Positions 1-37,397 of a DNA stretch of 37,397 nt are shown here, in pieces; the stretch's first letter is position 1; every line of letters starts with the position of its first letter. The notes under the pieces were generated by a model. It saw nothing but the letters and a program-made list of their open reading frames with translations. It had not been told where the DNA came from and searched no databases. A program made the translations under genes and the position numbers. Origin of the DNA: a virus; the IMG/VR virus record IMGVR_UViG_3300042468_000905, positions 1-37,397 of that record, one strand, 5' to 3'.

Positions 1-605
1 AGCTCATGGACATGTGGTCGCGGGATGCGTCCGAGCAGATGAAGATCAAGATCGACCAGCGTGTGCTGACCGATCTTCTGCCGGATATCTCCGCGCTGAA
101 CCGCGGTGCAGCGGCGGGCGCCAAGTCCGCGGCGTTCAATCTGGGTACGACCGCGGCCCCGCTGACCGTCACCAAAGACGGCGCGACCGGCACGACCGCG
201 GTCGTCGACCTCATCGTCGATATCGGGACCGTGCTCGACGAGGCGAACTGCCCGGAGAGCGGGCGCTTTCTGGTGATCCCGGCGCGCATGGCCGGTCTCA
301 TCAAGAAGTCGGAGCTCAAGGACGCCTCGCTCGTTGGCGACAACACGTCGATGCTGCGCAATGGTCGCCTCGGCATGATCGACCGGTTCACGATCTACAT
401 GAGCCACAACCTGAACGTCTCGTCCGGCAAGACGTCGATCATCGCCGGCCACAAGATGGGCTTCACGTTCGCTTCGCAGATGACGGAGATGGAGACCATC
501 CGGTCCGAGACGACCTTCGGGGACATCATCCGCGGGCTTCAGGTCTACGGCTACAAGGTCGTCAAGCCGGAGTCCCTCGCCCAGGCCGTCGTTCAGTTCG
601 CCTGA
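1..605 (+). CDS. Major capsid protein, C-terminal part (5' end outside window)
   Basis: The open frame runs off the left edge: the codon before the first ATG at position 6 is an open Leu codon, so the true start is upstream. The visible ~200 residues end in a mixed alpha/beta segment (FTFASQMTEMETIRSE, then IIRGLQVYGYKVVKPESL) of the kind found at the C-terminus of HK97-fold coat proteins of podoviruses. A strong Shine-Dalgarno sequence and a second virion-type gene follow 16 nt later. The place just before decoration, fibre and adaptor genes fits a major coat protein. The fold is inferred from sequence character and context. A different head protein is possible but less likely. Confidence 0.7.
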   Translation, partial: LMDMWSRDASEQMKIKIDQRVLTDLLPDISALNRGAAAGAKSAAFNLGTTAAPLTVTKDGATGTTAVVDLIVDIGTVLDEANCPESGRFLVIPARMAGLIKKSELKDASLVGDNTSMLRNGRLGMIDRFTIYMSHNLNVSSGKTSIIAGHKMGFTFASQMTEMETIRSETTFGDIIRGLQVYGYKVVKPESLAQAVVQFA

Positions 606-621
606 TACGGAGGAAACAGAA

Positions 622-1062
622 ATGGCTGACTTCACCGACTCCCACGGGTTCTACAAGGGCACTGCGGCGTTCCTGTCGAACTACACCCATCGCGTCTCGG
701 TGATCGAGGTCGACCTCGATTTCGCCAAGATCGCGGCGGCGCGTGTTGCCGCAGGGGCCGCGGCGCTTGCCGCGACCGACACCCTCGAGGTCCTCCCCGT
801 TCCGGCGAACTGTCTCGTCCTGGCCGTCGGCGTCCAGGTCACCAAGGCCGAGGGGGCCACAGCGACGATGGACGTCGGGGACTCCGGCTCGGCCACCCGG
901 TTCGTGTCGAACGCCAACCTGAACGCGACCGGCAGTGTCGCATCGGCGTTGACGTCGCCGCATCTGTACACGGCGGCGAGCCAGATCCGCATCACGCTCG
1001 ACCACAACTCGATCGACAATGCGGTGGCTCGCGTCTGGGCCGTCGTCGTCGACGTCAACTGA
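622..1062 (+). CDS. Virion structural protein, probable capsid decoration/stabilising protein
   Basis: A 146-aa protein starting at an ATG behind a strong GGAGG (609-613). It is rich in Ala, Val and Thr, has no membrane segment or signal peptide, and alternates short beta-like strands (VSVIEVDLDFAKIAAAR, LEVLPVPANCLVLAVGVQV, QIRITLDHNS, ARVWAVVVDV). Proteins of this size and composition directly behind the coat gene are often decoration or head-stabilising proteins. The role is inferred from position and composition; no catalytic motif is visible. It could instead be a minor head or tail protein. Confidence 0.5.
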   Translation: MADFTDSHGFYKGTAAFLSNYTHRVSVIEVDLDFAKIAAARVAAGAAALAATDTLEVLPVPANCLVLAVGVQVTKAEGATATMDVGDSGSATRFVSNANLNATGSVASALTSPHLYTAASQIRITLDHNSIDNAVARVWAVVVDVN

Positions 1063-1068
1063 AACGGA

Positions 1069-1089
1069 CGGGGGGCGTAGTGCCCCCCG
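1069..1089 (+). terminator. GC-rich intergenic hairpin, candidate terminator or attenuator
   Basis: Seven nt after the decoration-protein stop there is an 8-bp perfect stem, CGGGGGGC pairing with GCCCCCCG, around a 5-nt loop GTAGT. The sequence after it is only mildly T-containing (CTCCTCTTG), so it lacks a canonical U-tract. It may act as a weak or partial terminator that steps down transcription after the abundantly needed capsid genes, or as an mRNA-stabilising 3' hairpin. Confidence 0.5.
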
Positions 1090-1113
1090 CTCCTCTTGCA
1101 GCGAGGGTAGAAT

Positions 1114-1494
1114 ATGGGCGTGTATTCAGGAATCGCGCACGACAACGTGCGAATCAACAGCGGTGTAGGGGCGTTCGACAGTCTCTCCGGGAAGGCCATC
1201 GGTACGGCCGCCCCCGATGCGCTCAAGACGGCGAGCTTCACCGTCGGCGCTGCGGAGACGGTGATCGTCTGTAACGGCGCCGGTTCTCTGACGGCGACGC
1301 TGCCCGACCCGGCGCAGCACCCGGGGCGGTTTCTGATCATCAAGACGATCGCCGCGCAGACCGTCGTGTCCGCGGCATCGAACGTCAGGCCGGCCAACTC
1401 GAATACCCCCGGCACCGGCATCCTGGCCGCGACTGCGGGCGCGTGGGCGTGGCTCGTCAGCGACGGCACCGCCTGGGTCATCGTGGCGTCGTAA
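1114..1494 (+). CDS. Small beta-rich virion protein (fibre-associated type)
   Basis: A 126-aa protein with ATG preceded by GAGGG (1103-1107). The middle and end (LTATLPDPAQHPGRFLIIK, then AGAWAWLVSDGTAWVIVAS) match a pattern common in phage tail-fibre and appendage domains, where a 'LPd...pGr.l.iK' strand pair is followed by a terminal '.l.SdG..W.i.' strand. No enzyme motif is present. It has a GC-rich hairpin on each side (1069-1089 and 1498-1517), which suggests its mRNA segment is separately processed or regulated. Role inferred: a small appendage, cement or fibre-tip subunit. Confidence 0.45.
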   Translation: MGVYSGIAHDNVRINSGVGAFDSLSGKAIGTAAPDALKTASFTVGAAETVIVCNGAGSLTATLPDPAQHPGRFLIIKTIAAQTVVSAASNVRPANSNTPGTGILAATAGAWAWLVSDGTAWVIVAS

Positions 1495-1497
1495 CGC

Positions 1498-1517
1498 GCA
1501 GGGGCCTAGGCCCCTGC
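1498..1517 (+). terminator. Perfect 20-bp palindrome, candidate terminator or processing hairpin
   Basis: Four nt after the preceding stop codon is a perfect palindrome. An 8-bp stem, GCAGGGGC with GCCCCTGC, closes on a CTAG tetraloop. It is followed by TAACCC rather than a U-tract, so classic intrinsic termination is uncertain. It could be a partial terminator or an RNA stability element between two structural genes. As duplex DNA it is a two-fold symmetric site, so protein binding is an alternative. Confidence 0.45.
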
Positions 1518-1535
1518 TAACCCTCGAGGTTGCCT

Positions 1536-2786
1536 ATGGCGCTACGTCGTATCCCACAACTCGACTTGTTGTCCGGCGGCGCTGTGGCGGCGGACGATTC
1601 GTTCCTCGTATTCGACGCGTCGGCGTCGGCCACGAAGCGGATCACGCGCCCCGAGCTGGCGGTCGCTATTGCTCCGAACCTTGTCGGCGTCGGGCTCGAA
1701 GTGGACGGCGGCGGGTCGCTGCGCGTCAAGCTCGACACGACGCCGCAGTCCGCGCTGGCGCTGTCAGGGAACGGGTTGACGGTCGGGGTAGGGTCGACGA
1801 ACACGCCGTTCACCGGCCTCCGGTCGCGCAACACGTCAACCGGCAACTCCGCAACATCGGCGCTCGAAGTATCGACGGGGCTCGCCGATACGACCGTCAC
1901 CGTCGAGGTGCTGAATAATGGCGGAGCCCCGATCGGGCGCATCGCCACAGGCGCGGCGCTTGCGACGTGGCAGTATCGCGCCGCCGTGCACGTCTTCCAG
2001 AGCCAGAGCGGTACGGAGTACGGCCGCCTGTCGAGCGCCGGGTTTCGTGTGGATCAGGTCATCGAGTCGACTGTCGGCGGGTTCCGGTTCCCCGACGCCA
2101 CAGTCCAGACGACGGCGGCGACGAGTACGCCGGATGCGTCGGTGACCGTTGCCGGCAAGATCGAGTTGGCCACCGAGGCCGAGGTCAACGCCGGCAGCGA
2201 CGCGTCACGCGCGGTGACGCCTGCTACTCTGGCGACGTACGCGCCTTCCGTGGTCGCCTTCGCCCCTGGAGACCGCGTTCTCATCGCTGACGTCTCCGAC
2301 GCGAACCGCCTGAAACTGGCGTCCCTCCCCAGCCGCGAACTGCAACGGGTGCGTACGCAGTCCAGCGCGTACCTTGCCGGCTTGGCGACGGAAACAATCC
2401 CGCTCGACGCCTCGGTGCCGCTGAGTGGTGAGGGTCGTGAGTTTCTATCGGTCACGATCACGCCGCAGAGTGCGACCAGCACCTTCGTGATCGAAGTCAG
2501 CGCGATGTTCTCGGTGTCGGCCAACGTGCATCTGATCGCGGCCCTGTTCCGCGACAACGACGCCTCTGCGTTTGCCGTGACGGCCCAGTATGCGCCACTG
2601 AGTGGTCAGATCGTAGCGGTCAGTTTCCAGTGGGCGGGGACGTTGAACACGACCGCGCCGGTCACGATCAGGCTGCGTGCCGGCGGTAGCGGCAGCGCGA
2701 TCGTTGCGATGAACGGGTACCAGGGTGCGCAGGTATTCGGCGGCACCGCGGCGTCGTCGATCACCGTGACCGAAATCGCCGCATAG
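1536..2786 (+). CDS. Tail fibre protein with phage fibre repeat
   Basis: 416 aa. The ATG at 1536 is chosen over an in-frame TTG at 1530 because GAGG (1526-1529) lies 6 nt before it. The N-terminus (LRRIPQLDLLSGGAVAADDSF) reads like an attachment segment. Residues about 100-175 are repetitive Thr/Ser/Gly-rich beta material. Around residue 205 is the phage tail-fibre repeat signature (GKIELATEAEVNAGSD followed by RAVTPATLA), as in lambda/T4-type fibre proteins. The last ~140 residues are predicted beta-rich and may form the receptor-facing domain. No chaperone gene follows. Acts at the host surface in adsorption (family knowledge plus inference). Confidence 0.75.
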   Translation: MALRRIPQLDLLSGGAVAADDSFLVFDASASATKRITRPELAVAIAPNLVGVGLEVDGGGSLRVKLDTTPQSALALSGNGLTVGVGSTNTPFTGLRSRNTSTGNSATSALEVSTGLADTTVTVEVLNNGGAPIGRIATGAALATWQYRAAVHVFQSQSGTEYGRLSSAGFRVDQVIESTVGGFRFPDATVQTTAATSTPDASVTVAGKIELATEAEVNAGSDASRAVTPATLATYAPSVVAFAPGDRVLIADVSDANRLKLASLPSRELQRVRTQSSAYLAGLATETIPLDASVPLSGEGREFLSVTITPQSATSTFVIEVSAMFSVSANVHLIAALFRDNDASAFAVTAQYAPLSGQIVAVSFQWAGTLNTTAPVTIRLRAGGSGSAIVAMNGYQGAQVFGGTAASSITVTEIAA

Positions 2787-2793
2787 GCCCGCC

Positions 2794-3684
2794 ATGTCGA
2801 ACACGCTTACCGGGACGAGGGTGCGTAATTCCTACACCCAGCTCCTCCACATAGCCGGTGGCCCCGAGGCTACCGAAAAGCCGGTGGTCAGCGCGTCTGG
2901 TGTCCCGACGGCGCTTTCGCTGGGTACCGGGTCGGCGTCGGTGGGTAACATCCGGCTCCAGGGTAATCAGATCACGCCGATCGTAGGCGCGCTCCAGCTG
3001 GGCAGTGTGCAGATCCTCGGGGGGTCGATCTCGGGCATCGACCCTCTCCCCGTGGCCAGTGGTGGCACTGGCGCGGGTACCGCCGCTCTCGCGCGGCAGA
3101 ACCTCGGACTAGGCGGGCTCGCAGTTCAGGATCCGGCCTCGATTGTGGTCACCGGTGGGTCGATCTCCGGAGCGACGTTCTCCGGGGTATTCGCGTCGAC
3201 GGTGTCGCTGGCGCAGGTCTCGGACCTCCGGCGGGGCGTTTTCTTCTCGCTGGCTTCTCAGTTGCTGTCGGCGGACGTCGCTACGCCTGTCACGTTCAGC
3301 GATGCTGCGGCCGGGAACGTCGGCGTTGCGCTTGTCAGCAGCACAGCAGTCGAGGTCGCGACGGCGGGCGTGTACGCCGTCACTGCGCGGTTACAGCTCC
3401 TGAATGGCTCCAACGCCGACCACGACGTGACGTTCTGGTTTCGCCGCGCTGGTGTCGACATCGCAGCGTCCGCGTCGACCGTAACCGTACCCAAGTTGAG
3501 CGACGGCGGAGCTATGATCGCGTATGCGTCGCTCATCGAGTCGCTTTCGCCCGGGCAGCCGCTGTCGATGGCTTGGGCCACCGAGCATGCTGACCTGTCT
3601 CTGGGGTACGCTGCGGCTAAGACGACGCCGTTTGTGGCGCCGGCTACCCCCTCTGTTGTTCTGACGATGGTCCGTATCGGATAG
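2794..3684 (+). CDS. Second tail fibre / receptor-binding-type protein
   Basis: 296 aa, starting 7 nt after the first fibre gene. Residues ~80-125 carry the 'PVASGGTGAGTAALARQNLG' type fibre repeat that is very common in tail-fibre collars. The C-terminal ~150 residues contain strands such as VYAVTARLQLLNG and HDVTFWFRRAGVDI, resembling a C1q/TNF-like jelly roll as used in phage tips; this fold call is an impression from strand pattern. Its position beside the other fibre gene suggests a two-part fibre or a fibre plus short tip protein. Confidence 0.65.
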   Translation: MSNTLTGTRVRNSYTQLLHIAGGPEATEKPVVSASGVPTALSLGTGSASVGNIRLQGNQITPIVGALQLGSVQILGGSISGIDPLPVASGGTGAGTAALARQNLGLGGLAVQDPASIVVTGGSISGATFSGVFASTVSLAQVSDLRRGVFFSLASQLLSADVATPVTFSDAAAGNVGVALVSSTAVEVATAGVYAVTARLQLLNGSNADHDVTFWFRRAGVDIAASASTVTVPKLSDGGAMIAYASLIESLSPGQPLSMAWATEHADLSLGYAAAKTTPFVAPATPSVVLTMVRIG

Positions 3685-3694
3685 GAGTTCTCTG

Positions 3695-3949
3695 ATGGCC
3701 AAGACACCCGCATGGCAGCGACGCGAGGGGAAGGACCCTGACGGCGGTCTGAACGCCAAGGGAAGGGCCTCGTACAACCGCGCCAACCCCGGCAAGCCGG
3801 GGCTCAAGCCGCCGCAGCCGGAGGGCGGTCCGAGGCGCGATAGCTTCTGCGCGCGTATGGAGGGCATGAAGAGGAAGCTTACGAGCGAGAAGACCGCCAA
3901 GGACCCGAACTCGCGCATCAACAAGTCGCTGCGCGCCTGGAACTGCTGA
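3695..3949 (+). CDS. Small conserved phage protein (DUF6321-like)
   Basis: 84 aa, very basic and hydrophilic. The pattern WQRREGKDP-GGLNAKGRASYNRANPG-LKPPQPEGG, then SFCARMEGMKRKLT and DPNSRINKSLRAWNC, is one I recognise from short proteins in many tailed-phage structural regions; I believe it corresponds to DUF6321, without certainty about the number. No function is known to me. Basic charge suggests nucleic acid contact or a virion-internal role (inference). A GAG-type Shine-Dalgarno (TAGGAG, 3683-3688) precedes the ATG. The stop overlaps the next start (TGATG). Confidence 0.65.
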   Translation: MAKTPAWQRREGKDPDGGLNAKGRASYNRANPGKPGLKPPQPEGGPRRDSFCARMEGMKRKLTSEKTAKDPNSRINKSLRAWNC

Positions 3950-4194
3950 TGCGCTACCTCCGGCATCGCGAGGATGGGTTCCTGTACGAGTGGCACCCAA
4001 TCCTCGCCGCGCATCCGAAGCTCGAGGAGATCACGGAGGAGCAGGCGTTCCCCGAGAGGTTTATCCCTGCGGCGGTACGCGAGCGCAAGCCAGCCGTGAA
4101 CCTCGCTACGGCGACGATCCCTGACCCCGGGCCGCAGGTCAGCGCCGAGCTTACTCGCGAGGCATCGACTCGGCCATGGAAGAGGCGTTCGTGA
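3949..4194 (+). CDS. Hypothetical 81-aa protein
   Basis: Starts in a TGATG overlap with the preceding gene and ends inside the GTGA start of the next, so it is translationally coupled on both sides. The N-terminal half (LRHREDGFLYEWHPILAAHP-LEEITEEQAFPERFIP) looks like a short folded unit resembling small phage proteins that start 'RYvrh..tG.iyev...la..p.l..v.'. The C-terminal half is a Pro/Thr-rich tail. No catalytic motif. Its place between the DUF6321-like gene and the adaptor gene is typical of small head-tail region accessory proteins; function unknown. Confidence 0.6.
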   Translation: MRYLRHREDGFLYEWHPILAAHPKLEEITEEQAFPERFIPAAVRERKPAVNLATATIPDPGPQVSAELTREASTRPWKRRS

Positions 4195-4865
4195 CGCCGC
4201 TCGACGTCATCCGAGACGCTCGCCGGCTCCTCCAGGACACGCTGTCTCCGTACCGGTACAGCGACGACGACCTGCTGAGCTACGTCAACCAGGCAATTCG
4301 TCGGGTGGCCGTGCTGCGACCGGACTTGTTTGGGGTCATCACGGAGATACCGACTACGCCTCTGTCCGCGGTCCAGTCGTTGCCGAGCGACGCGCTTCGT
4401 CTGATCGACCTGTTTCAGGTTCGCGGCGGTGCGGCGTTGACGGAGGTCGATCGGGAGACGCTGTCGCGGGTCAACCCCGGCTGGATGGCCGAGGCCGCCG
4501 GCACCCCGACCAACTTCATGCGGCATGTGAAGAACCCCGACCGGTTCTTCCTCTACCCAGCCCCGGTTTCCGGCGTCGTTCTGGTAGGGGAGTACGCCCG
4601 GTCTCCCGCCGTGTACGGTCTTGCGGATACGATCCTCGATCTGGTCGACGCGTATCATCCCGTGCTGGTCGATGGCGTCGTGTTCCTGGCGCAGTCGGTC
4701 GACGACGAGCATGTGTCGTCTGGCCGCGCCAAGCTATTCCTGGACGCGTTTACCGGAACACTGGCCAGTTCCTTGCAGAGCCGGGTCGTAACTGATACAA
4801 AAGCTGCCGGGCTAAGACCTCGCGCCTCCAGGCGGGGTGTCGTCGTCGAAGGCGAGGTCATCTGA
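4191..4865 (+). CDS. Head-tail adaptor / tail connector protein (DUF6682-like)
   Basis: About 224 aa from the GTG at 4191, preferred because GGAAGAGG (4178-4185) lies 5 nt upstream and the start forms a GTGA overlap with the previous stop. An in-frame ATG at 4176 would give 229 aa but has no well-spaced Shine-Dalgarno. The N-terminus (DVIRDARRLLQDTLSPYRYSDDDLLSYVNQAIRRV) is the typical helical start of podovirus connector proteins that plug the portal. A central beta region (FQVRGGAALTEVDRETL, PDRFFLYPAP) and a helical C-terminus follow. Family number is from memory; the adaptor role is established for such families, not shown here. Confidence 0.65.
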   Translation: MTPLDVIRDARRLLQDTLSPYRYSDDDLLSYVNQAIRRVAVLRPDLFGVITEIPTTPLSAVQSLPSDALRLIDLFQVRGGAALTEVDRETLSRVNPGWMAEAAGTPTNFMRHVKNPDRFFLYPAPVSGVVLVGEYARSPAVYGLADTILDLVDAYHPVLVDGVVFLAQSVDDEHVSSGRAKLFLDAFTGTLASSLQSRVVTDTKAAGLRPRASRRGVVVEGEVI

Positions 4866-5635
4866 TGTCGACTCGGCTGTTCGCATCCGTCCTCCCAGAC
4901 ATCGCACCCGAGGTGCCAGGGTGCCCCCAGACGATGATCCTGGCGGCGCTGCGCAGGGCGGCGATCCACGCGTGCGAGACGACGTTGATGTGGCGGGTAG
5001 CGCAGCCCAAGCGCCGGCTCGTCCCGGGCGTTCACGAGTATGACTACGAGAAGCCGGCGGACGCCGCGGTGCACGTCGTATTCCAGACGACCATCAACGA
5101 CGTGCCCGTCGACATGCTGACCCTCGAACAGGCACTGGTCGCGTACCCCGAGTGGGCTGACCTGTACAGCGGGCAGGATCCGTCCGTGGTGTGGAGCCTG
5201 ACGCCGTCCTACCCCGCCGGATCCCAGCAGTTCAACGAAGGCGCCTTCAACGCGGGATCGCCATACGTTCTGCCGACGGCGATCCTCGAGAACGCATCGG
5301 AGCCGCGGTGTGTGACCCAGATCGCACCGGACAAGTTCATCGTTCTCCCGCTGCCGGACAACCTCCGTGCGTACGAGCTGCGGATGCACTATGCACTGAA
5401 GCCGAAGCGGACCGCAGCCGGAATGGACGACGCGACCTTCTCGGAGCTCGAGGAGGCGATCCTTCACGGCGCTCTGCGGCAGCTTTTAGCGATGCAAGGC
5501 GTGGCCTGGATGGACCGCGAGCTGGCCCAGTACCACGCTCGTGCGTACGCCACCGCCGTAGTCGAGCGGCGTGCCCGAGCCAACCTGAGTAACATGCGCG
5601 GTTCGATGACCGCGTCCGCTCCCTCGTTCGTGTGA
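4865..5635 (+). CDS. Structural protein of the head-tail connector / tail region
   Basis: 256 aa starting in a TGATG overlap with the adaptor gene. It opens with a helical segment (CPQTMILAALRRAAIHACETTLMWRV), passes through beta-rich material (VPGVHEYDYEKP, VHVVFQTTINDVPV, DKFIVLPLP) and ends in helices (SELEEAILHGALRQLLAMQ, then a basic Arg/Ala-rich stretch). This order resembles adaptor or tail-tube proteins of podoviruses, and the similarity in plan to the preceding gene suggests both form connector rings below the portal. No enzymatic motif. Role inferred. Confidence 0.55.
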   Translation: MSTRLFASVLPDIAPEVPGCPQTMILAALRRAAIHACETTLMWRVAQPKRRLVPGVHEYDYEKPADAAVHVVFQTTINDVPVDMLTLEQALVAYPEWADLYSGQDPSVVWSLTPSYPAGSQQFNEGAFNAGSPYVLPTAILENASEPRCVTQIAPDKFIVLPLPDNLRAYELRMHYALKPKRTAAGMDDATFSELEEAILHGALRQLLAMQGVAWMDRELAQYHARAYATAVVERRARANLSNMRGSMTASAPSFV

Positions 5636-5642
5636 GGCCGTC

Positions 5643-5969
5643 ATGGGTGTGGTATACGCCAACAACGTCGAATCGACGATCGCAGTAGGGATCTCGAGCA
5701 GCGACGGCGTCCTCCAGCTTGCGCCCGGGACGGGGTCGCTTTTCCCGATCCTCGCCAGTGGCGACTATTTTTTCGCCACCCTGACGTCGATCATCGGGAC
5801 CGTCGAGATCGTGCGGTGTACCGCACGTGTCGGCGACAACCTGACCGTCGTCCGCGGCGTCGACGGGACGTCGGCTACCTCGTTCCCGGCCAACAGCCGG
5901 ATCGAGATGCGTGTCAACGCCGCCGCGATCCGTGCGCTCCTGGAAGACAACGATTTCTTGGTGCTCTGA
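5643..5969 (+). CDS. Minor virion structural protein
   Basis: 108 aa. The core YFFATLTSIIGTVEIVRCTA-VGDNLTVVRGVDGTSATSFPANSRIEMRVNAAAIRALL is a pattern familiar from small tail or fibre-base proteins of tailed phages, in which a value strand, a 'vtRGvdGT.a..fpags.ie.Rvta..l..l' segment and a terminal helix recur. It is probably a small tail-associated beta domain. It starts 7 nt after the previous stop and overlaps the next gene (TGATG). Confidence 0.6.
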   Translation: MGVVYANNVESTIAVGISSSDGVLQLAPGTGSLFPILASGDYFFATLTSIIGTVEIVRCTARVGDNLTVVRGVDGTSATSFPANSRIEMRVNAAAIRALLEDNDFLVL

Positions 5970-6196
5970 TGACCGAATACCAACCGATCATCAACTTGGT
6001 TGCCGGTACCACAATCGCGGTCGGCGGCTGGTTTGCGCGGCAGATCTGGGACGCGATGAAGGAGCTTCGACGCGACCTGCATAAGATCGAGATTGCTCTT
6101 CCGCGGGACTACGTCCGGCGCGACGATCTGAGCGAGATCAAGACCATGATCCAGCGGATATCGGACAAGCTCGACGGAAAGCAGGACAAGCCATGA
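5969..6196 (+). CDS. Small membrane-anchored coiled-coil protein, possible holin
   Basis: 75 aa from the ATG in a TGATG overlap; the frame is open upstream but that part is out-of-frame sequence of the previous gene. Residues ~7-27 (IINLVAGTTIAVGGWFARQIW) form a short hydrophobic segment that could cross the inner membrane once. The rest is charged and helical (MKELRRDLHKIEIALPRDYV, IKTMIQRISDKLDG). It immediately precedes and overlaps the lysozyme gene, the usual holin place. A single weak membrane segment plus coiled coil also fits a tail-associated accessory protein, so holin is only a position-based guess. Confidence 0.5.
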   Translation: MTEYQPIINLVAGTTIAVGGWFARQIWDAMKELRRDLHKIEIALPRDYVRRDDLSEIKTMIQRISDKLDGKQDKP

Positions 6197-6897
6197 TCAT
6201 CGACGAGGGGCTTTCGCTCATACGGGAGTTCGAGGGGTGCCGGCTGCGCGCGTACCTTGACACCATGGCCCGGCCGCCTGTCTGGACGATCGGGTACGGG
6301 GATACTGGTCCTGATGTGACCGAAGGCGTGGTCTGGACGTACGACATGGCCGAGAAGCGCCTACGGGCCCGGGTCCGCGAGCTCGAGTGGTCCGTGCGCA
6401 AGCTCTGCACGAGCACCCCGAACGAGTACCAGATCGCGGCGCTCGTCAGCCTCGCCTACAACATCGGGCTCGGGGCGTTCCGGAGATCGTCCGTGCTGCG
6501 CCTGCATAACGACAGTCAGCATGCCGCGGCCGCGGCCGCATTCGGCATGTGGAACAAGGCGGGCGGTACGGTGCGCGCAGGCCTGACGCGCCGCCGCGCC
6601 GCCGAGGCGGCGATGTACCTGCGCCCCGTGGGGGCTCATTTGCAGACGACCCGCGGCATGCCGGATTTCAAGGACCCTCGCACGCGCCTGCCTGCTCCTG
6701 CCATCGCGGCCACTGCCGGTGCCGCGCTTACCACGCTCCAGCAGGTCGTCGCGCAGGTGTCAGACGTGTGGGACGGATTGTCCCGGGTCGGCGTGAACCC
6801 GCACGTTGTCATGGCCGTCGCCGGCTCGTTGGCGCTCGGCACCCTGCTCTGGTTCGTCGTCGATACGTACCGGCGCAATAGCGAGGGCGATTCGTGA
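6193..6897 (+). CDS. Endolysin: GH24 lysozyme with C-terminal membrane segment
   Basis: 234 aa. Residues ~5-160 are a GH24 (T4/P22-type) lysozyme that cleaves the MurNAc-GlcNAc bond of peptidoglycan. The catalytic Glu14 (LIREFEG) is followed after 8 residues by Asp23 (AYLD) and then Thr32 (WTIGYGDT); the Asp-Thr spacing is 3 residues longer than in T4 lysozyme because of a MARPP insert. YNIGLGAF and the AGLTRRRAAEAAMYL helix are typical of the family. The extra C-terminal part has a clear hydrophobic helix at ~204-224 (HVVMAVAGSLALGTLLWFVV) followed by basic residues, so the enzyme may be membrane-tethered. The ATG forms an ATGA overlap with the preceding stop, and the stop overlaps the spanin start. 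Confidence 0.85.
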   Translation: MIIDEGLSLIREFEGCRLRAYLDTMARPPVWTIGYGDTGPDVTEGVVWTYDMAEKRLRARVRELEWSVRKLCTSTPNEYQIAALVSLAYNIGLGAFRRSSVLRLHNDSQHAAAAAAFGMWNKAGGTVRAGLTRRRAAEAAMYLRPVGAHLQTTRGMPDFKDPRTRLPAPAIAATAGAALTTLQQVVAQVSDVWDGLSRVGVNPHVVMAVAGSLALGTLLWFVVDTYRRNSEGDS

Positions 6898-7127
6898 TAG
6901 CCGGCGACATCGCGCGTGTCGCAACTGCCAAGGTGCTGGGGTGGGTCGTGGCGATCATCGGCGTCGTGCTGGCCTTCATGTCGGCCTACAACCGCGGCAA
7001 GTCCGCGGCACGCGTGGAGACCGCCGAGGCGACTGCCGCCGCCACGACGCGCATGACTCAGGCAGCGACGTCGGCCCCGACGGAGAAAGACGATGTCGCC
7101 AAAGACGCTCGTTCTGGTCGCTTCTAG
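6894..7127 (+). CDS. Inner-membrane spanin (Rz-like) candidate
   Basis: 77 aa from a GTG that overlaps the lysozyme stop (GTGA) and has GAGGG upstream. One N-terminal membrane helix (~13-30, VLGWVVAIIGVVLAFMSA) is followed by YNRGKSAARVETAEATAAATTR, a short alpha-helical, Ala-rich periplasmic part. The lipoprotein gene 7093-7323 starts inside its 3' end in another frame, the classical Rz/Rz1 arrangement, so it is taken as the inner-membrane spanin that with the lipoprotein fuses inner and outer membranes at lysis. It is short for an Rz, and a holin role is an alternative. Confidence 0.65.
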   Translation: MIAGDIARVATAKVLGWVVAIIGVVLAFMSAYNRGKSAARVETAEATAAATTRMTQAATSAPTEKDDVAKDARSGRF

Positions 7128-7323
7128 CCTGCTGGCAGGCTGCCACACGACAGTGGCGGTATGCCCGCCGCTTGTCGCCTACGACCAGCCGTTCATGACG
7201 CGCCTTGCCGCGGAGCTCGAGGCGGCGCAGGTTGGTAGCGCAATGGCCAAGGCCGTCGTAGACTACCGCCGCTTGCGCGACGTCATTCGCGCCTGTCACG
7301 CCAGCGACCATGAGAGGAGGTGA
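7093..7323 (+). CDS. Outer-membrane lipoprotein spanin (Rz1-like)
   Basis: 76 aa with an N-terminal signal and lipobox (LVLVASSLLAGC, lipidated Cys17), so a lipoprotein destined for the outer membrane. The mature part is ~60 residues with helical segments (MTRLAAELEAAQVGSAMAKAV). The start lies 35 nt inside the preceding spanin gene in a different frame. Lipobox plus nested position after a membrane-anchored partner is the hallmark of two-component spanins. It implies a Gram-negative host. Its 3' end also carries the strong Shine-Dalgarno of the next mini-gene. Confidence 0.8.
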   Translation: MSPKTLVLVASSLLAGCHTTVAVCPPLVAYDQPFMTRLAAELEAAQVGSAMAKAVVDYRRLRDVIRACHASDHERR

Positions 7324-7324
7324 T
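7315..7324 (+). promoter_or_regulatory. Near-perfect Shine-Dalgarno sequence of the mini-gene at 7329
   Basis: AGGAGGTGAT is fully complementary to the 3' end of most bacterial 16S rRNA and is one of the strongest ribosome binding sites in the window. It overlaps the last codons and stop of the lipoprotein spanin. It sits 8 nt (counted from AGGAGG) before the GTG at 7329 and too far (~100 nt) from the ATG at 7420 to serve it directly. It therefore argues that the short reading frame 7329-7412 is translated. Confidence 0.75.
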
Positions 7325-7328
7325 TGCT

Positions 7329-7412
7329 GTGAAGGGATATCCGATGGGCAAGGGCAAGCCGCCGATGGGTAAGGGCAAACCGCCGATGGGCAAGGGCAAG
7401 CCGCCGAAGTGA
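7329..7412 (+). CDS. Mini-gene: 27-aa Met-Gly-Lys-Pro repeat peptide
   Basis: A GTG start behind the strong Shine-Dalgarno at 7315-7324 opens a 27-codon frame. It reads MKGYP, three exact MGKGKPP units and a final Lys, then TGA. The synonymous differences between units (GGT for GGC, AAA for AAG) show that the peptide, not only the DNA, is kept. It is strongly basic (7 Lys) with no hydrophobic stretch. The large virion gene begins 8 nt after its stop and has no good Shine-Dalgarno of its own, so the mini-gene may couple translation into it. It could also be a small virion or nucleic-acid-binding peptide. No function is known to me. Confidence 0.65.
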   Translation: MKGYPMGKGKPPMGKGKPPMGKGKPPK

Positions 7413-7419
7413 TTCCGCA

Positions 7420-9849
7420 ATGGCCGCGCTGAAGATCGCCAAGTTCCTGGGTACGGCTCCGCGTAACGCGTCCGAGCACCTGGCAGATACCGCCGCATCG
7501 GTTGCGCGTAACTGCAAGCTGTACTCCGGCGATCTCATCCCTATGCCGGCGCCGGCAATCGTGGCAAACGCAGGGCGTACTGGGCCGATCAAGACCTTAT
7601 ACGCTCTGCGCGACCCCGCCGGCGGTCTGAAGTGGCTGTCGTGGGCCGCCGAGGTGAGTGTCGTCACGCCTGCGACGGACGTCGCCGAGGAGCAGCGGTT
7701 CTTCTACTCCGGTGATGGTCGGCCCAAGGTCAGCACGTACGCTCTGGCAACTGCCGGGGCGGGGCCGTATCCATCGCAGTTCTACGATCTTGGGCTTCCG
7801 CTTCCGTCTGCCGTCCCAACAGCGACACCGGCTCCGTTCTCGCCGGCTACGTCCGTGTCTGTGACGCGCGATACAGGGCAGAACGTCACGCTCGCCACCG
7901 CAGCGCCGCATAACCTGCGGTCTGGCGCGACGATCACCGTGACCGGGTTCACCTTCCTGGCCGGCTCGTACACACGCGACGCCAACGGGCTGATCACGTG
8001 CACGATCGACGCCCACGGGCTTATCTCCGGAGCCAGCGTCGTACTGGTCTTCACGTCTGGTTCTGCGACGTCGAACCGGTATCCTGTGACGGTGACCAGT
8101 GCTAACACGTTTACGTGTCAGGATACCGCATCTGGCGCCACCAGTGGTAACGTGAACTGGGACATCCGTGATCTGAACACCACGACCGAGGTCACGGTCC
8201 TCAGCCCAACGTCGATCTCGTACTACGCGGCCGGGGTCGCGTTTGCGTCGACGGCATCGCCGAAACTCTCGTCGTCCGGCCGCGTTTCTCTCGGCGACCA
8301 GATCCAGGCGCGTTCCTACGTGTACACATGGTTCACCCCGTGGGGTGAGGAGTCGATAGGGTCGGAGCCTTCGACGGCGGCGTTCGTGCAAGAAGGGCAG
8401 GTGATAGTCGTCTCCGGGCTGCCCTCGACGCCGCCCGCGGGCAGCAATTTCGTGCGTGCCATTCGCCTGTATCGGACACAGGCCGGGACGACCACCGACG
8501 CCGAGTACCTGCGGTTGGCTACGCTGTGGTTTCCTAACCCCATCACGCGCGCAGCTCGCGCGAACAACGTCGCTACGCTCACCACGATGCACGCTCACGG
8601 GTTGCTCGAGGGAGATCGAGTCAAGGTGGCAGGGATCCCGACGTTCAACGCGGTGGATGCGGTCGTCGTATCCATTCCGACGAGCACGACGTTCACGATC
8701 GCGCAAACCGCTGTTGACGCACCGGTGGCGTCCGTGTCGGGCACACTGTACTACGACGTATCGGAGAACCCACCTGCTAGCGCGGCACGCTACTGGGGCG
8801 AAACGTCGTTTGATTTCATCGACGATTTCAGCTTTCGCAGCCTGCTCGGATCTCTCGATACCGCGGACTACGAGCCGCCGCCGGCGAACCTCGCCGGTCT
8901 GACGGTGATGCAGAACAATATCCTCGCTGGATTTGTCGGCAACGACTTGTACTTCTCCGAGCCTAACGTGTTTCACGCGTGGCCGGCCAAGTACAAGCGG
9001 TCGTTCGAGAGTGCGATCGTCGGGCTTGCGCAGGTAGGCGGGCGGCTGCTGGTTCTAACCGAAGGCTTCCCGTTCGTCGTCGAGGGGTCGGATCCTGCGA
9101 TCGTGTCGGTGGCGCGGCTGTCGGCTCGCTACCCATGCCTTGCAGCTCGTAGCATCGTCGAGACCAGCTTCGGCGTCGTCTGGGCGACGCATGACGGTCT
9201 AGCCGTTTACTCGCCGGCTAACGCGGCGCAGCTTCTGACGAAGTCCATCCACAGCAGCGACACCTGGACCTCGGCGCTTGATCCGGCGACCATCGTAGCG
9301 ACCTTGCACAAGGACGGCTATCTCGCGTCGCATTCGACCGCGGCGCTGATGTTCGAGGCAGGCGGCAACGAGATACCGGCGTTCTTCGTCGACATCCAGT
9401 TCACGTTCACGGCCGCGTGGCGAGACACCCTGGCCGGGGTGCTCTACCTCGTATCCGGGACCTCTGGCGACATCTACCGCTGGGATGCGCCGAATCAGCC
9501 CGCCATGGTGCAGCGGTGGAAGTCCAAGACGTTCGTCATGCAGAACTTCACCAATTTCGGCGCCGCTCGCGTTGTGGCTGACTACGAGCTGGCCAGCGGA
9601 TCTCCGGTATGGGAGGACATCGATACGCTGTGGGAGGAGACTGATCTACTATGGGATCAGGCCGACCCGCTGACATTTCGGCTGTACGCCAACAAGGTCC
9701 TGGTGTTTACTACCACACGTGGTAGCAGTGATGTGTTTCGGCTTCCCGCAGGGTATAAGACGGATACGTACGAGGTGGAGGTCGAAGGCTCCATCCGGGT
9801 GCGTGCGATCCACCTCGGCGATACGCCGATTGCGCTTGGGAGAGTATGA
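7420..9849 (+). CDS. Large tail protein, nozzle-like (T7 gp12-type) candidate
   Basis: 809 aa, almost entirely beta-rich with no membrane segment. The N-terminus (KFLGTAPRNASEHLADTAASVARNCKLYSGDLIP) matches the usual opening of podovirus tail tubular/nozzle proteins, in which the genome-wide set of values 'A.n..l..G.l.p' begins a beta-propeller. Residues ~150-250 are Ig-like or fibronectin-like inserts. Later segments (NNILAGFVGNDLYFSEPN, GGRLLVLTEGFPFVVEGSDP, WATHDGLAVYSP, GTSGDIYRW) look like propeller blades. It probably forms the end of the tail tube. Weak own ribosome binding site; start chosen as the first ATG after the mini-gene stop. Confidence 0.65.
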   Translation: MAALKIAKFLGTAPRNASEHLADTAASVARNCKLYSGDLIPMPAPAIVANAGRTGPIKTLYALRDPAGGLKWLSWAAEVSVVTPATDVAEEQRFFYSGDGRPKVSTYALATAGAGPYPSQFYDLGLPLPSAVPTATPAPFSPATSVSVTRDTGQNVTLATAAPHNLRSGATITVTGFTFLAGSYTRDANGLITCTIDAHGLISGASVVLVFTSGSATSNRYPVTVTSANTFTCQDTASGATSGNVNWDIRDLNTTTEVTVLSPTSISYYAAGVAFASTASPKLSSSGRVSLGDQIQARSYVYTWFTPWGEESIGSEPSTAAFVQEGQVIVVSGLPSTPPAGSNFVRAIRLYRTQAGTTTDAEYLRLATLWFPNPITRAARANNVATLTTMHAHGLLEGDRVKVAGIPTFNAVDAVVVSIPTSTTFTIAQTAVDAPVASVSGTLYYDVSENPPASAARYWGETSFDFIDDFSFRSLLGSLDTADYEPPPANLAGLTVMQNNILAGFVGNDLYFSEPNVFHAWPAKYKRSFESAIVGLAQVGGRLLVLTEGFPFVVEGSDPAIVSVARLSARYPCLAARSIVETSFGVVWATHDGLAVYSPANAAQLLTKSIHSSDTWTSALDPATIVATLHKDGYLASHSTAALMFEAGGNEIPAFFVDIQFTFTAAWRDTLAGVLYLVSGTSGDIYRWDAPNQPAMVQRWKSKTFVMQNFTNFGAARVVADYELASGSPVWEDIDTLWEETDLLWDQADPLTFRLYANKVLVFTTTRGSSDVFRLPAGYKTDTYEVEVEGSIRVRAIHLGDTPIALGRV

Positions 9850-10199
9850 TGGCCGGACGGTTTACGTCCATACCTGCGGTCCCCCAGACAGGCGTCGACT
9901 TCGTCCAGGGGCAGATCCTCGAGGCGCTGCGGCAGAACGTCGAGCTCCTCGCCGGCATCCGGGGCGAACGGGATCTCGTCAGCCGCGCCGTCTTGCGCGG
10001 CGATCTGACGGTAGTGCCTCCAGAGGCGCCGACATTTCGCGCGCTTACAGCCAACGGCGCGGGCTTCGTGATATCCGGCGCGTCCGTGCCGTCTGCGACG
10101 GACTACGTCGCCTTGCTCCGAGACGTCGAGCGCCTCGCCGCGGACGTCGCCGCCCTCGGCGCGACGCTCTCGACACTTATCCGCCAGCTGCGGGGGTGA
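9849..10199 (+). CDS. Small virion-region protein with C-terminal helix
   Basis: 116 aa. Two adjacent ATGs (9846 and 9849) are possible; the second is preferred because GGGAG (9838-9842) is then 6 nt away, giving a TGATG overlap with the tail gene. The N-terminus (SIPAVPQTGVDFVQGQILEALRQNVELLAGIRGE) is a helical segment. The middle may be a short beta part (FVISGASVPSATDYVALLRDVERL), and the end is a heptad-like helix (VERLAADVAALGATLSTLIRQL). Probably a small tail or ejection-complex component; function unknown. Confidence 0.6.
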   Translation: MAGRFTSIPAVPQTGVDFVQGQILEALRQNVELLAGIRGERDLVSRAVLRGDLTVVPPEAPTFRALTANGAGFVISGASVPSATDYVALLRDVERLAADVAALGATLSTLIRQLRG

Positions 10200-10201
10200 C
10201 C

Positions 10202-11488
10202 ATGCTGACGCCTAGCCATGTCCAGTCCGTCCTCGACCGGGTGTTCGGTCAGAATGCCGCCGCGGCGCCGTCGCTGGAAGCGGTCCGGCAGCAGGGGCGC
10301 TTCGGCGATACCGAGCTGGCGCACGTCAACCCGCGCGAGAAGGCCATGCTCGAGGCCATGGGCGGCGCGGGCACCCGCAACCCGCGCACCGGCCTCTTGG
10401 AGTACTACGACATATCCGGGGCCGGTGACGGCTGGGGGACTGGTGCGGGTGATACCACGACGGCGTCGAGCAACGACGCGGCTTCGTTCGCGGACCCAAC
10501 GCCGTCGGTTCAGGACTTCGAGTCCGCAACGGGGGTGCAGGCGCCCGGGCCCGGTCCGACGACCCCGTCCTATGGTGTGCCCACGGCCGAGCCGTCGTTC
10601 ATGGACACCGTAACCGGTGCGCTGGGGCGGTACGCCAGTAGCGGCCCCGCCCTGGTTGGTCTGATGGGTCCTCCTGGTATGGGACCTGTCGCGGCGATCG
10701 CCGAGTACCTCAACAACACCTACTACGGCGGTCAGGCTCGCGCCGACGTGCCGGCCGAGGCCGGCGGCACTGCGGGTGATCCCGGCTCGGGCCTGACTGC
10801 TACTTCCGGCGCCAGTGCTGGATCCGCCGCACCGGCGCCGCAGTTCATGGGTATGTCCGCCACACCCTTCGACCCGGGCGACCTTGGGCTCCGGCGGCAA
10901 CGGTTTTCGTACGCCGAGGGTGGTATGGTCGGCGCTGGTGGTGCGCCACAACGCCCGCCCACACCGCCCAACGCGCAGGCGATCATGGCCGAAGCGAAGC
11001 GGTTCGCGCAGCAGAACCCTCAACAGGTTCAGCAGATCCAGGCAGAGGTCCAGGAATCGCTCCAGTCCGGGGAGACGAACCCGGCACAGCTGCAAGCCCT
11101 GTCCCGCATGGCGATGATCGTCCTCCAGCAGCCGCAGCTGTACCCCCAACTGCGTATCGCGGCCGAGCGCCAGGGGCTGATCGATACCGACGACATGCCG
11201 GAGCAATACGACCCCGGCGTTCTGTTCGCGCTCCTGCTCGTTGGGCAGGCTCTGGGCGGGCAGGCGAGTGGGGCTGCGGTTGGGCAGCCGCCTGATGCCG
11301 GATCGGCTCAGCCTCCGATGGCCTCCATGCAGCGGGGAGGGGCGCTGCCGGCGCGCAGCCCTAACGCTGACGGATCCGTGCCGATCAACGCACACGAAGG
11401 CGAGTACGTCATACCGGCGCATGTCGTCCGCGCCAAGGGGACCGAGTTCTTCGACAAGCTGATCGCCGGGACAGGAGCCAAGACATGA
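10202..11488 (+). CDS. Virion-associated protein with C-terminal EGEYVIPAHVV motif
   Basis: 428 aa from the ATG at 10202 (GGGGGTG just upstream); the longer open frame upstream is out-of-frame sequence. Residues 1-60 (LTPSHVQSVLDRVFGQN, HVNPREKAMLEAMGGAGTRNP) are helical and the centre is Gly/Ala/Pro-rich. The last 40 residues (GGALPARSPNADGSVPIN, AHEGEYVIPAHVVRAKGTEFFDKLI) contain a motif seen near the C-terminus of many phage proteins encoded among tail or ejection genes. A Gln-rich helix lies at ~265-325. A role in the internal virion or tail complex is inferred from position; no enzyme motif is seen. Confidence 0.6.
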   Translation: MLTPSHVQSVLDRVFGQNAAAAPSLEAVRQQGRFGDTELAHVNPREKAMLEAMGGAGTRNPRTGLLEYYDISGAGDGWGTGAGDTTTASSNDAASFADPTPSVQDFESATGVQAPGPGPTTPSYGVPTAEPSFMDTVTGALGRYASSGPALVGLMGPPGMGPVAAIAEYLNNTYYGGQARADVPAEAGGTAGDPGSGLTATSGASAGSAAPAPQFMGMSATPFDPGDLGLRRQRFSYAEGGMVGAGGAPQRPPTPPNAQAIMAEAKRFAQQNPQQVQQIQAEVQESLQSGETNPAQLQALSRMAMIVLQQPQLYPQLRIAAERQGLIDTDDMPEQYDPGVLFALLLVGQALGGQASGAAVGQPPDAGSAQPPMASMQRGGALPARSPNADGSVPINAHEGEYVIPAHVVRAKGTEFFDKLIAGTGAKT

Positions 11489-12390
11489 GCCTCAAGCGTC
11501 TTCTCGGAGGCATCGTCAGCATCGCGGCGCCGTTCGTCGCGCCGCAGATCTCCTCGTTTCTTGGGCTCACCGGGATGCTCGGGGCCACTGCGGGATCGGC
11601 GCTGACCGGTGCCGTGCTGGGTGGCGCAGGCGCTAAGCTCGGTGGTTACAGCCCGCTGGCCGGTGCAACCTATGGCGGTATCGGTGGTGGGGTCGCTGGG
11701 TACATGAGTCCGTCTGCGCCCACGGCTACGGGGGCTCCGGCGCCTGCTCCGACCGCCGGTCCGGCCCCGGCCCCCGCCCCGGCCCCGGCCGCCCCGACGG
11801 CGCCCACCGTCGCCTCGCCGACCGGGAGCTGGGACGACGTCATTCGTCGCGGTCTCCAGACGTCGTCGATGGCCGCGGGGCTGGGTCAGCTCGGCATGGC
11901 TGCGTTGTCGAGCGGCAACGTCGGCCTGACGGCTGCGGAGCGGGGCGCAATGGCCGAGGCAGCCCAGGGGGCTCAGACCAATCGACAGCTGTTCGATCAG
12001 CGGCTGGGGCTCATCAACCGCGAGCTCTCGTCGACGGGGTTCAGTCCGGAGCGAGCGTTCTCGCAGGCGCAGATGACGACGCAGCGAGCCCTGCGCGACG
12101 CCCAGCGCGGCCGTCCGGAAGGCATGTCTGCGGCGGCGCGGCGGCAGGCTGCTATCGAGGGTACCCGCCTTGGTACGGCTGCGGTCGGTGATGCGGGCAC
12201 GCGCGAGCGGCAGCAGCGCCAGGGGCTCATCAGCAGCCTGCCAACCGCGGTCCCGACGGGCCCCGCAGGGCTTACGCTCCCGATCGCCGAGAAGGCACAG
12301 GCGCGGCAGTCGGAGTTCGACGAGGCACTCGGGCGTGGCGTCGGGTTGGTCGCTGGCAGTATGATGGGTTCGGACGCATATAGGCGCTGA
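11485..12390 (+). CDS. Probable small ejection (internal virion) protein
   Basis: 301 aa starting in an ATGA overlap, with AGGAG 7 nt upstream. Residues 1-75 are hydrophobic and Gly-rich (GGIVSIAAPFVAPQISSFLG, then GATAGSALTGAVLGGAGAKLGG), a membrane-active pattern typical of T7 gp14-type ejection proteins. A Pro/Ala linker (~83-108) follows, then a helical, charged C-terminal half (AERGAMAEAAQGAQTNRQLF, RAFSQAQMTTQRALRDAQRG). Together with the next two genes it forms the set expected to be ejected with the genome to build a trans-envelope channel. Inference from layout and composition. Confidence 0.6.
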   Translation: MSLKRLLGGIVSIAAPFVAPQISSFLGLTGMLGATAGSALTGAVLGGAGAKLGGYSPLAGATYGGIGGGVAGYMSPSAPTATGAPAPAPTAGPAPAPAPAPAAPTAPTVASPTGSWDDVIRRGLQTSSMAAGLGQLGMAALSSGNVGLTAAERGAMAEAAQGAQTNRQLFDQRLGLINRELSSTGFSPERAFSQAQMTTQRALRDAQRGRPEGMSAAARRQAAIEGTRLGTAAVGDAGTRERQQRQGLISSLPTAVPTGPAGLTLPIAEKAQARQSEFDEALGRGVGLVAGSMMGSDAYRR

Positions 12391-12404
12391 CAAACGAGGT
12401 TCCG

Positions 12405-14009
12405 ATGGCCGGTCTTCAGATCCCAGGTGCGTACTACACTACGGGTACGTCGTCGGCTATGGGCGCCGCGCGTGGCTTCGGGGCCGGCTACGAGTCCGCG
12501 CAGCAGACCATCGACCGCGAGCAGCAGGCGCGCATCCGGGGCGCCGCGGAAAGCCGCGCCGCTGAGCAGCATCCGCTGACCCTGCAACAGGTGGGGCAGA
12601 ACATCCGCCTCGCCGACGAGCGCAACACCCGCGAGGCAGAACTGCAAGCGCAGAACATTCGCCTCGCCAACGAGCGTAACGCCCGGGAACAGGAGCGCAG
12701 CAGGATCGACGCTGCGGAAGAGGCACGCCGCGCAGGAGATTACCGCGACAAGCAGGACCAGCGTAGAGCCGTCTCGGGCGTTACGGCGCCGCCGATCCCC
12801 GGGATGCCCTTGTCAGGGTTGCAGGTACCTGCGATGCCCGCGCCCCCCGCGTCGACGCCCGCAGGGCTCATGGCTCCGATTAGCCTACCGGGACTCGACC
12901 TCAGCGAGGTGCCGGCCTCGGGCGGTGACGGTGCGGAGGGGGTCCAGCCACCCGCGGCGCAGCCAGTGGGGCGCGGCTACGCTCGCCCTACGCAGTCCCT
13001 CGGCGAGATCCTCGCCCCCGTCTCTGACTGGTTCGCCGATGCTCCGGCGCGGCGTGCGAGGCGGCAGGAGGGGCAGGCGGCTCGATCGGCCGCGTTGCTC
13101 GGCGCGGCGCCTCAATCGGAGCAGGGGGTGCTCGGTAGCCTTGTGGCCTCGGAGACGGAATCCCAGGCCGCCACGCCTGCGCGCGGGCCCGCCCCGCCGC
13201 CTCCCGCACCGCCGGAGCAGGGGGTACTCGGTGGTGTCATGGCGCCGGCACAGCAGGAACCACCCGCGGCGCCTGCCGCACCTACGGCGCCGCCGCGGCC
13301 CCAGATCACAATCGATTCGCCCACCGTCCTGGCGACGCGCAACTACACCGAAATGCAACAGCTTCAAAACGCGTACGCCGGCGAGCGTGTCGCGCTCCAG
13401 ATGGCGCAGGCTGCGAGGGACCCCGCGGCCGTAGCACAGGTCGTGGCGCGTATGAACGCGATCAGCCAGCAGATGGCGCAGCGCGTGACGTACCACAACG
13501 CCATGACTGGCATCCTCTCCGACAACATGAGCAGCGCGAACGCGGCGTTGCGCAGCGCCGGTATCGAGGTCGTCCGCGATCGCGCGGGCGGGTACAACGT
13601 GTGGTTCGCCGGCCAGCTTCGGTACCCCAACGTCGACCAGGCACAGATCATCCGGCTTGTGCGGGAACTGTACGACCCGGCGCAGCAGGCCGCGCGGGCA
13701 TTCGAGACCACCGTCAGCCAGGAACAGGCGATGTCTCGGGCAAAGAAGGCCGGAGACGTGGACGTGGAACGAGCCAAGGCCGAGGCCAAGGCCAGCGCGG
13801 ATATCGCGATCATGGAGGCCAAGAAGAGGTACCCCGAGATGGACTGGGACATCAGGTTCAACACGGAGGGTACGCAGGCGTTCCTCTTCGACAAGAAGTC
13901 CGGTAGAACCTTCAGCATCAGGCCACCGGCCGGCCGTACGGGCCCCCTCGGCATGTCCATGGGTGGGTTCGATGCGACGCCGGTCGCCGGTACAGGAGGG
14001 CAGCGGTGA
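12405..14009 (+). CDS. Coiled-coil internal virion / ejection protein
   Basis: 534 aa. The N-terminus (GTSSAMGAARGFGAGYESAQ) is Gly-rich, residues ~28-115 form a long charged coiled coil (NIRLADERNTREAELQAQ, repeated as NIRLANERNAREQERS), and ~120-310 is a Pro/Ala/Gln-rich region with two copies of a PEQGVLG-type unit. The C-terminal ~220 residues are mixed (PTVLATRNYTEMQQLQNAYA, GGYNVWFAGQLRYPNVDQAQ). No catalytic motif. Between a gp14-type gene and the giant polyvalent gene it is best read as the middle ejection protein, like T7 gp15 in position only. The stop overlaps the next GTG (GTGA). Confidence 0.55.
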   Translation: MAGLQIPGAYYTTGTSSAMGAARGFGAGYESAQQTIDREQQARIRGAAESRAAEQHPLTLQQVGQNIRLADERNTREAELQAQNIRLANERNAREQERSRIDAAEEARRAGDYRDKQDQRRAVSGVTAPPIPGMPLSGLQVPAMPAPPASTPAGLMAPISLPGLDLSEVPASGGDGAEGVQPPAAQPVGRGYARPTQSLGEILAPVSDWFADAPARRARRQEGQAARSAALLGAAPQSEQGVLGSLVASETESQAATPARGPAPPPPAPPEQGVLGGVMAPAQQEPPAAPAAPTAPPRPQITIDSPTVLATRNYTEMQQLQNAYAGERVALQMAQAARDPAAVAQVVARMNAISQQMAQRVTYHNAMTGILSDNMSSANAALRSAGIEVVRDRAGGYNVWFAGQLRYPNVDQAQIIRLVRELYDPAQQAARAFETTVSQEQAMSRAKKAGDVDVERAKAEAKASADIAIMEAKKRYPEMDWDIRFNTEGTQAFLFDKKSGRTFSIRPPAGRTGPLGMSMGGFDATPVAGTGGQR

Positions 14010-17000
14010 GCGACATACACAACCCTGGTACGCCTGTTGGCACCCCCGCAGCCTCCGGACTAGGCGGTCTCGCCACGCCGGTCCTAGACGCGGGCCGGCA
14101 GCTCGGGCTGCGCCCGCCCGCTGGTCCCGCAACGCAGCCGTCTGGCGGAGCGTGGTACAGCCCCGGGGCCAATAAGATGTACATGGCCGGGCAGGTGTTC
14201 GATCCGGAGGACGCGCGCTACGCCATCGGTCTGATGGGTCAGATCGACGCACCGGCGCCGCCTCCTCCGGACGCCGTGGCGCCCGACTGGCAGCCGCTGT
14301 CCCGTGAACAGTATGGGGAGTACATCGGCAAGCTGCGCGAGCGGCGCGGCGTGCTGGCCAACGTCGGATTGGGCGCAAGATCGGTCGCCGAGGGGCTCGT
14401 CGGTGGCGCCGGTCGCATCCTCGAGTACGCTGGTGCAACCGGAGCCGGTCAGGGGCTTGCCGGGTTCGCTGAACGTGCCTTCGGGCAGTCGGAGGCCGAG
14501 CAGGCGCGGAGTGCGCTGATCTCCGAATCGAACTCGCTCTGGGGTAACGTCTGGGACGCCGTCTACCAGGGGGCACCGTCGATGTTTGCGACGGTGCTGG
14601 GCGGTGTCGGAGGCGCCGCGGGGCTGGCGGCCGGCGCCGCGCGGTTAGGTATGGCTGCACGCGGCGTCAACGCAGCGCGCAACGCGGGTGGCTTTGCCGG
14701 TGCGGCGGCGATCAACTTCCCCATGGCCATGCAGTCGGCCTACAAGGAAGCCGAGTCACGCAATTACGACATGGCTGACCCGCGCGTAATGAATGAGGTG
14801 CTGGCCCTTGCCGTTACCAGCACGATCCTGAACTCGTTCGTCGAAGCGGGCGCCGGTAAAATGCTGTCGACCGGGTTCAAGGAGCTCACCAAGCAGACGA
14901 CCAGGACCGCGCTCAACAACGCGGTTTGGGGTGGGCTCCGAGGCGGTATCGGCGAGTTCGCTACCGAAGCACTCGATCAGCTGATCATGTCGGCGTGGTT
15001 CGACGACGATGTCCGCAAGACGCTGAGTGCCGGCGACATCAAGGCGCTGGGGCCGCTGGTCGCGGAGCGGTACGGCCGCGATGCGCTTATCGCCGGTGGA
15101 GCGGGGGCGATCCTCGGTGCTGGGCTCGGCGGCGCGGCGAACTATCGCCGGACGACGGCACCAATCGAGGTGGAGCCAAAGGATCTGCTTGGCGAACGCC
15201 TTGTGGGCAAGACGTTCGAGGACGCGCAGGAGTCGTTCTACGAAGAGGAAGCGGGTCCATCTCGCGTCATCCCCAGCAGAGGGGCGCGCACTCCCGAAGA
15301 GGCAGCCGCGGCCGCAGGCGAGACCCTAGACCGCGGGCGGCCGCCACTGCCTCCGGCGCCGACCCCCGACCAGAGCGCCGTGCTTGCCGGCGAGTCTACG
15401 GCGGGCCTCCGCCTAACCCCCCTTCCCGAAGCCCCCCTTCCCGAAGCCCCCCTGCTTCTCCCGCCTCCCGGTGCGGCCCCCCTGCGCCGGGGCCAGGACG
15501 ATACAGGTAGCGGCGGCGTAGAGTCGCGCATCGTGGGGTACACCGCCGACGGTAGCCCCATCATCGAGTTTGGGCCGGAACCGATGCCGCCGTGGTCCGT
15601 CGCCGGTAAACCGTACACGCCCACTGGCGTCGGCGCGGTCCCGGTGTCCGAGACCAGGGGTTGGAGCAACTTCGACCTGCGCACGCCGAGACTTCCTGGT
15701 GAACCTGTCGTGCCTGCGCCGGGCACGTTCGGCTACGACGAGACCCGCGAGAAGCTCGAAGCGGCTCGTCAGCAGATGATGGCAGAGGCGCGGGGTCGCG
15801 ACTTCTCTGCGCTCGAAGGGAGAGACCCAGTATTCCAGCAGTTGCATGACGCGCTCCGGACCGCCGAAGAGCGCCAGAGACTGGCGGATAGGCTCGAGTC
15901 CGAGCGCCAACAGATGATGGCAAAGGCTCACGATCGGGCAGCACTCACGCGTCTGTCTGAGGCGCCGCCGACGCAAGCTGAACTGCTGTTCCGTTCACAG
16001 GATCCGTTCGGCACGTCGGAGATGCAGGCGCCGACGCAAGCCGAGCTGCTGTTCGGTTCGCAAGCTCCGTTCGTGGTTCCTGCGCCCGAAGGACAGCTGC
16101 CGGCGATATACGCGCCGCCGGAAAGAGCGGCACAGCCTATCCCTGACCGGATGCCCGCTGTGTATACCAGAGCCCCCGGTGAGGCACCTCCTGTGTACGC
16201 CGGAGCCCCCGGCGAGATGCCTGCGCTCCCTCCCCCTATCCCAGGAGTGACCGATGCCATTCAAGTCGAAGGCACAGCGCCGATACCTGCACGCAACGCA
16301 CCCGAGATTGGCGGCGGAGTGGGAGCGCAAGTATCCGGTGAAGAGCAAGCTCCCGGAGCACGTACCCTCCAAAAACAAGGAACCAAGAAAGGGACAGGCG
16401 GTAAGGAGCCGCTGAAAAAGAAGGCTGCGTCCGCGCCTGAACCCACGCCCGCGCCCGCGCCTGAGCCCGCGCCCGCGCCTGAGCCCGCGCCCGCGCCCGC
16501 GCCTGAGCCTGAGCCTGAGCCTGCTGCCGCGCGTGCCGATGGCGCTGTGAAAGCGTTAACGGCTCAGATCACATCCGCAACCAAGACCGTGAACGATTTT
16601 GCTGCGCAGGTTCAGAAGACGACGAAGGTGTCGCAGCGGAGCATGTTGGTCGCCCAGCTGCGCAAGGCCATCGAGGTGTTGGATCCGCTGGTCAATCCAG
16701 AGGACGAGCTTACGCTCGACCGTGTACCGGATGACGTCGTAGAGGCTGGACGCCGCGCAGTAAGCGACGCCGGTGTGCTCGTAGCTTCGCCTCGGCCCGA
16801 GACCGAGGCGTCTACCGCGACCGAAGCGCCTGCTCCTGCCGCACCCAAGGATGGAACGCTGAGGGCGCGCACGACCGCAGCTCCTGCCGCACCCAAGGAT
16901 GGAACGCTGAGGGCGCGCACGACCGCAGCTCCTGCCGCACCCAAGGATGGAACGCTGAGGGCGCGCACGACCGCAGCTCCTGCCGCGGCTGAAGAGACGC

Positions 17001-20000
17001 CTGTGGCCGAGATGGCCAAGTTGAACAAGGAGCTGACGGATCTCGTAAATAGTAAGGCGATAACTGGAGAGCAGGTCGAATCCATCCGCAAGGCGGCGGC
17101 GGCCGTTGTGACGAACGGCGGGTCACCCGCTGAAGCCATAGCAGCGGTGAAAACCGGTATTGACGCGGCCCTCAAAAGCAACGCCAGGGCGAGCGGAGGC
17201 GCCCCGCCGCCGGGAAAAACGCGAGGGGAGGAGCAGGAAGCGCCTCCCTCAGAAATCCAAGAGACCGCCGGTAAGCAGGACGCGCAGGCCGAGCTCGAAG
17301 GTGCGACGCTTCTCGACGACGTGGAGAACATCGTCACCGAGGCAGAACGCAGTTTGTCTCCAGAGCGCGTCCAGGAGGTCGTCGCTCGTGAGCGTGGCGG
17401 CGTCGGACCCGCAGCAACAGCCCCCGACAAGGTCTCCGGCGCGTCCATCGCCGCGGCGCAGGCCGCCGCGCGCGACGAAATCGTCGCTGACTTGAACCTC
17501 GGGGCTCGTGCAGAGAAAAGCACCGACGAGGTCGTACCTAAGAAGAACAAGCAGCGCGCAAAAGTCGAGGCGAAAGCTGCTGCGAGCCTCAAGAAGCCGC
17601 CGAATAAGCGCATGATCGAGGAGGCAGCTAGCCTCGGGCTCACGCCCGCCGAGGGGGAGACGACTGGCGAACTGCTTTCGCGGATGCGAGCCAAAGACGC
17701 CGATTTGCTTGCGCTTCGCAAGCGCAAGCAACGCATCATCGCGATCGGAGAGCGCCTGAAGGGACCAAAGCCGGCGCCGCTGCCAATGACCGAGGAGGAG
17801 CTCGAGGCCGAGATGGCCCGTTACACAGCAGAGCTCGAGGCGGAGATCGCGGCCGAAGATGCTGCGCGGCAGGACGACGCTGTCGCGGCCAACAACGGTT
17901 CGAAGGAATACATACCGGCAGCGACGAGCAACCCGGACAGCGCCGCCGCGCGTATCGACATGCCGGAGGGCCTCGGGCTCGCACTCAGCCGGTTGATCGA
18001 CGCAGCACAGGAACTGGCGGCTATGGCGAAGATAGCCGATGGGCGCGCTTTGTCCGAAGCACAGCTCGAACGCGTGTACGACGTACTCACCAAGCCGGTT
18101 CTCATCGAGCGGGCCATCAACAACGGTGAGGTGTATGGGGCCGTAGACAAGAAAGGCGGCCCACTAAAGGCTTCCGAAGAACAGGCTAGCATAATCAAAA
18201 CTGCGCTTCGGCGCGTGCGCGACCGCGCGGGTGACAGTCTGTTCGACGCAGCGCGCCAGCGCGTCGTCGAAGACGCTGAAGCCCTGGCGGAGGCGGAGAA
18301 GAACGCGAAGGAGGATCCTCGCGAAGCCGGTGCCATCGTCGCCGACGACATCATAGAGCTGGTGGATTATTTCGAGAGCTTGTCGTCGCCGATCACGACG
18401 ACCGAGCAGTTCGAGAACTTCATCGACTCCGTCGAGGCAGCGCGTATTCTACTGGACCTCACGCCGGCAGACCTCGCGTCGAAAGCGTCCGCCAGCGCGT
18501 TGGCCACCCATATCGAGCAATGGGCTGCCTCGAGGCTAGCGGCAGATCCGGATACGACCGCACCAAACACGCTGGATGCGTTGCAGAAGAACCTGCTAGA
18601 CGTCATGACAGCAGTCGGCAAGGATCCGCGGTTCGCAATCGAGATGAACGTGGCAGCAAACCGCGCCGCGCGCGTGGGGAAGCAGCAGTTCGACGAGGAC
18701 CAGGTATCGGCTAGCTTCCTGGTGGAACTGATCGACGCGTTCAACACGGGTCGGCGCCCGCAGTGGAGCCGCGTGGACACCAGTGCTGCCCGGACGCATA
18801 AGAACCTTCTGGCAGATACCACTGTCGTCAACACGTTCATGTACGACGGCCACCCGCTGTCGCATTACTTGAGCGTGGACCCGGCCAAGCTCTTCAACAC
18901 GATGATCATGCCGGACGGTACTACGCGGATATTCCCGCAAGACCCGGTCGTGCAGCGGGACGAAGCCGAGCGCATCATGGCAATCCCCGACAAGGCAGCG
19001 CGGGACCGAGGCGCCGAGGCGTTGGGGTACGTCGTACCAGCGATGCGCGGCTGGGATGGCACCCGCGAGCAGTTCGAGACGAAGTACAGAACCGTATGGG
19101 CGAAGGCAAAGGCGGCTCAGGCGAGGGCCGGGACTGGACGCGCGTCGCTGGCTGACTGGAACACAGTCGCCGACGCGCGTAACCTGGACGGCTCGCGGGT
19201 GCAGCCCCTGGCACCAGGGCGCCTGCGCATGATGGTCAACACGTTTCTGTCTAGGCTGGCGATCAGACCGACAGTGCACGTGTACCGCAATCAGGCCGAC
19301 CTGAGACAGCGGGCGCCGGACATCTACGCCCGCGCGAAGAGCGCCGACCCAGACCCGACCCGGTTCGACACCGCACGGACGGCAGGCTACATGTTCGATG
19401 GCGATCAGGTGATCGTGTTCTCGGACAACATCGCCAACGAGCAGCATCTTCAGTTCGTTTTGGCACACGAGATCCTCGGCCACGTCGGGCTGCGCGGGTT
19501 CATGCCGGGGACCGACTTCGACGCGCTAATGGACGACGTGTACGTGCGCGACCGGGTCGTGCGTGATCTCGTCGATGCGCGTATGCAATCGCAGCCGGGA
19601 CGGACGCGTAGCGAGCTCACGGAGGAGTACCTCGCGGACCACGCGGGACACCTTGCGGTCAGCACCATGGCGCGGATCTGGAAGGCCATCAAGGGACTGC
19701 TGAACAAGTTGGGAATGCGGTTCGGTGACGAATCGGCGCGCTACGTCCTCGATCAGTCGCGTCGATATGTCCGGTACGGAGTTCGTGCGTCGCGGTTCGA
19801 CGCACAGGCTGTCGGCCACCGGATGATCCAGGTAGCGGCCGGCGCCACACCGGGAGCGGGTCGGTATTCCACTGTCGGCGAGTTCATGACGACCAACGAG
19901 CGCCTCGCCTCGATGCTCTTCGACCAGGGCAAGTGGTGGGAGGGCAACTGGTTGCAGACGGCGCTCACTACCGCACGCGATGCCACAACCAATTTCGGCG

Positions 20001-23000
20001 CGACGTGGGACGCGTTCAAGGCGCGGTTCCTGTCGCTCTCGAACTTCCGCTCGCTCGAGAACGCCGGTATGGCGGAATCCGTTCGCTTGTATGGAATGAC
20101 CAACCAAAAGGCACAGGCTGTACTGCGCGACGCTAACGACAGGCTCGAGCGCCTGTATGACGCCAACTCTGCCGATCGCGACATGTTCTCGCAGATGCTG
20201 TACCACACGCGACTGGCGGCATCCGAGCGGTTCAGGCCGCGCGACTGGACCAAGCCGCTGGTCGTGATAGACGACGAGACGGGCCAGATAACGCCAGACG
20301 CCGAGGAGATCCGCAAGCTCGTGGACGCCGGCACGCTGACATACGAACAGCTTCGCGACGGATTTGAGTATACTGCTGCACGTACGGGTCTGGACATCGA
20401 CCCGAAGACAGGCAAGCCCGTTGTCGAGAATGTCACGCGCAAGTCGCCGGCGTTTCCCAAGCTCACCAAGGAGCAGTACGAGGTATATCGGCAGACCCGC
20501 GAGACGGTCGCACATGTCGAGGTGCAGTTCCTGGCTGCGCGCATCACCGAGGCGTATGAGAACCGTCGTGTCACGTTCGACGGACTCGAGGGCCTGTTCG
20601 CGACCGGCAAGGTGGATCGTGAGAGCCGCCGCGTCATCGGTGCTCTCACGAATATCTACACCGCCGCGTATGCTGCTGGTATCGACTTCGACGACCGCGG
20701 CGTACCGAAGTTCGACCGCGCGTCTCAACGCCGCGCCGAAGAGTTCCTCGTCGCCATCAACCAGGCATTCATCGTTCGTGAGATCGATGGCGCCGAAGCT
20801 GACAAGCGTATCGATGTGCTGCGCGACTTCCTCGCCCGGGTGGAGGGTCTCGATCCCGCATACGCCGCGCGGTTGGTGCAGGACTTCAAGGCCATGTTGC
20901 GTCGGCGCCGGAACATCGCTCCTCGCGACGCCGACCCCGAGCGGTTCGCTCTTCAGAACGCCATCAAGCGCGTCAACATGGTGGACCTACCGAGCGAAGA
21001 CGCGCAGCGCATGGCCCGGCAGACGATCGGATCCGGGTATGCACCGTTCCTCCGCGACGGTAAGTTCGAGCTTCGTATCGAGGCCGTAGGCGCAGACGGC
21101 AAGCGGGTACGCCTGCATCCGGACCACAGGGCGCTGCTCACGTATTCGCAGTTCGACACGCGCAGCGAAGCCGTCAACGGCGCCAACGCGATGAACGAGG
21201 TCCTCAAGACCATGAAGGTCGAAGTCCTCGCGATGTCGGATACGTCGCCGGGCGGGTGGCAGCGTACCGAGGTTACGCTGCGCGCTCAGGCGGGGGTACC
21301 CGTCGACGCCATCGCGGCCGATCCGCAGCTTAACCTGAACGAGTTCATGTACGGGCTCAACCTGTTCGGTATCGACCTGCATCCAAGCAAGCGCGAGCAG
21401 ATCGTGCGGACGCTGTCGAAGCAGAACGCCAACGCCCGGCGGCGGTTGTTGTTCAGCGGCAACCCGGGCGTCGACCCCAACTCGCTGGTGATGGCTCTGT
21501 CGAAGCACCTCGAGGCCCGGGCGTCGCAGATCGCCAAGGCGCTGACACGTACGCAGCTGCGGGAACTGCTCAACCTCGATAACCCGCGGAGCCGGCGCTT
21601 GTGGAGCGGCGACTACGTAGGTGTCACACAGGCGTTTGCCGCTGTGCGTAACGCAGCGAACCCCGCAGCGCGTAATCTGGCGCAATGGGAGCTCGACCGG
21701 CAGCTGTACATGTACGTCACTAGCAACCCTGGCGCCGCCGGCTGGACTGGAGATCCGGCCACGCTGCCGCAATTCGAGGAAGCGGCCGCGTCCGACGTGA
21801 AGGAGGGGAACAAGTACTACAACGAGACGGCGCGTACTCAGGAGCTGATGGAGTCGCACCAGACGGTCGACGATGCGCTGGGCACTCCGGTTGAGAAGAT
21901 CCGTAGCTTGACCAGCATCATCTCGTTGGCCGGATCGATAGCTAACGGCGGGCTTAACCTGATATCGCCTTACACCAACTGGATGCCGTTCATGGCGTCG
22001 TACAATGCCAAGAACGGCTTTGGTGGTGGGTTCGCGCTGTCGGACGTCGTCGTCGAGTACGAACGGGCCGCCATGCAAGTCGGGTTGGTCAAGGCGTTGC
22101 GCCTGGGCAGCGACCTGGAAAGCGCCCCGTACTACGAACGTGTCGCTCGCGACCCTGCGCTGATGAAAGAGCGCGGTCTTACGCGCCATGAGGCGCTTGC
22201 GATGGCGCAAGAGATCAGGGCCGGCAAACTCATTCCGGCGCAGACGAACGCGATGGTCGCGACCAGTGCAGGAAGCATGTTCGGTGCGAACGCCACGACG
22301 CGTCGGATCGTCGACACGATCATGGTGCCGTTCAACCGGACGGAGCAGGCTGCGCGCAGGAGTGCGTTTCTCGCAGCCTACCGTATGCACTATGCCAAAG
22401 TCATAGCCGCTACCGACGGGAGTGCAGAGGCCGCGGAGGTGGCAGCCAACGCCGCGCGCGAGTTCGCAGCGACCAGCCTGGACCTGACGCTCGGTGAGTA
22501 CTCTCTGCTCAACCGTCCGCTGTTCTGGCGCTACGGCCCGCTGTCTCTGCTGTACATGTTCAAGGTATACCCGACGACGGTGATCCAGTTGCTGGCGAAC
22601 CTGTCGCCCAAAGCGCAGCTGGCTATGCTGCTGTCGCTGTGGATGCTGGCTGGTCTCGAAGGGTTGCCCTTCGCGGAAGACCTCGAGGACATGGTCGACA
22701 CGCTGGCTCAGAAGATCGGACCCATGGTCGGTATTCAGCAGCCCTCAGTCCGCGCCGTGGTCGCCCGCGCCGTCGAGGACATAGCCCCGGGTCTGTCCCC
22801 CCTCATCCTGCGTGGCGCGCTCACGTTCGCCATGCCGGACTATGGTGCGGCCGGTGCACGGCTGAGCCTCGGTGACCTCGTACCTGGCACGGGTATGTTT
22901 CTCGCCGGCTCGAAGCCGTGGGAGGAGTTCAAGGACATCGCCGGTCCTGCGGGCTCCGTGATCACCGGCGTCGGCGCGTCGCTCTTCGACACGTTGAAGC

Positions 23001-23518
23001 TGCCGTTCGCCGCGGATAAGCCGCAGGCCCTCGTCGACATCATGCGTGAAAGCCCCGTCACGATGATGCGCGCCCTTGGGGACGGGCTGGCGTACCACAG
23101 CAGCGGTGCCGTCGTGGACAGGCGCGGCTACGTCGTGCACCCGGAGGCCGACGCGATGACCATCGCTTCGCGGCTCATGGGGTTCTACCCGTTCAAGGCT
23201 GCGGAACAGTACCAGCTGATCAAGTATCAGAAGCGCGTGGTCGACTTCCAGCGGGAGATCACGACGTCATTCCGCGTCCAGTGGATAAAGGCCAAGATGC
23301 GTGAAGACGAAGCCGCCGCCGAGGCGATCGTGGCAGCCGTCAACCGCTGGAACGAAGGCGCCGCCGGGACTGCGCTCGAGATACGCTCGTTTGTGCGGAA
23401 CTCGGTAATTGCGTTGCGCGAGGCACGTCGCCCCGCCGGCGAACGTGCACTGCGGACGACCCCGATCGCAGGACGCGAGGACATCGGCGCCTTGTTCGAG
23501 GCCATCACCATCAACTAA
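14006..23518 (+). CDS. Giant 3170-aa polyvalent virion protein with zincin-like and LPD38-like regions
   Basis: Starts at GTG with AGGAGG 6 nt upstream. Residues ~190-220 and ~364-382 are Gly/Ala-rich hydrophobic segments of the membrane-active type seen in ejection proteins. Residues ~430-845 are low-complexity, ending in a Pro-Glu-Ala tract (~811-841). Three exact 16-aa repeats lie at ~943-990. Residues 1821-1826 are HEILGH, a HExxH zinc-metallopeptidase motif; the acidic TEEYLADHAG (~1872-1881) may supply the third ligand. Residues ~2730-2800 (MVPFNRTEQAARRSAFLAAYR) resemble large-polyvalent-protein domain LPD38, followed by a hydrophobic stretch at ~2835-2890. Such proteins are packaged and injected, and may process the envelope or host proteins. 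A second gene is nested at 16254-16415. Confidence 0.75.
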   Translation: MSDIHNPGTPVGTPAASGLGGLATPVLDAGRQLGLRPPAGPATQPSGGAWYSPGANKMYMAGQVFDPEDARYAIGLMGQIDAPAPPPPDAVAPDWQPLSREQYGEYIGKLRERRGVLANVGLGARSVAEGLVGGAGRILEYAGATGAGQGLAGFAERAFGQSEAEQARSALISESNSLWGNVWDAVYQGAPSMFATVLGGVGGAAGLAAGAARLGMAARGVNAARNAGGFAGAAAINFPMAMQSAYKEAESRNYDMADPRVMNEVLALAVTSTILNSFVEAGAGKMLSTGFKELTKQTTRTALNNAVWGGLRGGIGEFATEALDQLIMSAWFDDDVRKTLSAGDIKALGPLVAERYGRDALIAGGAGAILGAGLGGAANYRRTTAPIEVEPKDLLGERLVGKTFEDAQESFYEEEAGPSRVIPSRGARTPEEAAAAAGETLDRGRPPLPPAPTPDQSAVLAGESTAGLRLTPLPEAPLPEAPLLLPPPGAAPLRRGQDDTGSGGVESRIVGYTADGSPIIEFGPEPMPPWSVAGKPYTPTGVGAVPVSETRGWSNFDLRTPRLPGEPVVPAPGTFGYDETREKLEAARQQMMAEARGRDFSALEGRDPVFQQLHDALRTAEERQRLADRLESERQQMMAKAHDRAALTRLSEAPPTQAELLFRSQDPFGTSEMQAPTQAELLFGSQAPFVVPAPEGQLPAIYAPPERAAQPIPDRMPAVYTRAPGEAPPVYAGAPGEMPALPPPIPGVTDAIQVEGTAPIPARNAPEIGGGVGAQVSGEEQAPGARTLQKQGTKKGTGGKEPLKKKAASAPEPTPAPAPEPAPAPEPAPAPAPEPEPEPAAARADGAVKALTAQITSATKTVNDFAAQVQKTTKVSQRSMLVAQLRKAIEVLDPLVNPEDELTLDRVPDDVVEAGRRAVSDAGVLVASPRPETEASTATEAPAPAAPKDGTLRARTTAAPAAPKDGTLRARTTAAPAAPKDGTLRARTTAAPAAAEETPVAEMAKLNKELTDLVNSKAITGEQVESIRKAAAAVVTNGGSPAEAIAAVKTGIDAALKSNARASGGAPPPGKTRGEEQEAPPSEIQETAGKQDAQAELEGATLLDDVENIVTEAERSLSPERVQEVVARERGGVGPAATAPDKVSGASIAAAQAAARDEIVADLNLGARAEKSTDEVVPKKNKQRAKVEAKAAASLKKPPNKRMIEEAASLGLTPAEGETTGELLSRMRAKDADLLALRKRKQRIIAIGERLKGPKPAPLPMTEEELEAEMARYTAELEAEIAAEDAARQDDAVAANNGSKEYIPAATSNPDSAAARIDMPEGLGLALSRLIDAAQELAAMAKIADGRALSEAQLERVYDVLTKPVLIERAINNGEVYGAVDKKGGPLKASEEQASIIKTALRRVRDRAGDSLFDAARQRVVEDAEALAEAEKNAKEDPREAGAIVADDIIELVDYFESLSSPITTTEQFENFIDSVEAARILLDLTPADLASKASASALATHIEQWAASRLAADPDTTAPNTLDALQKNLLDVMTAVGKDPRFAIEMNVAANRAARVGKQQFDEDQVSASFLVELIDAFNTGRRPQWSRVDTSAARTHKNLLADTTVVNTFMYDGHPLSHYLSVDPAKLFNTMIMPDGTTRIFPQDPVVQRDEAERIMAIPDKAARDRGAEALGYVVPAMRGWDGTREQFETKYRTVWAKAKAAQARAGTGRASLADWNTVADARNLDGSRVQPLAPGRLRMMVNTFLSRLAIRPTVHVYRNQADLRQRAPDIYARAKSADPDPTRFDTARTAGYMFDGDQVIVFSDNIANEQHLQFVLAHEILGHVGLRGFMPGTDFDALMDDVYVRDRVVRDLVDARMQSQPGRTRSELTEEYLADHAGHLAVSTMARIWKAIKGLLNKLGMRFGDESARYVLDQSRRYVRYGVRASRFDAQAVGHRMIQVAAGATPGAGRYSTVGEFMTTNERLASMLFDQGKWWEGNWLQTALTTARDATTNFGATWDAFKARFLSLSNFRSLENAGMAESVRLYGMTNQKAQAVLRDANDRLERLYDANSADRDMFSQMLYHTRLAASERFRPRDWTKPLVVIDDETGQITPDAEEIRKLVDAGTLTYEQLRDGFEYTAARTGLDIDPKTGKPVVENVTRKSPAFPKLTKEQYEVYRQTRETVAHVEVQFLAARITEAYENRRVTFDGLEGLFATGKVDRESRRVIGALTNIYTAAYAAGIDFDDRGVPKFDRASQRRAEEFLVAINQAFIVREIDGAEADKRIDVLRDFLARVEGLDPAYAARLVQDFKAMLRRRRNIAPRDADPERFALQNAIKRVNMVDLPSEDAQRMARQTIGSGYAPFLRDGKFELRIEAVGADGKRVRLHPDHRALLTYSQFDTRSEAVNGANAMNEVLKTMKVEVLAMSDTSPGGWQRTEVTLRAQAGVPVDAIAADPQLNLNEFMYGLNLFGIDLHPSKREQIVRTLSKQNANARRRLLFSGNPGVDPNSLVMALSKHLEARASQIAKALTRTQLRELLNLDNPRSRRLWSGDYVGVTQAFAAVRNAANPAARNLAQWELDRQLYMYVTSNPGAAGWTGDPATLPQFEEAAASDVKEGNKYYNETARTQELMESHQTVDDALGTPVEKIRSLTSIISLAGSIANGGLNLISPYTNWMPFMASYNAKNGFGGGFALSDVVVEYERAAMQVGLVKALRLGSDLESAPYYERVARDPALMKERGLTRHEALAMAQEIRAGKLIPAQTNAMVATSAGSMFGANATTRRIVDTIMVPFNRTEQAARRSAFLAAYRMHYAKVIAATDGSAEAAEVAANAAREFAATSLDLTLGEYSLLNRPLFWRYGPLSLLYMFKVYPTTVIQLLANLSPKAQLAMLLSLWMLAGLEGLPFAEDLEDMVDTLAQKIGPMVGIQQPSVRAVVARAVEDIAPGLSPLILRGALTFAMPDYGAAGARLSLGDLVPGTGMFLAGSKPWEEFKDIAGPAGSVITGVGASLFDTLKLPFAADKPQALVDIMRESPVTMMRALGDGLAYHSSGAVVDRRGYVVHPEADAMTIASRLMGFYPFKAAEQYQLIKYQKRVVDFQREITTSFRVQWIKAKMREDEAAAEAIVAAVNRWNEGAAGTALEIRSFVRNSVIALREARRPAGERALRTTPIAGREDIGALFEAITIN
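16243..16247 (+). promoter_or_regulatory. Shine-Dalgarno sequence for the nested gene at 16254
   Basis: AGGAG, with 6 nt (TGACCG) to an ATG that is out of frame with the surrounding giant gene. A well-placed ribosome binding site in the middle of a long coding region supports internal translation of the nested frame. Confidence 0.55.
16254..16415 (+). CDS. Nested small gene, MPFKSKAQR family, inside the giant ORF (+1 frame)
   Basis: 53 aa, entirely within 14006-23518 but in the +1 frame, with AGGAG 6 nt before its ATG. The peptide starts MPFKSKAQRRYLHATHP and continues LAAEWERKYPVKSKLPEHV with a basic tail. 'MPFKSKAQ+rylha..P.lA..we+k.p....LP' is a pattern I recognise from many short, usually free-standing tailed-phage proteins of unknown function; it is basic and may contact nucleic acid. 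In the giant protein's own frame the same DNA encodes only a low-complexity linker (about residues 751-803), which suggests this frame is the constrained one. Family assignment is from memory, not a search. Confidence 0.65.
   Translation: MPFKSKAQRRYLHATHPRLAAEWERKYPVKSKLPEHVPSKNKEPRKGQAVRSR
16832..16975 (+). repeat. Three exact tandem 48-bp repeats in the giant gene
   Basis: Units at 16832-16879, 16880-16927 and 16928-16975 are identical at DNA level, and a partial fourth begins at 16976. Each encodes APAAPKDGTLRARTTA in the linker of the giant virion protein. Exact identity, including third positions, points to recent slippage or unequal recombination, and copy number is likely to vary between isolates. 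Confidence 0.95.
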
Positions 23519-26354
23519 CGGCTGCGGAGACTGAGGACGTAGCCGCAGCCGCAGCCGCGTCGCTGAGAACACCGGCGAACCGCGCATGCTGAAGGTTGAC
23601 CCCGAGTACGTACTGCTGCGGGATCTTGATAGGTGTATCGCGCCCCATGTACGCCTTGTCGTTGCGCACCGGCGCCAGCACGTTGTCGCGGGTGAGGTCG
23701 GCGACGAACAGCCGGTAGTCGAACCCGCGCGTGGATAGCCAGCGCCGGAAGTGCGTCCGGTCCAGAAGCAGCAACCCACGGTCGAATGGTGTCGTCGGAC
23801 CCGCGCGGTACAGATCCATGCGCACCCGCACCTCCCCGCGCGGAAGCCTGCTAAGATCCGGCTGTGGCTGCGATGCGCCGGTATGGAACACGGTTATAGT
23901 GGCAGCGCCGTGCGCGTTCATGTATTCCGCTATCAGATCGTAGGCGTCCACCGCCGACTCGATCATGCTGGTACGCGTCGTGCCTAGCTGACGGAGAACG
24001 TGTTCGATACAAGTACGCGGGTCGAACCGCACGAGCTGGAGCTGCGCGGCTATCTCACCGGCGAGGTCCGCCATGACGATGCACTGCTCCCAGTACCGCT
24101 CGGCGCCCGAGAACGAGCACTGGTACTTGCTGAAGAACCGCTCGCGGTGCTCCGCGATCGCCGCCCGCACTCCGATCGATCCTAGTCCGACAAGGTGCGC
24201 CAGCAGATCCCGCCCAGCGTGACCGTAGTTCGCCGCCAGGATGTCGTACAGGCGCTTGCCGAGGTTGGTGCTGCGCGAAAACATAGGGTGCGGGTTGACG
24301 GTCAGCTCCAATAACCGGGCCATCTGCGCATCGGTCTCGAGGCCGCCCGATGCGAGCACCGACGTCATCGACCGGTTGCTGCTGGTCGTGACCACCGTGG
24401 ACCATGTCTTGGCGTCGCGCTCTTCGGCCAGACGCGTCAGGCGGGCCTTGTCGCGCCCCTGGCTGACCCAGTACAGGAAGTCACCGATCTCCTTCGCTGG
24501 CATCATCGTGGTTTCGTCGATCGTGACAGGGAGGTTGTTGTATTGCGCAATACGCGCGAACAGCGCGTTGGTCGTGAACTTTGCTGCGTAGTGCAGCCTG
24601 CTCGGGTCGCCCCATACGCTCTGCTGCCAGAACTGCGCAAGCGTCTTGCCGGTGCCTGTCGGGCCGTATAGGTTGAGCGTCATCCCGCGCAACCCGCTGA
24701 ACTGGTACAGCGGCGCCGACATCGACACCAACAGAGCGAACATATGGAGCGGCATGCCTGCCTTGCCGGCCACCTCGGTCAGCGCCACCCACGCGTCGCG
24801 TGATCCGGTCACGACGAACGCGTTGTCGACTGAGCGCCCGGACGAACCCGCAGCAGCAACCTGCTCCGTCGTGACCTGTCCGGTCGGGGTGCGTGTGAAC
24901 AGCGTATCGCCCAGCAGGAACTTGTCCTCTTTCCACCCCATGCTAGCGTAGAGGTTGGTCATCGCGCGCAGCTGGCGCAGTTCGTCCATATACGCGCGCA
25001 GCATAAGTTGAAACAGCTCCGTCTGTTTAGCGGTTGCCAGAACGATGCCCTGGTCGGCACAGACCTGCGTGAACTCGCGCCGGGCGCTGTCGGCGAGAAA
25101 CGCCTGCCGGAAAACCAGCGGCTGCCACCCCATATGGGGGCGGTTCCATCGATAGCGCACTGTCTCGTACCCGAGGACGTCGTCGCGGCCGTAGCCGACC
25201 GGGTAGATCTCGAAGCGGCAAACGTCGACCTCAACCTCGTCGATCGTCACGACGACGCCGCGCGCCGTGCGGCGCCAGGGGCGCGGTAGCGGAACCTCCT
25301 GCGCCTGTGTGTCAGGGGCGGGGGGCGGCGGCGCCTCTGCCGTCTGGACCCCCAAGCGCGCAGGCGTCCCGATCCGGCCCGCGAACCGGCAGCCGCCGCA
25401 ACCAGCAGGGCGTTCCGCCTCGAACCGTGCACACGTTGCCGGTCCGGTTGCTCGATCCCGCCATTGCTGGAGCTTGGCCAGCACCGCCGCCTCGGAGTAG
25501 CCCGGGTGCCCCGCGCTCCACCGCTTTGCAGTCTCCTCCGGCTCGCGGCAGGCTGACGCGATCCCGAGCAACGCGTACCACAGAGGCTCCTGGACCTTGT
25601 CCGGGTGGTCGATTGCCCACCGGACCTGTGCGCACAGCTGGGCGATCGCCTCGGGGTCTGCTGGGGGGAAGTCGCTGTGCACGGCCATCGCAGCCAGCAA
25701 GGCCGATCTCCCGGCCGCTGGCGAGCGAACCGGCATCGCGGCTGGTGCCGCCGTCAGCAGCATGGAGAGATCGTCCACGGACACGGGCGCCGCGTCCATG
25801 AGGACCCGGACCATACGACCGCCCTTCCGGTTGACCGTACCGACGGGGCGCAGGACCCGAGCCGCATCGGCCGGGACCGATGGGTCGAAGGCGGGCTTAC
25901 CGCCGATGGTCGGGATCAGCGCCTTCAAGCCACTGGCGTACCGCGCCCATTCGGGGAGGGGCAACGCCTCCTCGAGTATCCAGTAGACGTGTAGGCCGTT
26001 TCCGCTGTGGACGACGACGGGGCGTGGTAGGCCGTGGTCTGTGACAAACGCGCCCAGGGCACGAAGCCCTTCCTGCCAGGAGGGGTATGGTTTCTCCGGT
26101 CCGCAGTCGATGTCCAAGAACAGTGCCTTGGTGCTGTGGACATTCGCCGCCTTGCGGCCACCGTCAATCGCCCGGAACGACGAGACAGCGTAGTAGGTGT
26201 TCTGCCCGTCGGCGTCGAGCAGAGCCACCCGTGCTGCCAACGCGTCTACCGTTTCATGGAACTGCTGTCGCGGCCGCCCGGCGTGGGTTAGCGCAAACGA
26301 CACGTAGAGCCCTTCCGGCGGAAGGACACGCCGGAGGAAGTCGCCGATGATCAT
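23511..26354 (-). CDS. Primase-helicase (AEP-like primase plus DUF927-type ATPase)
   Basis: 947 aa from the ATG at 26354 (MIIGDFL); the frame is open 29 codons further up but without a good start. The N-terminal domain fits an archaeo-eukaryotic-type primase: FLDID (Asp81, Asp83) and VVHSGNGLHVYW (His122). A Cys cluster follows at ~307-322 (C-x11-C-x2-C). The C-terminal half is a DUF927-like helicase: Walker A GPTGTGKT at 564-571, then the segment ALFARIAQYNNLPVTIDET with a Walker B-type acidic pair, and a YWVSQGRDKARL arginine region. It would make primers and unwind DNA at the fork. It is last in the minus-strand operon, and its stop overlaps the opposing giant gene by 8 nt. Confidence 0.8.
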   Translation of the reverse strand: MIIGDFLRRVLPPEGLYVSFALTHAGRPRQQFHETVDALAARVALLDADGQNTYYAVSSFRAIDGGRKAANVHSTKALFLDIDCGPEKPYPSWQEGLRALGAFVTDHGLPRPVVVHSGNGLHVYWILEEALPLPEWARYASGLKALIPTIGGKPAFDPSVPADAARVLRPVGTVNRKGGRMVRVLMDAAPVSVDDLSMLLTAAPAAMPVRSPAAGRSALLAAMAVHSDFPPADPEAIAQLCAQVRWAIDHPDKVQEPLWYALLGIASACREPEETAKRWSAGHPGYSEAAVLAKLQQWRDRATGPATCARFEAERPAGCGGCRFAGRIGTPARLGVQTAEAPPPPAPDTQAQEVPLPRPWRRTARGVVVTIDEVEVDVCRFEIYPVGYGRDDVLGYETVRYRWNRPHMGWQPLVFRQAFLADSARREFTQVCADQGIVLATAKQTELFQLMLRAYMDELRQLRAMTNLYASMGWKEDKFLLGDTLFTRTPTGQVTTEQVAAAGSSGRSVDNAFVVTGSRDAWVALTEVAGKAGMPLHMFALLVSMSAPLYQFSGLRGMTLNLYGPTGTGKTLAQFWQQSVWGDPSRLHYAAKFTTNALFARIAQYNNLPVTIDETTMMPAKEIGDFLYWVSQGRDKARLTRLAEERDAKTWSTVVTTSSNRSMTSVLASGGLETDAQMARLLELTVNPHPMFSRSTNLGKRLYDILAANYGHAGRDLLAHLVGLGSIGVRAAIAEHRERFFSKYQCSFSGAERYWEQCIVMADLAGEIAAQLQLVRFDPRTCIEHVLRQLGTTRTSMIESAVDAYDLIAEYMNAHGAATITVFHTGASQPQPDLSRLPRGEVRVRMDLYRAGPTTPFDRGLLLLDRTHFRRWLSTRGFDYRLFVADLTRDNVLAPVRNDKAYMGRDTPIKIPQQYVLGVNLQHARFAGVLSDAAAAAATSSVSAAVS
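23519..23551. terminator. Hairpin at the convergent ends of late and early blocks
   Basis: Immediately after the stop of the giant gene is a 9-bp inverted repeat, CGGCTGCGG (23519-23527) with CCGCAGCCG (23543-23551), around a 15-nt loop. On the minus strand it lies in the last codons of the primase-helicase gene. Placed where two opposing operons meet, it could work as a bidirectional terminator, but there is no T-tract on either side, so Rho-dependent stopping or simple read-through are alternatives. Confidence 0.4.
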
Positions 26355-26381
26355 GGGGCACCCCTGTCGCTGGAGCGAGTA

Positions 26382-26411
26382 GTGGCCGCCCCCGAGGGTA
26401 GAGGCGGCCAC
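26382..26411 (-). other. Stem-loop between the HTH gene and the primase-helicase gene
   Basis: A 9-bp inverted repeat, GTGGCCGCC (26382-26390) and GGCGGCCAC (26403-26411), with a 12-nt loop fills most of the 61-nt gap upstream of the primase-helicase ATG. On the transcript it lies between the HTH stop and the primase ribosome binding region, so it could attenuate transcription or bind a regulator such as the adjacent HTH protein. No U-tract is present. Confidence 0.4.
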
Positions 26412-26415
26412 CATG

Positions 26416-26751
26416 TTAGGCGCGACGACCGACCACCGCAACCAGCCGGTCCAGACGCTGACCGGGTGTCAGCGCCATGGCGTCCGGCGTCGGCCAGCGC
26501 CGCGCCGTGACCAGGGCCGCCAGCTTGCCCGTGACGTGTTGCACGGTCGTGATGTTGTCGCCCTGCGGCCACGCCTTCGCTGTGACCCACTTGTAGTACG
26601 TCAGGCGCGACACGCCGTAGAGGTGCGCCATGTCGCTCTGCGTGAGGTGCAGGAACTTCCTCAGTTTCTCCACCCGCGTCCAGAACGCGTCGCTGAACGG
26701 GGGCTTGGCGTCCTTGGGCCGGAACGGCCGTCCACGCTTCATGCTGGTCAT
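26416..26751 (-). CDS. Small helix-turn-helix DNA-binding protein (XRE/Cro-like)
   Basis: 111 aa from the ATG at 26751, with GAGGG a few nt upstream. A basic N-terminus (MKRGRPFRPKDAKPPF) precedes a helix-turn-helix at ~26-56 (FWTRVEKLRKFLHLTQSDMA, HLYGVSRLTYYKW), with the 'LTQ.dmA...GVsr.tyykW' spacing typical of XRE-type regulators. The remainder is helical. It lies between the SSB-like and primase-helicase genes, followed by an inverted repeat it might bind. With no integrase present, a lysogeny repressor is unlikely; a regulator of the early operon or an origin-binding factor is more plausible (inference). Confidence 0.7.
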   Translation of the reverse strand: MTSMKRGRPFRPKDAKPPFSDAFWTRVEKLRKFLHLTQSDMAHLYGVSRLTYYKWVTAKAWPQGDNITTVQHVTGKLAALVTARRWPTPDAMALTPGQRLDRLVAVVGRRA

Positions 26752-26758
26752 GGCACCC

Positions 26759-27841
26759 TCACGCGTCGTCGCCGGCGATCTCGGCGAGCATGTTCTCGAT
26801 CTCGGTGCCGATGTCGACAGCCGGCGCCGCCGGGGCCGCCGAGACCGCGGGGGCCGCAGCCTCGGCCGCACTGGCCTTGGGCGGACGACCGCGGCCGCGC
26901 GGTTGGGCGGCGGGGGCCTGCGCGGCCAGCTGCGCACTGGCGACCGCCCCGGTGGTCGCGGCCGGAGCGGCCGTCGGTGCCGCCCCGAACCCGCGCCGCG
27001 GCGCCTGCTGCTCGAGCGGGAGCGTACCCTGCTGCGGCACCCCAGCACCGAACCCGCGCTTGACCGGAGCCGGGGCCGGGGCCGGGGCCGGGGCCGGGGC
27101 CGGAGCCGGAGCCGGGGCCGGGGTCGGGGCCGGAGCGAGAGCCGGAACGGGAGCCGAAGCCGTCTCGCCGGTGATCCGCTGCACGATCTCGGACCCGACC
27201 AGACGGTCGACGACGCGCAGCGTCTCCTCGGTGATGAAGCCCCCGAACTGGAACTTGAGCTTCGGGAACGACGCGTCCGTGTCGAACCCGACCATCGTGA
27301 CCACGGTCTCCGGAGCGATACCGCGCACCGCCAGTTCCTTCTGATACGCGTTCAGACCCTTCAGCGCCGCTGGCGTCACCGAGAGCAGGTACACCGTTCC
27401 TTCAGGGTCGTCCGCCGAGATGATCGCCAGCCGCTTGGTGTCGGAACACGCCTTGAGCTGCTGCCCCTGGAGACCCGCGCGGCTGCCCCAGACGGCCTGT
27501 GGACACGTTGCGCAGATGTCGGACTGCGGCGACGGGACACCAGCGTCGGGGCGCACTCCGTCCATGGACTGGCAATCGGGCTGCTCGGGCTCGTTGTCCG
27601 GCGACCACGCCTTCAGAAAGAAGGTCTTGGTCAGCGCCGGATTGGCACCGACGATGACGGCCTTGAGGAACGTCGTCGGCAGCACGGTCTCGGTGCCGTC
27701 CTCGATCGCGCGGAAGCGCCCGCCCTTGATCGAGATGCGCGGCAGGCTCTCGCCACCCAGGTTGGCGGCGATCGCGTTGGCCAGGGCGCTCTTGCGGTTC
27801 TGCAAGTGCGCCGGAAGTTGGGTATTCACGGGAACAAGCAT
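26759..27841 (-). CDS. Probable single-strand DNA-binding protein with zinc cluster and AT-hook
   Basis: 360 aa. The N-terminal ~220 residues resemble a conserved phage family found beside DNA polymerase genes: LPRISIKGGRFRAIEDGTE, VIVGANPALTKTFFLKAW, and four cysteines (90, 110, 113, 132) likely to bind zinc, then VYLLSVTPAALKGLNAYQKE and FPKLKFQFGGFIT. A Pro-Ala linker (~236-260) leads to a low-complexity tail with two RGFGA motifs, a canonical AT-hook core PRGRGRPPK (~312-320), and an acidic end (EIENMLAEIAGDDA), as in SSB tails that recruit partners. Shine-Dalgarno AGAGG precedes the ATG. The SSB role is inferred from the acidic tail and replication context. Confidence 0.55.
   Translation of the reverse strand: MLVPVNTQLPAHLQNRKSALANAIAANLGGESLPRISIKGGRFRAIEDGTETVLPTTFLKAVIVGANPALTKTFFLKAWSPDNEPEQPDCQSMDGVRPDAGVPSPQSDICATCPQAVWGSRAGLQGQQLKACSDTKRLAIISADDPEGTVYLLSVTPAALKGLNAYQKELAVRGIAPETVVTMVGFDTDASFPKLKFQFGGFITEETLRVVDRLVGSEIVQRITGETASAPVPALAPAPTPAPAPAPAPAPAPAPAPAPVKRGFGAGVPQQGTLPLEQQAPRRGFGAAPTAAPAATTGAVASAQLAAQAPAAQPRGRGRPPKASAAEAAAPAVSAAPAAPAVDIGTEIENMLAEIAGDDA
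27064..27135. repeat. Hexanucleotide tract of CCGGGG-type units
   Basis: Twelve consecutive 6-nt units: seven exact CCGGGG (plus strand) mixed with CCGGAG and one TCGGGG. They encode the Ala-Pro linker of the SSB-like protein on the minus strand. The plus strand has many G4 runs two bases apart and could form G-quadruplexes. Unit number is probably unstable. Confidence 0.9.
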
Positions 27842-27905
27842 TATATATCCTCTATCGGTTGGGTAGTTGGTACGTAGATTGCGCTGTATTTTCTGTACAC
27901 CTCCC
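27842..27905 (-). other. 64-nt gap upstream of the SSB-like gene
   Basis: The longest gap in the replication operon and locally AT-richer than its surroundings. It holds a short direct repeat, CTGTA at 27884-27888 and 27893-27897 separated by TTTT, and the Shine-Dalgarno of the SSB-like gene. No convincing sigma70 promoter is seen, although TATAAT overlaps the start codon on the minus strand without a matching -35. A regulator site is possible but not demonstrable. Confidence 0.35.
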
Positions 27906-28310
27906 TCAGTCGTCGGCCTTAGCCGACGGCTTGCGCACCGAAACCTCGATACGCTGTCCGTAGTTCACACCCGGCGGCACGTTGCCGGACGCGTCGATGT
28001 GGGCGCGCACCGCCGCCTTGGCGACCCGCCGTTCCAGCATGTCGAACGCGTTGTTCTGGCGAACGAACGTCAGCACGGCATCCCAGTCAGCCACGCTCGC
28101 GAAGTCGAGCGTGCTCAGGAACGCCGTACCGGCCGACGTCTTGAAGCTGTTCACACCCTGGGTCTCGGCTTGCTGCCGGATGTACCCCTCCAACTTGTCC
28201 ATGCGGGCGCTGACGTCTGCCAACTTCGTCTTGGTCTCGGCCTCGATCGCCCGCTTCTGATCGCGCAGCGTCAGGTATGCCGAGATCACCTGATCCATTG
28301 TCACAGCCAT
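27906..28310 (-). CDS. Conserved phage protein of unknown function, replication operon
   Basis: 134 aa. The N-terminal ~50 residues are a charged coiled coil (VISAYLTLRDQKRAIEAETK, LADVSARMDKLEGYIRQQ). A compact part follows (QGVNSFKTSAGTAFLSTLD, DWDAVLTFVRQNNAFDMLER, AKAAVRAHIDASGNVPPGV). I recognise the 'G..sfkT.aGtaf.s...fasv.DWda...fv' layout from phage proteins next to DNA polymerase and SSB genes, but know no function; nuclease inhibition (Gam-like) or replication support are speculations. The ATG lies 1 nt after the helicase stop, behind GGAGG inside the helicase's last codons. Confidence 0.65.
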   Translation of the reverse strand: MAVTMDQVISAYLTLRDQKRAIEAETKTKLADVSARMDKLEGYIRQQAETQGVNSFKTSAGTAFLSTLDFASVADWDAVLTFVRQNNAFDMLERRVAKAAVRAHIDASGNVPPGVNYGQRIEVSVRKPSAKADD

Positions 28311-28311
28311 G

Positions 28312-29859
28312 CTAACCCTCCGTTATCAGGTCCAACAGCAGACCTTGTAGTTTCTGTTTCGCCTCTAGTCTAGCGTATACCCGCCGCTCGAGCTCTGTCG
28401 ACTCGATGTGGATTACGGTAGACGACTTCTTCTTGCCGATGCGTTCGATGCGACCACACGCCTGTGTATACGTCTCGTTCGACGGCACCGGACCGAACCA
28501 TACAATAGTGTTAGCCGCCGTCAGTGTCAACCCATGAGCCATCGTCGCGGGGTGTGCAACGAGTACGCGAGGGTCGGCAGTATCCTGGAACTCGCGGAAT
28601 ATACGGTTGCGCTCTGCTGCACCGACCTCGCCGTTGACAGCAGCGACGGTGAAGTGCTTGCCGAGCTCACGGACGAGCATGTTGAGTGTCCCTGTGAGGG
28701 GGACAAAGACGATCACCTTGGCGCCAGCTTCGTCGACGATGTCGCGAACAAGGCTAACCCGCGGTGCGCAGTCGAGCTCGATGTGCGTACCGTCGTCTCC
28801 GTATACGACACCACAGGCGATCTGAATGAGCTTCTGCATCTTGACGGCCTCGTTGACGGCCGTGATGGCCCCTTGCGCCGCTTCGGTGACCAGGTGTCGC
28901 AACATCGTCGTGTAGTGCTTCTTCTGGTCAGCCGTGAGCTCCACGCTACGCGTCTGCACGACGGTCTCGGGCAGATCGACGCATTCGTCGCGCGTATACC
29001 GAACAGCCGGTTGCAGTATGTTACGCACCACCGACACGCTGTCAGGACGCGGCATCCACCGGTACTGCCCGACCTTGGCCATGACCTGATCGCGGAACGC
29101 TGTGTAGGACGGCGAGCAGTGTGGATTACCGACCAGCTGGGCGAGGGTCCAAGCGTCAGTCGGTTCGTTGGGGGTGGGCGTCCCGGTCATCAGCCACAAA
29201 CGAGTCGATGGGTTTCGCCGCATGTAGTTGCGAATGTATTTGTAGCGCAGGGTGCTCGGGTTGCGCAGCACGGCAGCCTCGTCGACGATGATGAGGTCGA
29301 ACGCACCGTCGCATTCGCCAGCGATGATCCCGAACCCGTCATGGTTGATGATCGAGAAGTGCGCGCCCTGACTTAGCAGCTTACGCCGCCGCTCGGCGGC
29401 CCCGTGCAGCACCGTATGTGTGCGTTGAGGGAACGACATGAACACGGCATCCCCCCACACCCGCTCGAGTGTCGACAGCGGCGAGATGATGAGCACACGA
29501 CGAACTGTGCCAACACGCATCAGGTAGTCCGCAGCCCACAACGCCGCCTGTGTTTTGCCTGTACCGATCTCGTTCAGCACGAGAGCGCGTGGGTGCAGGG
29601 TGAGAAACGCCGCGGTGTCGCGTTGATGCGCCATCGGGCGGAACCGGCCAGGCCAGTCGTAGTAATGCAGGATGGGCGACGGCGCCTCGATGCCGAGGTT
29701 GCGCAGGATGCGGACTGCGTCGACAGTGTGCGGCACTGCCACGGCTGTACGCCCCGTGGACGATCGCTTCAGCGTACGAGCAACCGGTAGCGCGTCGAGA
29801 ACTCGCTCCGGGTAGTCCAACGCCAGCGCCAGGACCTGTGACTGCGGAATGACTAGCAT
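28312..29859 (-). CDS. SNF2-type superfamily 2 DNA helicase/translocase
   Basis: 515 aa. RecA-like domain 1: a Q-like motif in RPMAHQRDTAAFL, Walker A NEIGTGKTQAAL (Lys102), motif Ia VLIISPLSTLERVW, motif II VDEAAVLRNP (Asp193-Glu194) and motif III LMTGTPTPNEPTDAW. Domain 2: VIVFVPLTGTLNMLV, PRVLVAHPATMAHGLTLTAAN (motif V) and YTQACGRIERIGKKKS (motif VI). The order and the 'LRNP' and 'QacGRieRiGk' forms are SNF2-like. It is an ATP-driven dsDNA translocase used by many phages in replication or recombination. It overlaps the VRR-NUC gene by 7 nt, suggesting a helicase-nuclease pair. Confidence 0.9.
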   Translation of the reverse strand: MLVIPQSQVLALALDYPERVLDALPVARTLKRSSTGRTAVAVPHTVDAVRILRNLGIEAPSPILHYYDWPGRFRPMAHQRDTAAFLTLHPRALVLNEIGTGKTQAALWAADYLMRVGTVRRVLIISPLSTLERVWGDAVFMSFPQRTHTVLHGAAERRRKLLSQGAHFSIINHDGFGIIAGECDGAFDLIIVDEAAVLRNPSTLRYKYIRNYMRRNPSTRLWLMTGTPTPNEPTDAWTLAQLVGNPHCSPSYTAFRDQVMAKVGQYRWMPRPDSVSVVRNILQPAVRYTRDECVDLPETVVQTRSVELTADQKKHYTTMLRHLVTEAAQGAITAVNEAVKMQKLIQIACGVVYGDDGTHIELDCAPRVSLVRDIVDEAGAKVIVFVPLTGTLNMLVRELGKHFTVAAVNGEVGAAERNRIFREFQDTADPRVLVAHPATMAHGLTLTAANTIVWFGPVPSNETYTQACGRIERIGKKKSSTVIHIESTELERRVYARLEAKQKLQGLLLDLITEG

Positions 29860-30182
29860 GAGTCCTCGCCTCCTCCGACGCCTGCTCTCTTACGGATGTA
29901 CTCTACGGCAACGTCGATAGTGTCATCGTCGTATACCAGAAACACTGTAGCACCCGCAAGTCGCATCCGGTTCATCGTCGCGATCTGCACACGCGTCGGC
30001 TTCTTGGTCGCATTTGCCTTGCACTCGATAGCGACGAGATGCCCACGCACAAGGACCAGTCGGTCCGGCACCCCCGAGCGGCCGAACGGCCCAGCCTGCG
30101 GCGCGTACGACCAGACGTCGATGTGAAGCTGGTTCAGCTTAGCTTCCAACCGGCGCTTGATGCGCCCTTCCGGTGTGGTCAT
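29853..30182 (-). CDS. VRR-NUC domain nuclease
   Basis: 109 aa, a complete stand-alone VRR-NUC protein. Visible signatures: the N-terminal helix with Glu5 (PEGRIKRRLEAKLNQLH), GRSGVPDRLVLVRGHLVAIECKA with the catalytic PD...ExK set (Asp at SGVPD and Glu-Cys-Lys at IECKA), and a Q-x5-MRLAGATVFLVYD tail that is typical of the family. Such nucleases cut branched DNA such as Holliday junctions or flaps. Overlap with the SNF2 helicase gene suggests joint action in resolving replication intermediates (inference). Confidence 0.9.
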   Translation of the reverse strand: MTTPEGRIKRRLEAKLNQLHIDVWSYAPQAGPFGRSGVPDRLVLVRGHLVAIECKANATKKPTRVQIATMNRMRLAGATVFLVYDDDTIDVAVEYIRKRAGVGGGEDSC

Positions 30183-30188
30183 GATCGC

Positions 30189-30845
30189 TTACTCCGCGTC
30201 GGGGCACAGGTGACGGGCTGGGCACCATCTGCACAGCCTGCTCGGTCTGGCGGGCCATTGGTCGATGGACGCCGCATGCTCGACGCGTTCGATCTTCGCC
30301 ATCAGTCGGCCGCGCATGGCGTCGAAGCTAGACCTCGGGTACCAGTCCGAGTCGATGGCCATCTCCCGCAGCCAGACGAACGCGGTGTACGTGCGCCGCA
30401 CTTCGGGATGCACGGTCATGAGCACCAGGGAGAACAGCTCCAGCTGGTCCTGATCGACGACGCGCTTGCCCGTCTTCCAGTCGATGACGAGGCCGACACC
30501 GCCGCCGATGATACTGGCGTCGAGCTTTGCACGGAGCCACGCGTCAGGCGAATACCACCCTGTCACAGCCCAGGTGCGCGTCAACGCGACCTCACGCTCC
30601 GCCGTCGCGCCCCGCGCTTTCAGCATGTCGAGGACGTGCTTGATCGGTACGAGCTCATCCGGGACGACGTCGTGCTCGCCCCGGAGGTACTTCTCGATCT
30701 TCGCGTGCACGCGTTCGCCGTATGCTGAAGCGGCAGACCCAGGATCAGGAAGCCGCGGGCGGCGCAGACGCTGGAACCAGTACCGCTTCGGGCACTGCTC
30801 GAACAGCTTCAGCGTCGAGTACGAGTGGGTAAGTTCGTAGTTCAT
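30189..30845 (-). CDS. Cas4/RecB-like PD-(D/E)XK exonuclease with four-Cys cluster
   Basis: 218 aa from the ATG at 30845 (ATGA overlap with the deaminase stop); the longer frame upstream is out-of-frame. Cys18 (LFEQCPKRYWFQR) and the C-terminal Cys205, Cys208 and Cys214 (CRWCPARHLC) form the arrangement that binds a 4Fe-4S cluster in Cas4, AddB and Dna2-type nucleases. Nuclease motifs: GERVHAKIEKYL (His), RAKLDAS (Asp), VIDWKTGK (Asp-x-Lys) and QLELFSL. A role in DNA end processing or recombination is inferred. No CRISPR array or cas1/cas2 is nearby, so it is not part of a CRISPR adaptation module. Confidence 0.85.
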   Translation of the reverse strand: MNYELTHSYSTLKLFEQCPKRYWFQRLRRPRLPDPGSAASAYGERVHAKIEKYLRGEHDVVPDELVPIKHVLDMLKARGATAEREVALTRTWAVTGWYSPDAWLRAKLDASIIGGGVGLVIDWKTGKRVVDQDQLELFSLVLMTVHPEVRRTYTAFVWLREMAIDSDWYPRSSFDAMRGRLMAKIERVEHAASIDQWPARPSRLCRWCPARHLCPDAE

Positions 30846-31273
30846 TCCACGACCTCCAGAGACACGTCCGCTTCGTGCAACATCGCCGCAGCCACGTCGA
30901 ACTCTTCCGAGGGCATGCTGGTCGTACCCGTCGAGACGAAGACACGACGCACCCCCGCCTGGATCAGCATCCGAGCGCATCTCGAGCATGGGTGGTGCGT
31001 CACGAAGGCATACGTATCAGCAAGGGCCACACCCTCGCGAGCCGCCTGTGCGACGGCATTCTCCTCTGCGTGGCTCGTCCACAGGTACTTGGCCGGGCGC
31101 TCCATGCGCTCGGGCAGATCAAGGACCCTCCGCGGGAGCCCGTTGTATCCTGTCGCCAGGACAGTGCGCTCGATTCCGACGATGACACACCCGACCTTCG
31201 TCGACGGGTCCTTCGACCACGTCGATACGGTACGCGCCAACTCGATGAATCGCTCGATCCACTTGTTGCTCAT
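30842..31273 (-). CDS. Deoxycytidylate (dCMP) deaminase
   Basis: 143 aa from the ATG at 31273 (ATGA overlap with the polymerase stop). Zinc-dependent deaminase motifs are intact: His68-Ala-Glu70 (TSHAEENAVAQ) and Pro95-Cys96-x-x-Cys99 (HHPCSRCA). DPSTKVGCVIVG and ATGYNGLPR are typical of the dCMP deaminase/ComEB group rather than cytidine deaminases. It converts dCMP to dUMP, feeding dTTP synthesis during phage replication. No thymidylate synthase is visible in the window, so the host enzyme probably completes the path. Confidence 0.9.
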   Translation of the reverse strand: MSNKWIERFIELARTVSTWSKDPSTKVGCVIVGIERTVLATGYNGLPRRVLDLPERMERPAKYLWTSHAEENAVAQAAREGVALADTYAFVTHHPCSRCARMLIQAGVRRVFVSTGTTSMPSEEFDVAAAMLHEADVSLEVVE

Positions 31274-33177
31274 TTGCAATCTCCATACGTCTTGCCCGCG
31301 CCAACCGAGCAGGCGAGAGGAAGCGTCGGCGCCCAGTGCGGCGGCGCCGACATGATCATCCTGACGTCGTGCTTCGCCTCCTCGACATCCGCGTCCGGCA
31401 CACACAGCACGTTCTCGTCGTGGACCTGTAGCACGACAGGCCACTTCTTCGACAGCGCCAGCAACTGCGTCGTGACGACGATGCGCGACAACGCCTGGAT
31501 GACGTTCTCCGTGACCTTGCCACCATGCAGCGGCGTCATGCGGTGGTACGGGATCTCCTCATTGCGGCTCACCGCATTGATTACGTCGCGATACACACGG
31601 TTATCGCCAGCGTAGTACCACTGGGCTCCGCGCGAGCCGGCGAGCTGAGCTGAACGCAGCAGCGGGTACTTGATGTCGAGACCGTTGGGCAAGGTAATGC
31701 CCCGCGTACTCGTGGTCAGCTCGTCGTGCAGCACGGCGTCCGACAAGGGGGTCTTGTCGCCGTGGCTCATGGCCGCCAACGCGTCCGCGCACCGGCGCCA
31801 GAACCGAGCGATGCGCCAGTACGTGGAGCGGTACAGATGCACGATGTTACGCGCCTCGGCCTCGTCGAGTACGACCTTGACCCCGCCAAGACCGATCTCG
31901 AGCGTCTGCCGAAACCGGTCATGACCCATGCCGTAACCCAAGCCGAGAATGCAGGTCTTGCCGACGTGCCGTTCGATTACGTCCGCCCTTGTTATGGTCC
32001 GACCGTAGATGCGAGACGCGAAATCGCAGTACACGTCCTTCCCGTCGCGGAACGCGTTGAGCAGATCGTCCTGGCCGGAGACCCAGGCCAGCATCCGCGC
32101 CTCGATCTGTGCACTGTCGCCTGCGACAAGCGTGTGTCCCGGCGGGGCCTTGATCGCCTTGCGCAGAGTACCCCCGCGTCGAAGGTTCTGGAGATTGATC
32201 TTGTCGCCACCACTGAGCCGCCCAGTATGCGCGCCGTAGTAGTTCAGCATCACCGGCAACGAGCCACGGTCGGCAACACCAAGAAGTCTCTTGGTGCGCG
32301 TCTCCTCGATCGTCGAGCGAACGCCCAGGCGCGCAGAGACAAGTTCCGCCACGACGGGGTTCTCGTGGTTGAGCAGATCCATGAACGACGTGTTGCTCTT
32401 GTTGAACCCGTATCTCATCTCGCCGGTCGCCTTGCTGCGCTCCATAGGCGGGTCGATGCCGACGAACCTCAGCATCTCGGCAAACTTGTCGTTGCTCTGG
32501 AGCATGTCCTTGGCGTCATCGCTGTCACCAAGCCCGAGGTTCTCGAGCGTGGTATTCTTGCGCGCAATGGTCTCCTCGAGATGCTTGCGAAGCGTCAACG
32601 CGTCGAGCTCGAGGCGCGGCTCGGTGAACATCCGAATTACCTTGTCGATGAGCATGAGCTCGGACGCGGGCATCGTACGCGACAAGAGCCGAAACAGCTT
32701 GTACGTCAACTCGACGTCGTTCTTGCAGTACTTACCGTACTGCGTAAGAGCCTGCGGTGAGAAGTCGCCGCGGCGCATGCCGATGGCCTGCACCACTTCG
32801 GTCCCCTTCTCGCCGAGCTGGAAATGACGGGCGAGCGCAGACAGAGACCCCCCGACGTCGACCCGATAATGCGGCCGCGCCATGGACAACGTATCCAGCC
32901 AGAGCGCGGGCTTGATCCCGTAGCGCCAACTCAGTATGGCCCCATCGAACCACGTGTTGTGCGCGAGGATCGCCCGCTTGGAGTAGTCCATCGAATGCAG
33001 GAACTTGCGGATCAGGTCGTCGTCGCCGGTGCACCAGTCCGCAGGATGGTCGTTGATCTTGACCCCCACACCGATCACCTCGAACCTGGGATCGCGGATA
33101 TACTGCTCGGTCGTGATCCGCGACAGCGAGTACTCGCGATCGTAGAACGTCTCGAAGTCGATGGTTACTATGTCCAT
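31270..33177 (-). CDS. Family A DNA polymerase with 3'-5' exonuclease domain
   Basis: 635 aa. Exonuclease motifs: Exo I DFETF (Asp7, Glu9), Exo II AHNTWFDGAIL, Exo III YGKYCKND. Polymerase motif A is AGDSAQIEARM (Asp354), motif B ERHVGKTCILGLGYG (Lys407 to Tyr415-Gly416), motif C VLQVHDEN (His586-Asp587-Glu588). There is no 5'-3' exonuclease domain, as in T7-type polymerases. The residue aligned with E. coli Phe762 is Leu411. Replicates the phage genome together with the primase-helicase and SSB-like protein. The ATG is preceded by a GGAGGGG-type ribosome site inside the preceding gene. Confidence 0.95.
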   Translation of the reverse strand: MDIVTIDFETFYDREYSLSRITTEQYIRDPRFEVIGVGVKINDHPADWCTGDDDLIRKFLHSMDYSKRAILAHNTWFDGAILSWRYGIKPALWLDTLSMARPHYRVDVGGSLSALARHFQLGEKGTEVVQAIGMRRGDFSPQALTQYGKYCKNDVELTYKLFRLLSRTMPASELMLIDKVIRMFTEPRLELDALTLRKHLEETIARKNTTLENLGLGDSDDAKDMLQSNDKFAEMLRFVGIDPPMERSKATGEMRYGFNKSNTSFMDLLNHENPVVAELVSARLGVRSTIEETRTKRLLGVADRGSLPVMLNYYGAHTGRLSGGDKINLQNLRRGGTLRKAIKAPPGHTLVAGDSAQIEARMLAWVSGQDDLLNAFRDGKDVYCDFASRIYGRTITRADVIERHVGKTCILGLGYGMGHDRFRQTLEIGLGGVKVVLDEAEARNIVHLYRSTYWRIARFWRRCADALAAMSHGDKTPLSDAVLHDELTTSTRGITLPNGLDIKYPLLRSAQLAGSRGAQWYYAGDNRVYRDVINAVSRNEEIPYHRMTPLHGGKVTENVIQALSRIVVTTQLLALSKKWPVVLQVHDENVLCVPDADVEEAKHDVRMIMSAPPHWAPTLPLACSVGAGKTYGDCK

Positions 33178-33548
33178 GACACCCCTCCTAGAGTGCGGTT
33201 GTGTATCGTCGTGTTGCGCATCTGTACGTGGCGCTCACGCAGCGAACGCGGATCATCCTCGTACCGCACCCCAGTGCGGTTGGCAAGTCGCGCCCACAAT
33301 GCCTCGCTCGCCGCAACCGACGCGGCATGCTCGACCTCGCTTGTATGCGGGACGACAACGCGTAAATACATCCGCTGGTTGACGCGGAACACGCGTATCC
33401 TGGGCTCCCGCTTGATCGTCCGGACTGCGATCATGAGCGCGGGATACGCGCACTTCAGCTCTGCACCGACCTCGACCAGCGGCGCCGACAGAGTATCCCG
33501 CGATCGCAGCAATGCGACCACGCGGCTGTACAGTTCATCGCTTGACAT
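33168..33548 (-). CDS. Probable winged-helix-like DNA-binding protein
   Basis: 126 aa from the ATG at 33548 (GGGAG upstream); it ends 10 nt inside the polymerase start. Residues 1-65 (SSDELYSRVVALLRSRDTLS-PLVEVGAELKCAYPALMIAVRTIKREPRIRVFRVN) look like a winged helix: three short helices followed by a strand pair ending in RMYLRVVVP. The rest is Ala/Arg-rich and helical (VEHAASVAASEALWARL). Immediately upstream of the polymerase gene in the operon; a regulator or replication accessory factor is possible. No family recognised with confidence. Confidence 0.6.
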   Translation of the reverse strand: MSSDELYSRVVALLRSRDTLSAPLVEVGAELKCAYPALMIAVRTIKREPRIRVFRVNQRMYLRVVVPHTSEVEHAASVAASEALWARLANRTGVRYEDDPRSLRERHVQMRNTTIHNRTLGGVSWT

Positions 33549-33732
33549 GGCACTCCCACCAAACGAGTTTTCTGGTCGGCGCACTGAGCGCGAGAGACGC
33601 CCGAAGAGTGACAGCCTGCGCCTCACACGCTTTCAGGGTAGCGACGCGTTCAACATGCCCGTGACACACCCGGCGCTGCGGCGGGTCGATCGCGCACAGA
33701 AACCCGATGAACAGGACCTCGACGCCGCTCAT
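33535..33732 (-). CDS. Hypothetical 65-aa protein
   Basis: ATG at 33732 in an ATGA overlap with the previous ORF; its 3' end overlaps the next gene by 14 nt. The N-terminus is hydrophobic (VEVLFIGFLCAID), then PPQRRVCHGHVERVATLKACEAQ with Cys and His that could bind a metal but in no recognised order. The C-terminal part is basic (RKLVWWECHVKR). Reading frame and overlaps support a real gene; no function can be assigned. Confidence 0.5.
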   Translation of the reverse strand: MSGVEVLFIGFLCAIDPPQRRVCHGHVERVATLKACEAQAVTLRASLALSAPTRKLVWWECHVKR

Positions 33733-33956
33733 GGCTTCCCCTTTTCGTAGAAGTGGCAACTCCGTACTGGATACTTGTTGTCGCGATAAATGTCGCCTCC
33801 GAGTGGCTTGTTCCATGGCGTGCCCGCCCACCACTTGACCGCCGGCAGCTTGGGCATTTCTGGGTTTGGAACTTCGCAGAATCCAACCCCCGTCAGCCGA
33901 CCGTTTCGACGCGTCCACTCCGCATAACGACACGATAGGCATAGATGTGCGCTCAT
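33729..33956 (-). CDS. Small Cys-rich protein, probable zinc-binding
   Basis: 75 aa from the ATG at 33956 (ATGA overlap). Cys6-x2-Cys9 (LCLSCRYAEW), then Cys27 (GVGFCEVPNP) and a C-terminal Cys (YPVRSCHFYEKGKP) give four cysteines able to bind zinc. Between them is a Trp/Pro/Asn-rich stretch (WWAGTPWNKPLGGDIYRDN). I have seen the 'C..Ca.........gvC.........p.v....C..f' pattern in short phage proteins without a known role. It is part of the coupled run of small early genes. Confidence 0.55.
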   Translation of the reverse strand: MSAHLCLSCRYAEWTRRNGRLTGVGFCEVPNPEMPKLPAVKWWAGTPWNKPLGGDIYRDNKYPVRSCHFYEKGKP

Positions 33957-34279
33957 GGCTTGGCCTCCAGTGCGGCGCGGGATGTTTTCCTGTCCCATGC
34001 CTCCAAGGTGCGGCGGCGGATCTCAACAAGCGCCTCGTGCTCGCTCAATCCGGCCGTTCCGCCGGTATGCGCGATCGCCGCTATTGCTTGCGCGTCGCCG
34101 CGCAGTCGCTCAATCTCGGCCCACAGCGCGGCGCGGTCGCGGGTCAGCTGCTCGATCTCGGTCAGCAGCCACGCGCGGTCTTTGTGCGTCTGAACACGGT
34201 CGGTCAGCGACTGCTGATATACCTCCGTCGCGGCATGCCGCGCGCGGATCTCCGCGATCTCTGCGGGATACTTGACCAT
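33953..34279 (-). CDS. Small coiled-coil protein, unknown function
   Basis: 108 aa from the ATG at 34279 (TAATG overlap with the previous stop). Residues ~15-70 form a long charged helix (IAEIRARHAATEVYQQSL, AWLLTEIEQLTRDRAALWAE, IERLRGDAQAI) with heptad spacing, followed by a short second helix (EHEALVEIRRRTLEAWDRK). No motif for enzyme activity. Likely an oligomerising accessory factor; its place in the small early genes suggests a host-interaction role, but nothing more can be said. Confidence 0.55.
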   Translation of the reverse strand: MVKYPAEIAEIRARHAATEVYQQSLTDRVQTHKDRAWLLTEIEQLTRDRAALWAEIERLRGDAQAIAAIAHTGGTAGLSEHEALVEIRRRTLEAWDRKTSRAALEAKP

Positions 34280-34647
34280 TATTCGCTCCTCGTGAAAATC
34301 GACCGCACCGGGTCGTTGTGGTCGGGCCAGCACTCGACCTCGGAAACGCCGAGCGACGCGCCGCCCTTCGGGCCGTAGAGCGACACGAGCCGCTCCTCGG
34401 AATTGTTCTGCCGCATCCCGTGCAGCAAATACTCTGCGTCCTCGCGACGCGAAAACGTGTAACGTCCTTGCGCGGGGAACGCGAGCCGTCGCGTCCCGTC
34501 GCCCGCGTCGAAGGTGATGACGTAGCGCGCGTTCATGTGGGCCTCCCGTGATTTACACCAGCGACAGATGAAGCCGGTACGCGTCGCGAACGCGAGCACG
34601 CTGTACTCGTTGTCGCATTTCCTGCACACGCGCCTGGCTTTGGTCAT
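34279..34647 (-). CDS. Zinc-ribbon protein, 122 aa, with a possible internal start
   Basis: ATG at 34647 in an ATGA overlap. The N-terminal ~37 residues hold two CxxC pairs (RVCRKCDNEYSV and GFICRWCKSREA), a zinc ribbon. The C-terminal ~85 residues (ARYVITFDAGDGTRRLAFPA, YTFSRREDAEYLLHGMRQNN) form a separate small alpha/beta unit. An internal ATG at 34536 has GGGAGG 6 nt before it, so an 85-aa product lacking the zinc ribbon could also be made. Either a two-domain protein or two products from one frame. Function unknown. Confidence 0.55.
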   Translation of the reverse strand: MTKARRVCRKCDNEYSVLAFATRTGFICRWCKSREAHMNARYVITFDAGDGTRRLAFPAQGRYTFSRREDAEYLLHGMRQNNSEERLVSLYGPKGGASLGVSEVECWPDHNDPVRSIFTRSE

Positions 34648-34826
34648 CGTCCGTCCTCCGCTTCGACAAGGATCAGCCCCGCGTTCTCGGCGTTGGCGAT
34701 GAAGAACACCTGTCGGGTGATCTCCAGCTCCTTTGCGTTTGGCGACAGGTAGGTATCCCATAGCGTACCGTACCGGTTGCGCGCAAGGCGCTCGGCAAGC
34801 TCACGACGTCTGCTGGACACGTTCAT
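34644..34826 (-). CDS. Hypothetical 60-aa protein
   Basis: ATG at 34826 overlaps the preceding stop (ATGA), and its stop overlaps the next ATG in the same way. Basic helical N-terminus (SSRRRELAERLARNRYGTLW) and an acidic C-terminal part (VFFIANAENAGLILVEAEDG) with short strands. No membrane segment or known motif. Supported by its coupled position rather than by recognised similarity. Confidence 0.5.
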   Translation of the reverse strand: MNVSSRRRELAERLARNRYGTLWDTYLSPNAKELEITRQVFFIANAENAGLILVEAEDGR

Positions 34827-35038
34827 CGGTTGGCACTCCTATATCTACGAATCGTCCTGCGTACGCTGAAGATCGAACTATCATCGCGTCGGTGCGGCGC
34901 CGAGTGGTTGCTGCCTATGATGATCGTAGGCTGGCCGACCACGTGGAGCTTCACGTGGTCGGAGTACTCGACGATGCGCCACGCATCTCGCGGTAGCTCT
35001 GCATCGACCATGGCAAGGATGCGTTTGTCTACACGCAT
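34823..35038 (-). CDS. Small protein, weakly HicA-like
   Basis: 71 aa from the ATG at 35038. After a helix (VDKRILAMVDAELP) comes RDAWRIVEYSDHVKLHVVGQ, PTIIIGSNHSAPHRRDDSS and FSVRRTIRRYRS. The order helix - 'W.iv...hvkl.v.g...ii..' strands - basic helix recalls the small double-stranded-RNA-binding-like fold of HicA-type and related phage proteins. The usual HicA catalytic His context is not clear and no HicB partner is adjacent, so this is not a toxin-antitoxin call. Overlaps both neighbours. Confidence 0.5.
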   Translation of the reverse strand: MRVDKRILAMVDAELPRDAWRIVEYSDHVKLHVVGQPTIIIGSNHSAPHRRDDSSIFSVRRTIRRYRSANR

Positions 35039-35337
35039 GGCCTGTCATCCGTACCGCCGCCGCGTTTGACGTACGCCATGAGGAACATGATGCAGCAAAG
35101 CGCGTGGGCGAGATGCGACAGACCTGTCTCCTGGTCACGGTCCTCGCCCATCCACCACGCCCACAGGTGCCGCATGGCAGCGGAATATGGCCGATGCCAC
35201 GCCATGCCCTTCTCCCAGTTCCGGGGGCCGTATTTCGCCGCCCCGAACTCGAGCACGGCCAGCACCTCCTGAATAACGTCACCTGGCAGCAGATGCCATG
35301 GGAGTTTACCGTTGTCGTCTTTGCGTCCTTCGGTCAT
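35029..35337 (-). CDS. dATP/dGTP hydrolase-like protein (DUF5664, MazG-like)
   Basis: 102 aa from the ATG at 35337, which has ACGGAG 6 nt upstream; a GTG at 35352 in a GTGA overlap would add 5 residues. Conserved features of the phage DUF5664 group are visible: KDDNGKLPWHLLPGDVIQEV, LEFGAAKYGPRNWEKGM, RHLWAWWMGEDRDQETGLSH and HALCCIMFLMAY. These all-helical proteins are MazG-like and are annotated as dATP/dGTP diphosphohydrolases; E-x-G and E/D-rich helices would hold metal. It may trim host dNTP pools or shift their balance. No PurZ-type gene is present, so a Z-genome is not indicated. Confidence 0.7.
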   Translation of the reverse strand: MTEGRKDDNGKLPWHLLPGDVIQEVLAVLEFGAAKYGPRNWEKGMAWHRPYSAAMRHLWAWWMGEDRDQETGLSHLAHALCCIMFLMAYVKRGGGTDDRPCV

Positions 35338-35348
35338 AGCGCACTCCG

Positions 35349-36149
35349 TCACTTGTGGTCAGAATACACGCCCGCCAAGCGGCGAACGTCGGAACCGTTC
35401 TTCTTGAGCAAGGCGTCGAACTGCATGAGGTATTGCTGCGTCGTGAGCGGCGCATTGCTGTGTCGACTGAGCAGGTGTTCCAGACGTCGCAACGTCAAGT
35501 CGTCGAGAGCACAATCGCGAATGCTACCCCACATAAAAGCCGCCTCTTGACGAGGCAGCCAGAAACTGACGTCGAGAGCGCGATACGCCGCAACTGGGTC
35601 CTGACGCCGCTGGGTGCCTATGCCCTCGAACACCGACAGACGTATGCGCAACTGGATCTGGTCGCGCCACGCCCGGCGCAAGATCGTGAGCCTCTGCATG
35701 GCCGCTTTGTCCATCCGATCGCGCAGCGGAGGCAGCGAGTTGAGGAACTTGCCGTTCCGAATGTCGAGCCGCAAGCCATCCGCCAGCTCTGCGCGTACGG
35801 ACGCGGCGTCGTAGCCCAGCCAAAACCTGCTCCCCCGGGAGATCCGGTCGACCCATGTGTGCATGATTGCTCGAGGCGCTACGAGAGCCGCGATAGCCAC
35901 CTCGTACTCGTTGCGCATGCTAAACGTGATGACGTCGTCCGGCGACCACGTGAACACGACGTCACCCACCTGACGGACCGCTCGCTTAGCGGCGCTGAAG
36001 TTGGGTTGCATGAAGAAGAACGTGCCGGTGTCATCCACGCGGACCGAAGTGCGCGGGTTGAACATGCTGATGGGGCGCGGTCGCGGTCGTCCATCCCACC
36101 GCGCCTTGATGTCTGCGTAGTTCTTGATCAGTCTCGGACCTAGTGCCAT
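35349..36149 (-). CDS. First gene of the early operon, 266 aa, unknown function
   Basis: ATG at 36149 preceded by AGAAGGA and, 28 nt further up, the likely transcription start of the sigma70 promoter at 36184-36212. A basic N-terminus (IKARWDGRPRPRPISMFNPR) is followed by FFFMQPNFSAAKRAVRQVGD, VVFTWSPDDVITFSMRNEYE and GSRFWLGYDAASVRAELADG. The C-terminal half is helical with many Arg and Leu (LTILRRAWRDQIQLRIRLSV, LDDLTLRRLEHLLSRHSNAP). No known domain. Being the first gene behind the strongest visible promoter suggests an early host-takeover or regulatory role (inference). Confidence 0.7.
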   Translation of the reverse strand: MALGPRLIKNYADIKARWDGRPRPRPISMFNPRTSVRVDDTGTFFFMQPNFSAAKRAVRQVGDVVFTWSPDDVITFSMRNEYEVAIAALVAPRAIMHTWVDRISRGSRFWLGYDAASVRAELADGLRLDIRNGKFLNSLPPLRDRMDKAAMQRLTILRRAWRDQIQLRIRLSVFEGIGTQRRQDPVAAYRALDVSFWLPRQEAAFMWGSIRDCALDDLTLRRLEHLLSRHSNAPLTTQQYLMQFDALLKKNGSDVRRLAGVYSDHK

Positions 36150-36183
36150 GTCGAATATCCTTCTGGTTTGAGGTTTACGTTAC

Positions 36184-36212
36184 CGTATATCACACTACCC
36201 GTGCCGAGTCAA
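36184..36212 (-). promoter_or_regulatory. Sigma70-type promoter of the early/replication operon
   Basis: On the minus strand TTGACT (36212-36207; 5 of 6 to consensus) is separated by exactly 17 nt from TATACG (36189-36184; 4 of 6). The expected start is near 36177, leaving a ~28-nt leader with a Shine-Dalgarno before the ATG at 36149. The element lies over the last codons of the upstream glycine-rich gene. It marks the border between the glycine-rich array and the replication operon and implies host RNA polymerase use. Confidence 0.65.
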
Positions 36213-36444
36213 ACGTACCAGGTTTCGGCAAGGGCCATAGCTGCGCAAAGTGCCCACGTATGTGTTGGTAGTTGTATGTCGTGTGGACCCACGAACGCTT
36301 ACTAGGCATGCCAGATACGTTGCCTCCGCTAGAGTTGCCGTACATGTGCCCGTATCCGTACCCGTCGCCGAATCCCGTATTTATGACAGCCTGAGCGTGC
36401 ATGAAGTACCCATCGCAAAGCGCAAATATACGTACTACCGCCAT
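36190..36444 (-). CDS. Glycine-rich array member F (divergent)
   Basis: 84 aa; ATG at 36444 with GGGAGGG 7 nt upstream, overlapping member E by 10 nt. The N-terminus VVRIFALCDGYFMHAQAV keeps the array pattern (hydrophobic strand, one Cys, x-Gly-x-aromatic), then a short GFGDGYGYGHMYGN tract. Unlike the others it has a non-glycine tail (SKRSWVHTTYNYQHIRGHF, then LWPLPKPG) and few Gly. It is last in the array in transcription order, and its end carries the early promoter. Function unknown. Confidence 0.6.
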   Translation of the reverse strand: MAVVRIFALCDGYFMHAQAVINTGFGDGYGYGHMYGNSSGGNVSGMPSKRSWVHTTYNYQHIRGHFAQLWPLPKPGTFDSARVV

Positions 36445-36638
36445 AGCAAATCCCTCCCGTTGCTGGTGTCGTATCGCCTGCTGTTACCGGCGCCTCTGCC
36501 GCTGCCGTAGCGATCGCCGCCGCCATCACCTCTCCCGTTGCTGTTGAAGCCGTCGCCATACCCCCAGCCGTCGCCGTAGGGGTACTCGAAGGCGTACTGT
36601 CCGCTGCACACGGCGAACACGTTTACAGTAACGCTCAT
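36435..36638 (-). CDS. Glycine-rich array member E
   Basis: 67 aa from the second of two adjacent ATGs (36638), which lies 5 nt behind GGGAGG; the first (36641) would be only 2 nt away. Starts MSVTVNVFAVCSGQYAFEYP, then a Gly/Asp/Tyr tail (GDGWGYGDGFNSNGRG, GGDRYGSGRGAG) and an Arg/Asn-rich end. Last codons (NGRDLLWR) contain the Shine-Dalgarno of member F. Single conserved Cys at position 11. No known function. Confidence 0.65.
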   Translation of the reverse strand: MSVTVNVFAVCSGQYAFEYPYGDGWGYGDGFNSNGRGDGGGDRYGSGRGAGNSRRYDTSNGRDLLWR

Positions 36639-36871
36639 CATGACCTCCCGTCACCATCGCGACGGCCGCAGCCGTAACCGTCGCCGTCGCCGTCGCCGTT
36701 GCCGTGGCTGCCGCCGTCGCCGAAGCCGTAATCGCCGTCGCCCCGGCCACCGCCGCCACCGCCGCCACCGATGCCCCAACCGTCGCCGTAGCCGCTGCCG
36801 TTAGGACGCCTCGGGACGTCGTGCGCGAACCGCCCCCCGCACACGGCGAACACGTTTATGGTAACGCTCAT
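36638..36871 (-). CDS. Glycine-rich array member D
   Basis: 77 aa, ATG at 36871 in an ATGA overlap with member C, GGAGG 6 nt upstream inside the end of C. Starts MSVTINVFAVCGGRFAHDVP, followed by GYGDGWGIGGGGGGGGRGDG, and a run of GDG/GNG units up to a Cys-containing end (GYGCGRRDGDGRS). More than half of the residues are Gly or Asp. The N-terminal block is far better conserved between members than the tails, which suggests the head is functional and the tails evolve by slippage. Confidence 0.7.
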   Translation of the reverse strand: MSVTINVFAVCGGRFAHDVPRRPNGSGYGDGWGIGGGGGGGGRGDGDYGFGDGGSHGNGDGDGDGYGCGRRDGDGRS

Positions 36872-37134
36872 GTCGAGCCTCCGTCGCCGCCGCCGGTGCC
36901 GAAGCCGTCGCCATCGCCGAAGCCGCTACCGGTAAAACGCGGGGTGCCGTAGCCGCTGCCGCCACCGCCGCCACCGCCGCCGCTACTGCCCTTGCCGTAG
37001 CCCCAACCACTGCCCCAGCCGCTGCCGTAACCCCAGCCGATGCCGTTGCCGCTGGTGCTGGCGACAGGACGTGCGAGGATGCGAAACGCGAACCGCCCCT
37101 CGCACACGCCGAACACGTTTACGGTGACGCTCAT
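36868..37134 (-). CDS. Glycine-rich array member C
   Basis: 88 aa from the second of two ATGs (37134; the first is 37137), overlapping the stop of the truncated member B by 1 nt. Starts MSVTVNVFGVCEGRFAFRIL, then a GIGWGYGSGWGSGWGYGKG segment, an eight-Gly run, YGTPRFTGSGFGDGDG and GGGDGGST. The last codons GDGGST encode the GGAGG Shine-Dalgarno of member D. Its tail is nearly identical to that of member A, a sign of recent duplication. Function unknown. Confidence 0.7.
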   Translation of the reverse strand: MSVTVNVFGVCEGRFAFRILARPVASTSGNGIGWGYGSGWGSGWGYGKGSSGGGGGGGGSGYGTPRFTGSGFGDGDGFGTGGGDGGST

Positions 37135-37181
37135 CATAACCCCCCACCGCACACGCCGAACACGTTTGCGGTAACGCTCAT
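37134..37181 (-). pseudogene. Glycine-rich array member B, truncated to 15 codons
   Basis: ATG at 37181 with GGAGG 6 nt upstream. The frame reads MSVTANVFGVCGGGL and stops, so the conserved head is kept but the glycine tail is lost. It overlaps member A (ATGA) and member C (TGATG). Either a decayed copy from unequal recombination, or a leader that passes ribosomes from A to C. The preserved head and signals argue that it may still be translated. Confidence 0.55.
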
Positions 37182-37397
37182 GTCGAGCCTCCGTCGCCGC
37201 CGCCGGTGCCGTAGCCGCGGCCATCGCCGAAGCCGCTACCGGTAAAACGCGGGGTGCCGTAGCCGCTGCCGCCACCGCCGCCACCGCCGCCGATACCGCC
37301 GCCGCTGCCCCAGCCGTTGCCGCGATCGTTGGCGCCGGTAATACGACCCAAGGCGTTGAGCACGAACCGACCCCCGCACACGCCGAACACGTTTACA
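37178..37397 (-). CDS. Glycine-rich array member A (start outside window)
   Basis: The frame is open to the window edge; the first visible residues VNVFGVCGGRFVLNALGRI match the conserved array head, so only the initial MSVT-type codons are missing. A Gly-rich tail follows (GNGWGSGGGIGGGGGGGGSG, YGTPRFTGSGFGDGRG, GGGDGGST). The array may continue beyond the window. Confidence 0.65.
   Translation of the reverse strand, partial: VNVFGVCGGRFVLNALGRITGANDRGNGWGSGGGIGGGGGGGGSGYGTPRFTGSGFGDGRGYGTGGGDGGST

What the first reader, a model, noticed from the sequence alone, without database searches (positions are those of the whole stretch)
36190..37397. Tandem, translationally coupled family of glycine-rich single-Cys proteins
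Six adjacent minus-strand frames share a head (MSVT-V-N-V-F-A/G-V-C-x-G-x-F or a divergent form) and then a Gly/Asp/Tyr-rich low-complexity tail. Every junction overlaps by 1-10 nt, and the tail end of each gene (for example GDGGST) encodes the Shine-Dalgarno of the next. The head is conserved while tails drift, so this is not simple DNA repeat noise. Short phage proteins with an 'FA(I/L/V)CDG' head and GYG/GDG tails are, as far as I recall, known only as hypotheticals; a multi-copy coupled array suggests selection for dosage or for variant production. Possible roles are a self-assembling or condensate-forming protein set, or a small modified peptide family. All roles are inference.
Basis: partly seen in the sequence, partly recalled or inferred. 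Interest (0 to 1): 0.75.

Follow-up and report, generated by a model that had tools for sequence, protein, structure and literature searches.

The report
Tandem glycine-repeat small phage genes
A fragment of an uncultured phage ends in a row of at least six overlapping small genes, copies of one another, that look translated and mostly encode a short conserved start plus a glycine-rich, probably unfolded tail; the family was found nowhere else, but single genes of similar design occur in unrelated phages, and what the proteins do is unknown.

Summary
The array is real. Six minus-strand frames lie head to tail at 36190-37397: the first is cut by the contig end, the second is a 15-residue head with no tail, the last is divergent. 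All junctions overlap (4 or 1 nt; the last 10 nt). GGAGG occurs five times in the array, four of them just before a start, so translation is likely; codon scores agree but weakly. The head was found only in this record: profile, DNA-pattern and tblastn searches gave no relative. A profile search of 31 related phage records found none, and in syntenic relatives the downstream neighbour directly follows a different gene, so the array looks lineage-specific. Tails are predominantly Gly-X, with very low AlphaFold confidence. They are themselves coding DNA repeats, and copies arose by unequal tandem duplication. Four unrelated phages carry single genes of similar design (unrelated short head plus (Gly-X)n). 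In Rheinheimera phages the tail varies in 6-nt steps while the head is identical and the flanks nearly so. That makes an in-frame coding repeat the best-supported account of how the tails evolve. The function proposed (a low-complexity, self-associating protein set) is inference only; a nearly neutral repeat is a close rival.

The parts
37178..37397 (-). m1: member cut by contig end; head VNVFGVCGGRF + Gly-X tail ending GDGGST
37134..37181 (-). m2: 15-aa head-only copy MSVTANVFGVCGGGL*, probable deletion remnant
36868..37134 (-). m3: 88-aa member (alternative ATG at 37137)
36638..36871 (-). m4: 77-aa member, two Cys
36435..36638 (-). m5: 67-aa member (alternative ATG at 36641)
36190..36444 (-). 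m6: 84-aa divergent member MAVVRIFALCDGYF..., short Gly-X stretch, non-Gly C-terminus
37188..37192 (-). GGAGG, 6 nt before m2 ATG, inside the end of m1
37140..37145 (-). GGGGGG, weaker Shine-Dalgarno-like run before m3, inside m2
36878..36882 (-). GGAGG, 6 nt before m4 ATG, inside the end of m3
36644..36648 (-). GGAGG before m5 (5 nt to its second ATG), inside the end of m4
36453..36457 (-). GGAGG, 8 nt before m6 ATG, inside the end of m5
37138..37300 (-). 163-nt duplicated block (tail end + next head), 94% identical to 36828-36990
36828..36990 (-). other copy of the 163-nt block
35349..36149 (-). downstream neighbour, 266 aa, unknown function; diverged homologs in 6 of 31 related phage records, none preceded by a Gly-rich array in the six regions read
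35029..35352 (-). next gene, dATP/dGTP diphosphohydrolase (PF18909)

Best explanation
A lineage-specific set of small phage genes, encoded just upstream of nucleotide-metabolism and replication genes. One ancestral gene (short hydrophobic head with a Cys, then a Gly-X tail) was copied in tandem by unequal recombination between its own repeats. Each stop overlaps the next start, and the tail's last codons supply the next ribosome-binding site, so one mRNA probably yields several variants (suggested by sequence, not shown). The tail is a coding repeat whose units are multiples of three bases, so gains and losses keep the frame. The proteins are probably disordered, and aromatic residues spaced among Gly/Ser/Asp suggest weak self-association. 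I infer that they act as a non-enzymatic, low-complexity protein set (a condensate or matrix in the infected cell), with the head as anchor and copy number setting the dose. The function step is inference.
For: Overlapping junctions with GGAGG at four of five starts; m6 homologous but diverged, with head pN below pS; predicted frame best on its strand in all six members; GxG spacing exceeds shuffles in m1, m3, m4, m5 and marginally in m6; duplicated block spanning tail and next head, with a head-only remnant; mean pLDDT 42.7; profile finds nothing in 31 related records and no Gly-rich frame sits at the syntenic place; similarly built single genes in four unrelated phages, with 6-nt tail polymorphism beside an invariant head in Rheinheimera phages.
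Against: No expression data. Only one genome has the family, so selection on heads cannot be tested across relatives. Tail substitutions show no protein-level constraint beyond the Gly-X pattern. Codon support is weak and two members score slightly better in a plus-strand frame. Window tails are less regular than those of the other phages (longest alternating run 5-11 units against 21-44). Low pLDDT from five similar rows does not prove disorder. Self-association is untested.
Confidence: 0.45

Rival explanations
1. Nearly neutral coding minisatellite: one small gene with a GGC-NNC repeat tail expanded by recombination and slippage; it is translated because each copy inherits a start and ribosome-binding site, and has little or no function.
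For: Tail change looks repeat-driven (m1/m3 pN 0.20, pS 0.16); truncated copy m2; no homolog in relatives; no family match.
Against: GGAGG positioned at four starts; m6 head diverged with pN below pS; a gene of similar design is kept in 115 Rheinheimera phage records, head identical in the seven examined.
Confidence: 0.33
2. DNA- or RNA-level element: the repeated GC-rich sequence itself matters (recombination, protein binding or transcript structure) and the frames are incidental.
For: In comparator phages the tails use GGC-NAC units against local codon habit (Barba31A: GGC is 32 of 36 Gly codons in the tail, 10 of 70 in neighbouring genes).
Against: Positioned ribosome-binding sites and stop/start overlaps at the junctions; no Rfam match in 30000-37397; in the window itself the codon bias is modest.
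Confidence: 0.12
3. Modified-peptide (RiPP-like) precursor set: head as leader, Gly-rich core modified as in microcin B17.
For: Several precursors with a conserved head and a variable Gly-rich remainder.
Against: The core lacks the Cys-rich sites of azole peptides (the Cys is in the head; one extra in m4); no modification enzyme was recognised among the proteins scanned, but no systematic search was made and genes beyond 37397 are unseen.
Confidence: 0.04

Closest known systems
Rheinheimera phage (Barbavirus) gene QCQ64611.1 and equivalents, 'hypothetical protein'
   Same: Short non-Gly head plus Gly-X tail; in a cluster of small genes between DNA polymerase and an exodeoxyribonuclease gene; tail variable, head invariant in the seven genomes compared.
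   Different: Single copy; strictly alternating G with N/Y/D; unrelated head (MEPESLAIKIT), no Cys; linked by BLAST through GGC-repeat DNA, not through the head.
'Lamprin' UOF81530.1 of a Manatee Spring phage; Rhodobacter phage RcapNL gp46; Pectobacterium phage Pappous XDF89668.1
   Same: Short head plus (Gly-X)n tail; two of them overlap the gene upstream by 17-19 nt.
   Different: Single copies; unrelated heads; 'lamprin' is a name by composition.
Exported-looking Gly/Asn/Tyr-repeat proteins in some Gammaproteobacteria (from my own knowledge they recall sulfur globule envelope proteins)
   Same: (Gly-X)n repeats.
   Different: N-termini look like signal peptides (no predictor run); longer; host genes; no shared head.
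RTX Ca-binding repeats
   Same: Gly/Asp-rich.
   Different: No GGxGxDxUx nonapeptide in any member; no Pfam match.

Membership tests
Phage small (Gly-X)n-tail proteins (descriptive group made here, not an established family) | short non-Gly head followed by a tail with Gly at alternate positions | tested here: met
   GxG excess over shuffles in m1, m3, m4, m5 (P <= 0.001), marginal in m6 (0.046); not applicable to the tail-less m2
Phage small (Gly-X)n-tail proteins (descriptive group made here, not an established family) | homologous head | tested here: not met
   profile comparison with RcapNL gp46 aligned only the low-complexity tail; other heads differ by eye. Hence similar design, no sign of common descent
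RTX repeat proteins | GGxGxDxUx nonapeptides | tested here: not met
   none in any member; no Pfam hit
Sulfur globule envelope proteins | signal peptide for export | tested here: inconclusive
   by eye the members begin MSVTVNVFAVC with no basic n-region or long hydrophobic core; no predictor run
RiPP precursors | modification enzyme nearby | tested here: inconclusive
   none recognised among the few proteins scanned against Pfam and PHROGs; not searched systematically; contig is a fragment
Known Pfam or PHROG families | match above threshold | tested here: not met
   no match better than E 0.14 for any member

The most novel reading that the evidence does not exclude
Phages of unrelated lineages repeatedly evolve small proteins with a fixed head and an in-frame, fast-varying Gly-X tail; the window's phage goes further, with a coupled multi-copy array that makes several variants at once. 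The common use would be a phage-made condensate or host-directed low-complexity effector whose tail length and copy number tune activity.
Probability: 0.15. Interest if true: 0.75.

Novelty: new variant of a known kind. Interest (0 to 1): 0.42.

Why it matters
If the proteins are made and matter, they would be a phage-encoded low-complexity protein set whose dose and length can change by simple recombination, and a starting point for asking why unrelated phages carry (Gly-X)n proteins, which in the records read here are annotated only as hypothetical or named by composition. It also shows that such genes can escape homology searches because low-complexity filters hide them.

Tried and rejected
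Single-protein scans of viral contigs with m5, the neighbour gene and the DNA polymerase: nothing. Head DNA patterns: one search gave 14 and two viral stretches, one search gave 37 genome stretches; translated, none had a Gly-rich tail behind the head; one search gave none; one search gave one, which lies antisense to an ssb-like frame. tblastn of members in 50,697 phage records: m6 only weak hits (E about 1 or more), m3 and m5 none; BLAST's low-complexity filter leaves little but the head to match. Profile A2 against 385 and 369 genomes of two proteobacterial classes: one tail-only hit. All these would miss a strongly diverged head. Rfam: none. PDB: one weak low-complexity hit. Promoter scan: none found. 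Literature searches on phage Gly-rich arrays: nothing relevant in the open-access set.

Full report
What is there. The window is a whole virus record of 37,397 bases, classed linear. It begins inside a frame that I read as the capsid gene (by inspection) and ends inside the array, so it is a fragment. On the minus strand 37397-36190 six frames follow each other. m1 is cut by the edge. m2 is a 15-residue head with no tail. m3, m4 and m5 are full (88, 77, 67 aa). m6 (84 aa) has a divergent head and a C-terminal half that is not Gly-rich. Gly makes up 44, 39, 39, 24 and 14% of m1, m3, m4, m5 and m6.

Is it coding? Openness is no evidence, since a GGC-NNC repeat has no stop in any frame. Better evidence: every junction overlaps, and GGAGG occurs five times in 1208 nt, four of them just upstream of starts, a placement that 20,000 random draws did not equal. 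Codon scores add little: the predicted frame is best on its own strand in all six members, but in m2 and m4 a plus-strand frame is slightly better, and scores are mostly below those of long genes. The m6 head resembles the others beyond shuffling, and between m6 and the others head pN (0.39-0.46) is below pS (0.67-0.95). Among m1-m5 there are too few head changes to judge.

How it arose. A 163-nt block covering a tail end and the next head is repeated at 94% identity. m1 and m3 differ mostly in the linker. m2 looks like a head joined to a following junction by a deletion within G-rich sequence (inference). Tail differences show no synonymous excess between m1 and m3. So copies spread by tandem duplication, and tails change as coding repeats.

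Context. The neighbour 35349-36149 has no family match but diverged homologs in six of 31 related records, reached through an alignment of the family A DNA polymerase. In the regions I read, the homolog follows another gene of about 200-230 aa (starting MATVRF in several) and precedes small genes and usually the polymerase, with no Gly-rich frame between. A profile of the members finds nothing in the 31 records. The same profile does find the window's members, but those are the rows it was built from, so this only shows that the search works. In that alignment (A2) I gave m1 the residues MSVT, which lie beyond the window's end and are assumed; A3, used for the structure, has only sequence present in the window. 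The next window gene is a dATP/dGTP diphosphohydrolase. The array is lineage-specific as far as these records show.

Relatives. No homolog of the head was found by any route. A permissive blastn search did reach unrelated phage genes of the same design: Barbavirus MEPESLAIKIT-(GX)n, a Manatee Spring phage gene named lamprin, RcapNL gp46 and a Pappous gene. They were found because of similar GGC repeats, so they show a shared design, not descent; the one head comparison run aligned only the tail. In seven Barbavirus genomes the head is identical and 648 nt of flank differ at no more than two sites from one of them, while the tail varies from 29 to 36 units and in the order of N, Y and D, always in 6-nt steps. 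An equivalent was found in 115 phage records.

An unexplained point. In the Barbavirus, Manatee and Pappous tails nearly all codons end in C (GGC, TAC, GAC, AAC, TCC, TTC), against local usage (for Barba31A GGC is 89% of Gly codons in the tail and 14% in neighbouring genes). Recent repeat expansion or selection for favoured codons could both explain it. The window's own bias is modest, so this does not decide its case.

Structure and function. AlphaFold2 on five rows gave mean pLDDT 42.7 and no secondary structure. With so shallow an alignment this is consistent with disorder but not proof. Aromatic residues spaced in Gly/Ser/Asp suggest weak self-association (inference). I favour a low-complexity, non-enzymatic protein set with dose set by copy number at 0.45, with a nearly neutral coding repeat as a close rival (0.33).

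Limits. One contig, no expression data, repeats in a metagenome assembly, and pattern searches that a diverged head would escape.

Noticed in passing
L163, L164, L165, L172, L188, L189, L190 (Barbavirus Gly-X gene): Tail differs in length (6-nt steps) and in the order of N/Y/D units between phages whose flanks are nearly identical; also strong GGC-NAC codon bias where neighbouring genes are 37% GC.
   Followed up: partly
L173-L187: 12 of 369 gammaproteobacterial genomes hold (G[YN]G[ND])n ORFs whose N-termini look like signal peptides; in L179 two such ORFs lie close together.
   Followed up: partly
window 14006-23518: 3170-aa frame carrying three tandem copies of APAAPKDGTLRARTT at residues about 943, 959 and 975.
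   Followed up: no
window 11569-11666: ARAGORN reports a tRNA with a four-base anticodon inside a protein frame; probably spurious.
   Followed up: no
window 1-605 and 37397: Record starts inside a frame I read as the capsid gene and stops inside the array; several polymerase relatives are 48-59 kb.
   Followed up: partly
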